Source of the DNA: Spirochaetota bacterium
GTDB lineage: Bacteria; Spirochaetota; UBA4802; UBA5550
Reading direction: 5' to 3'
Assembly (NCBI GenBank): GCA_017999915.1
Contig: JAGNKX010000012.1
Location: 62,001 to 126,000 of the forward strand
Length of the DNA stretch: 64,000 bases
Shown: piece after piece, positions 1 to 64,000 of the stretch
How the letters are laid out: every line of letters starts with the position of its first letter
How positions within the stretch are numbered: position 1 is the stretch's first letter
The notes under the pieces: model-generated
The model's database searches: none
Told to the model about the DNA's origin: nothing
The model's input: only the letters and a program-made list of their open reading frames with translations
Translations under genes and position numbers: made by a program

Positions 1-890
1 GTTGCCGGGATGATCGGCGCCCTGCTTTTCATCACCGCGAAGGCCGCGGCCGTAAGGGCTAGGGCCCCGATGATGGCCCACTTTGCCGGGGTCACGTGCA
101 GGGCGAAAAAAGGCACATGGTCCGTGTTCCGGGTTCCCAGTGAGCGGAGGATCCACCGTTCGAACTGGGGCTCCCTGTCGATGGACCTCCAGTCCTCGAT
201 TGCAAGACCCTTTTCCCGCAGCTCGTCCCCGGATGGAAACACCTGCGACCTGGCCAGGAGGTACTCCATCAGGACAATAAGAAAGACCAGTATCAGGGGC
301 ACATAATAGGGCATGGTCCCGCCCCGGTATAGCAGGGAATCATAGGCGCCGTGGAGGAGAAGGGGAGCGCCAAAGCCGGCAATGACGCCCGCGGCCCTGT
401 TTACCGCTGATTTGGACAGCTTCACCATCGACAGGAAATACCCCATGAGTCCGCAGGAGAGGATATGGAGGGGCACGGAGCTGATGAGCCGCACCGGCAG
501 TATCGAGGAGTCGCGGGAGAGGGCGTAGATTATGTTCTCAAGGGCCGCGAAGCCGAGGCCGAGAAACATGGCGGATACGATCCCGTTCATTACGGAAAAG
601 TCATGCTTCTTCCGGCAGATAAGAATCCCTATGACAACAAGGGCGCCCGTTTTTTCCACCAGGGCGGCCTGGACAAATCCCCTGATCAGGGCGTTGCCCG
701 GAGGGATAAGACCACGGAAAAATAATCCGGCGGTAAAAAGAATGCAGGCGAGCAGGACCCCGTGGAAGAAAAACTCCAGGTGTCCCAGGAAATCGGACTT
801 CACCTGGAAATGGCGGCGGTAAAAAAGATATACCGCCGCAACCGGAATAAGGCCGGCCGCCAGGGCCGGCGCTATTGAAGATGCGCTCAA
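1..890 (-). CDS. PrsW-family intramembrane protease, partial (C-terminus beyond window)
   Basis: The reverse frame is open from a TTG start at 890 to the window edge (about 296 residues, no stop). It encodes a multi-span membrane protein with the motif series of PrsW/CAAX-like membrane proteases: ALVEKTG, then FAALENIIYAL, then VPLHILSCGLMGYF, then LLLHGAYDSLL. The conserved Glu and His residues lie in these blocks. PrsW-type proteases cleave membrane-anchored anti-sigma factors inside the membrane; the target here is unknown. The TTG start overlaps the TGA stop of the upstream lipoprotein gene (887-890), so translation is probably coupled. No ATG lies near the start, and the unusual start codon explains why the gene is easily missed. 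Family assignment is fairly sure; the role is inferred. Confidence 0.8.
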   Translation of the reverse strand, partial: MSASSIAPALAAGLIPVAAVYLFYRRHFQVKSDFLGHLEFFFHGVLLACILFTAGLFFRGLIPPGNALIRGFVQAALVEKTGALVVIGILICRKKHDFSVMNGIVSAMFLGLGFAALENIIYALSRDSSILPVRLISSVPLHILSCGLMGYFLSMVKLSKSAVNRAAGVIAGFGAPLLLHGAYDSLLYRGGTMPYYVPLILVFLIVLMEYLLARSQVFPSGDELREKGLAIEDWRSIDREPQFERWILRSLGTRNTDHVPFFALHVTPAKWAIIGALALTAAAFAVMKSRAPIIPA

Positions 891-2488
891 ACCGTTTTCT
901 TGTTCTTTTTCCTGATAATGTTGATCGCCATAATCGCCCCTATGCTGATAATGACGCCGCCGATTATGATGCCCCATAGAACAGCCGGACGAACCGAACC
1001 GATATGCAGGTATGCCGTCAGTCCGGAAGCCGGCTCGGGCCCGTAGGCGGCGCAGAGGAGCCACGCGTTTTGCGAGCAGTAGGTCTCCCCTTGTGAAAGC
1101 CACCCGGGGTCTGTCTGAGTCATCGATCCGGTCTGGCCCTTGAAGTAGGTAGTTTGGGCAGACATGCCGGGAATAAAAAATATATTTTTATCGGCGCTCC
1201 AACTGGATCTCGTTGCTGCTAACTTCATCATTCCTTGTGAATAAACATACACCGAATCATTTCCGCAATTCGTCTCGCTGCCTGTTATTGTATTCCCTGT
1301 TGTGTCGCAGCCGGACCAGAAGGGCGTATTTCTTCCGCTTGCATCAACCAGTGTTGCAATGGATGCCTTGAGCTTTTTGTTTACCAGATCTCCCCAGTTA
1401 TCCGCGATTATGGTCCCTCCGGCCATGGTAATGGGAATGCTTGCCGAGAATCCATATGCTTCAGGCATATTTCGAATCGATAGGCTTGCACTCTTGCAGA
1501 TAAAGGCGGTGTAGGGAGCCTCCAGCCCTGATTTGCTTCCGACGGCCGCGCATTTTGCATCAACTCCATCGGTGCCGCCCATGATGCCGGTATACTGCCC
1601 GGCGCTGTAGAGGACGACGCGGTACGAACAGAGCACGGTCACATCTGTCACGTCCTTTGTAGCTTTTCCGCTGCCATTGATGACGCGGCACGGTTTAATC
1701 CCGGCCTGTGACCTGATGGTTACATTATAATCCGAGTCCTTTACCACTGGCTCCTTGAAGGTGAAGTTCCCGTTCGCGTCCATGGAGATATCATCTCCGG
1801 CGTTGTTTTGCAGAATGATGCTTCCTTCTTTGAGGCCCTTTACCGTTCCGCCGATTTTGTATGCTATGGTGGAACAGTTCACTTCAAGATTTACGGGCCC
1901 GTCCATCGGACCTTCGGCGTTATTGACGGTGCAGGATTGTTCATTCGGCTTGGAAGCCATGGTGACCCTGTACCTTCCACCCTTCAAAATCGCCTGGTTG
2001 AACATATAAGACCCGTCGGATTCGATGGCCAGGGTATCGATGCCGTTGTTGAGAAGATTGAGCTTTCCGGAGAGACCCTTTACCGTAACCCCCACCGGGA
2101 AGTTTTTATAAGAACAGACCACAATGATGTCGTCCACCTCCGACAGCGCGGTGCCTTTGGCGTTGAACACGCCGCATACGGGCCCGGCAGGCTGTTCCTT
2201 GATGGATATGTCGTATTTTTCGCCCCTTTTCAGAGTCGATGGGAATTTAAAAGGGCCGTCGCCGCTTATCGTCAGGTCGTCGCCGCCGTTGTTGCTGAGG
2301 ACCAGCGTGCCGTAGAGGCCGCTCACGGACCCTCCTATGGCGTTATCCTGGTCGCTGAGGGCCACCATGGCCATGAAATTCTTTTCAAAATCATTTTTGT
2401 CCGTATCGTCGCATACGACCAGAATGGATAAAGACATTATTACAAGGATCAGCGGGAGGATCTGGCGGATGATAAAAGATTTTTTCAT
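887..2488 (-). CDS. DUF1554-type lipoprotein, copy A
   Basis: The 533-residue protein has a basic N-terminus, a hydrophobic stretch and a lipobox ending at Cys26 (SILVVC), so it is probably a lipoprotein. Three repeats of about 75-80 residues follow (roughly 50-127, 128-208, 209-289). Each has a GLxGxLxLxNNGxDxL-type start and a CSY/NCS end, a beta-sandwich-like module. Residues about 290-500 form a DUF1554-like domain (YSAGQYTG, YTAFICKS, ADNWGDL, LLCAAYGPE). A hydrophobic segment (AVLWGIIIGGVIISIGAIM) followed by a basic tail closes the protein, which is odd for a lipoprotein. It is a close paralogue of its upstream neighbour. DUF1554 has no assigned activity; a surface role is likely. Confidence 0.85.
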   Translation of the reverse strand: MKKSFIIRQILPLILVIMSLSILVVCDDTDKNDFEKNFMAMVALSDQDNAIGGSVSGLYGTLVLSNNGGDDLTISGDGPFKFPSTLKRGEKYDISIKEQPAGPVCGVFNAKGTALSEVDDIIVVCSYKNFPVGVTVKGLSGKLNLLNNGIDTLAIESDGSYMFNQAILKGGRYRVTMASKPNEQSCTVNNAEGPMDGPVNLEVNCSTIAYKIGGTVKGLKEGSIILQNNAGDDISMDANGNFTFKEPVVKDSDYNVTIRSQAGIKPCRVINGSGKATKDVTDVTVLCSYRVVLYSAGQYTGIMGGTDGVDAKCAAVGSKSGLEAPYTAFICKSASLSIRNMPEAYGFSASIPITMAGGTIIADNWGDLVNKKLKASIATLVDASGRNTPFWSGCDTTGNTITGSETNCGNDSVYVYSQGMMKLAATRSSWSADKNIFFIPGMSAQTTYFKGQTGSMTQTDPGWLSQGETYCSQNAWLLCAAYGPEPASGLTAYLHIGSVRPAVLWGIIIGGVIISIGAIMAINIIRKKNKKTV

Positions 2489-2542
2489 TGGTACGTTCCT
2501 TGCCGGTAATTCATTGAAAAGTAATAAATCTTACGTGTTGTT

Positions 2543-4138
2543 CTATCTCTTAGGAGCCTGTTTTTTTTTGCTCCGTACAATGTTAATCGCCATAATCGCC
2601 CCTATGCTGACAATGACGCCGCCGATTATGATGCCCCATAGAACAGCCGGACGAACCGAACCGATATGGATGTACGCCGTAAGTCCGGAAGCCGGCTCGG
2701 GCCCGTAGGCGGCGCAGAGGAGCCACGAATTTTGAGTACAGGCGATTTCCCTTTGCGAAAGCCACCCGGTGCCCGTGAGAGTCATCGATCCGGTCCAGCC
2801 ATTAGCGGAAGATGAACTATAAGATGTGGTGGACCAGGCAGGAATAAACCCGTGCATAGATATGCTCATAAACCAAGAATAGTTACCGCAATTGCGTTCG
2901 CCTTTATATTGCCCTGTAGTATCGCTGCCGGTCCAGAAGGGCGTATTTCTTCCGCTTGGGTCAACCAGTGTCGCCGGTGAAGCCTTAAAGTTGCCGTTGA
3001 TCAGCTTTTCCCAGTTATCAGCTATTATGGCCCCCCCGGGGGTGGTTATGGGAAGGAGTTCCGAGAATCCATATACCGCAGGCATATTTCGAATCGATAG
3101 GCTTCCGCTCTTGCAGATAAAGGCGGTGTAAGGAGCCTCCAGCCCGGATACGCTTCCCCGGGCGGCGCATTTCGAATCCGCGCCGTCAGGGCCCCCCATG
3201 TCGCCATTATATAACCCGGCGCTGTAGAGGACGACGCGGTACGAGCAGAGCACGGTCGCGTCTGTCACGTCCTTTGTAGCCTTTCCGGCGCCATTGATGA
3301 CACGGCACGGTTTAATCCCGGCCTGTGACCTGATGGTTACATTATAATCCGAGTCCTTTACCACTGGCTCCTTGAAGGTGAAGCTCCCGTTCGCGTCAAT
3401 GGAGATATCATCTCCGGCGTTGTTCTGAAGAATGATGCTTCCTTCTTTGAGGCCCTTTACCGTCCCGCCGATTTTGTATGTTAGAGTGGAACAGTTCACT
3501 TCAAGATTTACGGGCCCGTCCACCGGGCCTTCGGCGTTATTTACGGTGCAGGACTGCTCGTTCGGCTTGGAAGTCATGGTAACCCTGTAACGTCCTCCCT
3601 TCACGATCGGCTGGTTGAATAAATACGATCCGTCGGAATCGATTGCAAGGGGCTCGATGCTGTTGTTGAGGAGATTGAGCTTGCCGGTAAGGCCTTTTAC
3701 CGTAACGCCCACCGGATAATTTTTATAAGAACAGACTACAATGATATCGTTCACTTCTGACAGGGCCGTGCCTTTGCCGTTGAAGAGCTCGCACAGGGGC
3801 CCGGCAGGCTGCTCCTTTATGGACACGTCGTAGGTTCCGCCCCTTTTCAGAGTCGACGGGAATTTGAAAGGGCCGTCCCCGCTTATCGTGAGGTCGTCTC
3901 CGCCGTTGTTCCGGAGTACCAGTGTGCCGTGGAGCCCGCTCACGGACCCCCCTATGTCGTTCACCTGATCATCGAGAGCCTTCTGTGCCAGGTAATCCTC
4001 ATATTTATCGATCGCCATCAGGGTCAGAGCATTCTTATCGTCTTTTTTGCCGCCATCGTCGCATACGATCAGGATGGATAAGGACATTATTAAAAGGATC
4101 AGCGGGAGGATCTGGTGCGTGATAAATGATTTTTTCAT
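2543..4138 (-). CDS. DUF1554-type lipoprotein, copy B
   Basis: The 531-residue paralogue of the gene 54 bp downstream has the same layout: signal peptide with lipobox Cys26 (SILIVC), three repeats of about 80 residues, a DUF1554-like domain, and a C-terminal membrane segment with a basic tail (RSKKKQAPKR). Long stretches are nearly identical between copies, especially the third repeat and the C-terminal segment, including DNA identity around 1640-1760 and 3280-3380. Divergence is concentrated at the mature N-terminus and in the middle of the DUF1554 domain. This pattern fits tandem duplication with later exchange or selection on exposed parts. It is probably the first gene of a B-A-PrsW transcription unit. 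Confidence 0.85.
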   Translation of the reverse strand: MKKSFITHQILPLILLIMSLSILIVCDDGGKKDDKNALTLMAIDKYEDYLAQKALDDQVNDIGGSVSGLHGTLVLRNNGGDDLTISGDGPFKFPSTLKRGGTYDVSIKEQPAGPLCELFNGKGTALSEVNDIIVVCSYKNYPVGVTVKGLTGKLNLLNNSIEPLAIDSDGSYLFNQPIVKGGRYRVTMTSKPNEQSCTVNNAEGPVDGPVNLEVNCSTLTYKIGGTVKGLKEGSIILQNNAGDDISIDANGSFTFKEPVVKDSDYNVTIRSQAGIKPCRVINGAGKATKDVTDATVLCSYRVVLYSAGLYNGDMGGPDGADSKCAARGSVSGLEAPYTAFICKSGSLSIRNMPAVYGFSELLPITTPGGAIIADNWEKLINGNFKASPATLVDPSGRNTPFWTGSDTTGQYKGERNCGNYSWFMSISMHGFIPAWSTTSYSSSSANGWTGSMTLTGTGWLSQREIACTQNSWLLCAAYGPEPASGLTAYIHIGSVRPAVLWGIIIGGVIVSIGAIMAINIVRSKKKQAPKR

Positions 4139-4337
4139 TGGTGCGTTCCTTGGCGGATATTTATTAAAAAAGACATGATTTGCTTTATTGATTATAAATT
4201 CGTTTATGCATAGTCAAGTTATTTTTACCTCGTTGACTCGCCGGGAAGGCGCCATGGCCCCTTATATTATACTGCTACCCCTTATATCCTTGCCGTTAAC
4301 GGTCGTACATTTATCGAATTGATCGCAACGCGCGTAA

Positions 4338-4360
4338 ACCCCGTAGCTTGCTGCGGGGTA
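4338..4360. repeat. Hairpin repeat, copy 1 (terminator-like)
   Basis: An inverted repeat with arms ACCCCGTAGC and GCTGCGGGGT around TT (one G-T pair) is followed by TATTTTG. The same core, flanked alike, recurs at 44674-44697. It sits in the 557-bp gap between the divergent lipoprotein and SCP2 genes. It could be a rho-independent terminator or a dispersed palindromic repeat; two copies in 64 kb favour the latter. Confidence 0.65.
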
Positions 4361-4451
4361 TTTTGTCGATAATCAGGCGCGAGATATTCAAGCACTCCCG
4401 CTTTTTTTTCATGAACGCGCCCAGGGAGAGCCGTTGGGGCATTAAAAATGG

Positions 4452-4480
4452 TTGACAGGTTATGTGTATTTATCGATTAT
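4452..4480 (+). promoter_or_regulatory. Predicted sigma-70-type promoter of the molybdenum-hydroxylase operon
   Basis: A perfect -35 box TTGACA (4452-4457) is followed after 17 bp by GATTAT (4475-4480), a passable -10 box. It points toward the SCP2 gene at 4696, giving a leader of about 210 nt. The rest of the gap from 4139 to 4695 holds only the hairpin repeat and AT-rich DNA, with no recognisable gene. Confidence 0.5.
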
Positions 4481-4487
4481 CGATAAA
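4469..4487. promoter_or_regulatory. 19-bp palindrome overlapping the -10 box, candidate operator
   Basis: Perfect 9-bp arms TTTATCGAT and ATCGATAAA flank a single T. The palindrome covers the predicted -10 box at 4475-4480, the classic position for a repressor site. The GntR-family protein encoded at the end of the downstream operon is the natural candidate to bind it. Palindrome seen directly; regulator assignment inferred. Confidence 0.5.
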
Positions 4488-4695
4488 CAATAGTTGATAA
4501 GCGATATATTGTTGTCCCGGTTTGCGCCCGGTTTCCTGTTTCTTGCGCGTTTTCATGGATTGTCCATGGTCATCTGACCACGAATAATTCGCATACATCG
4601 AATATCAGAAGGCCGGATGTATCATCATCAGCCTTCTTTGATGCATGTTTTCGGATCGGTCTATAAGCATTTAAATAAAAAATCAGGAGAAAGAT

Positions 4696-5115
4696 ATGAA
4701 ATACTGGAAAGATTCGCAAGAAGCCGTCACCGCCATTAAAAAGATGTGGGATTTAATCGGAGAAAATCAAGAGCTCCGGGAAGCCGCGAAGAAGGTTAAT
4801 CAGCTCATACTCTTCGATTACTCCGTCGATGAGCCCAACTGCGGCGTATGGTTCGACTGCCGCGATGGCGGTTATACTGTTGGAACCGGGATACCCAGCG
4901 ATACGCCCGACCTGACCATGAGCTGCTCCCTCGATGATGCCCATCTTTCATGGATGGACCAGCTGAACCCGGTGATAGCCATTACGCGCAAGAGGGTTAA
5001 GGTAAAGGGAAACGCGACCGGGATGCTCAGGCTGGTCCCCAAGCTTAAAATCGTGAAAGAAATATACAAGAAGGCCCTCACTGATCTGGGCATGGCTGAC
5101 AAATTAAACATGTAA
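4696..5115 (+). CDS. SCP2 sterol-binding domain protein
   Basis: The 139-residue soluble protein has the outline of a stand-alone SCP2 (sterol carrier protein 2) domain: an early helix, a block with GVWFDCRDGGYTVGTG, PDLTMSCSLDDAHLSW, and a C-terminal VKGNATGMLRLVPKL segment. SCP2 domains form a hydrophobic tunnel that binds fatty acyl-CoAs, sterols and other lipids. AGGAGAAAGAT precedes the ATG as a good ribosome site. It is the first gene of the operon, 90-100 bp ahead of the molybdenum hydroxylase, so it may deliver or hold a hydrophobic substrate for that enzyme. The ligand is unknown. Confidence 0.8.
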   Translation: MKYWKDSQEAVTAIKKMWDLIGENQELREAAKKVNQLILFDYSVDEPNCGVWFDCRDGGYTVGTGIPSDTPDLTMSCSLDDAHLSWMDQLNPVIAITRKRVKVKGNATGMLRLVPKLKIVKEIYKKALTDLGMADKLNM

Positions 5116-5204
5116 CACCATTGCCGGGAACCGCAGGGTAAGCCGGAGCTTCGGCGAAGATCCGCACCCGTCAACGCGTTTCCCGCAGATGATATCAAGG
5201 AGAA

Positions 5205-7877
5205 ATGCTGACAATGAAAAAAGTAACATTTAAAGTGAACTCGGTGCCAAACGAGTTCATAGTCGACGAGAAAACGGTCCTCATCGATCTGCTTCGCAAG
5301 GACCTTCACCTCACCGGGACGAAGCAATCCTGCGACCGAAAGGGACAGTGCGGAGCGTGCACCGTGATCGTGAACGGGAAGACCGCCCTGTCTTGCACGA
5401 AGAAGGTCGTGGACCTGGAGGGCGCGGACATCATCACCATCGAGGGGCTGGGCACGCCGGACAATCCCCACCTGATACAGGAGGCCTTTGTCCTGGCCGG
5501 GGCGATCCAGTGCGGCTTCTGCACACCGGGTATGATCATGGCGGCCAAGGCGCTGCTTGATGTAAATAAAGATCCTAGCGTGGATGACATAAAGAAAGCC
5601 CTGAAGCGCAATCTGTGCCGGTGCACCGGGTATAAAAGCATCATCGAGGCCATCCAGCTCGCCGGCAAATTTTTGAGGGGCGAGACAACGCCCGACAAGG
5701 TGCGACCGGCGGCATCTGGGAAGAAGATCGGTGTTTCCCATCCGCGTCCCTGGTCCATGAACAAGGCCTGCGGCGCCGTGCGGTATACCGATGATATTCT
5801 CATTCCGGGCGCGCTTGAAGTCGCCGTTACGAGAAGTCCGCATCATAACGCGAAGATCATATCGATCGATTATTCCACAGCCGAAAAAATGCCGGGGGTG
5901 GTCGGCGTCATGACCGCCGCGGATATCAAGGGAACAAACAGCTCCGCCATGATCGTTCCGGATGAGCCCGTTCTCTGTGCGGATCTTGCGCCGGTCATGG
6001 GGGCCCCGATCGCGGCGGTGATAGCCGAGACCAGGGAGCAGGCCCGGGCCGCGGCGGCGGCCGTGAAGGTCGAGTACGAGGTCCTTCCCCGTATCTCCAC
6101 TCCGGCGGAAGCCCTTGCCGAGGGAGCGCCGCAGGTGTTCCCGGATCCGAATTATCCCAATGAGGTCTATACGGTCGCGCAGATCCGGGGGGACTCGGAA
6201 AAGGCCCTTGGCTCATCGGCGCATGTCATAGAAGATAAATTCTCCGTTCAACTCGTCCACCAGGCCTGTCTTGAACCGGAAGCCGCCCTGGCATGTCTGG
6301 ACGGCGAGGGCGATGACGCCCAGCTGGTGGTCATCGGCCGCTCCATTTCCATCCACATGCACGTGGGTGTTCTCGCCGGCGCCATCGGCTGGGACAACCT
6401 GCGCTACGTTGAGGCATATGCCGGAGGGCAGTTCGGGATAAAAATGGACCTCACCACCGAGCCGATCGCCGCGGCCGCGGCTGTTCATTTCAGGCGGCCC
6501 GTGCGCTACGTGGCCACCCTGGAAGAATCGCTGATGATGACCCCGAAACGCCATCCCTACAGCATGGATGTTAAGCTGGGGGCCGATGCGAATGGGAAGA
6601 TCACGGCCTATGACATCGACTTTACCGTTGATAACGGGGCGCATACATCGGTGGGACTGGTAATCATGGACCGTTCCATCGAAATGCTGAGCGGATGCTA
6701 TGACCTTCCCAACGTTAAGGCCGCGGGAAGACTTGTCTATACCAACGACGCCTGGGGCGGCGCGGCGCGGGGCGCCGGTCCCCCGCAGGTGAATTTCGCC
6801 CTTGAGTCGGCCATTGATATGATGGCGGCGAAAATGAAGATCGATCCCTGGGAATTCCGCATGAAGAACGCCGTCAAGCCGGGCGGATGCACGTCCTCCG
6901 GGCAGGTGGTCGACCAATGGGAATACAACGGCTGCCTCGAGCGCATGAAGCCTTTATATGAGAAAGCCTGCAAGGAAGCGAAAGCGCATACCACGGGGGA
7001 CATCCTCAGGGGCGTGGGCCTTGCGGGGTCCAGCTTCGGCGTCGGGTCCGCCGGTGACGTCTCCTGCATGGCTGTCGAGCTTGACCCCGACGACGGATTG
7101 ACCGTATACGGGGCGGTTGCCGAGCCAGGTGAGGGCAATGACGCCATGCTGACCCAGATCGCGTCCCATTGCATGGATATTCCAATGAACAAAATCAGGC
7201 TGTCGACCCGCGACAGCGAGATCGCGCCTGATGCGGGCGTATCCGCGTCATCGCGCCAGACATACATGTCCGGAGGCGCGCTGGTCAAGGCGATAGGAGT
7301 GCTCAAGGCCGCGATGAAGGAAGCCGGGGCAAAGACGCATGCCGACCTGGTGAAGGCGGGAAAACCCACACGCTACATGGGGAAAAATATCCTTACCGAG
7401 GTGAACGGCCTCGACAAGGAAACCGGACAGGGCGATGCGTGGGAATCCTTCATACACGGATCCCAGATGGCCGAAGTGGAGGTCAATGCCAAGACCGGCG
7501 AGGTAAAGATCGTAAAGATGACCACGGTGGTCGACCCGGGGACGATCATCAATCCCCAGGCCGTGCTCGGGCAGGTCGAAGGTGGAGCGGACATGGGGGC
7601 GGGATATGCCCTTCGTGAACACTTCGTAATGGGGAAATCAAAAGACTGGCTCACCTATAAGTTCCCCACTATCTCAACGCAGTTCGACCAGGAGACCATT
7701 CTCCTGGAGACTCCCAGGGCGAGAGGGCCCCTGGGCGCTACAGGGGTGGGTGAATTTACTCTCGTGGCCACGCATCCGGCGATAGCCAATGCCGTTTACA
7801 ACGCCACCGGCGTGCGTTTCCATGATCTGCCCATCACGCCGGAGAAGGTATTGGCGGCACTGGGGAATAAAAAATAA
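5205..7877 (+). CDS. Molybdenum hydroxylase of the aldehyde oxidoreductase/xanthine dehydrogenase family (fused Fe-S and Mo domains)
   Basis: The 890-residue protein joins two [2Fe-2S] domains to a molybdopterin-binding catalytic region, like the single-chain aldehyde oxidoreductase (Mop) of Desulfovibrio. The plant-type cluster is seen in SCDRKGQCGACTV with a later LSC; the second cluster is in QCGFCTPG and NLCRCTGY. The Mo region shows AGGQFGIKMDL and GGAARGAGPPQV. The catalytic base is Glu850 in GATGVGEF near the C-terminus. No FAD domain is present and no FAD subunit gene is adjacent, so electrons probably leave through the clusters to a separate acceptor. The ATG at 5214, with AAGGAG 11 bp upstream, is an equally good start. 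The substrate cannot be read from sequence. Confidence 0.9.
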   Translation: MLTMKKVTFKVNSVPNEFIVDEKTVLIDLLRKDLHLTGTKQSCDRKGQCGACTVIVNGKTALSCTKKVVDLEGADIITIEGLGTPDNPHLIQEAFVLAGAIQCGFCTPGMIMAAKALLDVNKDPSVDDIKKALKRNLCRCTGYKSIIEAIQLAGKFLRGETTPDKVRPAASGKKIGVSHPRPWSMNKACGAVRYTDDILIPGALEVAVTRSPHHNAKIISIDYSTAEKMPGVVGVMTAADIKGTNSSAMIVPDEPVLCADLAPVMGAPIAAVIAETREQARAAAAAVKVEYEVLPRISTPAEALAEGAPQVFPDPNYPNEVYTVAQIRGDSEKALGSSAHVIEDKFSVQLVHQACLEPEAALACLDGEGDDAQLVVIGRSISIHMHVGVLAGAIGWDNLRYVEAYAGGQFGIKMDLTTEPIAAAAAVHFRRPVRYVATLEESLMMTPKRHPYSMDVKLGADANGKITAYDIDFTVDNGAHTSVGLVIMDRSIEMLSGCYDLPNVKAAGRLVYTNDAWGGAARGAGPPQVNFALESAIDMMAAKMKIDPWEFRMKNAVKPGGCTSSGQVVDQWEYNGCLERMKPLYEKACKEAKAHTTGDILRGVGLAGSSFGVGSAGDVSCMAVELDPDDGLTVYGAVAEPGEGNDAMLTQIASHCMDIPMNKIRLSTRDSEIAPDAGVSASSRQTYMSGGALVKAIGVLKAAMKEAGAKTHADLVKAGKPTRYMGKNILTEVNGLDKETGQGDAWESFIHGSQMAEVEVNAKTGEVKIVKMTTVVDPGTIINPQAVLGQVEGGADMGAGYALREHFVMGKSKDWLTYKFPTISTQFDQETILLETPRARGPLGATGVGEFTLVATHPAIANAVYNATGVRFHDLPITPEKVLAALGNKK

Positions 7878-7898
7878 ACGTGTCGCCATTTTGTCAAT

Positions 7899-8258
7899 AT
7901 GAGCGCAGACGAAGAAAGAAAGATCAAGAGGCCGTATAACCGGACAATAGCCGGTGTTCAAATTTCGTTCAACGGGGAGGGGTTTTTTGTAAACCCCTCC
8001 CTCTGGACGGATGAGATATTCGAGATCCTGGCCCATGAAGCCGGCGTGGAGGAAATAAGCGATACGCAGCGCATGATCGTCCACTTCGTCAGAAAATTCT
8101 ACGATGAGCAGGGGAAGGCGCCCCTGAACCACCACCTGAAAGTCGGGACCCATATGACAATGGCGGAGCTCGAGGCGCTCTTTCCCGGCGGCATTAAGTA
8201 CGGACTTCGCCGTCTGGCGGGCCTGCCTGATCCCAAGGTCTGCGCGGGAAGGTATTAG
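7899..8258 (+). CDS. DsrC/TusE-family sulfur-carrier-like protein
   Basis: The 119-residue protein has the DsrC/TusE/TusA-partner fold signature: GVQISFNGEGFFVNPSLWTD near the N-terminus, TQRMIVHFVRKFYDEQGKAP in the middle and RRLAGLPDPKVC near the end. Family members carry persulfide on a conserved Cys in a flexible C-terminal arm. That Cys is present (Cys115), but the second Cys of true DsrC, before the AGLP block, is an Arg here, so it is TusE-like. The arm continues for four residues (AGRY) after Cys115, whereas the Cys is normally second from last. It lies between a molybdenum hydroxylase and a cysteine desulfurase. No clear ribosome site precedes the ATG, so coupling to the upstream gene is likely. 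Confidence 0.85.
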   Translation: MSADEERKIKRPYNRTIAGVQISFNGEGFFVNPSLWTDEIFEILAHEAGVEEISDTQRMIVHFVRKFYDEQGKAPLNHHLKVGTHMTMAELEALFPGGIKYGLRRLAGLPDPKVCAGRY

Positions 8259-8259
8259 A

Positions 8260-9423
8260 ATGGAAATTCAAGATAAGCTTATATACCTGGACAATGCCGC
8301 CACTGTTTTCCCGAAACCTGATGCGGTCCTGAATAAAATGCTGGATATCTACAGGCAGTGGGGCGTTTCTCCCGGACGCGGCGGATATGACCTGGCGGTG
8401 ATGGCCTCGGATATGGTAATGGATGTCCGGAAGCAGCTGTGCCGTTTTTTCGGGAGCGATGATCCGGAGCGGGTGATATTCGCGTCCAACGCGTCGGACG
8501 CGCTTAACCTGATTATCCAGGGAATGATCGAACCGGGCTGCCATGTCGTGAGCACGCGGCTTGAGCACAATTCAGTGCTTCGCCCCCTGCATCACTTTCA
8601 GGAGAAAGGAGTACTGGCCTATGACCTCGTTGAATCTGACGGGGAGGGGCGCATAGACCCGGAAGATATCGCCCGCGCGATAAAGCCGGAAACGGTGATG
8701 GTGATCGTCAACCATGCCTCCAATGTTACGGGAACAATTCAGGATGCCGAGGCTATCGCCCGGGTCTGCAGGTATCATGAAGTACCTCTGATCCTTGATG
8801 CGGCGCAGAGCGCCGGGTTGGTCCCCATACGCATGAAGGAATGGGGTGTAAGCGCTCTTGCCTTTACGGGGCACAAGTCGATGATGGGTCCTTCCGGTAT
8901 CGGGGGACTTGTGTTTGCCGGTGATGTTGATATCCGGGGAACAAGGTTCGGAGGAACCGGGATTGATTCTAAAAGCCTGGTGCATACCCAGGCGTTTCCT
9001 CATCGCCTGGAGACAGGTACGCCGAATTTTCTGGGTATCATCGGCCTTGGCGCAGGATTGGAACACGCGGAGCGGCTCGGCATTGATGATATACGGAACC
9101 GGGAGGTCGAACTGGCGAAGCATTTGTCGCAGGGCTTAAGAGAAATATCCGCTGTCCGCATGCGTGGTCCTTCAGGCTGGGATAAGCGTTTGGGCGTTAC
9201 CCTGGCAACCGTTGAGAACATGGACCCTGATGATGTCGGCGCAATTCTGGACGGAGACTACGGCATTGCCGTCCGGACCGGGCTGCATTGCGCGCCACTG
9301 GCGCATCGGGATTTAAAAACATTCCCGCAGGGAGGTGTCCGTTTCAGCATCGGGCCATTTAATACGATCAATGATATCGATGCAGCCATCTCCGCCATGG
9401 CCGAGATCGGCAAAAATAAATAA
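8260..9423 (+). CDS. Cysteine desulfurase family protein (class V aminotransferase fold)
   Basis: This 387-residue PLP enzyme begins with the IYLDNAATVFPKP signature of cysteine desulfurases. The PLP lysine is Lys206 in FTGHKSMMG and the probable catalytic cysteine is Cys344 in TGLHCAPLAH. It resembles the subfamily often found beside molybdenum hydroxylase and selenium genes rather than housekeeping IscS. It would strip sulfur from L-cysteine and pass it on as a persulfide. The start lies one base after the DsrC-like stop (8258), so the two products are probably made together. In this context its sulfur probably ends on the Mo cofactor of the upstream hydroxylase, through XdhC and perhaps the DsrC-like protein. 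Confidence 0.88.
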   Translation: MEIQDKLIYLDNAATVFPKPDAVLNKMLDIYRQWGVSPGRGGYDLAVMASDMVMDVRKQLCRFFGSDDPERVIFASNASDALNLIIQGMIEPGCHVVSTRLEHNSVLRPLHHFQEKGVLAYDLVESDGEGRIDPEDIARAIKPETVMVIVNHASNVTGTIQDAEAIARVCRYHEVPLILDAAQSAGLVPIRMKEWGVSALAFTGHKSMMGPSGIGGLVFAGDVDIRGTRFGGTGIDSKSLVHTQAFPHRLETGTPNFLGIIGLGAGLEHAERLGIDDIRNREVELAKHLSQGLREISAVRMRGPSGWDKRLGVTLATVENMDPDDVGAILDGDYGIAVRTGLHCAPLAHRDLKTFPQGGVRFSIGPFNTINDIDAAISAMAEIGKNK

Positions 9424-9497
9424 GCGCCGCTGTACATAAATGAACAGGTGGGCAGTCAGGTCTGCTTGATATTTAGAAAAGGAGCGATAGTGTACCG

Positions 9498-10547
9498 ATG
9501 AAAGATCTTTTCCACGCATGTGCGGATCTCCTTGAATACGGGGAAGACGTGGCAATGGTCACGATCGTAAACCAGGAAGGGTCGGCGCCGCGTACGGCAG
9601 GAAGCAAAATGCTGGTGCGCAGGGACGGCTCGATTGTCGGCACCATCGGTGGCGGCATATTCGAGGCCCGGGCAATCGCCATGGCGCATGAAGTTTTCCG
9701 GAGCGGACAGGCGATGCTCGGGTCGTTCCGGTTCTCATCCAGCGATGTTTCCGGCATGGACATGATATGCGGCGGGAATGCGGAGATATTCCTGGACTTG
9801 CTCCGGTCCTGTCATCCTGAAAACGCCGCGGTGTGCAAAGCGGTCTGCGATGTGAGGCGCCATGACCTGGATGCCTGCCTGATCACTAAAATTGTTACAG
9901 GTTCGGGAAGTGAAGACCTGGTGAAGCTGGCCCTTGTAGCCAGGGGCAGGAAACCCGTGGGAATGCTTCTGGCCGAAGAAGACAGGGAGGCATTGGAGCA
10001 TTCTGCCGGGGGACGCTTCCCCCGGCGTGTAACGCTGGGAGAAACGGAGCACCTTGTTGAGCCCGTCCATTATCCCGGCACGGTTTATATTTTTGGAGCA
10101 GGCCACATATCGCAGAAACTGGCGCAATTGACTCACCTTGTCGATTTTCAAACCGTGGTGCTGGATGACCGGGAAGAATATGCAAACGGGAAGCGTTTTC
10201 CGCAGGCGGAGCGGATCATCGTGCCTGAAAACATGGGAACCTGCATGAGGGACCTGCGGATCACCAGGAACGGCTACATTGTCATCGTGACCAGGGGACA
10301 TGCCTACGATATGGTTGTTCTTGAGCAGGCTCTTCAAACCGAAGCCGGATATATCGGGATGATAGGAAGCAGAAAAAAACGTGAAGACATATACCGGCAC
10401 TTGCGCCAGTCGGGGATACGGGAAGATGCGCTGGCGAGGGTCCATTCTCCGATCGGGATCGATATCGAAGCGGAAACGCCGGAAGAGATAGCCGTGAGCA
10501 TTGCGGGCGAGCTTATCCAGGCGAGGGCGAGGTTGATCGATGGCTAA
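9498..10547 (+). CDS. xdhC: XdhC-family molybdenum cofactor sulfuration/insertion protein
   Basis: The 349-residue protein has the two-part XdhC/CoxI layout. The N-terminal part holds VTIVNQEGSAPRTAGSKM and GTIGGGIFEARA. The C-terminal Rossmann part holds YIFGAGHISQKLAQL, VLDDREEYA, VTRGHAYD and GYIGMIGSRKK. XdhC proteins bind the molybdenum cofactor, protect it while a desulfurase adds the terminal sulfido ligand, then insert it into the apo-hydroxylase. It follows the desulfurase by 74 bp and overlaps the next gene by 8 bp. A second XdhC in the window (34276-35352) probably serves the other hydroxylase. Confidence 0.9.
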   Translation: MKDLFHACADLLEYGEDVAMVTIVNQEGSAPRTAGSKMLVRRDGSIVGTIGGGIFEARAIAMAHEVFRSGQAMLGSFRFSSSDVSGMDMICGGNAEIFLDLLRSCHPENAAVCKAVCDVRRHDLDACLITKIVTGSGSEDLVKLALVARGRKPVGMLLAEEDREALEHSAGGRFPRRVTLGETEHLVEPVHYPGTVYIFGAGHISQKLAQLTHLVDFQTVVLDDREEYANGKRFPQAERIIVPENMGTCMRDLRITRNGYIVIVTRGHAYDMVVLEQALQTEAGYIGMIGSRKKREDIYRHLRQSGIREDALARVHSPIGIDIEAETPEEIAVSIAGELIQARARLIDG

Positions 10548-11175
10548 GGTTGAAGACCATGCGGCTACGATCGTTCTTGCGGCGGGATATTCAAGCAGGA
10601 CCGGAGGGGCCTTCAAGCCTTTGCTGAAGCTGGGCGATCGCACGGTCGTGGAGAGAGCGGTTGCTTCGCATCTTGATGCGGGCATGCGGGACGTCAGGGT
10701 GGTCGTGGGGTATCGCGCCGATGATGTCATCGATGCCGTCAGGCATCTTGGAGTCAGGATCGTGAGAAACAGGAATTTTGACCAGGGGATGTTTTCTTCG
10801 GTACAGGCCGGAACGGCGACCCTGGAGCCCGGGGTCCAGGCATTTTTTATCATGCCTGTCGATATTCCACTTGTTGATCCCGCGACAATTCGGGCAATCC
10901 TTGAAAATCATGAAAGGAATCATTCCGGCATCACCTATCCGGTATACCGTGGCACAAAAGGGCACCCTCCCCTGATATCAAGAAGATATATTCCTGAGAT
11001 CATGAACACTCACGCGCCCAATGGCCTGAGGGGAATATTGAACAGCTACGCGGACGAGGCCATTGGCGTGGAAGTGGACGATGAGGGAATTCTCTTGGAT
11101 ATCGACACGGTGGAGGACTATCGCCGGCTCCTGGCTTACGGAAGCAGGGACGATATTCCGAATCACGATCGTTGA
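10540..11175 (+). CDS. MocA-like molybdenum cofactor nucleotidyltransferase
   Basis: The 211-residue protein shows the MobA-like NTP transferase pattern: VLAAGYSSRTGGAFKPLL at the N-terminus (nucleotide loop), a middle IMPVDIPLVDP metal-binding block, and KGHPPLIS, DIDTVEDY toward the end. The GAFKPLL form and GHPPLI motif resemble MocA, which attaches CMP to molybdopterin to make the MCD cofactor of xanthine-dehydrogenase-family enzymes; whether CTP or GTP is used cannot be decided here. The start lies inside the end of xdhC (8-bp overlap), indicating coupled translation. Confidence 0.85.
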   Translation: MAKVEDHAATIVLAAGYSSRTGGAFKPLLKLGDRTVVERAVASHLDAGMRDVRVVVGYRADDVIDAVRHLGVRIVRNRNFDQGMFSSVQAGTATLEPGVQAFFIMPVDIPLVDPATIRAILENHERNHSGITYPVYRGTKGHPPLISRRYIPEIMNTHAPNGLRGILNSYADEAIGVEVDDEGILLDIDTVEDYRRLLAYGSRDDIPNHDR

Positions 11176-11220
11176 ATCCGGCCGATTTTATATAAGAAAA
11201 CATGATGGAGGCATGGGGCG

Positions 11221-12243
11221 ATGCTTAAAGTAAGAGTGGAAGATGCCGTCGGTATGGTTTTGTGCCATGACATTACCCAGATCATACCAGGAGAGTTTAA
11301 GGGGAGGGCTTTTAAAAAAGGACACATCGTTACGGTTGAAGATATACCTAAAATGCTGAGGATAGGGAAAGAGAACCTGTATGTCTGGGAAAAAAAGGAG
11401 GGATACCTGCATGAAAACGAGGCCGCCCTCCGCATTGCAAAGGCCATTGCCGGTCCGGGCATATCCCTGACGGAGCCCCGGGAGGGGAAAATCAACCTGG
11501 TCGCCGAGCTGCAGGGCTTACTGAAAATAAATGTGAACGGGCTTGATGAAATAAATAATGAAAATGAGGTGGTTGTATCCACCCTCCATAGAAATCAAAT
11601 CGTTGAAAAGGGAACGGTTGTTACCGGCACGAGGGTCATTCCCCTGGTCATCGACCACGAAATTATCGAACGAGTCGAAGTGCGGGCCGAACGATATAAG
11701 CCCATAGTCGAGGTAAAGCCCCTCTCCGGAATGCGCGTCGGCGTTGTGGTTACCGGGAGCGAGGTTTATAAAGGACGGATCGAGGATAAGTTCAGCCCGG
11801 TCGTAATTGAGAAAGTTACAAAACTTGGATGCAGCGTCATACAAAAGGTCAATGTGCCGGATAGCATTGAAATGATCTCGGATAACATCAAGATCATGGT
11901 GCGTGAAGGCGTTGAATTGATCCTTGTCACGGGCGGCATGTCCGTTGATCCGGACGATGTAACTCCTTCAGGAGTCGTGGCCGCGGGCGGCACAATTGTT
12001 TCCTACGGGGCACCGATTTTACCGGGATCAATGTTCATGGTTGCTTATATAGGCGATACGCCCGTATTGGGGCTGCCCGGGTGCGTCATGTATTCCAGGA
12101 ACACGGTCTTTGACTTAATACTGCCCCGTGTCCTGGCGGGAGAAAAGATTACACGCAAGGAGATAGCCGGTCTTGGCCATGGAGGGCTTTGCGCCAATTG
12201 TCTTTCCTGCAGGTTCCCGTCATGTTCTTTCGGGAAAGCATAG
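11221..12243 (+). CDS. MoeA/CinA-like molybdopterin-binding protein with Cys-rich tail
   Basis: The 340-residue protein has a MoCF-type molybdopterin-binding core: VVVTGSEVYKGRIEDKF, VTGGMSVDPDDVTPSG and LGLPGCVMYSRNTVFD are the typical blocks of MoeA/MogA relatives. An N-terminal domain of about 150 residues starts with VRVEDAVGMVLCHDITQ, as in shortened MoeA-like proteins found in molybdenum hydroxylase clusters. The last 20 residues have four cysteines (CANC, CRF, SCS; spacing C-x2-C-x2-C-x4-C), which could bind Zn or a cluster. The product probably helps molybdate insertion or cofactor transfer for the operon's enzyme. ATG with GGAGGCATGGGGCG upstream supports the start. Confidence 0.82.
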   Translation: MLKVRVEDAVGMVLCHDITQIIPGEFKGRAFKKGHIVTVEDIPKMLRIGKENLYVWEKKEGYLHENEAALRIAKAIAGPGISLTEPREGKINLVAELQGLLKINVNGLDEINNENEVVVSTLHRNQIVEKGTVVTGTRVIPLVIDHEIIERVEVRAERYKPIVEVKPLSGMRVGVVVTGSEVYKGRIEDKFSPVVIEKVTKLGCSVIQKVNVPDSIEMISDNIKIMVREGVELILVTGGMSVDPDDVTPSGVVAAGGTIVSYGAPILPGSMFMVAYIGDTPVLGLPGCVMYSRNTVFDLILPRVLAGEKITRKEIAGLGHGGLCANCLSCRFPSCSFGKA

Positions 12244-12309
12244 AGCCTTCTTCTGGTTCAGTGGTTTGATATCCATGGGCATAGCATCAATTGTGAAGGA
12301 GTGTCGGGA

Positions 12310-12978
12310 ATGACCGCGTTAAAATCTAAAAACATCGGCTATGAAGTGGCTGAAATATTAACCGACAGGATAATCCGCATGGATTATAAGCCGGGCGATA
12401 GAATCCTGGAAGTTAAAGTAGCTAAAGAATTCAGCGTCAGTCAAAGTTCCGTGCGGGAAGCATTGCGGATCCTCGAGAGCAGCGGGCTGGTCGAGATCAA
12501 CCAGAGACACGGGACCTATGTGACGCAGTTATCCCTGAACGACGTGGATATTCTCTATGATCTCATCGAAGACATATACTCGCTCCTCATCCGGAAGGCG
12601 ATGGAGCACAAAACGCCGGAGAACATTAAAAGAGTCGTGGATGTCCTGAATCGTATCGAAATCGCCGCGGATAAAAACGACGTGGACGGCTATTTTTACA
12701 GTATTTTCGAATTCGCCATCGTGGCCATTGAGGCGGTCGACAGTCCCCTGCTGAAAAAGATAATAACCGATACATGGTATAACAAGAGAAGGGTCGAGTA
12801 CCTGACGCTGAAATTGAGAAAGAACGAATTGAAGAAGAATGTGAAGTATTTCACGCTGCTCCAGAGATACATGGTCGAATCCAACATGGAGAAGCTCGAT
12901 AAAACCATCCGTGATTATGTGCGGAATGAAAAGAAGATAGCCATGGAGAGCCTGGCCAGGGTCATTAAGGCCGGATAG
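12310..12978 (+). CDS. GntR-family transcriptional regulator (FadR/FCD type)
   Basis: The 222-residue protein has an N-terminal winged helix of GntR type: ILTDRIIRMDYKPGDRI, VAKEFSVSQSSVREALRIL and LVEINQRHGTYV. The all-helical C-terminal part (about residues 80-220) fits an FCD-like ligand domain, though its metal-binding histidines are not obvious. The ATG at 12310 is preferred over the GTG at 12301 because AAGGAG lies 8 bp upstream of it. It is the last gene of the molybdenum-hydroxylase operon and probably controls it through the palindrome at 4469-4487; the ligand may be the enzyme's substrate or product. Confidence 0.88.
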   Translation: MTALKSKNIGYEVAEILTDRIIRMDYKPGDRILEVKVAKEFSVSQSSVREALRILESSGLVEINQRHGTYVTQLSLNDVDILYDLIEDIYSLLIRKAMEHKTPENIKRVVDVLNRIEIAADKNDVDGYFYSIFEFAIVAIEAVDSPLLKKIITDTWYNKRRVEYLTLKLRKNELKKNVKYFTLLQRYMVESNMEKLDKTIRDYVRNEKKIAMESLARVIKAG

Positions 12979-13040
12979 CCTGTCGCTGCAACGGACATCT
13001 CTGTTTTCCCCGCCGCTGTTCCTGTTTTACAGGGGACTCG

Positions 13041-14294
13041 TCAATTAGCCCCGCCGCTCCTGAAGTCCAGCACCACCTTGATGGCGTTCCGGGACTGCTT
13101 GGACCGGGAGCACCCGAAGGCTTCCCGGTAGCGGTCGATGGGGAACCTGTGGGACACTAGCATGGCGTAGGCCCCGGGCTCGGCCGCCATGAGCCGCAGC
13201 GCCAGGTCGAAAGAATGGACTTTCTTCTTTTTATATGTTTCCATGCCGGAGAAAATGGTCCCGCTAAGCTCCACCTCCTTCCAGATGGCGATGGACCAGT
13301 CCACTTTTTTCGTGATATCGAACCCCATGCCCACCAGCACCACCGTGCCGTTGCTGCGCACGAGGCGCAGGTCGTCGTCGACCGAGGCTTCGGACGCCAC
13401 GCAGTCGAAGATGACGTCGGGCCCCTTGTTCCCGTAGAGCACATGCTTGGAGAAAATGGGCTTGAACAGGGATCCGCCGGTGGCGCCGGCCACCCGCTCG
13501 TAGAGGATTTCCGGGTCCCGCTCCGAGATGACCTCCGTGGCGCCGAGGGCGGCCGCCATCTTAGCCTGGACCGGATAGCGGGCGAGGGATATGACGCGGC
13601 TTTTCGACCCGAGGGCCCTGAGGGCCTTGATCGTCAGGAGCCCGATGATGCCCGCGCCCACGACAATTACCGTATCGCTGTTCCGGGGCATGTGGCGCGC
13701 CACCGCGTGGAGTGCGATGGTGTAGGGCTCGGCGAGTACCGCGACCTCATCGGGGAGCCCCGTCGGTATTTTGTGCAGCTGCTTCCCGAAGGCGAGGATG
13801 TATTCGGAAAATCCGCCGCCGCCGAAGCCGCCGAATCCCTTCCGGCCGCCGTACTTCTCCTCGAGGGCCGAGCCGTCCCCGACGCCCAGGAGGCAGAAGC
13901 AGTGCTGGTAGTTCCCCTCGCGGCAGCTCGGGCACGGCTTGAAGCCGTAAAATTCGCAGCGCGTCACCGGGTTGTAGGCTACGCGGTCGCCGGCCTTCAG
14001 TCCCCTGACGGCGGGTCCCACTTCCTCCACCACGCCTATGGCCTCGTGGCCCATGGGCATGGGGTTCACCGGCGAGGCCATGATGCTCGCGTAGAGCGAC
14101 ATCGACACCTCCATCTGGTGCAGGTCGGAGGCGCATATGCCGCCGAGGGTCGTCCGCACCAGGACCTGGTTAGGATGGGCGATCTTCGGGACGGGCCACG
14201 AGTCGCTATACTTTACCAGCAGGAAATCTCCCCCCAGGCCGATCTTTTTCAGCGCGATTTTTGGTATGCTGTAGTCGAACATCAATGCCTTCAT
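13041..14294 (-). CDS. Zinc-dependent alcohol dehydrogenase (MDR family)
   Basis: The 417-residue protein is a medium-chain dehydrogenase: TTLGGICASDLHQ (catalytic zinc Cys), MGHEAIGVVEEVG (GHE), CEFYGFKPCPSCREGNYQHC (structural zinc lobe), and the NAD(P) fold VIVVGAGIIGLLTIKALRALG. It is longer than the usual 340-380 residues, with an extended glycine-rich loop (KGFGGFGGGGFSEYIL) and an insert near 265-285. It lies 53 bp downstream of the glycyl radical enzyme gene and should be in the same transcript. A role in handling an aldehyde or alcohol made by that enzyme is inferred from context. Confidence 0.85.
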   Translation of the reverse strand: MKALMFDYSIPKIALKKIGLGGDFLLVKYSDSWPVPKIAHPNQVLVRTTLGGICASDLHQMEVSMSLYASIMASPVNPMPMGHEAIGVVEEVGPAVRGLKAGDRVAYNPVTRCEFYGFKPCPSCREGNYQHCFCLLGVGDGSALEEKYGGRKGFGGFGGGGFSEYILAFGKQLHKIPTGLPDEVAVLAEPYTIALHAVARHMPRNSDTVIVVGAGIIGLLTIKALRALGSKSRVISLARYPVQAKMAAALGATEVISERDPEILYERVAGATGGSLFKPIFSKHVLYGNKGPDVIFDCVASEASVDDDLRLVRSNGTVVLVGMGFDITKKVDWSIAIWKEVELSGTIFSGMETYKKKKVHSFDLALRLMAAEPGAYAMLVSHRFPIDRYREAFGCSRSKQSRNAIKVVLDFRSGGAN

Positions 14295-14347
14295 CTGCTC
14301 CCCCGGTATGGTTCTTCAGGTAATTTTTTGATTCTACGTGCTCGCCC

Positions 14348-17347
14348 CTATCGTTCGATTCCGTACTCCGCCCTGCGGATCAGCTCCAGCTGGAGGTCCC
14401 GGTGCAGCGTGACGAAGTAGGCGTTGTAGCCGGAGATGCGGACCAGGAGGTTGCGGTAGCTCTCCGGGTGCGCCATGGCGTCGCGGAGCGTATCCGACGT
14501 CACCACGTTCATCTGCATCTGCATCCCCCCCAGGGTGAAGTAGGTCTTCACGTAGGAGAACATGTCGTCCACCGCCTTCTCGCGCGTGTCGTGGGACGAT
14601 GGCACCACCTTCACGTTGAAGGCCATGTTGTTGGTGATGCTGTGCGGGTCCAGGCGCGCCACGTCGCGCATGTTGTCGAGGAGGCTCCGGGACGCGTTGG
14701 GCTCCGGCGTAAGCCCCGGCGTGAAGGGCATGCCGGCGCGCCTTCCCGACGGGAGGGCTCCGGTGAGGGTGCCGAAGGCGACGTGCTGCGACATGGTCCA
14801 GAAGCCCACGGTGTACCTGCCGCCCCGGTAGTGGGGTATGATGGCGTAATAATCATGGATGAATTTCGTGATGCGGTTCGCCAGGGCCACGGCCTCGTCG
14901 CTTCCGGAGCCGAAGAAGGGCACCTTCCTGGTCACCATGGCGTGAAGGGCCGGGTCGTCGCGGAAATCGCCGTCCACGGCGCGCTTCAGGTCCGCGAAGG
15001 AGACCTTGCGCTCCTCGAACACCAGCTTCTTGATTACCATGAGGGAATCCGTCACGTCGGCGAGGCCGATGATGGCCGTGCCGGAGCTGTTGTACTTCGC
15101 GCCGCCCCTGGTGATGTCCAGACCCTTGCGGGCGCAGCCGTCGATGAGGGCCGAGATGTAAGGCGTGGGCCGGACGTACTGGTGCTCCTCCGCGTACCAG
15201 TTGTTGAGCTTGATCGACTCGTCGATGAGGAAGCGGAACTGGGTGAGGAAGGCCTCGTAGAATTCCTCGAAGGAGGTGAAATCCCCGTTCTCGACGACCC
15301 CCGTGTCAGGGCCGAGCTTCCACCGCATGAGGGGATGGGTGCCGTTGTTGAGGGCCATCTCCAGGGCCGCCACCATGTTCATGAGCTGGAAGTTGGTGTG
15401 GCCCGTCTGCTTGCCGGCGATGGTCGGCTCCACGCACCCCACGGCGGCCCAGTCGTTCAGGTCCCGCTCCTCGTAGTTCATCTCCTTCAGCGATTCCATG
15501 ATGACCGCGTCATTGTGCAGGGACGGGGTCGCGGCCGTGATGAGGTTCACCTCGCAGAGGCGCTTCAGGTAGGCGTCGCTGTTGACGCCCGGATGGTACC
15601 GCGCGTTCATGTTCGGGTCCCGTATGGTGAGGAGCTCCGTCACCTTGAGGAATATGTAGGTCATGTCGTTGACCGCGTCCGTCCCCTCCGGCGTGACCCC
15701 TCCCAGGGTGATGGCCTGGTCCGAGGAGCTCCCCCCGAAGTAGATCGTCGCGATATAGGGCATGCAGGGGAGATGGTCCGTGCAGCGGAGGAAGAAGCAG
15801 CCGATGAGCTCGATGGCGTGGCGCAGGTATTCCTCCCGGTCGCTCTCCGCCGTGAGCTTTTCCATGTCCGCCTCGAAGTAGGGCTGGAGCCACTGGTCCA
15901 GGCGCCCCAGGGAAAGGCCGGCGTTGGTGTTCTCGATGTGGGCCCCCACCATGGTTATCCACACGGCGTTGACGGCCTCATCCAGGGTGCGCGCCGGCCG
16001 CTCCACAACCTGGCTGCAGATCCCGGCCAGTTTCTGGAGCTCGGCCCTGCGCGCAGGGTCCGCTTCTTTGTCGGCGTCAGAGGCGGCCCGGGACGCGAGA
16101 TTCCGGGAATAATCTGCGAGCCCTTCCAGGCATATGACCATGGCATCCCGCGACGCGTTCCGGGCGGGATTGTCGTCGCCCTCCATGTATTGCCGAAGCT
16201 CCGCTATCATGCCCATGGTGCCTTTTTTCAGGATCTCGGGAAAGTTCGGGATGATATGGGAGAATGCCGACGACTTGAAGCTGAAATACACGGCGAAGCG
16301 CTCGTCTATGCGCAGCGGCAGGGGATCGCCATGGCGGGCCCGGAGGCGCTCCCTGAAGTTCTTGTCCGCCCAGTAGGGGAAAATGTCATGGTGGAGCTTC
16401 CACGCGTCCTCCGGCGCAATGTCGTAGGGAAAGAGGAGGCGGTGCGGCACGGTGAAAAGCTCTGACCAGAGGTAGGTGCCAGCCGCGTCCACGTAGGGCA
16501 GGGCGCCCACGTCCTTGGAGGTGGTGGTGCCTGCGACGAGGTCCCCGGCGTGTATTATGGGTGTGCGGTTCTTCATGATATGCCTGAAGGCATGGGCCCT
16601 GCGCAGCTCCGGGACCCAGGGCGTGCCGTCCGGCTTCGCGTCAAAGCCGTTCTTCCGGTGCCACTCGGTGAGGAGCGCCGGCATCTCGATGCAGACCCGG
16701 GCCCTGGTGGTGAAATGAAGGTCGAGGAATTTCCCGAGGCGCGGGAAGTCGTCGAGGGAGTACCGGGAGAGATAGGGCTCGTCCAGGAACCTCACCCCCG
16801 GGTCCTTCGAAGGGGCCTTCATGCGGCCGGCCCTCCGCGCCGCCAGCTCCCGGGACAGGGCGGGATCCGATCGGGGGCGCTCAACAAGGGCCGTTTTCTT
16901 AACACGGGCCTTTTCCTTCTTCAGGCCCCTGATCTGCATCCTGTGTAACAGGACCGAGACAAGGAACAGGAAGAGGAGCAGGTGGGTCTGCTTTCCCTCG
17001 GTGCGCATCTCGCTCTTGAGGAGCATGTATACCTGCTCCGTGGTGGGGGCGGTGAGGAGCTTCCTGAGGGCTGTGTCCGTGGCGAATATCATCACCACGT
17101 CCGCCTTCGGCGGTATTCCCGCAGCGACGGACACCCTGCCGTCGCGAAAGGAGATCGATTTCTCCACTGAGCCGTTCTCCGTGCGAATGCCCACGGTGAA
17201 GTTCTGCCAGCCGTCCACGCTCATCAGGTACTTGCGGTACCCTTCCTTTCCGTTGAAGCGCGACGCCATCAGCCTGAGGAGCATGTCCACGAGCAGGTTT
17301 GTTGAGCTTTTTTTCCGGGCAGTCTGCGTGTGCGTGTAGAGAAGCAT
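14348..17347 (-). CDS. Glycyl radical enzyme with N-terminal SCP2-like domain
   Basis: The 999-residue protein ends in a glycyl radical domain with the radical glycine at Gly973 (VRISGYNAYF) and has the active-site cysteine Cys638 in AAVGCVEPTIAG. The GCVEP form is shared with the dehydratase/C-N lyase branch (glycerol dehydratase, choline lyase and relatives) rather than true pyruvate formate-lyase. The core spans about 165-999. The first 150 residues are extra: FRDGRVSVAAGIPPKADVVM and later helices resemble an SCP2 lipid-binding domain. No radical-SAM activase is encoded anywhere in the window, so activation must come from elsewhere. It is transcribed between a TetR gene and a zinc alcohol dehydrogenase. 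Substrate unknown; a hydrophobic one is suggested by the fusion. Confidence 0.87.
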   Translation of the reverse strand: MLLYTHTQTARKKSSTNLLVDMLLRLMASRFNGKEGYRKYLMSVDGWQNFTVGIRTENGSVEKSISFRDGRVSVAAGIPPKADVVMIFATDTALRKLLTAPTTEQVYMLLKSEMRTEGKQTHLLLFLFLVSVLLHRMQIRGLKKEKARVKKTALVERPRSDPALSRELAARRAGRMKAPSKDPGVRFLDEPYLSRYSLDDFPRLGKFLDLHFTTRARVCIEMPALLTEWHRKNGFDAKPDGTPWVPELRRAHAFRHIMKNRTPIIHAGDLVAGTTTSKDVGALPYVDAAGTYLWSELFTVPHRLLFPYDIAPEDAWKLHHDIFPYWADKNFRERLRARHGDPLPLRIDERFAVYFSFKSSAFSHIIPNFPEILKKGTMGMIAELRQYMEGDDNPARNASRDAMVICLEGLADYSRNLASRAASDADKEADPARRAELQKLAGICSQVVERPARTLDEAVNAVWITMVGAHIENTNAGLSLGRLDQWLQPYFEADMEKLTAESDREEYLRHAIELIGCFFLRCTDHLPCMPYIATIYFGGSSSDQAITLGGVTPEGTDAVNDMTYIFLKVTELLTIRDPNMNARYHPGVNSDAYLKRLCEVNLITAATPSLHNDAVIMESLKEMNYEERDLNDWAAVGCVEPTIAGKQTGHTNFQLMNMVAALEMALNNGTHPLMRWKLGPDTGVVENGDFTSFEEFYEAFLTQFRFLIDESIKLNNWYAEEHQYVRPTPYISALIDGCARKGLDITRGGAKYNSSGTAIIGLADVTDSLMVIKKLVFEERKVSFADLKRAVDGDFRDDPALHAMVTRKVPFFGSGSDEAVALANRITKFIHDYYAIIPHYRGGRYTVGFWTMSQHVAFGTLTGALPSGRRAGMPFTPGLTPEPNASRSLLDNMRDVARLDPHSITNNMAFNVKVVPSSHDTREKAVDDMFSYVKTYFTLGGMQMQMNVVTSDTLRDAMAHPESYRNLLVRISGYNAYFVTLHRDLQLELIRRAEYGIER

Positions 17348-17392
17348 GGTCGTTCCTCCCGTACGTTTTTTTCCCGGCGCGGCTTTTTTATT

Positions 17393-18064
17393 TCAGGGCA
17401 GGGCCGCATCGGCCGCCCCGGAGCCGTTGATCTCCAGGAAGCGGGCTATGACGTCCTCTATCATGCGGTCCACAAGGGCCGCCGGGTTGTCCTCTATTTC
17501 TTTGATGAGATTGCTGTTGTGCAGGGTGATGATGCCGTGGACGTCGCACCATATCCGTATGGTCCGGTACCGGACTGTCTCCGGGGCCACCGGGCCCTGC
17601 AGTGCCAGTATCTCCCCGATGGCCCGGGCCGTGATCTCGAAGTTGCGCAGCGACGCCTCCTTCTCGGTCGCGGCGGTCGCTTCAAGGGGGGTGCCGACGT
17701 AATCAAGATATTTCGGCGTGTGCAGGTTGAACATGATGTCGTAATAATTGTGATGGCCTATGCCGAACTCGCAGTAGGTGCGCATCATGGCCCTGAAGCG
17801 CTCCAGGGGCTCCCGGTGCTGGCCGTAGCTGCGCTGCAGGCGGCTGTACAGGAGCTCGAAGCCGCGCATGCGGATCATGAGGTTGATCTCGTCCTTATTG
17901 GAGAAATAGTTGTAGATGGTCGTGGCCGCCATGTCCAGCCTTGAGGCGAGTTTGCGCATGCTGAACTTTTCGAAGCCGTTGTCGACGATGAGCTCGAGGG
18001 CGGTGTCGAGTATTTTTTTCTTTATGAACTCGACTTCATGAGTAGGTCGCGGAGCCCGCGGCAT
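17393..18064 (-). CDS. TetR-family transcriptional regulator
   Basis: The 223-residue protein starts with the TetR helix-turn-helix region: ILDTALELIVDNGFEKFSM, RKLASRLDMAATTIYNYFSNKDEI. The remaining helical domain (about 60-210) is the ligand and dimer part and is not family-specific. GGGGGA lies upstream of the ATG. The glycyl radical enzyme gene follows after 45 bp, so the regulator leads the operon. A perfect inverted repeat 22 bp upstream of its start is a likely autoregulatory operator. Confidence 0.88.
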   Translation of the reverse strand: MPRAPRPTHEVEFIKKKILDTALELIVDNGFEKFSMRKLASRLDMAATTIYNYFSNKDEINLMIRMRGFELLYSRLQRSYGQHREPLERFRAMMRTYCEFGIGHHNYYDIMFNLHTPKYLDYVGTPLEATAATEKEASLRNFEITARAIGEILALQGPVAPETVRYRTIRIWCDVHGIITLHNSNLIKEIEDNPAALVDRMIEDVIARFLEINGSGAADAALP

Positions 18065-18086
18065 ATATCCCCCATGTTGTTAATAT

Positions 18087-18109
18087 AACACTGTTATATT
18101 AACAGTGTT
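18087..18109. promoter_or_regulatory. 23-bp perfect inverted repeat, candidate TetR operator
   Basis: Arms AACACTGTTA and TAACAGTGTT are perfectly complementary around TAT. The site is AT-rich, lies just upstream of the tetR start at 18064 and has the size typical for TetR-family operators. It would control tetR, the glycyl radical enzyme and the dehydrogenase together. Confidence 0.65.
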
Positions 18110-18168
18110 AATATAATGTCAAGTCTTATTTGAAATAGTGAATTTGCAACAAATAATAAACGTTAAAA

Positions 18169-18268
18169 TGTCATTTCGACGAATCCCGATATTCCGGGAA
18201 GAGGAGAAATCTTGATAATTTATTATTAAAACAAGATTTCTCACCCCCGGTAGGGGTTCGAAATGACA
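18169..18268. repeat. 100-bp imperfect palindromic repeat element (TGTCATTTCG type)
   Basis: The ends TGTCATTTCGAC and TTCGAAATGACA are inverted. Inside, GAGAAATCTTG (18204-18214) and CAAGATTTCTC (18232-18242) form a perfect 11-bp stem around an AT-rich loop. The layout matches a dispersed intergenic repeat known from many bacterial genomes that begins TGTCATTTCG and carries GAGAAATCTT. A shortened half copy is seen at 38461-38491. The surrounding gap 18110-18409 holds no other gene. Confidence 0.75.
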
Positions 18269-18409
18269 AAACCAGTAAAACAAGGTGATATCTTTCATGT
18301 ATGACACTATCTGTCATATCCCCCCTGATATATTAAATAACATTAGCACAGTCATAACAGCATATCAGTAGTGACATCTGATCAGCGTATAATTTGAGGG
18401 AGAAAAACA

Positions 18410-18595
18410 ATGGAAAACATCAATCTTAACCTTGATTCAGATCAGTTTCCCCGAATATCGACGAGATACTCCCAGGAGAGGATGAAGGAGCTTCTTGTCA
18501 AGATGTGCCAGGGACTGAAGATAGAGGTCACCGAGGCGAACCTCTATTCCATGGCGGCCAACGTGGAAAAGGATCTGCGGCATCTATTTGCGTGA
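18410..18595 (+). CDS. Small hypothetical protein
   Basis: A 61-residue soluble, helical, charged protein begins at an ATG preceded by GAGGGAGAAAAACA, a good ribosome site. The sequence (RYSQERMKELLVKMCQGL, then VEKDLRHLFA) has no recognised domain. It stands alone between the repeat element and an exported protein gene. The ribosome site and natural composition support a real gene, but no function can be offered. From 18596 to 18783 nothing else is seen. Confidence 0.5.
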   Translation: MENINLNLDSDQFPRISTRYSQERMKELLVKMCQGLKIEVTEANLYSMAANVEKDLRHLFA

Positions 18596-18783
18596 ATCCG
18601 TAAGAAGGATGAGAGTAGGAATTATTCTGACTGGAAAAAATTATTAATTCTTACATTACAATTCTGGAATGAACTATTGATAATGCTGGATTAATAACGT
18701 ATCCTGAATCAGATAGTACCTGTCACTGGTTCAGATATGTTTGAAGGTCGGCAGGCAAATCAAGATCCTACCGGGAGGTTCCC

Positions 18784-19431
18784 ATGAAACATCTACCTTG
18801 TTGCCTGCTTATTCTTGCCGCCCTGATCTGTTACCTTCCATCCGGCGCCGAGGGCGCGGGGATCGGTCTTTACGGCTCCTATGATTATACGGTGAACATA
18901 TTCAATGAACAGGCCAGGGGCGGCGATTGGGGCTACCGGGAGCGCTTTGTCGCGAAATCGCACCGGGCGGATTTCGGCCTGGTCATAGATTCCGCCGTGG
19001 CCCGCGATTCCTTGTTCAATTACCGATTGAACATCGGCGGCGGTTTCGGTCCCGTGGACGTGAAAAAGACCGGAGGGGGCACCAATATTTTCGGCCTTCC
19101 CATATCATCACGGGGAAAATGGCATTTCAATGTTTGGGATATTCAGATGTTCCACTCCTTCGGGTTTGGGGTTGTGAGAACGGAAACAGTGCGCCTCTGG
19201 CTCGGCCCGCAGCTGGGATTTGGATACGCGGGCGGCGGCTACGGGCAGGTGTTTTTCAAGATGGGCCCCGTCATCGGCCTGAATATCAATGCCGGCGACG
19301 TGTTCACTTTTTTTATCGACGGCGGGTACCGGTTCAACGTTTCCGCGGCGAAAGTGCCTGATCTGTCCATCGGCCATGGAGCGTTCGGGGAAATCGGCAT
19401 GTTGTTCAGGATCAGTGACACCTATCGCTGA
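18784..19431 (+). CDS. Exported beta-barrel-like hypothetical protein
   Basis: The 215-residue protein opens with a clear signal peptide (CCLLILAALICYLPSGAEGA), likely cut after the small residues near 25. The rest alternates glycine and aromatic residues (GIGLYGSYDYTVNIF, FGPVDVKK, WLGPQLGFGYAGGGYGQVFF, FFIDGGYRFNVSA) and ends in a strand, as small outer-membrane barrels do. GGGAGG precedes the ATG. No specific family is recognised. It is likely a single-gene unit that converges on the kinase gene 21 bp away. Confidence 0.65.
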   Translation: MKHLPCCLLILAALICYLPSGAEGAGIGLYGSYDYTVNIFNEQARGGDWGYRERFVAKSHRADFGLVIDSAVARDSLFNYRLNIGGGFGPVDVKKTGGGTNIFGLPISSRGKWHFNVWDIQMFHSFGFGVVRTETVRLWLGPQLGFGYAGGGYGQVFFKMGPVIGLNINAGDVFTFFIDGGYRFNVSAAKVPDLSIGHGAFGEIGMLFRISDTYR

Positions 19432-19452
19432 TGCCCGGTATCATGGGGAACA

Positions 19453-22400
19453 TTAAAGATCGAATTCCAGCGATACCTGCGTCCCCCTGTCGCTCTTGAT
19501 GGTATAGGTGGCGTCGATCTGCCTGGTCAACAGATTCACCAGGCTCAACCCCATGGTCTCGGTTTTTTCCTGGTTGAAGTCCTCAGGCAGTCCCACACCG
19601 TTGTCCGATACGTCGAGCTCGATCCTGTCCCCTTCGGTTTTGAGGGCGACGCATATATCGCCGGTTTTGCCCGCGGGAAAGGCGTATTTGATGGAATTGG
19701 TAATGAGCTCATTGAGAATGATTCCGATCGGCACCGCCCGCTTGATGTCGAGATTGACTTTGTCCAGGTTCAGCGAAAGGCCGATATTCCCCCGGGCCGT
19801 GGCATATGTTTTCATGACCATGTCCGCCAGGTCTTCTATATACAGCGACAAGTCGATATTATCAAGGTCATTTGATTGAACGAGCTTTTCATAGAGGGCG
19901 GACAGCGAATTGATGCGGGACATGGCGTCAATGAACACCCGCCGGCTTCTCTCCTCGGGTAATTTCTCCATTTCAATATTAAGCAAGCTGGAAATGAGAT
20001 TGAGATTGTTCTTCACCCGGTGCTGGAGCTCTTTCATGAGGGTCTCTTTCTGCCTGAGCGACCTCTCCAGCTCTTCCTCCATCCGTTTGCGCTCCGATAT
20101 ATCCTTGGCCACTCCCAAGAAACCGATGATCCGCCCTTCGGTATCCCGCAATATGTTTATGGTGTTGTCCACCCAGACCGTGGAGCCGTCCTTGCGGTAT
20201 TCCTCGACCTCGATGCGGGCATGGGGATCCGATCCGCTGTCCATATCGGCCAGATATCCGTTGAACAGCTCGCGCGTCCTTTGCAGCGACTCCGGAGTCA
20301 GGATTTCCTCAAGTGTCAGCGTCCGCGCCTCTTCGGGATTCATGCCGATCAGTTTATGGATTGAAGGGCTGACGTAGGTAAAACGCATATCGGCGCCAAG
20401 AACCCAGATGACATCGTCGGTGTTCTCGGCCAGGAGACGGTACATCGATTCGCTTTCATTGAGAGCGTCTTTTATCTTCATCCGTTCGGTGATATCGTGG
20501 ATTACCTCGATTGCCCCGATCCTGCGGCCTCCGGAATCAAAGAGCTGCGAAGCCACTCCCCAGAGATAGGCCCCGGCGCCCTGGTTCAGGGGGGCCGCGT
20601 GTATCTCGGCGTAAACATTATTTCCGGTTCGAAGCACGTAGCTGTACTTCGACTCGATTTCCGCGGAGGAACAATCGACGAGGTCGATCAGGATCGGCCG
20701 TCGCTCCCGGTAAAAGGGAAGAGCGTAGGCGTAATCGCCCTGGCCGATTATATCTTCCTTTCTGACGCCGGTCAGGTCCTCCATGGCCTTGTTCCAGTAG
20801 ATAACCCTGTGGTCCCGGTCGATGACAAAGGTCGGGTCGGGCAGGAACTCGATGATATCATGCATCTGCCGGAAGGTCGCGGTCACTCTCTCTTCCGCAG
20901 CCTTCCGTTCGGTTATATCGTCAACCAGTCCCTCGATCCATGCCAGCCTGTTCTCTGAATCAAATACCGGCCATGCGTATAAATAAACCGGGAAGGTGCT
21001 CCCATCCTTCCTGCGGAACAGGGATTCGAACTTGCGCAGCGATTCCTTGCCGATTATCATATTGACAAGGCCTTTCCTGTTTTCGGGGTCGGCATAAACT
21101 TTCGAGATATCCTTTCCCAGGTGAGCGATTAACTCGTCCGGGGAATCATACCCGGTCAAGGATGCCATCGCCGGATTGGCGGAAACCAGCTCTCCGGAGA
21201 CCGTTGTCTGGAATATTCCCAGTATGGTGTTTTCGAATAAACGCCGGTAACGCTCCTCGCTCCTGCGCAGCGACTCCTCGACCTCCTTCAGGTCGGTGAT
21301 ATCAGGGAATACCAGATACGCACCGATCTGTTCGCCTGTAGCGCTGAATATGGGGGCGGCGCTTGCCCGTATCCGGCGTCGCGAGCCATCCTTGCGGACA
21401 ACGGAATACTCTTCATTATGCGCCCTGCTTCCCCGCACGGCCAATGATATCGGAATCTCGGAGAACGGGATCGGATTGCCCGTATCGTCATACTCCCTCC
21501 ATGTCGGCTTCAGTTGAGATAATGGAAGGCCTATGACGCTCGGTTCATCATCAATGCCCAGAAGCTCGCGGGACGCCGAATTGACTATCCGGATGACCTG
21601 GTCGGGCATGCTCAACAGCGCCATCGGGATCGGTGTCTGGTCGAAACAACCGGTCAATAGAGCCTTTGTGGCAGTCAGCTCATCTTCAATTTTTTTACGG
21701 GCAGTGAAGTCATAGACCAGTGAAAGCATGACTTCCCGCCCTCCCAGGTTGATAATTTCCATGGACCAGAGCACGTCACAGAGTACGCCCGATTTTGTTT
21801 TCACTCGCATCGGCGCTTCCCTGGTAGACCCTTTCCTGCGCAACTCGGCAACCGTTCGCTCCCGGTCCTCGTAGTTGGGAGTAATTCCCAATTCCTTATT
21901 CGTGCGGCCGATCAGTTCATCGGCTCTGTAGCCGGTCAGCTTGAGCCACTGCTCGTTCACCTCGAGGAACCGGCCCGTGTCTATCTCCGATATGACCATG
22001 GGCGCCGGGCTTGAATGAAAGGCTTTTGAAAAGCGCTCCTCGCTCTGCCGCAGCAGCTGTTCCGATTGCTTTCGCTCGGTGATGTCGCGAATCACCTCCA
22101 CGGCGCCTATTCGCACGCCGGCGGAGTCAAAGAGGGGAGCTGCTTTGAGCCAGAGATAGGCGCCGCCGCCGTCATTCAGATGGGAAATGTATGTTTCAGC
22201 ATATACATTGCTCCCGATGCGACTTATGGAACCGTATCGCGATTCCAGTTCGGCAGACGGAGAGTCAAGGAGGTCTAACAGGATCGGCCGCCGCTCCCGG
22301 TAAAAGGGTAGGGCGTAGGCGTAATCGCCCTGGCCGATTATCGCTTCCTTTCTTACACCGGTCAAATCCTCCATGGCCTTGTTCCAGTAGATGACTGTTC

Positions 22401-23247
22401 GGTCGCTGTCGATGACAAAGGTGGGATCGGGCAGGAACTCGATGATGTCATACATCTGCCGGAAGGTGGCGTTCAACTTCTCTTCCGCCCGCTTGCGTTC
22501 GGTAAGGTCCCGGGTGACTATGATTACACACGGTTCGTTATTATAGATGATCTTGCTTGCCGACATCTGAAGGGTCTTTACGGAATCGTCTTTGGTGCGA
22601 ATGGGCGCTTCAACACCGTCGATACGCCCCTTTCGCTCCACTTCCGACATTATCCTCAGCCGTTCCTCCGGGTTGACCCACAGGCGAAGGTCCTTTACTG
22701 CTGAGCGGCCGACGGCTTCATCCCTGGAATACCCGATAAGATTTGTAAAGGCGGCATTGATGTCGACCAGCGCGCCGTCGTTTAACCTGGATATGAGCAT
22801 GGCATCGGGGTTCGCGTGAAACACGGTGGAGAAGTTGTCGCTGCTGTTCCGGAGAAGCATGTTAGCCTCATGGAGCTTGAAGGCCATTTTGATCGATGCC
22901 GCGAGCACCGTGGCCCCGCTGTTCTTGACCACGTAGCCGTAGGATGTTATCTTCTCGGTCCTGTCGACCATCTCCTTCTCGGTATGCGATGAAAGGAATA
23001 CCACGGGTATGTCGTGTGCTTTCAGTATCTCCTGGGCAGCCTGGGTGCCGTCGATCCCTCTCCCCAGGTCTATGTCCATAAGGATAAGGTCGATGTCGCG
23101 GTCTCTGTGGCAGCACAGGTCGATGGCGTCTTCCCCGGACAGGGCGTGAACGACATTATAGCCTTCATATTCCAGGGTTTTCGCTTCAGACATCCCGATG
23201 ATAACTTCGTCTTCGACGAGTAACAGCGTCTTTGATGATAGATCCAT
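19453..23247 (-). CDS. Hybrid sensor histidine kinase with receiver and seven PAS domains
   Basis: The 1264-residue protein starts with a receiver domain (LLLVEDEVIIG, phosphoacceptor Asp in DLILMDIDLG, about 1-125). Seven PAS domains follow in a chain to about 1035, each ending in a DxTERK-type segment. The C-terminus is a HisKA_2-type dimerisation helix with the phospho-His in LQHRVKNNLNLISSLL, then an ATPase (LNELITNSIKYAFP, DNGVGLP). No membrane segment is visible, so it is cytoplasmic. PAS 2 and PAS 6 are near-identical over about 100 residues (EFLPDPTFVID, YAYALPFYRERRPIL), an internal duplication also clear in the DNA. The receiver-first order means it may take phosphate from a partner kinase. 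The signal is unknown. Confidence 0.92.
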   Translation of the reverse strand: MDLSSKTLLLVEDEVIIGMSEAKTLEYEGYNVVHALSGEDAIDLCCHRDRDIDLILMDIDLGRGIDGTQAAQEILKAHDIPVVFLSSHTEKEMVDRTEKITSYGYVVKNSGATVLAASIKMAFKLHEANMLLRNSSDNFSTVFHANPDAMLISRLNDGALVDINAAFTNLIGYSRDEAVGRSAVKDLRLWVNPEERLRIMSEVERKGRIDGVEAPIRTKDDSVKTLQMSASKIIYNNEPCVIIVTRDLTERKRAEEKLNATFRQMYDIIEFLPDPTFVIDSDRTVIYWNKAMEDLTGVRKEAIIGQGDYAYALPFYRERRPILLDLLDSPSAELESRYGSISRIGSNVYAETYISHLNDGGGAYLWLKAAPLFDSAGVRIGAVEVIRDITERKQSEQLLRQSEERFSKAFHSSPAPMVISEIDTGRFLEVNEQWLKLTGYRADELIGRTNKELGITPNYEDRERTVAELRRKGSTREAPMRVKTKSGVLCDVLWSMEIINLGGREVMLSLVYDFTARKKIEDELTATKALLTGCFDQTPIPMALLSMPDQVIRIVNSASRELLGIDDEPSVIGLPLSQLKPTWREYDDTGNPIPFSEIPISLAVRGSRAHNEEYSVVRKDGSRRRIRASAAPIFSATGEQIGAYLVFPDITDLKEVEESLRRSEERYRRLFENTILGIFQTTVSGELVSANPAMASLTGYDSPDELIAHLGKDISKVYADPENRKGLVNMIIGKESLRKFESLFRRKDGSTFPVYLYAWPVFDSENRLAWIEGLVDDITERKAAEERVTATFRQMHDIIEFLPDPTFVIDRDHRVIYWNKAMEDLTGVRKEDIIGQGDYAYALPFYRERRPILIDLVDCSSAEIESKYSYVLRTGNNVYAEIHAAPLNQGAGAYLWGVASQLFDSGGRRIGAIEVIHDITERMKIKDALNESESMYRLLAENTDDVIWVLGADMRFTYVSPSIHKLIGMNPEEARTLTLEEILTPESLQRTRELFNGYLADMDSGSDPHARIEVEEYRKDGSTVWVDNTINILRDTEGRIIGFLGVAKDISERKRMEEELERSLRQKETLMKELQHRVKNNLNLISSLLNIEMEKLPEERSRRVFIDAMSRINSLSALYEKLVQSNDLDNIDLSLYIEDLADMVMKTYATARGNIGLSLNLDKVNLDIKRAVPIGIILNELITNSIKYAFPAGKTGDICVALKTEGDRIELDVSDNGVGLPEDFNQEKTETMGLSLVNLLTRQIDATYTIKSDRGTQVSLEFDL

Positions 23248-23631
23248 ATATCCTCCACGATCGCCCCAGGGTCAGTTCATTTCACCACTACGGCCGGATG
23301 GTTACCTGAAAGACACGATGCGGACACCTTTGAAAGACATTGAGATGATAGCGCTGCGTTTATAACGCTCTATGATGATTTTAATGTAAATGGCGCAAAT
23401 CTTCCTCCATGATAATGAAGAAGATCATGAGTATAATATACAATGAAATGAGAAAAACAACAAGTTTATGCCGCTTATCGTGGTCATTCAAGACATATTG
23501 AAAAAAGAGCGGCGAGAAATGGGATTATTAAGAATTTTTTAAAGTTCTTATATTTAAAAAGGATTAAGTTTTCGATATATTAATGACAAGGGGTTTCACG
23601 GTTTATATCCCATGGCAAGCATGTAACAATT
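23248..23631. other. Intergenic region between divergent sensor genes
   Basis: This AT-rich 384-bp gap separates the minus-strand kinase from the plus-strand HD-GYP-like gene and must hold both promoters. No ORF with a ribosome site, no RNA gene and no strong terminator were recognised. The 3' part (about 23520-23580) is very AT-rich. Confidence 0.5.
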
Positions 23632-25038
23632 ATGTCACAAGACGGAATCACATCTGAAGAATTAAATAGCCTGGTCACCATCACCAGGAAGGAAATTACC
23701 GACAATATCCAGCATATAGCCGGCCGGGATAAGCCCGTATGGAGAAAAAAAAGCGACGGCACCATGGTCCCCATACCGGTTGAAAAACTGGAGCAATATG
23801 TGGGCGAAAACCAGGACGAGATCACCTTCTATATCCACCGCGACTGGAGGGACAAACCCGTCAACAAGAACCCGCTGGATAATCTCCATATAGAAAATGT
23901 GCCTTCGTTCATTAAGCATATAGAGCAGTATGGGGATATCAAGGACCAGACCGGCCGCTTCCGGAAGATGACCATTGTCGACAGGGAAGAGCTGCTGGAC
24001 CTGGGACTTGAACAGATGAAGAATATCAGGGAGAACAATGAAAAACTCGATCTCTCCGTCCTGGTGAAGATGGTCGAGATCGTCGCCTATACCTTTTATA
24101 CCCACAACGCAAACATCGAGGATATAACCGAATCGCCGAACCTGAAAAACAACATCCAGGGCATTATGGGGAAAACCCGCTGGATCCTTACCATGCTGAT
24201 CGATCAGTTCAAAACGGGCCTCGTGAAATATACGGATTTTAACATGATCGAAGATATTTCTACCCATTCGCTGACCTTCGATCATATCATCCGCGTGATG
24301 CTGAAGTTCATAGCCTTCTGCATATTCTTCAACCATTATATCGACCAGGGGCTGGTCACGAAAAAGATCCGGGCGGTTTTCAGGGAGAAATACCTGCGCT
24401 ACTACAGGAAAAGGCTTCCCATCGAGAACATAGCCATGGAAACGGTTTTCAAGAACGGGATCCGGCGGATCGATGAAACGGAAGAGCTGGTGGATTACGC
24501 CATGGGGGCGCTGCTGTTCGACATGGGGAAGCTCCTCGACCTGAGCTATCACGATTCGATCGACGCCGGATATGACGAAAAGATCGTGCGAAAGCACGTT
24601 CTGAACGGCTACAACATGATCATGAACGCGAAGTCATACCCCTTCGTGGTGCCGGCCATGGCCGCGTTCCACCATGAGCTCTACAGCGATAAAGGGGGGT
24701 ACAATTTCACCGCCCCGATAATCGCCAAGCTCTTCAAGACCAGGATCGATGAAACGAAGGTCAAGTATTACATCTCCTACGATGAAAAGGATCTCATCAA
24801 CGGCATCGCCCTTGCCTATATGCCGGTCAAGATCCTGGAGGTGGTCGATATTTTTGACGCCTTGAAAAACAAGAAAAAGAAATCGGCCTATCAATCGCTA
24901 CTTATAATGAAGAAGGAATTTATCACCAAGAGCCTGAAGATAGACCCCCTCATATATGCGATATTTCTTGAATTCAATTCCAAATGCGATCTCATTACTC
25001 CCCAGGAATTTGAGGAGATCGATGCGATCATCTATTGA
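23632..25038 (+). CDS. Degenerate HD-GYP-like protein
   Basis: The 468-residue soluble protein has a C-terminal half patterned on HD-GYP phosphodiesterases of cyclic di-GMP: ALLFDMGKLLDLSYHDS, then KHVLNGYNMI, AAFHHELYSDKGGYN and VVDIFDALKNKKKKSAYQSL. The diagnostic HD pair is FD here (LLFDMGK), and GYP reads GYN, while HHE is kept. Loss of the first metal ligand suggests weak or no hydrolase activity, perhaps a sensor of the nucleotide. The N-terminal 280 residues are helical and match nothing recognised. It may be functionally tied to the divergent PAS kinase. Confidence 0.72.
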   Translation: MSQDGITSEELNSLVTITRKEITDNIQHIAGRDKPVWRKKSDGTMVPIPVEKLEQYVGENQDEITFYIHRDWRDKPVNKNPLDNLHIENVPSFIKHIEQYGDIKDQTGRFRKMTIVDREELLDLGLEQMKNIRENNEKLDLSVLVKMVEIVAYTFYTHNANIEDITESPNLKNNIQGIMGKTRWILTMLIDQFKTGLVKYTDFNMIEDISTHSLTFDHIIRVMLKFIAFCIFFNHYIDQGLVTKKIRAVFREKYLRYYRKRLPIENIAMETVFKNGIRRIDETEELVDYAMGALLFDMGKLLDLSYHDSIDAGYDEKIVRKHVLNGYNMIMNAKSYPFVVPAMAAFHHELYSDKGGYNFTAPIIAKLFKTRIDETKVKYYISYDEKDLINGIALAYMPVKILEVVDIFDALKNKKKKSAYQSLLIMKKEFITKSLKIDPLIYAIFLEFNSKCDLITPQEFEEIDAIIY

Positions 25039-25289
25039 AATACGAAATACTGACCGGTTCCGGCCCGCGCCGGCATATCACCGGGATAGCCGTAATCCTG
25101 AAAAGTCCTTGATAAGGCATCGGTCCCTGTAATGATATCGTCGGATGTGCCGATGAGCAGGCGCCGCCGGAGCGGGCCTTGGGGGCCCTGGCAAGGGCCT
25201 ACGGGTATTACCGGAAGAGGGAATGAGGCGCGCGGAACAGCCCCGTCTCTCAAGGACGTCTCATATCTAAAGTAAATAACGAAGGTGAA

Positions 25290-26600
25290 ATGATGACCCA
25301 ACAGTCTGTCATCGAGATGTCAGTGCCATTCGAGCTTGCATACTGCAGCGTTGTCAGGAGTTACGTTGAAAGCTCCTCCCTGGCCATGGGGCTTGGCGAG
25401 GATGAGGCCAGGTCCCTCATGTCCGCGGCGGATGAGCTCTTCTCGTACCTGTGCCGTGAATATGCGCCGACGGCAAAGGCGCGGATCCTCTGCACCGGGG
25501 GGATATATTTTGTCAGGATCGATTTCGTCTTTCCATTCGCGAAGCTCGATCTCCACGCCCTGAATCTTGCCCGGCCGGTATGCGCCGGGGATTTTGCGCG
25601 GAGCAGCGAGGCCGGCCTGGCCGTGGTGGCCCGGGTCGTTGACCGCTTCGAGATGGATTATAACCGGGAAAACTACATCCGCATGAGCATCTCCAAGAAC
25701 AAGGAATACCCGGCAACGGCCGACGGGCCCGCGCCCGCGCAGCCGGTCACGGGACAATATAAAATCACCGCCCCCGATACCGAAGAGATCAAGGCGATAT
25801 CGCAGGCCCTCCGTGCCGCGTCCGGGGCGGAATGCTGCCCTCGCTCCTTCGCCGTTCCCGGCAAGCTCGCGGACATGGTCATCGCCGGCGATTATGAAGC
25901 CCGGATCGTCCGGGGCCACCGCGGTGAGCTGGGCGGCTGCATCCTGTGGCATTCCATGACGGAAAAAACCGTCGAGTGCTTCGGCCCCTTCGTCTTTGGC
26001 GCGGCGGCCGCGGAAGCAATGGCAAAAGACCTCATCGAATCATGCCTCAACGCCATCGCCAGGACAAAGGCCCAGAGCCTCATTTGCAGGCAGACCGGCA
26101 TGGTCCCGCCGCCGGGGTATTTCGAGCACCTGGGATCATATTCCATGAAGCGGCGGGAAGGCGGCTCCTTCCTGACGTCCACTTATTACCGCAGCATCGG
26201 CGAAGATGAGGGCGCCGTCGTCTGGTGCAGCCCCGGTTTCGACGATTATCTCCGCGCCGAGTACGACCGCCTGGTCTTTCCGCGCCAGATCCGGATCGCG
26301 CAGAATCATGGCGAGACCAGGGGCGCCCGCTCCGTCATATCGGCCGATTTTGACGGCGACCAGTCCCTCATCACCCTGAACCCGGTGCTGAGCGGCACCG
26401 ACAACGGGGCGAACATCGCGGCCCACCAGGACCTGACGCGGCGCGAGAACATCCTGAACGCCTTTTTCCAGGTTGACCTGGGACTGGCCTGGCAGACGGA
26501 GTTCATGCCGCCGCTCAGGGAGCTTGGCTTCGTGCCGCGCATGGTGCTGCCGAACGCGGGAGCCGGCGACCTGGTTGTCTTCACATGGGAGCGGGACTGA
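25290..26600 (+). CDS. RsbW-like ATPase domain fused to a GNAT-like domain
   Basis: The 436-residue protein has two parts. Residues about 1-145 resemble a serine/anti-sigma kinase ATPase (VPFELAYCSVVRSYVESS, LMSAADELFSYL, EAGLAVVARVVDRFEMDY), though the N-box Asn is not evident, so catalysis is doubtful. Residues about 165-436 form an acyltransferase-like region with matching architecture to the GNAT protein two genes downstream (LGGCILWHS, FFQVDLGLAWQTEF, LRELGFVPRMVLP). The ATG at 25293 is an equal start. Its TGA overlaps the ATG of the next gene by one base (TGATG, 26598-26602), so the two are coupled. Function unknown; a signalling or modification role is guessed only from domains. Confidence 0.65.
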   Translation: MMTQQSVIEMSVPFELAYCSVVRSYVESSSLAMGLGEDEARSLMSAADELFSYLCREYAPTAKARILCTGGIYFVRIDFVFPFAKLDLHALNLARPVCAGDFARSSEAGLAVVARVVDRFEMDYNRENYIRMSISKNKEYPATADGPAPAQPVTGQYKITAPDTEEIKAISQALRAASGAECCPRSFAVPGKLADMVIAGDYEARIVRGHRGELGGCILWHSMTEKTVECFGPFVFGAAAAEAMAKDLIESCLNAIARTKAQSLICRQTGMVPPPGYFEHLGSYSMKRREGGSFLTSTYYRSIGEDEGAVVWCSPGFDDYLRAEYDRLVFPRQIRIAQNHGETRGARSVISADFDGDQSLITLNPVLSGTDNGANIAAHQDLTRRENILNAFFQVDLGLAWQTEFMPPLRELGFVPRMVLPNAGAGDLVVFTWERD

Positions 26601-27721
26601 TGGAAACGCGTCAATTTTCCCTGGACAGGCTTGTGCCGGATTACATACGCTGCTTCGAGCCTTATACTCCGAGCAAGCCCGACCCGGAGCTGATGAGCCT
26701 CTACAACTGCACGCGCCTCTTCCGCATGAACAACAACGAGAATCCCCTGGGGCCGACGCAGGCCGCCCGTGAGATAATAAGCCGCTTCCCGCCGCCGCGC
26801 GCGTCGGTCTATCCCAGCGGCGACTCCTATTACCTGCGCTGCAGGCTGGCGGAGAAGTTCGGGCTGCACCCGGACCAGTTCATCGTGGGCAACGGGGCCA
26901 ACGAGGTGATCGCCTTCGTCATCAAGGCCTTCTGCGAGCAGGGCGATTCCATCATCACGGCGGACAAGACTTTCGCCGTGTATGAATGGGTGGCGCAGTT
27001 TTCCGGCTTCAGGGCCGAGCTCGTGCCCCTCAGGGATTTCGCCTTCGATATAGACGGCATGCTCGGCAGGATCGACGGGCGGACCAAGATACTCTTCCTC
27101 TGCAATCCCAACAACCCTACCGGCACCTACGTGACCGGGGCGGGGGTCCGCCGCCTTCTCGACGCGGTGCGGGGAAGGCAGATCGTCGTGGTCGACGAGG
27201 CCTATTTCGAGTTCGTGGACCGGGAGGATTACCCGGACTGCATGGGCCTCATCGCCGAGTATCCGAACCTGGTGGTGTTCCGCACCTTTTCGAAGATGTA
27301 CGCCCTGGCGGGCCTCAGGATAGGGTACCTGGCCGGATCGAAGGAGGTCGTGGACATCATCCGCAGGACCTGCGTGGTCTATTCCGTCAACGGCCTGGCC
27401 CAGGAGGCGGCGATCGCCTCCCTCGGCGACGGGGAGCACATCCTTCGTACGAGGCATATGGTGCGCGACGGCAAGGCCTTCCTGACCAGGGAGCTCGGTC
27501 TCCTGAAGCTGGAGCACCATTGCGCCGAGGGGAACTTCCTCATGGTACGCCTCGGCATGAGCGACGGCCTGGCCTACCGGAAGCTCATGACCCACGGCGT
27601 CATGGTGCGCAGCATGACCGGGTTCCGGTTTCCCAATTATATACGCGTCACCATCACGACACCTGAGGCCCATGAGGCACTCGTGGAGTCCCTGGCCGCG
27701 ATCACCCGCCAACCGGCATGA
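26600..27721 (+). CDS. HisC-like PLP aminotransferase
   Basis: The 373-residue fold-type I aminotransferase shows the HisC pattern: MNNNENPLGP, VGNGANEVIAFVIKAF, LCNPNNPTGTYV, VVDEAYFEF and the PLP lysine Lys232 in FSKMYALAGLRIGYL. HisC transfers an amino group to imidazole-acetol phosphate in histidine synthesis, but related enzymes act in cobalamin, phosphonate and natural-product routes. No other histidine gene is nearby, and its partners are two GNAT-like proteins, so a special role is likelier. The start at 26600 overlaps the upstream stop (TGATG) and is preferred over an in-frame ATG at 26585. Confidence 0.85.
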   Translation: METRQFSLDRLVPDYIRCFEPYTPSKPDPELMSLYNCTRLFRMNNNENPLGPTQAAREIISRFPPPRASVYPSGDSYYLRCRLAEKFGLHPDQFIVGNGANEVIAFVIKAFCEQGDSIITADKTFAVYEWVAQFSGFRAELVPLRDFAFDIDGMLGRIDGRTKILFLCNPNNPTGTYVTGAGVRRLLDAVRGRQIVVVDEAYFEFVDREDYPDCMGLIAEYPNLVVFRTFSKMYALAGLRIGYLAGSKEVVDIIRRTCVVYSVNGLAQEAAIASLGDGEHILRTRHMVRDGKAFLTRELGLLKLEHHCAEGNFLMVRLGMSDGLAYRKLMTHGVMVRSMTGFRFPNYIRVTITTPEAHEALVESLAAITRQPA

Positions 27722-27765
27722 CGGCGGCGCCCTTGAAACCGCGCTGACACTATAAGGAGGTGCCC

Positions 27766-28785
27766 ATGGCGCCTGTTGAAATGAACGAGGGGAAACGGCA
27801 CACCGTGAGGCTCTTCCGGCGCGAGGACGCGCCGCAGATCACGAAGCTCTTCCGCGCCGTGTACGGCGACGGCTACCCGGCCCGGTTCGTCTACGATCCG
27901 GAAAAGATAATCGAGGCCTTTGAAAAGGGGGAGAGCTATTCCATCGTGGCCGTTATGGAAGACGGCTCCCTCGCAGGACAGTGTTCCCTGTTCCGGAGCT
28001 CTCCCTACCGCGGCCTCTATGAGAACGGCGCGGGCCTGGTGCTGCCCCAATACCGCAAGATGGGCATCAACGAGGATATCCTGGATTTCATCTACAAGTC
28101 AAAGGACCTGGCGGCCCGCCTCGGCATGGAGGAGTTGTGGGGCGAGGCGGTATGCAATCATGTATTCATGCAGAAGGCGGTGCTGCGGCACGGGGCTGTC
28201 GAGACCGCCCTGGAAGTTGACCTGATGCCCTCCGAAGCCTATGAAAAAGAAAAGAGCGCCGGGGGCCGCGTGGCCGCTATCAACTCATTCATATGTTACA
28301 GGCCCCGTACCATGGATATTCATGCTCCCCGCGCCTACGAAGACGCCCTGGCCTGGATCTACGGTGGGCTTGACGATTCCCGGATGATCCGCCCGGCGGC
28401 CGGGGAACTGCCGGGGATCGCGACGGTGCGGGACGTGCAGCTCCTCGAATTCGCCCGGGTGGCGCGGATCAACGTGGACGAGTGCGGTTCCGATTTCAGG
28501 AAGAGCATGGAGGAATTGGAAGAGGATCTGAAGGTAAAGAACATGGCCGTCACCCAGGTGCGCCTGAAGCTGACCAAACCCTGGATCGGCGGGGCGGTGG
28601 AGATCCTTCGCTCCATGGGCTACTTCTTCGGCGGACCCCTGCCGCGCTGGTTCGACGATGACGGGCTCCTCATGCAGAAGACGCACGGTACGCCGGACTG
28701 GGAGGCCATTCATCTTCACAGCGACCGTGCCAGGAGGATACGGGACCTGGTTTTCGAAGACTGGCGCGCCGTCACCGGCGGCTGA
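27766..28785 (+). CDS. GNAT-family acyltransferase-like protein
   Basis: The 339-residue protein begins with a GNAT domain: VRLFRREDAPQITKLFRAVY, IVAVMEDGSLAGQCSLF, GLVLPQYRKMGINEDILDF, the last being the acyl-CoA binding loop with a changed RxxGxG. The C-terminal half (about 190-339) is less clear and may be a second GNAT-like lobe. AAGGAGG six bases before the ATG at 27766 fixes the start over a GTG at 27760. It closes the three-gene plus-strand module; an acyl group might be moved onto the amine made by the HisC-like enzyme, which is inference. Confidence 0.75.
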   Translation: MAPVEMNEGKRHTVRLFRREDAPQITKLFRAVYGDGYPARFVYDPEKIIEAFEKGESYSIVAVMEDGSLAGQCSLFRSSPYRGLYENGAGLVLPQYRKMGINEDILDFIYKSKDLAARLGMEELWGEAVCNHVFMQKAVLRHGAVETALEVDLMPSEAYEKEKSAGGRVAAINSFICYRPRTMDIHAPRAYEDALAWIYGGLDDSRMIRPAAGELPGIATVRDVQLLEFARVARINVDECGSDFRKSMEELEEDLKVKNMAVTQVRLKLTKPWIGGAVEILRSMGYFFGGPLPRWFDDDGLLMQKTHGTPDWEAIHLHSDRARRIRDLVFEDWRAVTGG

Positions 28786-28796
28786 CGGCCCGGCGA

Positions 28797-29636
28797 TCAG
28801 GCGTATTCCAGGAGGCGCATGAGGAGGTTGCCGGCCACCTTACGGCGGTAGGCGGCCCCGCCGCGCAGATCGTCAATGGGCATCACCGCTTCCCGCGCCG
28901 TCCCGGCGGCGGCGGACAGGGTTTCCTCCGTAAGCCGCTTTCCTGCAAGTATCGATTCCGCAGCGCCGCACCGTATGATCACGGGCCCTGTGCCGCCCCA
29001 GGCCAGGGCGGCCCCTTCGATCACGCCGTTCCCCGAGAGACGCACCAAAGCGGCCATGCTCACGATGGAGCAGGCCAGGGCCCTGCGGGCGCCGACCTTT
29101 TCGAAATGCTGAATCACGGGGCCTTCTGGCAGTTTGAATCTAACCGAGGCCAGGACCTCGCCGGGCCGCAGGCAGGTCCCGCCCGGGCCGGTGATGAAGT
29201 CGCCTATCTTCACGCACCGCCTGTCACGGGCCGAGACCAGGTCCAGCTCCGCGTCCAGTACATGGAGGGGCGGCAGGGAATCGCCGGCGGGCGATGCGTT
29301 GCAGATGTTGCCGCCGATAGTCCCCATGGCCCGGATCAGGGGGGAGCCGATTTCCCTAACCGCACGGGCAAGAACCGGCGGCACCGCGGCGGCGGCCGGT
29401 TCCTTCAGCATCTCGGCAAAGGTTGCGCATGCCCCGATGGTCACCGTGGATCCTGCAAGAGTGACTCCCTGCAGCTCCGGTATCCGTTCGAGGCAGATAA
29501 GGGAGGGCGGGTCGGCGGTCCCGCGTCGCAGGCGCACCAGGAGGTCAGTGCCTCCGGCGAAAAGGGACGCCCGAGGATTCTCTTCCATGATCGTCCAGAG
29601 CTCTCCCATCGAAGAGGGGAGGAATACCGGTCTCAT
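28797..29636 (-). CDS. Xanthine-dehydrogenase-family FAD-binding subunit
   Basis: The 279-residue protein has the FAD-binding subunit signature of the family: SLFAGGTDLLVRLRRG near the N-terminus, AVREIGSPLIRAMGTIGGNICNASPAGD in the middle and FEKVGARRALACSIV toward the end. It passes electrons from the Fe-S subunit to NAD+ or another acceptor. The ATG at 29636 overlaps the stop of the Fe-S subunit gene (ATGA, 29633-29636), which fixes the start; a longer in-frame reading to 29981 is an artefact of the Fe-S gene. It is the last gene of the second hydroxylase operon. Convergent with the GNAT gene, 11 bp away. Confidence 0.92.
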   Translation of the reverse strand: MRPVFLPSSMGELWTIMEENPRASLFAGGTDLLVRLRRGTADPPSLICLERIPELQGVTLAGSTVTIGACATFAEMLKEPAAAAVPPVLARAVREIGSPLIRAMGTIGGNICNASPAGDSLPPLHVLDAELDLVSARDRRCVKIGDFITGPGGTCLRPGEVLASVRFKLPEGPVIQHFEKVGARRALACSIVSMAALVRLSGNGVIEGAALAWGGTGPVIIRCGAAESILAGKRLTEETLSAAAGTAREAVMPIDDLRGGAAYRRKVAGNLLMRLLEYA

Positions 29637-30109
29637 CGGTCCTCCTCTACGCGCAGGCGGCGCGCCGCCAGCTCCACCGCGTCCACGATTTTGACGTAGC
29701 CGGTGCAGCGGCAGATATTGCCGCTCAGCGCCTCGCGTATCTGCTCCCGCGTGGGTTCCGGGTTCGCGGACAGGAGCGATACGGCGGAGAGGACCATGCC
29801 CGGCGTGCAGAAGCCGCACTGCACCGCCCCGGCCTCGATGAAGGCCGCCTGGACCGGATGGAGCTCTCCCTCCGGGGCGAGTCCCTCGATGGTGGTGACG
29901 CGCCGGCCGCCGAGCTGTGCCGCGGTCATGAGGCACGAGAGGCGGCTCGTCCCGTCCACCAGGATCGTGCAGGCGCCGCATTCGCCTTCGCCGCAGCCCT
30001 CCTTGGTGCCGGTGAGGCCCAGGTCGTCCCGGAGCAGGTCCACGGCGCGGCGGTCCGGCGCGGTGTCCACGATTCGTTCAGTCCCGTTCAGTATGAATGC
30101 AATCTTCAA
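29633..30109 (-). CDS. Xanthine-dehydrogenase-family [2Fe-2S] subunit
   Basis: The 158-residue protein carries both [2Fe-2S] centres of the family: EGCGEGECGACTILVDG with a later LSC for the plant-type cluster, and QCGFCTPGMVLSA with NICRCTGYVKI for the second. Length and motifs are normal for the small subunit of three-part molybdenum hydroxylases. Four-base overlaps with the Mo subunit gene (30106-30109) and the FAD subunit gene (29633-29636) show a tightly coupled operon. Confidence 0.95.
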   Translation of the reverse strand: MKIAFILNGTERIVDTAPDRRAVDLLRDDLGLTGTKEGCGEGECGACTILVDGTSRLSCLMTAAQLGGRRVTTIEGLAPEGELHPVQAAFIEAGAVQCGFCTPGMVLSAVSLLSANPEPTREQIREALSGNICRCTGYVKIVDAVELAARRLRVEEDR

Positions 30110-32403
30110 TCCTTTCCTCCTCCGCCATGATCATCGTGCCTGCCCATGATCCGCTCCGGCTTCAGGGGGGAGCGCGCGGGGCGGAAGCCGAGGGCGTCTC
30201 CCACGGCGCCGGCGATGGCGGGCAGGGGGCCGTTGACCCCCACCTCGCCCACGCCTTTCATGCCGCAGGGACCGGACGGCTCCTCGGAGTCGACGGACCG
30301 GGATACGATGTCCGGAACGTCCAGGGCCGTGGGGACAGCGTAATCGGAAAAGCGCGGGTTCAGGATGCGCCCCCGGTCGAGGAGCACCTCCTCGCCCAGG
30401 GCGTAGCCGATGCCCTGGGCCACGGCGCCCTGTACCTGCTGGTTGAAGGAGGCCGGGTTGATGAGCTTCCCCGCGTCGGTGACCGCGGCGTAATCGCTGA
30501 CGGTGACCGCGCCGGTGAGCTCGTCGATCTCGATCCGCGCGACATGGGCGGCGTAGGAAAATATCTCGTGGGGAAAGCCGAGGCGGAAGGAGGTCCCCGT
30601 GCGGGGGACATTTTGCACAACGGGCATGATGAAGCGGTTCGTGCAGAGGCGCTCCGCTTCGGGCATGATGCCGGCCAGGAATTCCAGCGGCGTTCTTTTC
30701 CCGGTGGGGCGGTGGACCACGCAGCCCGGCTCAAGGTCCAGGGTCCCGGTGTCGTCGACGAGCATGACCATGGCGGCCCAATGGAAGAGGCGCTTTTTCA
30801 TGTCCTCGCAGGCGGGTATGAGGGCGTTCGCATAGGTGTAGGTCGTCCTGCTGGCCGAGGAGGAGCCCGAGGGCAGGGCGCGGTCGGTGTCCGGCTGTTC
30901 CAGCTCCATGCGCGGCGCGTCCTGGTTGAGGATGGCGCCGGCGATCTGAACGAAGGTGCTGGAATTGCCCTGGCCCATGTCGGAAATGCCGTTGTAGACG
31001 CGGATGGTTCCGCGCGGCGTGAGCTCTATCTTGGCGATGGCCGCGTCGGGGAGGCCCCTGCCGTAGCCCATGGCGTTGAAGACCGCGGCGATGCCCGTGC
31101 CGCGGCGCCTGAAGAGCCCGGCCGAGGACTTCCATCGCTCCCGCTCCTTCCAGAGGGGATCGCTCCTGACCGCCTCCAGGCACTGGCGCAGCGCGATGGA
31201 GGAGGACACGGTGACGCCGACGCAGTTCCGGTCTCCCGCCCCGAGGGCGTTGGCGATGCGCAGCTCCAGTGGGTCCATGCCGATCCTGGCGGCCAGGAGG
31301 TCCATCATACCTTCGAAGGCGAAGCTTACCTGGCACACGCCGAAGCCGCGCATGGCCCCTGCCACGGGATTGTTCGTGTACACGCACCATCCCTCGATGC
31401 GCGTGTGGGGGATGGCGTAGGGTCCGCCGGCGTGTTCCATTCCCAGCTCCATCACCTCGCCGCCCAGGTGGGCGTAGGCGCCCGTGTTATAGTAGAGGCG
31501 GCATTCCAGGGCCGCGAGTTTTCCCCTGGACGAGGCGCCGAGCCGGTAATACATGCGGGCCCCATGGCGCTTGTATCCGGCGACGAAGGCCTCCTCACGG
31601 TCCCACCGCATGGAGACGGGACGCCCGCCCGCGTGGAGGGCCGCCAGGGCGAGAAGGCACTGGACCGTGGCGCCGTCCTTGCCGCCAAAGCCGCCGCCGA
31701 GGAAGGGGGCGATCACATGAATCCGGTCTATGCCGATTCCCAGGGCATGGGAAATCTCGAAGCGGTCCCTGAAAGGGGCCTGGGTGGATACTGTTATGGT
31801 GATGCGCCCGTCCTCGCCGAGACGCGCGGTGCCGCACTGCCCCTCGATGAAGGCGTGGTCCTGGAAGGGCACTTCGAAGCATTGTTCCAGTATGATATTG
31901 CACTCCTTGAAGGCGGCGGTCGTGTCTCCCTTTTCTATGAGGGCGCTGAGCAGCAGGTTTCCCTGATCGTGCACCGCGGGAGCGCCGGGCCTCAGCGCCT
32001 CCTCGGGATCGAAAACCGCCGGCGTTTCCTCGATGTCCGCCCTGACCAGGGAGCGGGCGCGCCCGAGGGTTTCCCGGTCAGTGGCGATCACCAGGGCCAC
32101 GGGATCGCCGCAATGGCGGACGCGGTCCCCGGCCAGGACCGGCTGGTCCTTGTGGACGATGCCCTGCAGGTTGGTGCCGGGCACGTCCTTTGCCGTAAGG
32201 ACTGCGATCACGCCGGGCAGGGCGGCGGCCGCGGATGAGTCGACGCCGCGTATCCTTCCGCTCGGCACGCCCGCCCGCACCGCGCCGGCCCAGAGGGTGT
32301 CCGCGGGATGACTGTCGAAGGCGTAGCGCTCGACGCCCCGTACCTTGGCTTCCGCGTCGAATCGGGGCTGACCCCTGCCTATGCTGTTCATGCCGTTACT
32401 CAT
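30106..32403 (-). CDS. Xanthine-dehydrogenase-family molybdopterin-binding subunit
   Basis: The 765-residue catalytic subunit shows VRGVERYAFDSHP at the start, then PGVIAVLTAKDVPG, APFLGGGFGGKDGATV (Mo cofactor loop), NPVAGAMRGFGVCQVSFAFEG and the catalytic Glu720 in GMKGVGEVGVNG. The ATG at 32403 has AAAGGAAG upstream; the 100 or so in-frame codons before it only mirror the MFS gene in another frame. The substrate is not certain: the partner MFS carrier suggests uptake of a small heterocycle such as a purine or related ring, but the operon holds no purine genes. Confidence 0.93.
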   Translation of the reverse strand: MSNGMNSIGRGQPRFDAEAKVRGVERYAFDSHPADTLWAGAVRAGVPSGRIRGVDSSAAAALPGVIAVLTAKDVPGTNLQGIVHKDQPVLAGDRVRHCGDPVALVIATDRETLGRARSLVRADIEETPAVFDPEEALRPGAPAVHDQGNLLLSALIEKGDTTAAFKECNIILEQCFEVPFQDHAFIEGQCGTARLGEDGRITITVSTQAPFRDRFEISHALGIGIDRIHVIAPFLGGGFGGKDGATVQCLLALAALHAGGRPVSMRWDREEAFVAGYKRHGARMYYRLGASSRGKLAALECRLYYNTGAYAHLGGEVMELGMEHAGGPYAIPHTRIEGWCVYTNNPVAGAMRGFGVCQVSFAFEGMMDLLAARIGMDPLELRIANALGAGDRNCVGVTVSSSIALRQCLEAVRSDPLWKERERWKSSAGLFRRRGTGIAAVFNAMGYGRGLPDAAIAKIELTPRGTIRVYNGISDMGQGNSSTFVQIAGAILNQDAPRMELEQPDTDRALPSGSSSASRTTYTYANALIPACEDMKKRLFHWAAMVMLVDDTGTLDLEPGCVVHRPTGKRTPLEFLAGIMPEAERLCTNRFIMPVVQNVPRTGTSFRLGFPHEIFSYAAHVARIEIDELTGAVTVSDYAAVTDAGKLINPASFNQQVQGAVAQGIGYALGEEVLLDRGRILNPRFSDYAVPTALDVPDIVSRSVDSEEPSGPCGMKGVGEVGVNGPLPAIAGAVGDALGFRPARSPLKPERIMGRHDDHGGGGKD

Positions 32404-32417
32404 ATGGTTTGCTTCCT

Positions 32418-33623
32418 TTAGACACCGGTTTCTTCCGGGTTTTTCCTGTTCCCCTTCATCATGCCGACCGCGGCCAGGCAGACCAGGCAGGCCGCGGCCA
32501 GGCAGGCGCACAGGATGAAGAGGGAGCTGACGGGCATGCCCGAAGCGATGAGATGCCCTCCCAGGAAGGGGCTGATGAAATAGCCCGCGTCCATCATGAA
32601 GAGGGTGAGGTTCGTATTGAATCCCCGGAGTCCGGCCGGCGAGAGGCCGAACATCACGGCGTTCATGAGGGGCAGCGCGACCCCGATGGAGAGGCCGTAC
32701 ATCGCGGCGACGCCGGTAAGCCATTCGGGCGAAACGACGCGGACCATGGCGGTGAACGAGGCGATAAGGAGGATCAGGAAAGCGCCCGCGACGGGAAGCT
32801 TCCCGATCCTGTCGAAAAACACGCCGCCGAGGGCCCGGACACCGATGATGACGGCGGTGGAGACGGCGAAAAAACAGCCCACGGCGTTTCCGCCGAGCCC
32901 GGCCGCGCGGTCTTTCATGAAATAGAAAACTGTGGCGTGGGAGAAATATAACATGACATAGGCGGCGAGCATGACCATGATCCTCGGATCGGCCAGGTTC
33001 CTGCGGAGGGCCGCGCCGTCCGGCCTGGATGAGGCCGCGGCCGGGTTCGCCTCAAGGGCAGCGTCGATCCCCTTCTTCGCCGCCAGGAGCAGGCCCAGGG
33101 CGGGGAGCGCGAACAGGGAAATGATCGCGTAGATCCGCGCCTGGCTCCCGGTGACCCGCGAGAGGGCCTCGGCGAGCATGGGCATGACCGCGTAGGGGAT
33201 GAGGGTGACGGTGCTGATCACGCCGAAGCCCTGGCCGCTTCGCTCAGCCGGGATGAAATTCACCACCAGGGTGAAGCTGGCGGAGATGAGCAGGACGAAG
33301 GCGGCCCCGTGGATCAGGCGGAGCAGCGCCAGGGTCGGGATCGACAGGGCCCACGAATAGGAGCAGAGGCACGCGGCCAGCAGGCCCAGTCCCAGGAGCA
33401 TGACCCGGTGTGAGTTCCGGGCATGAAGCCGGGTCATGACGAAGGGGCGCAGGATGAAGGCGGTCATCGGCTCAATGCCGAGGATCACGCCCCTCAGGTC
33501 CCGGGGAATCCCGATGGTGCCGAGGTAATTGTAGAAGCCGTAGAACACGGCCATGTTGAAAAAGGCGAACAGGGTTACCGCGTTGAGGGCTATGAATTCT
33601 TTCGTGAAAAGCTTTTGTGTCAT
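32418..33623 (-). CDS. MFS transporter
   Basis: The 401-residue protein has about twelve hydrophobic spans and a loop with RLHARNSHRVMLLGLGL between spans 2 and 3, as in major facilitator carriers. An amphipathic central loop (GIDAALEANPAAASSRPDG) separates the two halves. It is most like drug- or metabolite-type MFS members; direction and cargo cannot be read. It sits inside the second hydroxylase operon, between the maturation genes and the Mo subunit, so it probably moves the enzyme's substrate or product. Confidence 0.88.
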   Translation of the reverse strand: MTQKLFTKEFIALNAVTLFAFFNMAVFYGFYNYLGTIGIPRDLRGVILGIEPMTAFILRPFVMTRLHARNSHRVMLLGLGLLAACLCSYSWALSIPTLALLRLIHGAAFVLLISASFTLVVNFIPAERSGQGFGVISTVTLIPYAVMPMLAEALSRVTGSQARIYAIISLFALPALGLLLAAKKGIDAALEANPAAASSRPDGAALRRNLADPRIMVMLAAYVMLYFSHATVFYFMKDRAAGLGGNAVGCFFAVSTAVIIGVRALGGVFFDRIGKLPVAGAFLILLIASFTAMVRVVSPEWLTGVAAMYGLSIGVALPLMNAVMFGLSPAGLRGFNTNLTLFMMDAGYFISPFLGGHLIASGMPVSSLFILCACLAAACLVCLAAVGMMKGNRKNPEETGV

Positions 33624-33683
33624 TGACGTGTTCCGGGCTGGATTCCGGTGCCGCTGTTGATTTTACTATGCCGGTTTCTCCCG

Positions 33684-34289
33684 TCAACTCTTTAGCAGGT
33701 CCAGGCATGACCTGTAATCCGCCATGGTGTCGATGTCCATGAGTACGCCCGGATCGCCGCAGGGGAGATATGACGATGACGTCCCGAAGAGGGACAGGAT
33801 ATCCCGGAGGCCGCCTCCGCCTTCGTGAGCGAGTATCGCCGGAGCGCAGCCCATGTCGATGAGGGGAGGATGTCCCTTCCTGCCGTCAAGAACCGGGTAG
33901 ACCACGGCGGACCCATCGCGGTCCGACAGCTCCATGAGGGCCCGCAGGGTGCCTTCCCTGACCATCGGCATGTCCGCGGGCAGGAGGAAGAATTTTCGCG
34001 CCGATACGGGCAGGGCCCGCACGCCGGCCCGCACCGAGGAGAGCATGTCGCCGCCAGGGTATTCGTTCAGGGCCCATGAAGCGCCCAGGCGCTCCGCCTC
34101 CGGGATCATCATTTCCCTGTTGTGCCCGATGACCACGACGATGATCTCCACGCCGGCGGAGCGCAGGGTGTCTATGACCCGTTCCAGCACGGTTTTATCT
34201 CCCATGGGGAGGAGCGGCTTGAAGGCGCCCGCGCGGGAGGAGCGGCCCGCGGCAGGCACGACCGCGGCGATTCCGTCATTCCGCGGCAT
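33684..34289 (-). CDS. MocA-like molybdenum cofactor nucleotidyltransferase, second copy
   Basis: The 201-residue protein has the same pattern as the copy at 10540-11175: AVVPAAGRSSRAGAFKPLL, LLPADMPMVREG, KGHPPLID and MDIDTMADYRS. It likely forms the dinucleotide Mo cofactor for the adjacent three-subunit hydroxylase. It overlaps the end of the second xdhC gene by 14 bp. The xdhC-mocA pairing is the same as in the first operon but the sequences differ widely, so this is not a recent duplication. Confidence 0.86.
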   Translation of the reverse strand: MPRNDGIAAVVPAAGRSSRAGAFKPLLPMGDKTVLERVIDTLRSAGVEIIVVVIGHNREMMIPEAERLGASWALNEYPGGDMLSSVRAGVRALPVSARKFFLLPADMPMVREGTLRALMELSDRDGSAVVYPVLDGRKGHPPLIDMGCAPAILAHEGGGGLRDILSLFGTSSSYLPCGDPGVLMDIDTMADYRSCLDLLKS

Positions 34290-35352
34290 GGGTCTCTCTG
34301 GCGGACCGGGTTGACACCAGCTCGGCTACGATGCTTACCGCGATTTCCTCCGGGGTTTCCGCGCCGATGGGAAGGCCCACGGGGCAGCGAACCCTGGCGA
34401 TATCGCCGTCACCGAGACCGCGCCTGCGCATCTCCGCGTAGCAGACCTCGCGCTTGCGGGCGCTGCCGATCATGCCGATGTATCCCGCTTCGGACCGAAG
34501 GGCCCGGTAGAGAACGGCGGCATCGAAGGCGTGGCCCCGCGTGACGATGACCAGGGCGGCGTTCCCGTCTATGACGATGTCATCGAAGGCGCCGTCGTAG
34601 GATGCAGCAAGAATGATCCGGTCCGCCCCGGGGAACAGGGCGGGGCAGGCGAAATCCGCGCGGTCGTCGATCACGCAGGTTTCGAATCCGACCAGCCTGC
34701 AGAGCGGCTCCAGGCTCCGGCAGATATGCCCTGCGCCGAAGAGATAGACCGTGTCCGCCGGCTTCACCGGCTCGATATAGCGGCGAAGGGACCCCCCCCT
34801 TTCCGGGACCGTCAGGGGCGCCTCCGTTTCAACGACGTTCCCTTCGATATCCTTCAGCGCCTCCGGGTCCCCGGCGATGAATCCCTCCTCTCCCAGGAGG
34901 GCGGTGCGCGTTTGGACTCCGCTGGCGCCGGCGTCGTCGATGGCTGTGACAATGAAGCTTCTTTTCCTGAGGGCGAGGCGTTCCGCGATTTTACCGAATA
35001 CGGCGCGGGGCCCGGCCATGGTCCGGTCAAGGGGTTCGATAAGTGCTTCCATCAGGCCGCCGCAGGCCATGGCCGAAGCGTCGACAATTTCTCCGTCCAG
35101 TGAAAAACGCACCAGGGCGGCCCTGCGGGAGGATATAACCTCGCCGGACATTCGCAATATTGCCGATTCGAGGAGTCCGCCGCCGACGCTCCCGAAGGTC
35201 TTTCCCGATTCGGTTATGACCATGCGGGCCCCCCTGTCCCTCGGGCCGGAGCCTGTTTTATCGATGATGGTGGCCGTCGCAAAGGGCTCATCCGAATCCA
35301 GCAGAGTGTCGATATGGCGAAAAAGCCGCGGCGCCCCCGATCTGTTGCTCAT
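34276..35352 (-). CDS. xdhC: XdhC-family molybdenum cofactor protein, second copy
   Basis: The 358-residue protein has the XdhC layout: TIIDKTGSGPRDRGARM and GSVGGGLLESAIL at the N-terminus, then YLFGAGHICRSLEPL, IDDRADFACP, VTRGHAFDAAVL and GYIGMIGSARKREV in the Rossmann part. AAGGAGG lies 11 bp upstream of the ATG. It is the first gene of the second hydroxylase operon. Unlike the first operon there is no desulfurase or DsrC-like gene beside it, so sulfur may come from the first operon's desulfurase or a housekeeping one. Confidence 0.9.
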   Translation of the reverse strand: MSNRSGAPRLFRHIDTLLDSDEPFATATIIDKTGSGPRDRGARMVITESGKTFGSVGGGLLESAILRMSGEVISSRRAALVRFSLDGEIVDASAMACGGLMEALIEPLDRTMAGPRAVFGKIAERLALRKRSFIVTAIDDAGASGVQTRTALLGEEGFIAGDPEALKDIEGNVVETEAPLTVPERGGSLRRYIEPVKPADTVYLFGAGHICRSLEPLCRLVGFETCVIDDRADFACPALFPGADRIILAASYDGAFDDIVIDGNAALVIVTRGHAFDAAVLYRALRSEAGYIGMIGSARKREVCYAEMRRRGLGDGDIARVRCPVGLPIGAETPEEIAVSIVAELVSTRSARETHAAE

Positions 35353-35421
35353 GGGCGTTTACCCCTCCTTAAGATGAAAATGCGTACGATTTGATGACCG
35401 GCATCTCCTGATCCATGACTG

Positions 35422-36276
35422 TCATTTACCCGGTCCTGTCAGTGTCATTTTTATCCGTTCCGCCAGTATCTTTCCGCCCCGCTCGTTCAGGTGAATATTG
35501 TCGGGCATGAAGAGCAGTCCCCGGTCGTCGGAGATAGTGTCCCAGGTCTTGCGCAGGAGATAGCGCTTCGCGATCGATCTGTACATGAATCCCTCGTCCA
35601 TGCTGTAGGGCTTCACGTCCTTCTTTCCCCGCCGGTCAAGCTCTGCGGAAAGGATTTCATTGAGGGGGATATACGACACCTTCTTCTCCGACGCGATCTC
35701 CTTTATCGCCTTTGAATAATCGGCGGCAAGCCTGAAGGGTTCGCTGTCGGCCCGCTCTCCCAGGGGCGGTATGGATATGAGGGTGATCCGCGCCCCTGTT
35801 TTTGCCTTGAGCTCGTCCACCAGAAGTTTATAGGTTTCGGTGAACCATTTCTTTGTCGGTCTTTGGGGGAGGCTCCATAGCTCATCGTAGCGGCGGTATT
35901 CCTCCTTCGAAAGGGACCCCTTCAGGTCATTGGTGCCGATCAGAATGAAAATATAGCGCGGTTTCAGGGCCGCCACCCTGCCGACGAGGGGCAGCAGGTG
36001 GTACGCCAGCCTGCTGTTGATCCCTTCGTTGACGAAGACGAAGTCCCGCAATGCCGGGTCATCGGAGAGGTGCTTCACGTAATCAAAGCTGACGGTGCCG
36101 TGGGTGATGCTGTCGCCGAGGCAGACCGCGATCTTCTTGTCAGATCCGACAGCCGTTTTAAGCGTCCCCTCGACATTGTTCGAAGGCGTTTTTACGGCCT
36201 GGTAATAGGCGTTCCCCACGAGGAGGCCGCCGGCTGCGGCAATGGCAAGGATGGCGAGTATCGCTTTCTTGATCAT
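35422..36276 (-). CDS. SGNH/GDSL-family hydrolase, membrane-anchored or exported
   Basis: The 284-residue protein begins with MIKKAILAILAIAAAGGLL, an uncleaved anchor or signal peptide. The SGNH blocks are present: CLGDSITHGT (catalytic Ser), FILIGTNDLKGS (Gly-x-Asn-Asp) and DNIHLNERGG (Asp-x-x-His). Such enzymes remove ester groups from lipids, sugars or peptidoglycan outside the cytoplasm. AGGAGAGG before the ATG at 36276 supports this start over longer in-frame options. It is upstream of, and in the same direction as, the second hydroxylase operon but separated by 69 bp. Confidence 0.87.
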   Translation of the reverse strand: MIKKAILAILAIAAAGGLLVGNAYYQAVKTPSNNVEGTLKTAVGSDKKIAVCLGDSITHGTVSFDYVKHLSDDPALRDFVFVNEGINSRLAYHLLPLVGRVAALKPRYIFILIGTNDLKGSLSKEEYRRYDELWSLPQRPTKKWFTETYKLLVDELKAKTGARITLISIPPLGERADSEPFRLAADYSKAIKEIASEKKVSYIPLNEILSAELDRRGKKDVKPYSMDEGFMYRSIAKRYLLRKTWDTISDDRGLLFMPDNIHLNERGGKILAERIKMTLTGPGK

Positions 36277-36454
36277 GATATTCCTCTCCTGATTTTTTTT
36301 CGGGCATCCGCAGGTGGCGCGGCAGTGCATGCCCTTAAAGGATATTCTAAGCGGGCAGGGCGACAAAGGCAAACACCTTTTTATGGGAACGCGCCCCTCA
36401 GTGCCCGCTTCCGGAACAGTTGCCGCTCTCCGGCAATGGGGGGATGGATAAAAA

Positions 36455-36468
36455 TAGAACGTGTTCTA
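36455..36468. promoter_or_regulatory. Inverted repeat TAGAAC/GTTCTA, candidate operator
   Basis: Six-base arms TAGAAC and GTTCTA flank GT, nine bases upstream of a TTGACA box. The position fits a regulator site for the acyl-CoA synthetase gene; the TetR protein at 40329-40973 is a candidate. The arms are short, so chance is possible. Confidence 0.4.
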
Positions 36469-36476
36469 AAAAAATA

Positions 36477-36506
36477 TTGACAAATCCCCGTCCCTTTCAT
36501 TATTTT
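36477..36506 (+). promoter_or_regulatory. Predicted sigma-70-type promoter for the acyl-CoA synthetase gene
   Basis: TTGACA (36477-36482) and TATTTT (36501-36506) are separated by 18 bp. It points to the ATG at 36599 with a leader of about 85 nt that includes AAGGAGG at 36588-36594. Confidence 0.5.
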
Positions 36507-36598
36507 GAATCTGTTACGGCCCGTGAATGAAGAAGTCATGAATCGGGATTGAAGACAGCGGGGAAAGTGGGCATATCATTATTGTAAGGAGGCTATCG

Positions 36599-38434
36599 AT
36601 GAGCGACACATCTACAAACCAATTCAGGCAAAAAATATCAGCGGTCGAATTCATCGCCAAATTCGTGCCCTTCATGGTCCGCATTCCCTATATCGCCTAT
36701 CACGCCATTAAGGGCTTTGGCATGATAGGCGGGAAGAAGAACATGTCCTGGGGCCTCATGGTCGAGACCATAGCGGCGAAGTATCCTGACCGCATGGCGG
36801 TCAAGTCCCACGACGGCTCGCTCACATACCGGGAATTGAATGAAAAGGCGAATCAATTCGCGAACTTTCTAAAAACGAAAAACGTCCTCAAGGGTGACAC
36901 GGTCACCGTCTGCATCGATACCAGGCCCGAGCTCCTGGTCCTCTACTGCGGGTGCTCCAAGATCGGCGCCGTGTGCTCCATGATCAACATCAACCAGCGG
37001 GGCGATTCCCTGGTCCACAGCTTCAACCTCAATAAAGGAAAGGTCATCGTCGTCGGAGAGGAATGTTACGATTTCGTGAAAGATGTGGAAGGGGCGATCG
37101 ACACCGCGGGATCGTTCCTCTGTTATATAAAAGACCCGGCGATCAACAAGCTACAGGATAAGAACGATATAACCGGACTTCTCCTGACCATGGCGGCGGA
37201 CAATCCTCCCGAGACCAAGGGAATTACCGTCAAGGACCGCCTTGCCTACGTGTACACCTCCGGCACCTCCGGCGGGCTTCCCAAGGCCGCGGTCATCATC
37301 AACAAGCGGGCCCTGTCCGCCATGTTCTGGTGGGGCAGGGTCGTCACCGCGGTCCGGCCCAGGCACACCATCTACGTGCCCCTGCCGTTTTTTCACACCA
37401 ACGCCCTGACCGTGGGCTGGCCGCCGGCGCTGTACAGCGGCGCCGCGGTGGCGATCCGGAGAAAGTTCAGCGCCAGCAACTTCCTCGACGATGTCAGGAA
37501 ATTCAACGCCACCCATTTCATCTATATCGGCGAGGTGTGCCGATACCTGATGGCCCAGCCCGACGTGAAGGGCCAGGACAGGACCCCGCTGAAATACGTC
37601 ATAGGAAACGGCCTTCGGCCCGATATCTGGAAGCGCTTCAAGAAGCGGTACGGCATAAAGAAGATCTTCGAGTTTTACGGGGCGGCGGAGGGAGTCGGTG
37701 TCCTGACCAACATCATAAATTTCGATTATTCGGTCGGCATGAGCCTGACCCCCGGCGCCATCGTGAAATATGACGTGGAGAACGATTGCGTCATGCGCGG
37801 CGAGAACGGCATGGCCCTCAGGGCAAAAAAGGGGGAGCCCGGCCTCTGCATCATGCAGATATCGGAGAAAACGCCCTTTGCCGGCTACAGCGATAAAAAG
37901 AAGACTGAGGAAAAGATAATCCGGGACGTCTTTAAAAAAGGCGACATGTGGTTCAATTCCGGGGACATGCTCCGGAACATGGGCTTCGGCCAGGCGCAGT
38001 TCGTCGACCGGCTGGGCGACACCTTCAGGTGGAAAGGGGAAAATGTGGCCACCATGGAGGTGGAAAAGGCCCTCGATTCGTTTCCCGGCGTGAAGTCATC
38101 GGCCGTGTACGGCATCGCGATGCCCCATGGCGACGGCAAGGCGGGCATGGCTGCCACCATACGGGAAGAGGGCAAAACGATCGACCTCAACGCCCTGACG
38201 GCGCACCTCAGGTCGGCCCTGCCCAAGTACGCGGTGCCGCTCTTCATCCGCTTTGTAAATGATTTCGAATGGACACCCACCCACAAGATCAAAAAGACCG
38301 CCCTGAAGTCTGAAGGCTACGATCCCGCCAGGGTACAGGGCGATCTTTATGTCCTCCTGCCCGGCGCGGACACCTATGTGCCGGTCGATGACGCGATTTA
38401 TAAGGGTATCATGGACGGTAAATACAGGTTTTAG
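36599..38434 (+). CDS. FATP-like long/very-long-chain acyl-CoA synthetase
   Basis: The 611-residue ligase has the AMP-binding blocks YVYTSGTSGGLPKAAVI and FYGAAEGVG, plus VEKALDSFPGVKSSAVYG near the C-terminus. The segment FIYIGEVCRYLM and the late FIRFVNDFEWTPTHKIKK are typical of the FATP/SLC27 branch, which activates long, very long or bulky carboxylic acids including bile-acid-type ones. The N-terminus has a hydrophobic stretch (FIAKFVPFMVRIPYIAYH) that may bind membranes. It is the first gene of a lipid-type cluster with an MFE-2-like dehydrogenase. Confidence 0.88.
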   Translation: MSDTSTNQFRQKISAVEFIAKFVPFMVRIPYIAYHAIKGFGMIGGKKNMSWGLMVETIAAKYPDRMAVKSHDGSLTYRELNEKANQFANFLKTKNVLKGDTVTVCIDTRPELLVLYCGCSKIGAVCSMININQRGDSLVHSFNLNKGKVIVVGEECYDFVKDVEGAIDTAGSFLCYIKDPAINKLQDKNDITGLLLTMAADNPPETKGITVKDRLAYVYTSGTSGGLPKAAVIINKRALSAMFWWGRVVTAVRPRHTIYVPLPFFHTNALTVGWPPALYSGAAVAIRRKFSASNFLDDVRKFNATHFIYIGEVCRYLMAQPDVKGQDRTPLKYVIGNGLRPDIWKRFKKRYGIKKIFEFYGAAEGVGVLTNIINFDYSVGMSLTPGAIVKYDVENDCVMRGENGMALRAKKGEPGLCIMQISEKTPFAGYSDKKKTEEKIIRDVFKKGDMWFNSGDMLRNMGFGQAQFVDRLGDTFRWKGENVATMEVEKALDSFPGVKSSAVYGIAMPHGDGKAGMAATIREEGKTIDLNALTAHLRSALPKYAVPLFIRFVNDFEWTPTHKIKKTALKSEGYDPARVQGDLYVLLPGADTYVPVDDAIYKGIMDGKYRF

Positions 38435-38460
38435 ATGTCAAGAGTTTTGAAATGCAACAC

Positions 38461-38491
38461 TGTCATTTCGTCGAGCGACAACGATGAGAAA
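38461..38491 (+). repeat. Half copy of the TGTCATTTCG repeat
   Basis: The segment opens with TGTCATTTCGTCGAGCGACA and continues to GATGAGAAA, matching one arm of the repeat family seen whole at 18169-18268. It lies between the synthetase stop and the SDR ribosome site, so it forms the leader of the SDR gene. Confidence 0.45.
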
Positions 38492-38504
38492 AGGAGAACC
38501 TATC

Positions 38505-39407
38505 ATGGACCTGCTGTTTAACGGAAGGACGGCAATTATAACAGGCGCCGGCGCCGGAATAGGAAGAGAATACGCCCTGGAATTCGCCCGCAGGGGAGCC
38601 AACGTCGTGGTCAACGACCTCGGCGGCTCCCGGGACGGCTCCGGCGTGAACAGCAGCGCCGCCGATCTAGTCGTTGAGGAGATCCGGGCCGCCGGCGGCT
38701 CGGCCGCGGCGAACCATGACAACGTCGCCACGGAGGAGGGCGGCCGTGCCATCGTGGCCACGGCCATGGAGGCCTTCGGCGGGGTGGACGTCCTCGTGAA
38801 CAACGCGGGCATAATCAGGGACAAGAATTTCCTGAAAATGACCGTAGAGGAATGGGACGCGGTCATCAGCGTTCACCTGCGCGGCGCCTACTGCGTGACC
38901 AGGCCGGCGCTGGAGGTCATGAGGAACCGGAATTACGGAAGGATCATAATGACCACGTCGACGTCGGGCCTCTTCGGCAACTTCGGCCAGAGCAATTACG
39001 GCGCGGCCAAGATGGGCGTCGTGGGCCTCATGAACGTCCTGAAGGTGGAGAACAAGAAATACGACATCCATTTCAACGCCGTGGCCCCCACGGCGGCGTC
39101 GCGCATGACGGCGGAGATCTTTCCCCCGAACATAGCGGAGCGGCTCCATCCGAAGTTCAACGTGCCCATGGTCATATACCTCTGTCACGAGGGGTGCGCC
39201 GAAAACGGATCGATATTCGCCATGGGAGCGGGATGGTACGCCAGGACGGAGATCGTGTGCGGGAAGGGCCTCTGCATCGGCGACGGTCGCAGGGACATCC
39301 CGGCCGAGGAGATCCGCGAACGATTCGCCGAGATATCGAGCATGGACGGGGCGAAGAACGTTACGAACGTGGAAACCTTCAGCTACATGTCGCCGCTCTT
39401 CTCGTAG
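38505..39407 (+). CDS. MFE-2-like short-chain dehydrogenase ((3R)-hydroxyacyl-CoA dehydrogenase type)
   Basis: The 300-residue protein matches the dehydrogenase part of peroxisomal multifunctional enzyme type 2: TAIITGAGAGIGREYALEF, VVVNDLGGSRDGSG, VLVNNAGIIRDKNFLKM and the catalytic SGLFGNFGQSNYGAAK with Ser, Tyr and Lys. In eukaryotic MFE-2 this domain is joined to a hydratase and an SCP2 domain; here it stands alone. It oxidises (3R)-hydroxyacyl-CoA with NAD+, or a related steroid-side-chain or alcohol substrate. The ATG at 38505 has AAAGGAG seven bases upstream, so the earlier in-frame ATG at 38484 is rejected. Confidence 0.87.
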   Translation: MDLLFNGRTAIITGAGAGIGREYALEFARRGANVVVNDLGGSRDGSGVNSSAADLVVEEIRAAGGSAAANHDNVATEEGGRAIVATAMEAFGGVDVLVNNAGIIRDKNFLKMTVEEWDAVISVHLRGAYCVTRPALEVMRNRNYGRIIMTTSTSGLFGNFGQSNYGAAKMGVVGLMNVLKVENKKYDIHFNAVAPTAASRMTAEIFPPNIAERLHPKFNVPMVIYLCHEGCAENGSIFAMGAGWYARTEIVCGKGLCIGDGRRDIPAEEIRERFAEISSMDGAKNVTNVETFSYMSPLFS

Positions 39408-39436
39408 CGGAAATCATTGACATGGGGGTAGATGCC

Positions 39437-40309
39437 ATGGTCATCGATTGCCATTATCATTTGGAAGAACGCTTTCTCACCATTGAGGAAATGATCCGAA
39501 GAATGGACGCCTGCGGCATCGACAGGGTCGCCCTGATGGCCCCCGTGAGCGATCCGATCGAGGAACCGCCCGTGCCCCTCGTTAAAATTGTGAACGCTCT
39601 GTTATTCAACGCCCTGACCAAAAAAATCGGCCGCGGTTTCGTGGAGGATTTCACCCCCGAAGGCAATGTAAAGATAACCGGAAGGGTATACGCCATATAT
39701 CCGGAGCCGGACAATACAATTATTTTCGATGCCGTTGACAGGTATCCCGATCGATTTTACGGCTGGGCCTTTGTATCGCCCGAATCGGCGACGGACCAGG
39801 TTGAGGAATTGAAAAAATGGATGGGGCATCCCGGATTTGTCGGCGGAAAGGCCCATCCGTTCTGGCACCGGTATCCCCCGGAAAAGCTCCTTCCCGCGGC
39901 GAAGGTCCTTGCCGCTATAGGCAAGCCCCTCCTGATCCATGCCGGTTATGAAAGCCATGGGGATTTTCTCGCACTTGCGGACAAGGCGCCTGATCTCAGG
40001 CTGATCCTGGCCCACGCGGGGTTTCCCGGCTACAGGTCCACGTGGGAATCGATTAAAAACAGGCCCAATATATTTGTCGACCTGTCCCAGACCTCCTACG
40101 TGGGCGACAGCGCCACACGGCAGGCGGTCGAGTACCTCGGCGCGGAGCGATGCCTCTTTGGCACCGACGGTCCCTATGGCATCCGCGCCAGAGACAGGAA
40201 GTTTGATTTTTCATATATCAAGCGGCGGATTGAAAGGCTGTTCCCGTCACCGGAGGTGCGGCAGCTCCTGCTGGGAGGCAATTTCCAGGAGATCGCGGGG
40301 ATTGCCTGA
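39437..40309 (+). CDS. Amidohydrolase-2 family (ACMSD-like) metal-dependent hydrolase
   Basis: The 290-residue TIM-barrel protein has the family's landmarks: VIDCHYHLEE (His-x-His), PLLIHAGYE, LRLILAHAGFPG and CLFGTDGPYGIRA near the C-terminus. Members decarboxylate or hydrolyse aromatic and cyclic acids with one metal ion. GGGGG eight bases before the ATG at 39437 supports the start; ATG at 39422 is a poorer choice. It follows the SDR gene by 29 bp and is probably in one transcript with it. Substrate unknown. Confidence 0.83.
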   Translation: MVIDCHYHLEERFLTIEEMIRRMDACGIDRVALMAPVSDPIEEPPVPLVKIVNALLFNALTKKIGRGFVEDFTPEGNVKITGRVYAIYPEPDNTIIFDAVDRYPDRFYGWAFVSPESATDQVEELKKWMGHPGFVGGKAHPFWHRYPPEKLLPAAKVLAAIGKPLLIHAGYESHGDFLALADKAPDLRLILAHAGFPGYRSTWESIKNRPNIFVDLSQTSYVGDSATRQAVEYLGAERCLFGTDGPYGIRARDRKFDFSYIKRRIERLFPSPEVRQLLLGGNFQEIAGIA

Positions 40310-40328
40310 GGGGAACGGCCGGCTATGG

Positions 40329-40973
40329 TCACACGCTGATGCCGTAGAATTGCAGTTTGTTCTTATCCATGATTCTCACCGCTTTTGCAATCGACGGCTC
40401 GATCCTTTCCGGAGGAAGATTGAAAAGGGTCGCGGCGATAAGCATCACGAGGCGCAACCTCTCCAGCAACGGCACCTTTCCCTTGTTGAGCTGCTCAAGA
40501 ATGATATTATGCAATACTCCATTTATAGCCAGTGACCGGGCATACCAGTCCTCGTCGGTCAGGTCCTTGTTGAACCGGCCGAAGAATTCCTTATTCCTTA
40601 CGGCGCTGTTCCGACATATCATTTCCGCGATGGCCCAGAGGCTGTAGGCGTTATGCCATATATCGGTCAATTGAGGGCTGATATCGCTGGCTTTCAGCTG
40701 GTAATATATTATCAATATGTAGTGCAGAATGGGATCATAATCCTTTAAGAAGGATTTTATTTTCGTATTGGTGTCTTCCAGGTAGATGGCCGCGATCTGC
40801 TTTAAGATATTCTCCTTGTTCTCGAAAAAGTTGTAGAGACTTCCGGTTGTCAGTCCGGTTTTGCCGAGTATCTGCCTCATGGTCGTCGCGGAATAACCCT
40901 GCTGGATGAATAAGTCTCTTGAGACCTCGATAATCCTGTTCCGTAATAAGTTGCTTTTTTCTTCTCTATTCAT
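40329..40973 (-). CDS. TetR-family transcriptional regulator
   Basis: The 214-residue protein begins with RNRIIEVSRDLFIQQGYSATTM and the helix-turn-helix TMRQILGKTGLTTGSLYNFFENKENIL. The remaining helical domain is not family-specific. It converges on the amidohydrolase gene 19 bp away and is the only regulator beside the lipid-type cluster, so it probably controls it, perhaps with an acyl-CoA as ligand. The ATG at 40973 is chosen because the protein start fits the family; longer in-frame starts add an unlikely sequence. Confidence 0.85.
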   Translation of the reverse strand: MNREEKSNLLRNRIIEVSRDLFIQQGYSATTMRQILGKTGLTTGSLYNFFENKENILKQIAAIYLEDTNTKIKSFLKDYDPILHYILIIYYQLKASDISPQLTDIWHNAYSLWAIAEMICRNSAVRNKEFFGRFNKDLTDEDWYARSLAINGVLHNIILEQLNKGKVPLLERLRLVMLIAATLFNLPPERIEPSIAKAVRIMDKNKLQFYGISV

Positions 40974-41261
40974 AATGCAACCTTCATGTAAGGCGCTTTC
41001 GCCATGGAGCGGGCCTCCATGGCGCACTGTTTTTCATGTGCCCATGCCGGTGATTGTTGTTTTGATCCGCCTGCATCGTGTCGGTTAAGGTCCAAAACGT
41101 TACCGTGACTGTTCGGTGCTTCCATGTCCCCGATGACAATATCACAGGGGCCTTTATAATTAGTAGCATTTTTTTTCCAGTATCCCTGTCTTTTTAACTC
41201 TTAAAATTCCATCATTAGATTCCTGGTAATGGACATTTGACTGGTTGCGAAACTGCGTCTC

Positions 41262-41341
41262 GCGCCCGCGGGGGAGCCCCACTTCGACTACACTCAGTGC
41301 GGCGCTGCGGGGGGTTTTAAGGGGCTTCGCCCCTTAACCCC
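41262..41341. repeat. GC-rich intergenic repeat with strong hairpin
   Basis: In an otherwise AT-rich gap (40974-41513) this stretch is GC-rich and contains GGGGAGCCCC, CTTCGACTACACTCAGTG and, at 41317-41337, TTAAGGGGC-TTC-GCCCCTTAA, a perfect 9-bp stem. It has the look of a dispersed palindromic element and could also end transcription. No gene is seen in the gap. Confidence 0.55.
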
Positions 41342-41513
41342 GATTAAAAGATTCAGATTTGCAACAAGATTATTAAAAATACGCTACAGGCAAGATAATC
41401 ATTTACATTTATACCAGTACAGTATTAACTATGAATTCAGTTATTATTTCACGCATATCAATATTTTCCATATAAAATGGATCAGCCTGCATGGCAATCC
41501 ATGGGAGGTAGTG

Positions 41514-42497
41514 ATGGTAAGGAGTCTAACTGTTTTATTGTATGTTCTGGGTTTCATTTCATACCTTCATGCCGGGGAGGTTCCAGGGAATGCGTTGCCC
41601 GGCCTTGTGTCCCCCAACGGTCTAAGGATGGATCTTGTCAATGGGTTTGAATCATGGCGTTTGATTTCCAGTCACGTCCGCGTCGACAGGAATGAAATGC
41701 ATATCATATGGGGGAATGATAGGGCAATGGATGCTTACAGGAAAGCCGGGTCCGGAGAGCCCCTTTTCGGGACAGGGGCTATCCTCGTAAAGGCGGGCTA
41801 TACGATGAAAAAAAATCACCATTTCGAGGATTCCATTGAACCGTCGCAGCTCCGGCGGATTGAATATATGATCAAGGATGAAAGGCGTTTTGCCGGTACC
41901 GGCGGATGGGGATATGCGCGTTTCCCCTACGATCCTCCCACAGGCTCATTTTCCGCATACGGAAATGATGCTGACTTTGCCCGTGAATGTTATCTTTGTC
42001 ATAGCCGGGTTAAAAGCAGGGATTATGTTTTTACCGGTCATATTAATTATTTTTCCAGGGACGACAAAGGTGGAATTGCCCTGGTCTCGCGGGCCGGCGT
42101 GACAGGTTCATTCCCAAAATGGAAATTGCACCCAATATTAAACGTCATATCGTTCCTGGTTTTGGCTGCAGGTATGGCCATTGCCCGTTTTTTGAAAAGA
42201 AAAAGGTGGTGGCTCAGGGCGCACGGGGCAGTCCAGGCTGCGGGAATCCTGATCCTGGCATGCGGCATTGCCGTAATGGCATCGGTCCTTGGTCCGGGGA
42301 ACCGTTCCACCATTCCCCATGCCTATTTCGGGCTGACCGCTTTTATCCTGCTTATCATCACGCTATGCGGCGGTATTATTGCCGTCAAGGTCCCGTCACT
42401 GGCAAAGATAATAAGGCCGATTCACCGATGGGCTGGCAGGATATCCATTGCCCTGATGTTATTCATAATTGTCATGGCCATAATAAGGCTCATATAG
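41514..42497 (+). CDS. Cytochrome P460-like domain fused to b561-like membrane domain
   Basis: The protein (about 327 residues) has a signal peptide (LTVLLYVLGFISYLHAG), then a P460-type domain (about 30-190) with WRLISSHVRVD, KKNHHFED and a haem c motif CYLCH in ARECYLCHSRVKSRDYVF. Residues about 205-327 form four membrane spans with histidines (KLHPILN, RAHGAVQAAG, IPHAYFGLTA, PIHRWAGRIS) like cytochrome b561. It could pass electrons between periplasm and membrane quinones. GGGAGG six bases before the ATG sets the start. The donor is unknown. Confidence 0.78.
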   Translation: MVRSLTVLLYVLGFISYLHAGEVPGNALPGLVSPNGLRMDLVNGFESWRLISSHVRVDRNEMHIIWGNDRAMDAYRKAGSGEPLFGTGAILVKAGYTMKKNHHFEDSIEPSQLRRIEYMIKDERRFAGTGGWGYARFPYDPPTGSFSAYGNDADFARECYLCHSRVKSRDYVFTGHINYFSRDDKGGIALVSRAGVTGSFPKWKLHPILNVISFLVLAAGMAIARFLKRKRWWLRAHGAVQAAGILILACGIAVMASVLGPGNRSTIPHAYFGLTAFILLIITLCGGIIAVKVPSLAKIIRPIHRWAGRISIALMLFIIVMAIIRLI

Positions 42498-42609
42498 CAG
42501 TCGGACTTAAGGCATATTTTTTTTGGAAATGTATTCAGTTCCCGTTGACTTTCCCTCCCGGCTGCATTATATTCAAGTAATTAATAAAATACTTTATAAG
42601 GACAATATC

Positions 42610-42714
42610 ATGAATAACAAATATACAATATGCCTTGACTCTGAGTGCTCCCGATCCAGAGAGATTACCCGTAAGAATCTGGATGATTTTTTTGAAAGAT
42701 TAGCCTGGATATAA
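42610..42714 (+). CDS. Small ORF, uncertain
   Basis: A 34-codon ORF begins at an ATG with AAGGACAATATC upstream, giving MNNKYTICLDSECSRSREIT and a charged end (LDDFFERLAWI). No family is recognised and it may be chance. The rest of the gap 42498-42887 shows no gene, except for a GGAGG ribosome site at its end for the next gene. Confidence 0.3.
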   Translation: MNNKYTICLDSECSRSREITRKNLDDFFERLAWI

Positions 42715-42887
42715 GAGCTGCACGGCTGCTATACGTAAGATGTTCACCGGCTGGAGCCAGTAGTCGGAAAGTGGAGAGGACCACAATTGCGGTTCCGGAG
42801 ATGTCGGATTGGATTGAAGGAAAAGAACGCGCAGCACCGATTTAATCGTCGTCACGGCACCAGCCGTGATCGTAGAAGGAGGCTGTT

Positions 42888-43964
42888 ATGACACAAAGAC
42901 ACGCGCACCTGGTGGGCAGCATGCCCTATAAGGACGAGAAGTCCGCCATGGAAAAAGCGCTGCGCTATCTTGGCCCGCGGCTGCTATCGCTCCCTGACGG
43001 CGAGATCGGCAGAAAATCGGAGCGCCACTCCCACGGCGAGCGCCTGGGGTGGATCCAATGGGTGATCGAGCGATTCGAGAAGAGCCCAGCCTTCGAAATG
43101 GTGAAAAAACCGAGGTATGACCCGATTAACGGCCTCTGGGCCGACTATGAATCGGGCGTGCGCTACAGGCTGAAGGTGCCGCGCCGGTCACTGTACCGGA
43201 ATCTGGATTTCGGGTATATCGATTATTTCAAAATGGGGTATGGCGCATTCAAGAAAATGCAGAAGGAACACAGGCGAAATGACCTTCTCTACCAGTTCGG
43301 CATTCCGGGAGCCCTGGCCATTTCCGTATTCAGCCTGGGACTGCTGCAGGGTATCCGGACAAGGAAGATATTCGAGGACCGTCTCGCCCATGAGGTGAAC
43401 GCCATCAATCGGATTTCCGACGGCAATATTCTCTTTCAGATAGAGGTTCCCATCGAACTGGGCGTGTACTTAAAGGCGCCGCGCCTGCTAAAGTCCCTAA
43501 CCGCGCGGTGGGCGGTGCGAAGCATCATCTCCCTTGTCAACAAGATGGACAGGAACGCTCGAATCGGCGTTCACCTCTGCCTTGGGGATCTGAATAACCG
43601 TCCCTTCAGCCTTATCGGCGATGCGGGCCCCCTCGTGGATTTTGCGAACCGTATCGCGGCGATCTGGCCCCTGGACCGCAAACTGGAGTTCGTCCATTTC
43701 CCCCTGGCAATGGGGAACATACCGCCCAGCACCCGGGCCGGCTTCTACGAGCCGTTTCGACGCCTTGCCCTGCCGGCAGGCACCAGGATCATTGCGGGAT
43801 TCATTCACGAGGGACTGAACGACCAGGACCACCGGTATATCCTGAAGATGATAGAAAAGGCAGCGGGCCGCAGCGTCGATGTTTCCTCATCCTGCGGGTT
43901 CGGACGCCGGACCGCGGAAACGACGGAGCTTCTACTGAAGAAAACAGCCCTCCTGGCTGGATGA
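42888..43964 (+). CDS. MetE/UROD-like TIM-barrel protein
   Basis: The 358-residue protein has the outline of cobalamin-independent methionine synthase C-terminal domains and relatives: HLVGSMPYKDEKSAM, LLSLPDGEIGRKSERHS, IGVHLCLGDLNNRP, ELGVYL and VSSSCGFGRRTAE. The HLC and SCGFGRR segments match the zinc-binding His-x-Cys and Cys of MetE-type thiol methyltransferases, so zinc binding is likely. It lacks MetE's N-terminal half and may act on another thiol or serve as an unrelated lyase. GGAGG precedes the ATG. It stands alone, converging on a membrane protein. Confidence 0.7.
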   Translation: MTQRHAHLVGSMPYKDEKSAMEKALRYLGPRLLSLPDGEIGRKSERHSHGERLGWIQWVIERFEKSPAFEMVKKPRYDPINGLWADYESGVRYRLKVPRRSLYRNLDFGYIDYFKMGYGAFKKMQKEHRRNDLLYQFGIPGALAISVFSLGLLQGIRTRKIFEDRLAHEVNAINRISDGNILFQIEVPIELGVYLKAPRLLKSLTARWAVRSIISLVNKMDRNARIGVHLCLGDLNNRPFSLIGDAGPLVDFANRIAAIWPLDRKLEFVHFPLAMGNIPPSTRAGFYEPFRRLALPAGTRIIAGFIHEGLNDQDHRYILKMIEKAAGRSVDVSSSCGFGRRTAETTELLLKKTALLAG

Positions 43965-44011
43965 GGGGATGGCTGGGATCATCAGGCGATCAGATTGCGG
44001 CAATGCGCCGA

Positions 44012-44590
44012 TCATGAAAAAGCCAGCATTCCCAGGAAAACCGCCATCACGACTGAATCGGCGATGAGAGGCGCCATGCCGATATAGAACCGCCCGGTAT
44101 CGTCCAGATCGTAATAGATCACGTAGCAGACCAGCGCGGCGACCGTGAAGATCGCCACCAGCGCGGCCATTGCAACGGCGTGGCCCGCTCCGAATCGGCC
44201 CGTGCCGTGGAGCACGGCGACCGCGGAGAGGACCAGCGTGGCCCAGAGGTGTATTATCAGCAGCTCCGATGTCACAACCCGGTGGAAGACCATGGACGTT
44301 ACCGTGAGAAGAACGAAGAACAGGGCAATGCCGCCGCCGATGATATATCTCACCGGCAATCCCCTCGATTCTTCCGAAAGGGAGTTGATGCCGCCGGCCA
44401 TCATCCCAATGGCCGCGCATCCCGTGATGAATGCGGCGGCGATGTAGAACGCGGCCGCCGATCCGCCCGATGAATGGGGATGAAAGGAAACGGCCCACCA
44501 GGCCAGGTAAAAGAGGCTGCACAGCAGAAGAAGCAGGCTGCCCCCGAATATCTGCCAGAGCGGAAAGGTGAAACCGCGGAAAAAGGTCAT
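44012..44590 (-). CDS. Hypothetical membrane protein with about six spans
   Basis: The 192-residue protein is almost wholly hydrophobic, with spans such as IFGGSLLLLLCSLFYLAWW, IGGGIALFFVLLTVTSMVF and AVAMAALVAIFTVAALVCY. Short loops carry a few histidines (SFHPHSSGG, VFHRVVTS, IIHLW) that could bind haem or metal, but no family is recognised. The ATG at 44590 has GGGGGA upstream; longer in-frame starts run into the hairpin repeats. Confidence 0.65.
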   Translation of the reverse strand: MTFFRGFTFPLWQIFGGSLLLLLCSLFYLAWWAVSFHPHSSGGSAAAFYIAAAFITGCAAIGMMAGGINSLSEESRGLPVRYIIGGGIALFFVLLTVTSMVFHRVVTSELLIIHLWATLVLSAVAVLHGTGRFGAGHAVAMAALVAIFTVAALVCYVIYYDLDDTGRFYIGMAPLIADSVVMAVFLGMLAFS

Positions 44591-44621
44591 GGTGTTCCCC
44601 CTTGATCGGAGCGCGCGCAAA

Positions 44622-44642
44622 CCCCGGAGCTCTGCTCCGGGG
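44622..44642. terminator. Hairpin CCCCGGAGC/GCTCCGGGG
   Basis: Perfect 9-bp arms around TCT lie just upstream of the membrane protein gene. No T-run follows on either strand, so this is a repeat-like hairpin or weak terminator, not a proven one. It is 32 bp from the second hairpin repeat. Confidence 0.45.
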
Positions 44643-44673
44643 ATGAGAGCGCGCAAAACATTATGCGACTAAA

Positions 44674-44697
44674 TACCCCGTAGCTTGCTGCGGGGTA
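44674..44697. repeat. Hairpin repeat, copy 2 (terminator-like)
   Basis: TACCCCGTAGC and GCTGCGGGGTA flank TT and are followed by TTTTATA. The core is identical to the hairpin at 4338-4360. The T-run on the plus side would allow termination of plus-strand transcripts. Confidence 0.65.
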
Positions 44698-44849
44698 TTT
44701 TATACCGTGATCATGTAAGATAGTAGTTTTCATAGGCCCCCTGTCAATGTAAATGCGGAAAAATCGGCACGGCCCGGGCCCGGCCGGCGCCCCTTCAGGC
44801 GGGCCTTTTCGGACATTGGCGATGTGACATCCTCTGAGGCCCGGGAGGA

Positions 44850-44878
44850 TTGACAAAATAGTACAAATGTAATATAAT
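44850..44878 (+). promoter_or_regulatory. Consensus sigma-70 promoter P1
   Basis: TTGACA (44850-44855) and TATAAT (44873-44878) are separated by exactly 17 bp, a full consensus match. It drives the Ig-like lipoprotein gene with a leader of about 160 nt. The leader holds a 13-codon ATG ORF but nothing recognised as a riboswitch. Confidence 0.7.
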
Positions 44879-44948
44879 TGTTTATTATTTTGCACCGGGA
44901 ATCATTGTCCATGCCGCTAAGTTTGGACCTTGATTTAGGCAATAGATA

Positions 44949-44977
44949 TTGACAGGTTGATTTTATATTAATATATT
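44949..44977 (+). promoter_or_regulatory. Sigma-70 promoter P2
   Basis: TTGACA (44949-44954), 17 bp, TATATT (44972-44977). It lies about 100 bp downstream of P1 and points to the same gene, with a leader of about 65 nt. Confidence 0.6.
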
Positions 44978-45047
44978 AATTATATTCTCACGATGATATA
45001 GTGACGGCATCGTTTGTAAGATTTTTATTGTGTTGTGATGGTTTCAT

Positions 45048-45464
45048 ATGAAAATCGTTAACAGGTTTATCTCTTTAGGACTTTTTCTCCTGGCCATGGG
45101 GTTGACGGCGGGGTGCGGTTCCACTAATAGCAGCGACAATTCCCTTATGACGCTATTGTCGTCATCTCCCTTGGTGTTAGCCACGACCCCGGCCAACGGC
45201 GCCACGGGGGTTTCCACTGCGTCGCCGGTGGTGATCACCTTCAATAAGACCATTAATTCCGTATCGGTGACCTCTTCGTCATTCAGCTTTTCTCCCGCAG
45301 TGACGGGCACCTACTCGGTTAACAGCATTGCCGTAACCTTTGTCCCCACCACCGGTTTTACCGCGGGCACAACCTATACGGTGACCATACCATCGGGCGG
45401 TATTACGGACACGGACGGGTATGCGGTCATGCTAGAGAGTAAGTTCACGTTTACCACTGAATAA
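45048..45464 (+). CDS. Lipoprotein with one bacterial Ig-like (Big_5) domain
   Basis: The 138-residue protein has a signal peptide with a lipobox (LTAGC, Cys23) followed by a serine/asparagine-rich linker. Residues about 42-138 form a Big_5 Ig-like domain: TTPANGATGVSTASPVVITF, IAVTFVPTTGFTAGTTYTV and SGGITDTDGYAV. Such domains usually occur in tandem in large surface proteins; a single-domain lipoprotein is small. Two strong promoters and a terminator frame it as a well-expressed single gene. Function unknown. Confidence 0.85.
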   Translation: MKIVNRFISLGLFLLAMGLTAGCGSTNSSDNSLMTLLSSSPLVLATTPANGATGVSTASPVVITFNKTINSVSVTSSSFSFSPAVTGTYSVNSIAVTFVPTTGFTAGTTYTVTIPSGGITDTDGYAVMLESKFTFTTE

Positions 45465-45487
45465 TCCTCCAGGGTGTTATGATAACA

Positions 45488-45520
45488 AAAAAGGGCGCTC
45501 TCCCGTGAAGCGTCCTTTTT
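45488..45520. terminator. Bidirectional rho-independent terminator
   Basis: AAAAAGGGCGCT and AGCGTCCTTTTT form a hairpin with one mismatch, with A- and T-runs at its ends. It sits between the convergent lipoprotein and Spy-like genes and can serve both. Confidence 0.75.
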
Positions 45521-45573
45521 ACTTGCCCATGGACCGCTATGGGTGATGACAATCAACCGTACCGGGCGCCGGC

Positions 45574-46158
45574 CTACATATCCGGCCCAAAGCCATCGGG
45601 ACCGAAGGGGCCCGGTCCGAAATCATCCGGGCCAAAGAGATCCGGACCAAATGCGTCCGGGCCGAAAGGATCTGGACCAAAACCCCAGGGTCCGAAGCCG
45701 CCAGGTCCGGGGCCCTTACCCATCATCGGGGGCGTCATGGGCCGCTTCATCGTATCCCTTTGTTCTGCGGTGAGAACACTGTCCATGTCCAGGCGGCGCC
45801 GGATGTTCATCACATGCATGTCCGCCTCCAGATCGGATATTTCCTTTATAAGCGTTCTGACCGCGTTGATGTCAACGGGGTCCTCGAGGAGCATTCTCTG
45901 CAGCCGGATGCGGCGTGGCGCGATTTTTTCCCGGTAATCGAGCGTTCTCTTTTCATGGTCCCTGTCTATGACCGCGATCTTTTTCACCTGCTCGTCCGAG
46001 AGGCGCGGCTCTCTGTCCATCCTGGAGCGATCGTCAGGGCGCGGCGCCTTCTTGCTGCAGGAGGAGCTGTTTTTCCCTTCCGCGTGCAGCGCCTGCAGCG
46101 GCTGGATCGTCAGCATCGCCGTTGTGATAATAATTGCCAGCTTGATAGTCCTTCTCAT
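45574..46158 (-). CDS. Spy/CpxP-like periplasmic protein with FGPD-repeat tail
   Basis: The 194-residue protein has a signal peptide (ending near LHAEG), then a charged helical part (about 45-145) with LSDEQVKKIAVIDRDHEKRT and SVLTAEQRDTMKRPM, close to the LTxxQ pattern of Spy/CpxP-type periplasmic chaperones and metal-stress proteins. The last 40 or so residues are a run of FGPDx units (FGPDPFGPDAFGPDLFGPD and on). The repeat DNA is also visible between 45574 and 45700. A tail this regular is unusual; it could be surface-bound or metal-binding through its aspartates. Confidence 0.75.
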   Translation of the reverse strand: MRRTIKLAIIITTAMLTIQPLQALHAEGKNSSSCSKKAPRPDDRSRMDREPRLSDEQVKKIAVIDRDHEKRTLDYREKIAPRRIRLQRMLLEDPVDINAVRTLIKEISDLEADMHVMNIRRRLDMDSVLTAEQRDTMKRPMTPPMMGKGPGPGGFGPWGFGPDPFGPDAFGPDLFGPDDFGPGPFGPDGFGPDM

Positions 46159-46320
46159 CGGTCTTTCTCCTTTTTGTTAATAAATCGGATTGATCTTCAG
46201 GCTCCCTTCATGTCGCCTTTCTTTTAAATTACACAGGATACCACCAGGAGTCGTCCCGTCCGCTAAGGATAGACCGGTTTAGCTTAAAAAAAGTATGACC
46301 TGGAAGGCTATCGCATATGA

Positions 46321-46500
46321 CAAGGCCTATGGCAGGGCACATTTCAGGCTTCAATACTCGCAGATATCCGCAAAAAGGAATGGTTGGACAATATATTTGG
46401 CTGCAGGACCCTGATGCTCCTCGCGGGCATTATCGCGTTCCTGTTCCAGGAAATCCGCAAGGATTCAGAGGTGGCCCGATTCCGCCTTACAGGGCGTTGA
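46321..46500 (+). other. Possible gene remnant
   Basis: A 60-codon open stretch without a usable start reads like protein, with EWLDNIFGCR, a hydrophobic LMLLAGIIAFLFQEIRKD and a clean stop. It overlaps the end of the minus-strand MotA-like gene by 14 bp. No family is recognised. It may be the decayed end of a lost gene or chance. Apart from it, 46159-46486 shows nothing. Confidence 0.25.
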
Positions 46501-46951
46501 GCTTTTTTTGCACTGCGCTTTTAAAGGGCACCGTAACAAGGAGCATGGCTAATGCCAGATAGAGAATTGCAATAAAGTCAACCGCCATCCATCCCGACAG
46601 GACCCTGGCGCTGTTGTCGTATCCCTTCCACACGGCGCCCAGGATCATGATGATCCCGAGAAAAACCGCCACTACCGTTGAAGCGATCATCAGCGTCTGG
46701 GCCGTTGAAAAGAAGAGGAGGGCGTTTTTCAGTTCCTTTTCAGTGGCCCCGCTTTTTTCCATGGCCGCCCGGAACGCGCCTATGATCTCGCCTGGACCGT
46801 AATGACTCAGCAGCATGAGAATGGTCGGCCCCAGGACCAGGGCAAGCGATGGAGCGTCGATCATCAATAGCAGATCCGACTTTGCTATTATTACGGCCAG
46901 AACAAAAATACCCGTCGTTAGCAAGAAATACACGATAAACGTCTTTTTCAT
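46487..46951 (-). CDS. MotA/TolQ-like small membrane protein
   Basis: The 154-residue protein has four hydrophobic spans, and the segment MIDAPSLALVLGPTILMLLSHYGPGEIIGAF recalls the second span and loop of MotA, though split here over more than one motif and lacking MotA's large cytoplasmic domain. The last part (WMAVDFIAILYLALAMLLVTVPF) resembles MotA/TolQ spans 3-4. It is the third gene of the ECF sigma operon and overlaps the preceding gene by 4 bp. It is not a normal motor stator; a role with the sigma system is inferred from position. Confidence 0.6.
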   Translation of the reverse strand: MKKTFIVYFLLTTGIFVLAVIIAKSDLLLMIDAPSLALVLGPTILMLLSHYGPGEIIGAFRAAMEKSGATEKELKNALLFFSTAQTLMIASTVVAVFLGIIMILGAVWKGYDNSARVLSGWMAVDFIAILYLALAMLLVTVPFKSAVQKKLNAL

Positions 46952-47259
46952 AATGCGCCTCCGTCATCCCTGTTTTTTTTAATTATAATTATCAAACTCT
47001 CTAGAGAGTCCGTCAGCCGGGCTTCAATATTATACCGGTCAATGATCGCGGCCATTCTCTGTTCAAGATGCGAGGGCTGATTATATCCGGAAATCGTCGC
47101 CATTACAATCAGGCCTATCAGGACCGTGTGAAAGGCGAAGGCAAACACCGGCGACCCGGCACCCCGTCCGTTTCTTTTCACAACGGGGATGGCGCCGGCA
47201 ACGGTGACCGCATCCACCTGTTCCCGGTAATAACCGCGCAGCGCTTTATTAAGTTTCAT
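46948..47259 (-). CDS. Small single-span protein, candidate anti-sigma factor
   Basis: The 103-residue protein has a basic N-terminal part of about 35 residues, one span (VFAFAFHTVLIGLIVMATI) and a charged C-terminal tail (ARLTDSLESLIIIIKKNRDDG). It starts one base after the sigma gene stop and overlaps the next gene by 4 bp. That position and topology fit an anti-sigma factor, but no ZAS zinc motif (His-x3-Cys-x2-Cys) is present, so the call is from context only. Confidence 0.5.
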   Translation of the reverse strand: MKLNKALRGYYREQVDAVTVAGAIPVVKRNGRGAGSPVFAFAFHTVLIGLIVMATISGYNQPSHLEQRMAAIIDRYNIEARLTDSLESLIIIIKKNRDDGGAL

Positions 47260-47260
47260 G

Positions 47261-47809
47261 TCAGAGCCACTCCTTGAGGTCCCGGCGCAGGCGGCCCTCC
47301 AGGGCCCGCATCCTGGTCTTCACGCTGTTTTCATTCATGCCTATGACGGCGCCGATCGTTTTATACCGGAGCCCTTCGAAATGCCTCAGGTACACTATTT
47401 CGCGGTCGGCCTCATCCATTCCCCGCAGGCTTTCGTGTATGGCCCGATGCAGCTCCCCCCGGCACGCCGCCTCGAAGGGGTCCGGCTCCCCGCCGTCGCA
47501 GTCACGGAATTGCTCGCCGCAGGGCCTGCAGTCAGCCCTTCTTTTGTAATCAATGCAGTGGTGCCGGGCAATGGCGTAGATCCAGCCATTGAGGGAAGAG
47601 CCGCTCCTGAACCGGTCCAGGCCGTTATAGACCTTCATCATGATCTCCTGGAGCAGGTCCTCGCCGTCCTCCCCGGGGCAATGCATCACCGATGTTATAT
47701 AATAATAGAGCTTCTTCCGGTATCTCTCCCAAATGTGCGTGAACAGGCTCTCCCTGTCCCCGGTCAGTGCGCTGATGAGCGCCATGTCGATCAATTCCAC
47801 TGGTTTCAT
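47261..47809 (-). CDS. ECF-type RNA polymerase sigma factor
   Basis: The 182-residue protein has sigma region 2 (IWERYRKKLYYYITSVM, EDLLQEIMMKVYNGLDRF, LNGWIYAIARHHCIDYKRR) and region 4 (LRGMDEADREIVYLRHFEGL, YKTIGAVIGMNENSVKTRM). Region 1.1 and 3 are absent, as in ECF factors. A Cys-containing linker (CRPCGEQFRDC) joins the two regions and might sense redox or metal. It leads an operon with a small membrane protein and a MotA-like protein. A truncated copy of its 5' end lies at 50931-51038. Confidence 0.92.
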   Translation of the reverse strand: MKPVELIDMALISALTGDRESLFTHIWERYRKKLYYYITSVMHCPGEDGEDLLQEIMMKVYNGLDRFRSGSSLNGWIYAIARHHCIDYKRRADCRPCGEQFRDCDGGEPDPFEAACRGELHRAIHESLRGMDEADREIVYLRHFEGLRYKTIGAVIGMNENSVKTRMRALEGRLRRDLKEWL

Positions 47810-48095
47810 GTTTCTGATAATTAATACGATAAGGGATGAGAAAACGATTTAAATTTTCTACGAAGCAGCGCTTTTTTTAACGCAGATCCCGGGGATGCAG
47901 CGGATCTGTTCCCGCGCTGATACTGCCGAACCATCTGAACCAGTATGGGACATGGAACCGTTTATTTCAACATAAAAAAGCGCGGGAAAATGGAGTGGAA
48001 TTTCCCGGACACATAAAAATACCTTGTCAAGCAGACGAATATATCCTACAGTCCTACACGCACCCGGGAATCACGGAATCAGAGCGGAGGTCACC

Positions 48096-49640
48096 ATGAG
48101 CGTCATCGACCGGTTTTTTCTCAGGACATACGAAAAGTCGGATTTCAGGGAAAAGCAGCGGGCCAGGGACCTGGTCATCACTTCCGGCGCCATAGCCTTG
48201 TTGCTGCTGTTCCTGTGGCTTTTCCTGGTCGTAGTGCAGGGGAGAAGAATCACCGACATCACAAACCTGGCGATTGCCGTCCTGCAGATAATAATAGTGC
48301 TGGCCCTGGCGCTCACGAAAAAGGGGAAGGTCGTGGCCGCCTCGCACCTGCTGCTGGTGCCCATGGCTCTGGTGGTGTGGGTCAACCTCTTCGTGAGCAT
48401 GGGTAAGATCCCTGTAATCCGGGTGATCAACGGCATCGGACTGGTCTTCCCGGTCATCGGTCTCGTCTCCCTGCTGATGAACCGCGCCTCCGTCCTGGTC
48501 TACACCCTGTTTCACATGCTACTCTTGGCCCTGTACTGTTACCTGCTGGACCGGGGAGGTTACCTCACCAGGCCCGAGGCGTACAGCTATTTCGTCGATT
48601 TCGGGCTTGGCATCATCATGCTGAGCATCATCAGCAGCAGGATTTTAGGAAACAGCGACAGGGCCAACAGCTCGATCGCCACCGCGCTGGAGGAGGCCAC
48701 CCGCAGGGGTGAGAGCATACGGACCATCCTGGACCGGACGAACAGCGCCGCGGCGCTCCTGTCCCAGTCCGCCGACGGCCTGGCTCAGACCACGCAGATT
48801 TTTTCATCGAACGCGCAGTCGCAGGCGGCCTCGGTGGAGCAGATCACCGCCTCGGTGGAGGAGGTGACGGCCAGCGGCGAGGGGATATTCGCCATCGCCC
48901 AGAAGCAGGCGTCGCTTTCCGGCAAGGTGAGCGGGGACATGGACAGCCTTTACGGCATCGTCTCCATGGAAGGGGAGAAGATGCAGGACGCCCTGGCCAT
49001 CCGGGACAGGCTCAACGAGATGGTGGCGAAATCCAAGGACGAGATACAGCATCTTCTCGATGTGATGTCTGTGGCGGCGTCGAAATTCAAGGGCGTGCAG
49101 GACACCGTGAGCATCATCGAGGACATATCCGACAAGATCAACCTCCTGTCTCTGAACGCCGCCATCGAGGCGGCACGCGCCGGGGAATACGGGAGGGGCT
49201 TCGCGGTGGTGGCCGACGAGATAGGGAAGCTGGCGGACAGCACCTCCTCCAACCTCAAGACCATCAACGACATGTTCAACATGAGCAACCAGGAGATCAC
49301 CAACGTGTACGGCCGGCTGGAGGGCTTCGTGAGCTCGTTGAACAAGATGATCGAGCACATCGCTGAGTTCAGCCACCGGATCGACCTCGTGGTGGAGATG
49401 ACCGAGCAGGATCTTGCGCTGAACAGGGTCGCCCGGGAGTCGCTGGGGGATCTTTCCGGGGAGGCGGACAACGTGCTGAGCGCCGCCACCGAGCAGAAGC
49501 TGGCGCTGGAGGAGATCGCAAAAAGCCTGTCGATGATCAACAGCACCACCCAGGAGATCGCCATGGGCGCCAGGGATCTTTCCGCAACGACGAAGGAATT
49601 GGCTGAAAGGGCCCAGGAGCTGAAGGAACTGTCGGTATAG
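48096..49640 (+). CDS. Methyl-accepting chemotaxis protein with polytopic membrane sensor
   Basis: The 514-residue receptor has about six membrane spans in its first 185 residues ([31 protein letters not shown] and others), no HAMP domain and no large periplasmic loop. The signalling tip is seen in [30 protein letters not shown]. The membrane domain probably senses something in or at the membrane. CGGAGG before the ATG at 48096 supports this start over an earlier in-frame ATG at 48024. The 266-bp gap upstream (47830-48095) shows no gene. Confidence 0.9.
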
Positions 49641-49712
49641 GCGGCGACGGCCGCCGCGGGGATCACGGCGGGCCCTCCGGTACAGGACAGCATTACGATT
49701 CAGGAGGACATC

Positions 49713-50882
49713 ATGAACATACACATAGATTACAGGAAGCGCCTGGCCCGCATCAGGGAGCTCATGGGAGAGGCGGGGATGGATCTTTTCATCGGCACCA
49801 GGACGGTAAGCCTGAGCTACGTGGCGGGAGCCTTCATTCCCTGGAGAAGCGCGGTGCTCATCAGCCGGGACGGCTACGAGGGGCTCATCACCCTGCTCCT
49901 GGATTCCGAGCGCCTGAGGAACGAATCCTGGATGCCCACCATCCAGCCCTACGCCCCCGTTGCGGGGATGGACCTGTGGGACGTTGTCGTGACTTTCGCG
50001 AAAAAGAACGGCTGGGACAAGGCGAAAATCGGCGTGGAGCTCGGCCATTCCCCGAGGGGGAACACCGGCTACCTTTTCGCCACCGAGTACGAGCAGTTGA
50101 AGGGCTCCCTGCCCGAGGCGACATTCGTGAACGCCCTGCATGTCATGGACCGGGCCTCGGTGGTGAAGGAGCCGGGGGAGATCAAGCTGCTCCGCCAGGC
50201 GGCCGCCATCGCCGACGCGGCCATGGAGCGGGTCAAGGAGTCGATCTATCCGGGCGCCACGGAGACGGAGATCGCCGGGATCGGAGAGATGGAGCTTCGG
50301 CGCCTGGGGAGCGAGTACCACTGGGCGGTCACCGGCTCCTCCGAGGTGGCGTCGGGCTACCGGGCCTGCTATGGCATGAACGGCACCACCCAGCCCACCG
50401 ACAAGGTGGTGCGGAAAGGGGAGAACATCATCGTGGACCTGCACCCCTACTACCATCTCTACACCTCGGACCTGGCGCATAACTTCATACTGGGCGACCC
50501 GAGCGAGGCGCAGCGAAAGCTCTCCGACGCCTACGTCCAGACCGCGCAGACCATTATCGATAATTTCAAGGCAGGGAACAGGATCGGGGACATACACGCC
50601 AGGGTGCTGGCAAAGGCCGGCGAGCTGGGTTACGGATCAAACGTGATCCCGTCCTTCGGCCACGGCCTGGGGGTGCTGGGTCACGAGTGGTACCCGGCCA
50701 TCCTGGCCAACGCCGAGTTCAGGGATGTGGTCCTGGAGGAGAACTCCGTGGAGGTGGCCTTCCTGGCCATGACGGTCCCCGGGGTATGCGGCATGCGGCT
50801 CGAGTACCCGGTACTGGTGACCGCCCACGGCGGTGAGCCGCTCTGCGCCACGCCGCTGGAACTCACCGTTCTGGAGTGCTGA
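49713..50882 (+). CDS. M24-family metallopeptidase (Xaa-Pro peptidase-like)
   Basis: The 389-residue protein has a creatinase/prolidase N-terminal domain (RKRLARIRELMGEAGMDLF) and an M24 pita-bread catalytic domain. Metal ligands are seen in IIVDLHPYYHLYTSDLAH (two Asp), FGHGLGVLGHE (His), and the later EENSVEVAF and MRLEYPVLVT (Glu). It would cleave Xaa-Pro peptides or a related substrate. AGGAGG upstream of the ATG is strong. It follows the chemoreceptor by 72 bp and may share its transcript. Confidence 0.88.
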   Translation: MNIHIDYRKRLARIRELMGEAGMDLFIGTRTVSLSYVAGAFIPWRSAVLISRDGYEGLITLLLDSERLRNESWMPTIQPYAPVAGMDLWDVVVTFAKKNGWDKAKIGVELGHSPRGNTGYLFATEYEQLKGSLPEATFVNALHVMDRASVVKEPGEIKLLRQAAAIADAAMERVKESIYPGATETEIAGIGEMELRRLGSEYHWAVTGSSEVASGYRACYGMNGTTQPTDKVVRKGENIIVDLHPYYHLYTSDLAHNFILGDPSEAQRKLSDAYVQTAQTIIDNFKAGNRIGDIHARVLAKAGELGYGSNVIPSFGHGLGVLGHEWYPAILANAEFRDVVLEENSVEVAFLAMTVPGVCGMRLEYPVLVTAHGGEPLCATPLELTVLEC

Positions 50883-50930
50883 GGGGATCCCGCCGTTCTC
50901 CCCGGAACGGCGCATCACCGCTGGAATATA

Positions 50931-51038
50931 TTATTGGAGCTTCTTCCGGTATCTTTCCCGAATGCAGGAAGGCAGGCCCTCACTGTCATCGGGCAGGGCG
51001 CTGATGAGCGCGATGTCGATCATTTCCACATGCTTCAT
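50931..51038 (-). pseudogene. Truncated copy of the ECF sigma gene 5' end
   Basis: A 35-codon ORF reads MKHVEMIDIALISALPDDSE and ends IRERYRKKLQ, closely matching the first 35 residues of the sigma factor at 47261-47809 (MKPVELIDMALISALTGD, WERYRKKLYY), then meets a stop. The upstream DNA (GTAATTAATA) is also shared. It is a leftover of a duplication; the rest of the gene is gone. Confidence 0.75.
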
Positions 51039-51482
51039 GTTCCCGGTAATTAATATGCTTTGCCCGGATGAATTTCAAAAAAATCAAGCCGGCAGGCATA
51101 CGATGGCATGATATTTTTTTCGTCCTTTTAATTAACTAAATGTTGATTTTTCCTTCGATGATTTTTTCGGTATGGCTCATATCTCTGCACGATTTATGCG
51201 ATAGACATTTCCGCATGGTTTGTTTTGATGAATTTCTTTGAATAAACATATCATTATCGATCGATTAGCATGATAAATTTTTTTTCGATTATATTAACAA
51301 AATATTGATCTGTCCCTCAATGGATTTATCATTATGATTTGCGTCGATCAATTATAAATACAACACGCCTGTTCAAGATAAAATAAAGACAATCTTTTTA
51401 TTGATTGTTGTCCAACCCATGAATACCTTTTAAGTAGAGGACAATATCCTCTGACTAAAAATTATTTTCAAGGAGATGTTCT
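51039..51482. other. AT-rich region upstream of the ATPase locus
   Basis: This 440-bp gap is strongly AT-rich, with repeated TTATCGAT- and GATTAT-like words around 51250-51300. It must hold the promoter(s) of the RsbRD-like gene and ATPase operon, but no consensus promoter is certain. No gene or terminator is seen. Confidence 0.4.
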
Positions 51483-52004
51483 ATGATACATCTGATTTCC
51501 GACAAGCTGGTGGACCTGGTGGAGAAGCACAGCAAGGAAATCATCAAGCGCTGGACTTCCCGCCTGCTGAGCGATCCGACGACATCATCGTTCTCGATGA
51601 AGAATATCGGTTTTGTCGAATCGAAAGCGCAGAGCCTCCTCGAACACCTGGGGAAGTGGGTAAGCTACGACACCTCTAAGGAAGATGTGGGCCGGAGATA
51701 CGCGGCGGAGGGCATCGAAATGTTCAAGATGAATGTCCCTCTCTGCGAGGTGATCCGGGCGATGTACACCCTCAGGAGGACGCTGTGGCTCTTTATCGAA
51801 AACGAGAGCGCCTATGATTCGGCGTTTCAACTGCAGCAGATGAGGGAAATGAGCGACAGGGTCATTCTCTTCTTTGACCGGGCCCAGTACTACCTTACGA
51901 GGGGCTACATGGAAGAGATGAACAGGAAGATGAAAGACCTGTGGCATCTCAAACCGGAAGATACCACCAAGATCTTCTACGAACAGTCATTCTATAATCA
52001 TTAG
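51483..52004 (+). CDS. RsbRD N-terminal-domain protein (helical sensor)
   Basis: The 173-residue all-helical protein matches the RsbRD N-terminal sensor domain: LVDLVEKHSKEIIKRWTSRLL near the start, YAAEGIEMFKMNVPLCEVIRAM in the middle and VILFFDRAQYYLTRGYMEEM at the end. In RsbR-type proteins this globin-like fold sits before a STAS domain; here it stands alone. AAGGAG before the ATG is a strong site. It precedes the ATPase operon by 174 bp in the same direction and may be co-transcribed, possibly sensing cell state; inference only. Confidence 0.75.
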   Translation: MIHLISDKLVDLVEKHSKEIIKRWTSRLLSDPTTSSFSMKNIGFVESKAQSLLEHLGKWVSYDTSKEDVGRRYAAEGIEMFKMNVPLCEVIRAMYTLRRTLWLFIENESAYDSAFQLQQMREMSDRVILFFDRAQYYLTRGYMEEMNRKMKDLWHLKPEDTTKIFYEQSFYNH

Positions 52005-52178
52005 AATGATCTGCAGCGCGGCGCCGGTTGCATCCGGATAACGGTTTGCCCGTGAAACGAGTGAGGGGGGATTTGTCGTTCGGATAAAAAAGCGGGAGAG
52101 AGACTGTGCCGGCGATGCGGGCCGGACGGTGATGATTATCGGGTGGAAGGGAGAGGCGGAGCGGTTGGCGGTAAGTCG

Positions 52179-52499
52179 ATGGCGGGAATTGTCATGAAAG
52201 ATGTTATGAACATGATCATTGACGTTGAAAAGGAGTGCGCGGACAGGATTGCCGCCGCACGGGAAGAGCATGACAGGGCCATGGCCGGGCTGTCAGAGCG
52301 GATTGAGGCTGAAATGAAAGAAGAGAAGAAGCGCGTCGCCGGTGAAAACGGCGAACGGCGCAAAGATGAGATAGAATCGGCTGAAAAGGGGATCAGGCGG
52401 GATCTTTCATCCATGAAAGAATCCCTGGGCGGGTTACATGAGAACGGAGAATTACGCGATGAGGTGCGGCAAAGGATCATTTCAATAATTTTTCAGTAA
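52179..52499 (+). CDS. A/V-type ATPase peripheral stalk subunit (G/H-like)
   Basis: A 106-residue helical, highly charged protein (IDVEKECADRIAAAREEHDR, ERRKDEIESAEKG) begins the operon. Its length, coiled-coil character and place ahead of subunit C fit the peripheral-stalk subunit that pairs with E. The start is uncertain (ATG 52179 or 52194); no strong ribosome site is seen. These subunits are poorly conserved, so the call rests on context. Confidence 0.65.
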   Translation: MAGIVMKDVMNMIIDVEKECADRIAAAREEHDRAMAGLSERIEAEMKEEKKRVAGENGERRKDEIESAEKGIRRDLSSMKESLGGLHENGELRDEVRQRIISIIFQ

Positions 52500-52517
52500 G
52501 TCCCAAGAGGTTACCAG

Positions 52518-53480
52518 ATGAACAACCTCGTTGACAGGGTCTATGTGCATGCGAAAATCCATGCACTGCACGGTTACTTGCTCTCGAGGGATGATTATCA
52601 GGAAATTGTGAGATCGGGAAAACTTCAAGCGGCATTCCCCGAGATTCCCGGCAAGATAGAACAAGCGAACATAATACAGGCAAAAGAAGCGATCTTTCGC
52701 CATCATATAGAGAAGTTTATCCTGCTCATCGGGCTCAATGCCCGCTACGGCGATTTTCTCAGGGCCTTCCTGCTCCTCTTCGAGCTGAGCAATATAAAGC
52801 AGGTTATGTTGAAGGCTTTCGGAAAGACCCGGCTGTTCCCGCAGTGGAATGACGTGAGCCCCTACAATATCATCGCTGCCGATTCCGGGAAAGAAGAGAT
52901 CGGACCGGGCGGATTGCGGGCCCTGTTCGCTGGAACGATTTTCGAGGGAGTGATGGATTTCGATGAGACGCCTTCCTATGAGGAGCTGGAGAGCGCCATA
53001 GACTTTCTCACCCTGAAAAACCTGATGCGGTTTTCGGACAGGCTGTTCCCGGCCGACGCGAAAGTGTTCAATGATATCATGATAAGAAAGGCCCTTTCCC
53101 TGAGGATCCTGTGGGAGAGGCGGTGTGGCCTTCAGGAGGGGTGGGTTTTCCCGCAATTCAACCTGATGGACATGTTCGACGGCCACGGCGTTACACGACA
53201 GGAAATCAATGCCGTGGAGAAGGACATCGGGAGGCATGTTGACGCGGAAGGCGCGATGGGCGGCACCGGCGATATTTCACGCCTCGAGCTGTCGTTGAAC
53301 CGTCTCTTCATGAAGTCGGTCAATGCCATATTCTCCAAGGATTTTCACAGCATTCGGCCGGTGGTGTCCTATGCGTGGTCGTTATACTATGAGATTATCA
53401 ACCTGTTCATGATCCTGGAGGGCTTTAATTTAAGGGTGAATCCCGATGTGATACTGCAGCGCCTGGTCTGGGGTGAGTAA
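52518..53480 (+). CDS. A/V-type ATPase subunit C (AC39/d-like)
   Basis: The 320-residue helical protein has the subunit C outline: VYVHAKIHALHGYLLSRDDY at the start, and paired repeats containing YEELESAIDFLTLKNLMRF and LFMKSVNAIFSKDFHSIRPV. Subunit C sits atop the membrane ring and links it to the central stalk. CCAAGAGG precedes the ATG. The gene joins directly to subunit I (stop 53480, start 53481). Confidence 0.82.
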   Translation: MNNLVDRVYVHAKIHALHGYLLSRDDYQEIVRSGKLQAAFPEIPGKIEQANIIQAKEAIFRHHIEKFILLIGLNARYGDFLRAFLLLFELSNIKQVMLKAFGKTRLFPQWNDVSPYNIIAADSGKEEIGPGGLRALFAGTIFEGVMDFDETPSYEELESAIDFLTLKNLMRFSDRLFPADAKVFNDIMIRKALSLRILWERRCGLQEGWVFPQFNLMDMFDGHGVTRQEINAVEKDIGRHVDAEGAMGGTGDISRLELSLNRLFMKSVNAIFSKDFHSIRPVVSYAWSLYYEIINLFMILEGFNLRVNPDVILQRLVWGE

Positions 53481-55451
53481 ATGAAAGCGCCCATCAGAAA
53501 AACAATAATCGGCTTTGACAGGAGAGATTCCGCCCGCCTGATCAATGAGCTCGGCGGTGAGGGGATAATTCATGTCGGCCGATGGGACGGCGAAAACGCC
53601 GGGGCAGTTTCGCCGCCCTATGCCGGTCTGGAGGAGTCCATAGATGCAATGCTGAGCGCGATTGAAAACATATGCGCGGAATTCAATGTCGCGCTGGCGT
53701 ATCAGCCGGGCGCCGGAACGGGCCCGGGAATCGCGCCGGTCATCTTCGACAGGGACATCGGGAGCGACCGGAACATGATCAGCGGCATCCGTGACGAGAT
53801 GGATGGAATTCGAGATCTCCGGCAGCGATACAAGGCCGATCATGAAGCTGCACAGCTGCTCGTTGATGCCGCGAATGATATAGACGCTATAATCGAGGAG
53901 CCTGGAAAGCTGCTGCGGATGTCATTGTGCTCCCATGTGTTCGGCACGGTGCAGGAGGAGATCGATAAATCGGGCAGGGAGCTCGATGAGGGGTATTATA
54001 TCCGCAGGGCCGGACGCCATGTCCTCGGATTGTCCATGGCCGGAGACATCGATGGGCTGACCGGACTATTAAAAAAGCATGGATTTGAAGATAAGGAGGA
54101 GATACTGGAGCGGTACGCCCGGAATCCGCAGGTCCTTGATGATTTGAAAGCGAGGTCGGAGCTCATGAGAAAAGAGCTGGGTGAAAAAGAGGAGAGCCTG
54201 GACCGGCGCGCGGAAGAGATAATCGGCACGCTGGCCGGTCTTCATGAAATATATGCCGGGCTCAAAATGTCAATGGAGGCGAAAAAAGCGTTTGCCCGGA
54301 CCGTGGACGCCGAATTCGTCAGCTGCTGGATCGACCTCGATGACCTCGAAAGGCTCCTGTCGCTCCTGGAGCGGGTATGCGGCACGCGATTCTTCCTCCA
54401 TGTGTTCACCCGGGAGGAGATGCGGGATGTCCATGGCGCCATACCGGTGCGATTGAGGAACCGCTGGTTTTTCAGGGCCTTTGAGATGATAGTCCGTAAC
54501 GCCGGTGTACCGGAAAGCGTCGAGCTGGATCCCACGCCTGTGGCGGCCATCGTATACCTGCTCATGTTCGGGGTCATGTTCGGCGATGTGGGCCAGGGAC
54601 TTGTGCTCTGCCTTGCCGGGCTCGTCATGAAGGCGGCGGCGAAAAGGAGGGATCTCAAGCCGTTTTTCCGCGACGGGGGGACCATCCTCGTTGCGGCGGG
54701 TATCGCGGCGGCGGTTTTCGGCGTGCTCTACGGCAGCGTATTCAGCAGCGAGCAGATCATCCCGGCGCTCTGGTTCCACCCGATGCGGCATATCATGGAC
54801 CTGTTTTTTGCGGCCATCATGATGGGCGCCCTCTTCATATCGATGGGACTGGTCATGAACATGGTCAATCTCTTCAGGGATGGCGACTATTTCGAGGCCG
54901 TCTTCGGCATACACGGCTTGCTGGGCTTCATCGTGTACACCGGTTCGCTGTTCCTGACGGTGAGATACGTGCGGTACGATATCAGGCCGGCTCTCCCGGA
55001 GATGATAGTCATTCTTGTCATTCCCGTCGGCCTTTTCCTGTTCAGGAACGTTCCGGCCCGCCTCTTCTTCGGGCGGGAGGCACTATTTCCCAACGGGGTC
55101 TTTGAATACGCGGTGGAATCCTTTGTCGAGCTCATGGAGATGTTCACCGGCTTCCTGGGGAATTCCATATCCTTCATACGGGCCGGCGCCTTCGCGCTGA
55201 GCCATGCCGGACTCAGCATCGCGGTCTACACCCTTGCGGCGATAGCCGGTCCGCTTTTTTCAATAGCATCGATAAGCATTATCGTCATCGGCAATATTTT
55301 TATCATTCTCCTCGAAGGGCTTGTGTGCGGAATTCAATCGATGCGGCTCGAGTATTATGAGTTCTTTGGCAAGTTCTTCAGGGGCAATGGCGTCGAGTTC
55401 AAACCGTTCTCGACGAAGAGAAAACAGGTTATTGCAAAGGGGGTCGCATGA
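53481..55451 (+). CDS. A/V-type ATPase subunit I
   Basis: The 656-residue protein has a soluble N-terminal half (about 1-345) with coiled-coil stretches (SELMRKELGEKEESLDRRAE) and a membrane half of about seven to eight spans. The family landmarks TPVAAIVYLLMFGVMFGDVGQG and GNSISFIRAGAFALSHAGL are present; the Arg in the latter span faces the ion-carrying Glu of the K ring. Subunit I is the stator half-channel. Its stop overlaps the start of subunit K. Confidence 0.93.
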   Translation: MKAPIRKTIIGFDRRDSARLINELGGEGIIHVGRWDGENAGAVSPPYAGLEESIDAMLSAIENICAEFNVALAYQPGAGTGPGIAPVIFDRDIGSDRNMISGIRDEMDGIRDLRQRYKADHEAAQLLVDAANDIDAIIEEPGKLLRMSLCSHVFGTVQEEIDKSGRELDEGYYIRRAGRHVLGLSMAGDIDGLTGLLKKHGFEDKEEILERYARNPQVLDDLKARSELMRKELGEKEESLDRRAEEIIGTLAGLHEIYAGLKMSMEAKKAFARTVDAEFVSCWIDLDDLERLLSLLERVCGTRFFLHVFTREEMRDVHGAIPVRLRNRWFFRAFEMIVRNAGVPESVELDPTPVAAIVYLLMFGVMFGDVGQGLVLCLAGLVMKAAAKRRDLKPFFRDGGTILVAAGIAAAVFGVLYGSVFSSEQIIPALWFHPMRHIMDLFFAAIMMGALFISMGLVMNMVNLFRDGDYFEAVFGIHGLLGFIVYTGSLFLTVRYVRYDIRPALPEMIVILVIPVGLFLFRNVPARLFFGREALFPNGVFEYAVESFVELMEMFTGFLGNSISFIRAGAFALSHAGLSIAVYTLAAIAGPLFSIASISIIVIGNIFIILLEGLVCGIQSMRLEYYEFFGKFFRGNGVEFKPFSTKRKQVIAKGVA

Positions 55452-55807
55452 TGGATTATAAACGATCGCTTGTATGGTTTTTAATCATGGGCGCCGCCGC
55501 GGCCGCCATGGCCCTTGCGCCGGGAGCCGCTCTCTGCGCCGAGGAGGCGGCCGAAGCCGCCAGGACTGTCGCGTCCGGGGTCATGACCGGGAGCAACAAG
55601 GCGGTCATGGCCATAGCCGCCATGGGAGCCGTGGGCCTTTCGTGCATTTCCAGCGGCTATGCCCTGGCGCGGATCGGCTCGGCTGCGCTGGGGGCCATGA
55701 GCGAGAAGCCCGAGATCGGGGGCCGCGCCCTGGTGTTTCTCGGCATGGCAGAAGGGATCGCCATATACGGGCTCATTATAGCGATCATGATGCTTAACAA
55801 GATCTAG
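55448..55807 (+). CDS. A/V-type ATPase subunit K (ring proteolipid) with signal-like leader
   Basis: The 119-residue protein has a leading hydrophobic segment (LVWFLIMGAAAAAMALAPG) ending near ALCAEE, which looks like a cleavable signal, then a two-span hairpin: AAMGAVGLSCISSGYALARIG and LVFLGMAEGIAIYGLIIAIM. The ion-binding Glu is in GMAEGIAIYG. A leader of this type is known in some archaeal and bacterial K subunits. ATG codons at 55448 and 55451 are both usable; the first overlaps the I stop. Na+ versus H+ cannot be settled here. Confidence 0.88.
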   Translation: MMDYKRSLVWFLIMGAAAAAMALAPGAALCAEEAAEAARTVASGVMTGSNKAVMAIAAMGAVGLSCISSGYALARIGSAALGAMSEKPEIGGRALVFLGMAEGIAIYGLIIAIMMLNKI

Positions 55808-55869
55808 GCGCGGCGCCGGGCCGTTGTACGTTTCTGCGGCGGGCGCCGGCGCGGGAGCGGTGTGAAGGC

Positions 55870-56175
55870 ATGGAAAAGATCGTTGTCATCGGCGACATCC
55901 ATACCGTTACGGCCTTCAGGCTGGGCGGCGTGGAGGGCGTGGTGTCTTCGCCGGGCGCGGTGAAGGAGGACATTGCCGCCGCGATCAACAGGCCCGACGC
56001 CGCCATCGTCCTGGTGACCCGGGAACTTGCGGACCATGCCGGCGACGCCATCGGTGACTGCAACCTGAACATGGTGAAGCCGGTCATCGTCGAGATCCCC
56101 GGCATCAATGATCAGCGCGGCTTCGGCAGGTCCATCATGAGCTATATCACCGAGGCCCTGGGCATATCCATTTAA
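55870..56175 (+). CDS. A/V-type ATPase subunit F
   Basis: The 101-residue protein is a small Rossmann-like domain: IVVIGDIHTVTAFRLGGVEG, AAIVLVTRELADHAGD and a C-terminal GFGRSIMSYITEALGI. It fits the central-stalk subunit F, which stimulates ATP turnover. It lies 62 bp after subunit K and 14 bp before subunit E, with no close overlap, so local ribosome sites are used. Confidence 0.85.
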   Translation: MEKIVVIGDIHTVTAFRLGGVEGVVSSPGAVKEDIAAAINRPDAAIVLVTRELADHAGDAIGDCNLNMVKPVIVEIPGINDQRGFGRSIMSYITEALGISI

Positions 56176-56189
56176 CGGGATGGCCGGTT

Positions 56190-56837
56190 ATGAATGAAGA
56201 AACGATCATCGCTGAATATGGAGACCCGTCCCGCCTCATGGCTTCGATACGGGAGAAGGCCGATCTCGCGATACGCGCCATCGAGGAACAGACCGGGAAG
56301 GAGATCGCGCAGGCGGAAAAGGATTATATCGATGAGATGAAAGCGTTCATTGATGCCCGGAAGCATGAAACGGATAAAGAGATCGAAAAGGCCATATACA
56401 TCATGAAAAACAGGGCGGCCATTGAACAGCGGAAGCTGCAGCTGAACGCGGTGGAGGATTTCATACGGGCCATGGTACCGGAAGCTGTGGAGGATTATAT
56501 AAAGAGCGATGCCGGGGGCTACCTGTCGTTTTTAAAGAAAATAATCGACGAAACACTCCCGGGTTTCCAGGGCGACGTTGTAGCGGTCCATTTGTGTCCC
56601 CGGGATGGCGCGCTTGAACATGAAATAAGGAATTTCATTATAGCTGACAACAGATGGAGCGGCTCTGTCTCCATTGTCATTGATGAGTCGATGGCGATGG
56701 GGGGGCTTGTCCTGGAAAACGCGAAGGAAGGTATCATATATAATTACTCCATTGAGAGATGCGTCAGCAGGAGTTATGATTCCATAAGGAAGGAAGTTAT
56801 GACCATCGTGCGGAAGCATATGCACCATGAGCAATAA
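56190..56837 (+). CDS. A/V-type ATPase subunit E
   Basis: The 215-residue protein has a long charged coiled coil in the first 110 residues (IRAIEEQTGKEIAQAEKDYID, MKNRAAIEQRKLQLNAVEDF) and a compact C-terminal domain with GGLVLENAKEGIIYNYSIE, the landmark of subunit E. With the G/H-like subunit it forms the outer stalk. It lies 15 bp ahead of subunit A. Confidence 0.88.
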   Translation: MNEETIIAEYGDPSRLMASIREKADLAIRAIEEQTGKEIAQAEKDYIDEMKAFIDARKHETDKEIEKAIYIMKNRAAIEQRKLQLNAVEDFIRAMVPEAVEDYIKSDAGGYLSFLKKIIDETLPGFQGDVVAVHLCPRDGALEHEIRNFIIADNRWSGSVSIVIDESMAMGGLVLENAKEGIIYNYSIERCVSRSYDSIRKEVMTIVRKHMHHEQ

Positions 56838-56852
56838 AAAGGATGGCGCAGT

Positions 56853-58658
56853 ATGGAAGCCATGATACGGGGAATCGTAATAAGCGTCAACGGCCCCATC
56901 GTCAAGGCGCGGGGACTGGAAGGGGTCGCCATGCTCGATATCGCCGAGGTGGGACCGGACAGGCTCATAGGCGAGGTGATCAAGCTTGACGGCGATATCG
57001 CCGTCATCCAGGTCTACGAAGACAATACCGGCCTGAAGCCCGGCGACGAGGTTCTTTCTTCCGGGAGGCCGCTGTCGGTTCTGCTCGGGCCGGGGCTCAT
57101 CTCCAATATATATGACGGTATCCAGCGCCCCCTGGTGGACATAGCCGATATTCTCGGGAGCTTCATTAAAAAGGGCGTCAAGGTGTCCCCCCTTGATGTG
57201 ACGAAGAAATGGCATTTCAAGCCCGCCATGCAGGCGGGGGGCCCGATAGAAGGGGGGACGGTCCTCGGCGAGATACAGGAAACGGAATCCGTTAAACATT
57301 ACATCATGGCGCCGCCGGGCGTGTCCGGCAGGCTCGAGTGGATTGCCGGCGAAGGATCGTACACCGTTGAAGATGATATTTACCGGGTTGCGGGAGGCGC
57401 CGCTTACGGCGGGAAGTTCTCTTCGTACTGGCCGGTGCGGAGGAAAAGGCCCTTCCGGAGCAGGAAGAAATCGGGCATCCCCCTCATCACCGGGCAGAGG
57501 ATCATAGACACCTTCTTCCCCATAGCGAAGGGGGGGACCGCCGTCATCCCCGGCGGGTTCGGCACCGGGAAAACGATGACCCAGCACGCCCTTGCCAAGT
57601 GGTGCGACGCGGACATCATCATCCACATCGGGTGCGGCGAGCGCGGCAACGAGATGACCGACGTCCTGAACGAGTTCCCGAAGCTGGTCGACCCGAGGAC
57701 CGGCAGGCCCCTGATGGAGCGGACGGTCATGATCGCCAACACCTCGAACATGCCGGTGCCGGCCCGCGAGGTGAGCATCTATACCGGCATCACCATCGCC
57801 GAATATTACCGGGACATGGGGTACCACGTGGCGGTCATGGCCGATTCAACGTCGCGGTGGGCCGAGGCGCTCCGGGAGCTGTCGAGCAGGCTGGGGGACA
57901 TGCCGGCGGAAGAGGGGTTCCCGTCCTACCTGGCCACGCGCCTGGCCGAGTTCTACGAGAGGGCCGGGTACGTCGAGACCCTCTCGGGCAGGGAGGGAAG
58001 CATCACCACCGTGGGCGCCGTGTCCCCGCCGGGGGGCGATTTTTCCGAGCCGGTGACGCAGCACACGACGCGCTTTGTGAGGTGCTTCTGGGCCCTTGAC
58101 AAGGTCCTGGCCGACGCCCGGCACTATCCCTCCATCAGCTGGATCGACAGCTACACGGAATACATAGAGGAGGTGCGGCCCTGGTGGAATGATCTTGACG
58201 CCTCCTGGCACGCGGTCAGGAACGAGGCCATGGACATACTCCTCGAGGACAACAGGCTCCAGCAGATAGTCAAGCTGGTCGGCCCGGACGCGCTTCCCCT
58301 GCCGGAACAGCTGACGCTCTTTTCAGCGGAGATGATAAAGAACGGCTTTCTGCAGCAGAACTCCTTCGATCCCAAGGACATGCACTGCAGCCCCATGAAG
58401 CAGCTGCAGCTCCTGAAGCTGTTCGTCGAATTTCATAACGAGGCGAAGAGGCTCCTGGGGGAAGGAATCGATCTGAAACGGATCATGTCCCTCGGTGCGG
58501 CTTCGGAGCTGATCAGGCTCAAATCGGAGATCGACAACGACGAAATCGACAGGATAGAGAGTTATCACCGTGAAATGATGTCCCAGTTCAACGCCCTGGG
58601 CGCCGGAGGAACTGTTAACAAGGAAGCCGCCTCCGCCAGGACGGGGGGTGGATCATGA
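56853..58658 (+). CDS. A/V-type ATPase catalytic subunit A
   Basis: The 601-residue catalytic subunit shows the P-loop [34 protein letters not shown] with the catalytic Glu, [26 protein letters not shown] and the non-homologous insert ([16 protein letters not shown]) typical of A subunits. It hydrolyses or makes ATP in an A3B3 head. The stop overlaps the start of subunit B by 4 bp. Confidence 0.96.
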
Positions 58659-60046
58659 AAAGTGAAATAGAATATTCAAATCTTGCCGCGATCAGCGGTC
58701 CCCTGGTCGTCGTCAACCGGGTGCGGAACGTCGGCTTCGGCGAGCTCGTGGAGATACGCAACAGGAGCGGCCAGCTCAGGCTGGGGCAGGTGGTGGAGGT
58801 CGACGAGGAGCGCGCCATTGTCCAGGTCTATGAAGGGACCACGGGCCTATCCCTCGAGGGGATCAGGACCATGTTCCTGGGGAAATCCCTGGAGATGCCT
58901 GTGTCGCGCGACATGCTCGGACGGATCTTCGACGGCCTCGGCAGGCCCATCGACGGCGCGCCCCAGGTCACGTCGGACATCATGATGGACATCAACGGGC
59001 TCCCGATCAATCCCTATTCGCGGGAGTATCCCCGCGACTTCATCCAGACCGGCATATCCGCCATCGACGGCATGAACACCCTGATCCGCGGCCAGAAGCT
59101 CCCCATCTTCTCCGGGAGCGGCATGCCCCACAACATGATAGCGGCCCAGATAGCGCGCCAGGCGGCGATCCTCACGGCGGAGGAGGAGTTCACGGTCGTT
59201 TTCGCCGCCATGGGGGTCAAGTTCGACGTGGCTGATTTCTTCATCGACTCCTTCGAGAAGAGCGGGGCCCTTGACAACGCGGCGATCTTCCTCAGCCTTG
59301 CCGACGCCCCCTCCATCGAGCGCATCATCACGCCGCGCGCGGCCCTGACCCTGGCCGAGCACCTGGCCTTTACAGAGGGAATGCATGTCCTGGTGATCCT
59401 GACCGACATGAGCAACTACTGCGAGTCCCTCCGCGAGCTCTCGAGCTCCCGGGGCGAGATACCGTCCCGGAAAGGGTATCCCGGCTATCTCTACAGCGAC
59501 CTCGCCTCGATCTACGAGCGGGCCGGCCGCATCAAGGGAAAGCAGGGGTCCATCACGCAGATACCGATCCTGACCATGCCGAGCGATGACATATCCCATC
59601 CGATTCCGGACCTCACAGGCTACATAACAGAGGGCCAGATCGTGCTGGAGCGGGAGCTCTTCAATAAATCGATATATCCGCCCATCGCGGGGCTTCCCTC
59701 GCTATCGCGGCTGATGAAGGACGGCATCGGCGAGGGGAGGACGCGGAAGGACCACGCGGGCGTGGCGGCGCAGCTCTTCGCCTGCTATGCCCGGGTCAAG
59801 CGGATCAGGGCCCTGGCCTCCATCGTCGGCGAGGAGGAGCTCACGTCCCTTGACAAGGAATACCTCAGGTTCGGCAGAGTCTTCGAGATGGAGTTCCTGA
59901 GCCAGGGACCCGAGGAGAACAGGACCATCGGGACGACCCTTGATATCGGGTGGCGGGTGCTTTCCATTCTTCCGGCCGAGGAGCTGTACCGCATATCGCG
60001 CGAGGATATCCAGAAGTACTATATTCCGTCAGCGGGAGCCCAATGA
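58655..60046 (+). CDS. A/V-type ATPase regulatory subunit B
   Basis: The 463-residue protein has subunit B landmarks: [40 protein letters not shown] in place of a full P-loop, [20 protein letters not shown] and [20 protein letters not shown]. It binds nucleotide without hydrolysis. It overlaps subunit A (ATGA at 58655-58658) and subunit D (60043-60046). Confidence 0.96.
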
Positions 60047-60666
60047 TCATGGCACGGGTGGACGTACCTCCGACAAAATCGAACCTCAGGAAGATCAAAT
60101 CCGATCTCGCCTTTGCCCACGAGGGCTTTGACCTGCTGGACCAGAAGAGGGAGATCCTCGTCATTGAGATCATGAAGAGCGTGAAACGGATAAAAAGCCT
60201 TGAAGAGGAAGTGAAGGTGTCACTGGACGCGCTCTATGGCACCTTCAGGCTGGCTGTCATGGAAATGGGAACGGACATCATGACGCAGAAGAGCCAGTCC
60301 GAAAAAGAGGCCTATGAGCTGTCCCTCGACGTGTACCGCTTCATAGGCATCGGCATACCCTCCATGACCGCGGCCGCGCGGGAGACCGGCATTGCATCGA
60401 GCCTGTACGGAACGACGGCCCTCTATGACCGTTGCAAAAAGGAATGCGCCGCAATGCTGTTGAAGATCGTCGAGTATGCGACCCTCATGAAATCGATACT
60501 GGTGCTGTCGCGGGAGCTTAAAAAGGTGCAGAGAAAGGTCAATGCCCTGGAGAAGATCTTCATCCCCCAGAATGAAGAAGCAAGAAAATACATATCGGAC
60601 CGCCTCGAGGAAATGGAGCGTGAGGAGATTTTCGTAAAGAAGCTGATAAAACAGAAAAAAGCATAA
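60043..60666 (+). CDS. A/V-type ATPase subunit D
   Basis: The 207-residue protein is almost all helix, with long coiled coils at both ends ([25 protein letters not shown] and [15 protein letters not shown]), as in the central rotor shaft. The start ATG at 60043 overlaps subunit B's stop as ATGA; ATG 60049 is the alternative. A Ser/Thr-rich middle ([17 protein letters not shown]) is the usual loop. Confidence 0.92.
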
Positions 60667-60678
60667 AGGAAAGAAAAT

Positions 60679-60861
60679 ATGAGCGGTGACGCCAGAGTAA
60701 GCTTCCGGACAAATCCTTTCGTAATGGCGCGGGAGAGGATAGGTCTCCTCAATCCGGGTCAGAGGAGAGTGCTTTTCGGCCTGGTGTTCTTTCTGTTTAT
60801 CAATGCCGTCATCCTGGCGGTAAGCATTATCGTTTTTTCAATGCTGATGAGAAAATTGTGA
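60679..60861 (+). CDS. Small single-span membrane protein at the end of the ATPase operon
   Basis: The 60-residue protein has a soluble N-terminal half (RTNPFVMARERIGLLNPGQR) and one span (VLFGLVFFLFINAVILAVSI) with a short basic tail. AAAGGAAAG precedes the ATG, 12 bp after subunit D. No family is recognised. Its place after the last standard subunit suggests an accessory or assembly part of the ATPase. Confidence 0.6.
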   Translation: MSGDARVSFRTNPFVMARERIGLLNPGQRRVLFGLVFFLFINAVILAVSIIVFSMLMRKL

Positions 60862-60877
60862 TACCGTGTATCAGGCG

Positions 60878-61567
60878 TCATTCGTCGCAGAGGAGCCGGT
60901 AGCCCACTCCCGGCTCGGTGACGAGCAACCGCGGATTGGAAGGATCATCCTCGATCTTCCTTCTCAACTGAAGCACGTACACGCGGAGATAGCTCTGGTC
61001 AGGCTGCGATTGCCGTCCGAAGAGCTCCTGTATGATCTGGTTGTGGGTCACGACCCTGCCGGCGTATTTCGCGAGAAAACGAAGGAGGGAATATTCTGTG
61101 GGCGTCAGCTTCAGCTCCGCGCCGTTCTTCAAGGCCAGGCGCTTCCCGAAATCGACAGCGAGGTTTCCCGTTTTGAATATCCCGTCGGAGGCGTCGGGTA
61201 TGCTGTGCCGCAGGGCGGTCCTCAGGCGGGCGAGGAGCTCCCCCATGCCGAAGGGTTTGGTGACGTAATCGTCGGCGCCGGCGTCCAGGAGGTCTATCTT
61301 GTCCTGCTCGGAGTTTTTTACCGAAAGGACTATGACGGGAGTCTGGCTCCATTCACGAAGTCTTTTTAATGCGTCCATACCGTCCATATCGGGGAGTCCC
61401 AGGTCGAGGATTATCACATCGGGCCGCGCCAGGGAAGCCTGCTGGAGGCCTTCCTGCGCCGTCGTCGCCTCCCTGACCTGGTAGCCGTGGGCCTCAAGGC
61501 TGAGACGCAGCATGCGCCTAATCTGGGATTCATCGTCTATGACGAGTATAATGGGGCCATCGCTCAT
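60878..61567 (-). CDS. kdpE: KdpE response regulator
   Basis: The 229-residue OmpR-type regulator has a receiver domain with acidic pocket (VIDDESQIRRML), phospho-Asp in PDVIILDLGLPDMDGMD and switch Lys in VLSVKNSE... VTKPFGMGELLAR, then a winged helix ending in RVYVLQLRRKIEDDPSNPRL and EPGVGYRLLCDE. The match to KdpE and the adjoining KdpD settle the name. It controls potassium-pump genes when K+ is low; no kdpFABC is in the window. Confidence 0.92.
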   Translation of the reverse strand: MSDGPIILVIDDESQIRRMLRLSLEAHGYQVREATTAQEGLQQASLARPDVIILDLGLPDMDGMDALKRLREWSQTPVIVLSVKNSEQDKIDLLDAGADDYVTKPFGMGELLARLRTALRHSIPDASDGIFKTGNLAVDFGKRLALKNGAELKLTPTEYSLLRFLAKYAGRVVTHNQIIQELFGRQSQPDQSYLRVYVLQLRRKIEDDPSNPRLLVTEPGVGYRLLCDE

Positions 61568-61569
61568 GA

Positions 61570-64000
61570 TCAGCCCTCCCTGGGATTGTTATCGTCCGGT
61601 TCCACCGGGATCGTTATTGTAAAAACGGCCCCGCCCTGCGGTTTGTTCCCGGCCTGTATCATGCCGCCATGGGCCTCCACGATGCCCTTGCATATCGAAA
61701 GGCCGAGGCCCGTTCCCCCGGATGTCGCCTTCAGGCCGCGCCGGAATTTTTCGAACAGAAAGGGAATATCGGCGATGTTCAGCCCGGGACCGTTATCCTC
61801 CACCCGGATGGTCGCGGTTTTTCCTTCCATGCAACCGCTGATCGTGATTTCCGTTCCGGGAGGCGTGTACAGGACGGCGTTATACAGGAGATTCGCCAGC
61901 GCCTGTTCCATGAGCGTGAAGTCAATGCTGATCATCGGCATATCTTCATCGATCGACACGCGGACAGTATGGGAGGCGAATTCGTTCCCCAGGCGGTTGA
62001 TGACGACGCTGACAAGGTCGCCCAGGTCATGGCGCTGCCGGTTCAGTTTCAGCATTCCCGATTCAAGGCGGCTCATGTCAAGGAGGTTGTCCACAAGACG
62101 GTTCAGGCGCCCGCCTGCCTTGTGAATCTCCTCGGAGAGGCCCCTGCGGGTCTCGGGGCGGGCATCCACCGCCTCGTCGAGGAGGCTGCTTGAGGCGCCG
62201 GTGATGGTGGTCAGGGGAGTGCGCAGCTCATGGGATATGGAATTGAGCAGCACCCTGTAAAGCCGCTCCGATTCCTCCATGAGCCGTGTTTTCTGGTACG
62301 ATGCCGACAGGTTCTCCCGCTCGATCCTCACCGAAAGCTGATAGATGATGTTCTGGAGAAAGCTCTCCTGCTCCGGCTTGAAGCTCTCGCCGGAAAGGGG
62401 ACGGATGCAGAGAACGCCCACGGTGCTTCCCGGCGCGACGAGCGGGATGTGGTGGGCGTCGGAGCGGGGAATGGTGTCGGTAAAAAGACCGGCGGGCCTC
62501 CTGTTCTTGAAGGACCAGTCAGCGACCATCTGCTCCTTCTCCGTTATGTCAAGGGTGCAGCCCCCGTGGGGCGATTGCAATAATCCCCCGGACCCGTCGG
62601 GGAGTATGACCGCAACCGAAGAGGAAAGGAATTTCCCGATATAGGTCACCGCGACGGTGACGATCTCGTCGATGCCGAGGGCATTGCCGAGGGCCTTTGA
62701 GAATTCGTACAGGTCGGTGATCCTCTCCTCGCGGAGCCGCAGTGCCCGCTCCTTGGAGCGGAGCTTCGAGGTCAGGCTCCCGATTATTATGGCGAAAACG
62801 AAGTACATGCCGAACATGAGGGCGTCATGTATCTTTGCGATGTGAAATGTATAGAGCGGCGGTATGAAAAGGTAATTCCACGTCACCGCGCTCAGTGTCG
62901 CGGCAACCAGCACGGGCCCCCGGCCGATCAGCAGGGCGATCATGGATACGCCCAGGAGATAGATCAGGCCGATCGACCAGTATCCGGTGACCGATACGAG
63001 CGGCAGGTTCAGCAGGGTGACAAGAAGTACGGATGCGGCTGCGATGACATACTCTTTTACCGTGGAGAGTGGCTTCAGTCTTTTGAAGAATATCGGCGAT
63101 TTCCCGCTGATATCGGGCTGCGTCACGATATGCACGTCGATGTCGCCGCATCTCTTCAGAAGGCGCTCCACCAGGTTGCCTCCCATAAAATAATCGGACA
63201 GGTACCTCCTGAGCGGTTTCCCCACGACGATCTGCGTTATGTTCTGCTGCTGCGCCACCCGGACCAGGCCGGTGACGATATCCTCATCGGAGGTGGACAC
63301 CACCTCGGCGCCCAGCTCCCGCGCGAGGTTGAGGTTCCTGATGAGCCGGTCATGATCTTTTTTGCCCAGGGATTTATCCTTTTCGATGTACAGGGCCATC
63401 CAGGGCGACTTTAAATTGAAAGCCATTCTGCGGGTCCACCGCACGAGGTGCTCCGAATAGGGGCTCGGGCTGACGGCGACCAGCAGCCGCTCGCCGGTTT
63501 TCCACGGCCCCTTGATGCTTTCTCTTCGCATGTAGTCGCGAAGATCGTAATCGACCCTCTTGGCCAGATAATGCAGCGACATTTCCCGGAGGGCGGTGAG
63601 GTTCCCCTTCTTGAAAAAGCGCTCCACGGCAAGCCCGGCGGTTTCAGGGACGTAAACCTTTCCTTCCGCAAGACGCTTGAGCAGCTCTTCGATCGGTATG
63701 TCCACTAGCTCGATCTCGTCGGCGGCGTCGAGGATGGAATCGGGCAGGGTCTCTCGGATTTTAACGCCGATTATCTGCTCCACCACATCGGCCTGGCTCG
63801 CCAGGTGCTGGATGTTGAGGGTGCTGTAGACGCCGATGCCGTGTTCGATGAGCTCGAGCACGTCCTGGTAGCGCTTGACATGGCGGGATCCCTCGGCGTT
63901 GGTGTGGGCCAGCTCGTCGATAAGCGCCACGGAGGGCTTCCGCGCCAGGACGGCGTCTATGTCCAGCTCCTCTAACATCACGCCGCGGTAATCGATCTTT
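61570..64000 (-). CDS. kdpD: KdpD sensor histidine kinase, partial (N-terminus beyond window)
   Basis: About 809 residues remain; the frame is open to the window edge, so the P-loop start of KdpD is missing. In order: the end of the KdpD domain (LIDELAHTNAEGSRHVKRYQDV), a USP-like domain with LLVAVSPSPYSEHLVRW, four membrane spans (about 310-405), a GAF-like domain and a HisKA kinase with the phospho-His in NSISHELRTPLTTI, then the ATPase (VEDNGPGLNIADIPFLFEKF). It lies 3 bp ahead of kdpE and is translated with it. Confidence 0.95.
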   Translation of the reverse strand, partial: KIDYRGVMLEELDIDAVLARKPSVALIDELAHTNAEGSRHVKRYQDVLELIEHGIGVYSTLNIQHLASQADVVEQIIGVKIRETLPDSILDAADEIELVDIPIEELLKRLAEGKVYVPETAGLAVERFFKKGNLTALREMSLHYLAKRVDYDLRDYMRRESIKGPWKTGERLLVAVSPSPYSEHLVRWTRRMAFNLKSPWMALYIEKDKSLGKKDHDRLIRNLNLARELGAEVVSTSDEDIVTGLVRVAQQQNITQIVVGKPLRRYLSDYFMGGNLVERLLKRCGDIDVHIVTQPDISGKSPIFFKRLKPLSTVKEYVIAAASVLLVTLLNLPLVSVTGYWSIGLIYLLGVSMIALLIGRGPVLVAATLSAVTWNYLFIPPLYTFHIAKIHDALMFGMYFVFAIIIGSLTSKLRSKERALRLREERITDLYEFSKALGNALGIDEIVTVAVTYIGKFLSSSVAVILPDGSGGLLQSPHGGCTLDITEKEQMVADWSFKNRRPAGLFTDTIPRSDAHHIPLVAPGSTVGVLCIRPLSGESFKPEQESFLQNIIYQLSVRIERENLSASYQKTRLMEESERLYRVLLNSISHELRTPLTTITGASSSLLDEAVDARPETRRGLSEEIHKAGGRLNRLVDNLLDMSRLESGMLKLNRQRHDLGDLVSVVINRLGNEFASHTVRVSIDEDMPMISIDFTLMEQALANLLYNAVLYTPPGTEITISGCMEGKTATIRVEDNGPGLNIADIPFLFEKFRRGLKATSGGTGLGLSICKGIVEAHGGMIQAGNKPQGGAVFTITIPVEPDDNNPREG

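Follow-up and report, generated by a model that had tools for sequence, protein, structure and literature searches.

Why does an operon for a molybdenum hydroxylase and its maturation proteins contain a gene of the DsrC superfamily, placed directly in front of a cysteine desulfurase gene? We analysed this question in a stretch of 64,000 nucleotides from a Spirochaetota bacterium (the window), in which the operon occupies positions 4696 to 12978. The DsrC-superfamily protein is called DsrCL here.

Genes of the operon and type of hydroxylase

Open reading frames together with Pfam and NCBIfam matches agreed with the gene identities, order, strand and coordinates of the original prediction. The 1-bp gap that it gave between the DsrCL and desulfurase genes, as well as residues Lys206 and Cys344 of the desulfurase and Cys115 of DsrCL, were exact on recheck. 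The SCP2-like first gene and the GntR regulator gene at the end had been absent from it. The features are:

4696..5115, plus strand: SCP2-like protein of 139 aa, encoded at the start of the cluster (Pfam PF02036, 33.8 bits; orthologs in loci L015 and L016)
5205..7877, plus strand: single-chain Mo hydroxylase, 890 aa, a relative of MOP-like aldehyde oxidoreductase (Fer2, Fer2_2, Ald_Xan_dh_C, MoCoBD_1 and MoCoBD_2 domains)
7899..8258, plus strand: DsrCL, DsrC-superfamily protein, 119 aa (PF04358, 70.1 bits, cut-off 24.9)
8241..8243, plus strand: codon of Cys115 of DsrCL, the presumed persulfide-bearing residue (aligns with the penultimate Cys of DsrC/TusE)
8260..9423, plus strand: cysteine desulfurase, TIGR01977 family (422.6 bits, cut-off 377; Lys206 and Cys344)
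9498..10547, plus strand: XdhC, chaperone for Mo cofactor binding and insertion (NF045664, 413.6 bits, cut-off 350; XdhC_C and XdhC_CoxI domains)
10540..11175, plus strand: MocA-like nucleotidyltransferase, a MobA-like NTP transferase (PF12804, 128.7 bits)
11221..12243, plus strand: MoeA/MoCF-domain protein (PF00994, 82.4 bits; orthologs in L015, L083 and L084)
12301..12978, plus strand: GntR/FCD transcriptional regulator, last gene of the cluster (PF00392, PF07729)
28797..35352, minus strand: second Mo hydroxylase cluster, three-subunit, including a MocA-like protein and an XdhC of its own; an internal control outside the system

The catalytic Lys206 of the desulfurase is located in a TGHK motif and Cys344 in GLHCAPL. 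The MocA-like protein scores below both family cut-offs, with 146.2 bits for TIGR03310 (cut-off 186.45) and 248.8 bits for NF045665 (cut-off 315). The C-terminus of the MoeA/MoCF-domain protein is rich in cysteine (CANCLSCRFPSC). For the GntR regulator no match was found in the other two clusters (L015 and L016 searched). A search of positions 4000-13500 against Rfam gave no match, and promoter and terminator scans returned signals no better than those of shuffled sequence.

According to Pfam, the hydroxylase contains two [2Fe-2S] domains and Mo-binding domains and no FAD domain, and its best PDB match is the D. gigas aldehyde oxidoreductase (1sij/1vlb, E=2e-158). The operon resembles the D. 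gigas-type clusters (NF045668/NF045664/NF045665) in having a single-chain hydroxylase without FAD, an NF045664 XdhC and MocA-like and MoeA-like proteins. It differs from them in that it includes a desulfurase and DsrCL and that its hydroxylase stays below the equivalog cut-off of NF045668 (736.2 vs 1100 bits). The hydroxylases of L083 and L126 are above this cut-off (1639.5 and 1659.3 bits), and no desulfurase was found within the DNA read of these two clusters. All four clusters with a hydroxylase of the window's subfamily have a desulfurase, and the three-subunit control cluster has neither desulfurase nor DsrCL. Since the D. gigas enzyme, the nearest one characterised, is active with an oxo ligand and can do without a sulfido one (PMC3877041), it is unsafe to carry over to this hydroxylase the premise that a sulfido ligand is needed by enzymes of the xanthine-dehydrogenase family.

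A divergent member of the DsrC superfamily

DsrCL is a real gene under purifying selection and not a chance ORF, because dN is well below dS and the modelled fold resembles solved DsrC structures. Between orthologs dN is about 0.15-0.17 and dS about 0.76-1.28, which gives a dN/dS of roughly 0.1-0.2; third-position divergence is near saturation. The AlphaFold2 model (pLDDT 79.9) has a DsrC fold with a C-terminal arm. Foldseek matched it to 3or2_C and 2v4j_C at E about 1e-7, and the top eight PDB matches are all DsrC/TusE, a result that is partly built in since the input alignment held canonical DsrC rows. A PDB search with the sequence of DsrCL likewise returned matches to DsrC.

The description of the protein as DsrC/TusE-like holds for PF04358 and for the predicted fold, but DsrCL misses the cut-off of TIGR03342, the TusE/DsrC/DsvC family (48.3 vs 53.5 bits), and its cysteine is not penultimate. 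The shortfall in TIGR03342 had not been part of the earlier description. TusE, DsrC and DsvC share a strictly conserved penultimate cysteine (PMC3397948); the sole cysteine of DsrCL, Cys115, is followed by four residues, which places the protein outside this definition. An arginine occupies the position of the second conserved cysteine of DsrC. No other features that DsrCL has in common with all DsrC/TusE proteins are as conserved in the alignment as Cys115 and its AGLPxPxxC arm. The orthologs have 11 and 15 residues after the cysteine. Because this tail varies in length, unlike the one-residue end of DsrC/TusE, docking to a partner must differ. The tail was also considered as a functional extension; this was rejected, as the tail changes in length with the frame and tracks how far the gene overlaps the start of the desulfurase.

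In the tree the DsrCL proteins group together with 100/100 support; a very long branch leads to this clade, which is distinct from DsrC linked to dsrAB and from single-Cys DsrC. The desulfurases of the operon likewise make up a clade with 100/100 support and a long stem; their paralogs, two of which are located beside selD, fall outside it. With such separate clades, both proteins look specialised.

Recurrence of the cluster in Spirochaetota

The order SCP2, hydroxylase, DsrCL, desulfurase, XdhC and MocA is identical in three genomes (G000, G028 and G019), which represent three genera from families f1 and f7. In the two genomes from other genera, DsrCL is 75-77% identical to the protein of the window, and there the DsrCL gene runs into the desulfurase gene, by 22 bp in one case and 17 bp in the other. 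The original prediction had proposed recurrence in distant phyla as a check; the recurrence found is in two further genera, all of them within one class. Of the 46 genomes in the class, 3 have the cluster, and these are also the only ones among the 393 of the phylum Spirochaetota; every DsrCL gene found (3/3) lies within this operon type. About 20 other DsrC proteins were found in the phylum, none of them near XdhC or a desulfurase, and many of the other DsrC genes examined adjoin dsrAB or dsrN. Within the phylum as sampled, no DsrC-family member other than DsrCL is tied to XdhC and a desulfurase. A contig scan with two short peptide patterns from the three-row DsrCL alignment, which is a weak test for distant phyla, returned one relative, on a contig matching G028. 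A search for DsrCL in plasmids gave no match.

G020, a genome from the genus of G019, has kept XdhC and MocA; the hydroxylase and DsrCL are absent and only a remnant of the desulfurase is left. This pattern of loss would be expected of a single module. G002, from another family, encodes a 59% identical hydroxylase with a SufS-like desulfurase downstream; this cluster lacks DsrCL, and the genome yielded no DsrC. The 568 bp that separate the hydroxylase and SufS-like genes of G002 were examined for a DsrCL gene, which was rejected, since they contain no ORF of 60 aa and gave no match. Altogether, three related but distinct Spirochaetota keep a strongly altered DsrC/TusE protein between a Mo enzyme and its sulfuration genes, which suggests a sulfur-delivery step new to description.

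A possible carrier for molybdenum cofactor sulfuration

The genome of the window encodes a separate canonical DsrC beside dsrN, dsrAB and dsrMK. No DsrEFH/TusBCD set was detected in it; the only two DsrE (PF02635) matches are a stand-alone protein and a single ORF that also has a TusA domain (YedF-like). A normal TusE or DsrC would use such a set as donor, and as none was detected, the desulfurase encoded beside DsrCL is the natural candidate for its donor. A transfer of this kind has a precedent in A. vinosum DsrC, which is persulfurated by IscS and cysteine at its penultimate (last) cysteine (PMC3397948).

We consider DsrCL to be a dedicated accessory for the maturation of the Mo hydroxylase encoded in its operon, most probably as a persulfide shuttle from the desulfurase to XdhC-bound Moco, and give this reading a probability of about 0.5. 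The desulfurase, co-translated with DsrCL, would mobilise sulfur from L-cysteine onto Cys344, from where it would pass to Cys115 on the DsrCL arm. DsrCL would then take the sulfur to the Mo cofactor bound on XdhC, which would place the sulfurated cofactor into the hydroxylase. We infer that sulfur is the cargo, that it moves in this direction, that XdhC-bound Moco is its acceptor and that the enzyme carries a sulfido ligand. The relay had been put forward in the original prediction; the real gene, its position in three genera, the specialised desulfurase clade and the lack of detectable TusBCD/DsrEFH speak for it, while its direction is a conjecture and a carrier is not required in the NifS4 case.

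Among known systems, TusE of the E. coli IscS-TusA-TusBCD-TusE-MnmA pathway of tRNA thiolation is similar in its DsrC fold, its single functional arm cysteine and its task of carrying persulfide in a late step of a relay begun by a desulfurase. In contrast to TusE, DsrCL is found in a genome without detected TusBCD, has no link to MnmA and lacks the penultimate position of the cysteine. Dissimilatory DsrC of sulfite reduction and oxidation shares the fold and the AGLPxPxxC arm, but DsrCL has the arginine in place of the second arm cysteine and no linkage to dsrAB. The desulfurase and XdhC families are also found in R. capsulatus, where Moco is sulfurated on XdhC before insertion into xanthine dehydrogenase; that system has no DsrC-family protein. 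In the window, the operon of the enzyme itself encodes the desulfurase, which is of the TIGR01977 type.

In R. capsulatus, NifS4 transfers sulfur straight to Moco on XdhC (PMC2997495); because no carrier is needed there, one may be superfluous here as well. DsrCL could then be an activator or docking partner that stimulates or protects the desulfurase or steers it to XdhC, like SufE/TusA-type proteins, with sulfur passing from Cys344 directly to XdhC-bound Moco and Cys115 having a redox or minor role. The tight translational coupling of DsrCL and desulfurase would suit a complex partner, and so would the variable residues after Cys115. We regard this as unlikely, since the strong conservation of Cys115 and its arm with DsrC/TusE is expected of a sulfur-carrying cysteine.

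Some relatives of DsrC have been suggested to act in regulation, and the DsrC fold has helix-turn-helix-like parts. DsrCL might thus be a regulator, or else a neutral passenger, in either case with no role in maturation; there are three members only, the SufS-like cluster of G002 manages without DsrCL, and the operon also encodes a GntR regulator. This is quite improbable given that position and arm cysteine are kept despite near-saturated third positions and the low dN/dS.

The sulfur might also go elsewhere, to the molybdopterin dithiolene (MoaD/MoeB branch), to tungsten aldehyde:ferredoxin oxidoreductases or into general trafficking, and the hydroxylase would be a mere neighbour. As judged by eye from ORFs, two genes resembling tungsten-type aldehyde ferredoxin oxidoreductases follow in the cluster of G019, and beside XdhC of G020 there are one gene of this type and a MoaD-like ORF. 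In E. coli, TusA and IscS affect Moco and tusBCD/tusE are dispensable for Moco-dependent activities (PMC3831636). However, the operon of the window has neither MoaD/MoeB nor a tungsten-enzyme gene, and in 3/3 clusters the genes for hydroxylase, DsrCL, desulfurase and XdhC follow one another directly, so that this alternative is very improbable. Finally, a selenium system, with a selenocysteine lyase-like desulfurase and DsrCL as selenium carrier for a selenium-dependent Mo hydroxylase, is disfavoured as the least probable: for TIGR01977 (EF2568) a role as selenocysteine lyase has been proposed, with a link to selD and to Mo hydroxylases that depend on selenium (PMC2276186), and the genome has an apparent selenocysteine-containing selD, but a separate TIGR01977-family paralog directly precedes that selD, the operon enzyme belongs to a different clade with no selD nearby, the genome gave no match to TIGR03309 (YqeB), a marker of hydroxylases of the selenium-dependent kind, and the hydroxylase reaches 557 bits against a TIGR03311 cut-off of 830.

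Going beyond the shuttle reading, we tentatively propose, as a possibility that we would not favour outright, a third role for DsrC/TusE proteins, in which this deep unnamed clade would be indispensable for carrying persulfide from a dedicated desulfurase to Moco on XdhC, in a subfamily of sulfurated single-chain hydroxylases unlike the D. gigas enzyme. A literature search, with many subscription papers outside its reach, found no paper with both DsrC and XdhC. Few cases of bacterial sulfur delivery to the Mo of xanthine-oxidase-family enzymes are known, and in all those found the desulfurase passes sulfur directly to XdhC. If true, a DsrC-family carrier would be a new step in this process and a third function of the family beside tRNA thiolation and sulfur respiration. 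For the D. gigas-related hydroxylases it leads to a testable prediction: the group without a dedicated desulfurase would have oxo Mo, and the group with one sulfido Mo.

The Mo hydroxylase operon and its DsrC-like protein

The original prediction described a DsrC-like protein encoded in a maturation operon for a molybdenum (Mo) hydroxylase. Profile matches confirm this observation: eight genes, from SCP2-like to GntR, are located on the + strand at 4696-12978. The residues named in the prediction, Cys115 of the DsrC-like protein and Lys206 and Cys344 of the desulfurase, proved exact in a residue check.

Genes of the operon, 4696-12978, + strand, in order
SCP2-like protein
Single-chain Mo hydroxylase
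7899-8258, DsrC-superfamily protein with a single cysteine (DsrCL, 119 aa)
8260-9423, desulfurase of the TIGR01977 family
XdhC
MocA-like protein
MoeA-like protein
GntR

The spacing upstream of the DsrCL gene is 21 bp, the gap between the DsrCL and desulfurase genes is 1 bp, and the XdhC and MocA genes overlap by 8 bp.

DsrCL passes the Pfam DsrC profile with 70.1 bits and does not pass the TusE/DsrC/DsvC model (48.3 bits, cut-off 53.5 bits). It matches solved DsrC structures in both sequence and modelled fold. In the tree DsrCL forms a clade with a support of 100/100, separate from both the dsr-linked two-cysteine DsrC and the single-cysteine DsrC; the branch that carries it is several changes per site long. 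Judged from the coding sequences, DsrCL is under purifying selection (dN ~0.16, dS ~0.8-1.3). DsrC and TusE have a strict penultimate cysteine, whereas DsrCL departs from this rule: the three orthologs differ in the length and frame of the tail that follows Cys115, and thus the rule is broken here and the tail itself is not conserved.

Two further loci in the window were noted. Upstream of the operon, two tandem genes (887-2488 and 2543-4138) encode putative membrane/lipoprotein-like proteins that are 74% identical and show weak, sub-threshold Pfam traces; the pair is a recent tandem duplication. The glycyl radical enzyme encoded at 14348-17347 has an extra N-terminal part of approximately 200 residues without a Pfam match, which by eye looks similar to SCP2-like sequence, although its pairwise similarity to the protein encoded at 4696 is weak.

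Distribution of DsrCL and its partner genes

Among 46 genomes of the same Spirochaetota class, DsrCL was found in three, the window's own genome (G000), G028 and G019, which represent three genera and two families, and the gene order of the operon is identical in all of them. Extending the search to 393 genomes of the phylum yielded the same three only; the distribution of the operon is therefore narrow in the Spirochaetota genomes searched. Approximately 20 loci with other DsrC genes were examined in the phylum, and none has an XdhC or desulfurase homolog nearby; many of these genes lie together with dsrAB and/or dsrN. No paper mentioning both DsrC and XdhC was found in the literature searched.

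G020, which belongs to the same genus as G019, has kept XdhC and MocA and lacks the hydroxylase and DsrCL. Its desulfurase is only a C-terminal remnant (L082 5015-5356, contig C270), located between XdhC and a tungsten aldehyde ferredoxin oxidoreductase/MoaD-like pair. This locus is a decayed copy of the operon module. In G002, a hydroxylase 59% identical to that of the window is followed by a 568-bp gap and a SufS-like desulfurase cut by the contig end (L125 1-5680, contig C144); the locus also carries an iron alcohol dehydrogenase-like gene. The gap contains neither an ORF nor DsrCL, and no DsrC was found in the G002 genome. Hydroxylases of the Desulfovibrio gigas type are encoded in G041 and in a second G002 cluster (1639 and 1659 bits with model NF045668, cut-off 1100), and no desulfurase accompanies them in the DNA read. 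The second Mo hydroxylase cluster of the window (28797-35352, - strand) encodes FAD, FeS and Mo subunits, an MFS transporter, a MocA-like protein and XdhC; desulfurase and DsrCL are absent from it. Taken together, the cluster comparison indicates that a dedicated desulfurase accompanies the hydroxylase subfamily of the window (4/4), and that DsrCL accompanies the TIGR01977-type desulfurase of this operon (3/3) and not Mo hydroxylases generally.

The sulfur source

A locus on contig C6 of G000 (L048 162-8327) carries dsrMK, dsrAB, an amidohydrolase-like gene, dsrN (cobyrinate diamide synthase) and a canonical two-cysteine dsrC, genes assigned to the Dsr pathway in this Spirochaetota genome. Since the canonical DsrC is encoded together with dsrN, dsrAB and dsrMK, this bacterium is likely to use sulfite or a similar compound for respiration.

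A DsrEFH or TusBCD set was not found in the G000 genome, in which PF02635 matches one stand-alone protein and one single ORF that also contains a TusA domain. The most likely sulfur donor of DsrCL is therefore the adjacent operon desulfurase. In Allochromatium vinosum, the penultimate cysteine of DsrC is reported to be loaded with sulfur by IscS and cysteine (PMC3397948).

Three findings speak against the operon desulfurase being the selenium enzyme: a paralog of the TIGR01977 family lies directly 5′ of selD (L093 7164-9727, contig C3 of G000), operon desulfurases and selD-linked paralogs form separate clades in the tree, and the YqeB marker was not found in the G000 genome. The selD gene itself contains an in-frame TGA within the N-terminal motif SSGUAAK, apparently encoding selenocysteine.

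A possible persulfide relay to XdhC

Genes, residues, fold, gene order and conservation are observations of this analysis; cargo, direction and acceptor of the transfer we infer. In the best-supported account, a persulfide would be passed from Cys344 of the desulfurase to Cys115 of DsrCL, which would hand it to the Mo cofactor bound to XdhC, and insertion would follow. In Rhodobacter capsulatus, NifS4 directly sulfurates the XdhC-bound cofactor (PMC2997495), whereas in the operon described here DsrCL is proposed to act in between. This direct sulfuration, together with the D. gigas enzyme that is active with an oxo ligand (PMC3877041), weakens the need for a DsrCL transfer step. For the Mo cofactor-dependent activities of Escherichia coli, tusA and iscS are required, and tusBCD and tusE are not (PMC3831636).

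The predicted role of DsrCL as sulfur carrier from the desulfurase to XdhC thus stands in part: the gene order in three genera and the likely desulfurase donor argue for it, and the NifS4 and D. gigas precedents argue against its necessity. It is plausible, and partly supported, that DsrCL serves as a persulfide carrier in the maturation of the Mo hydroxylase.
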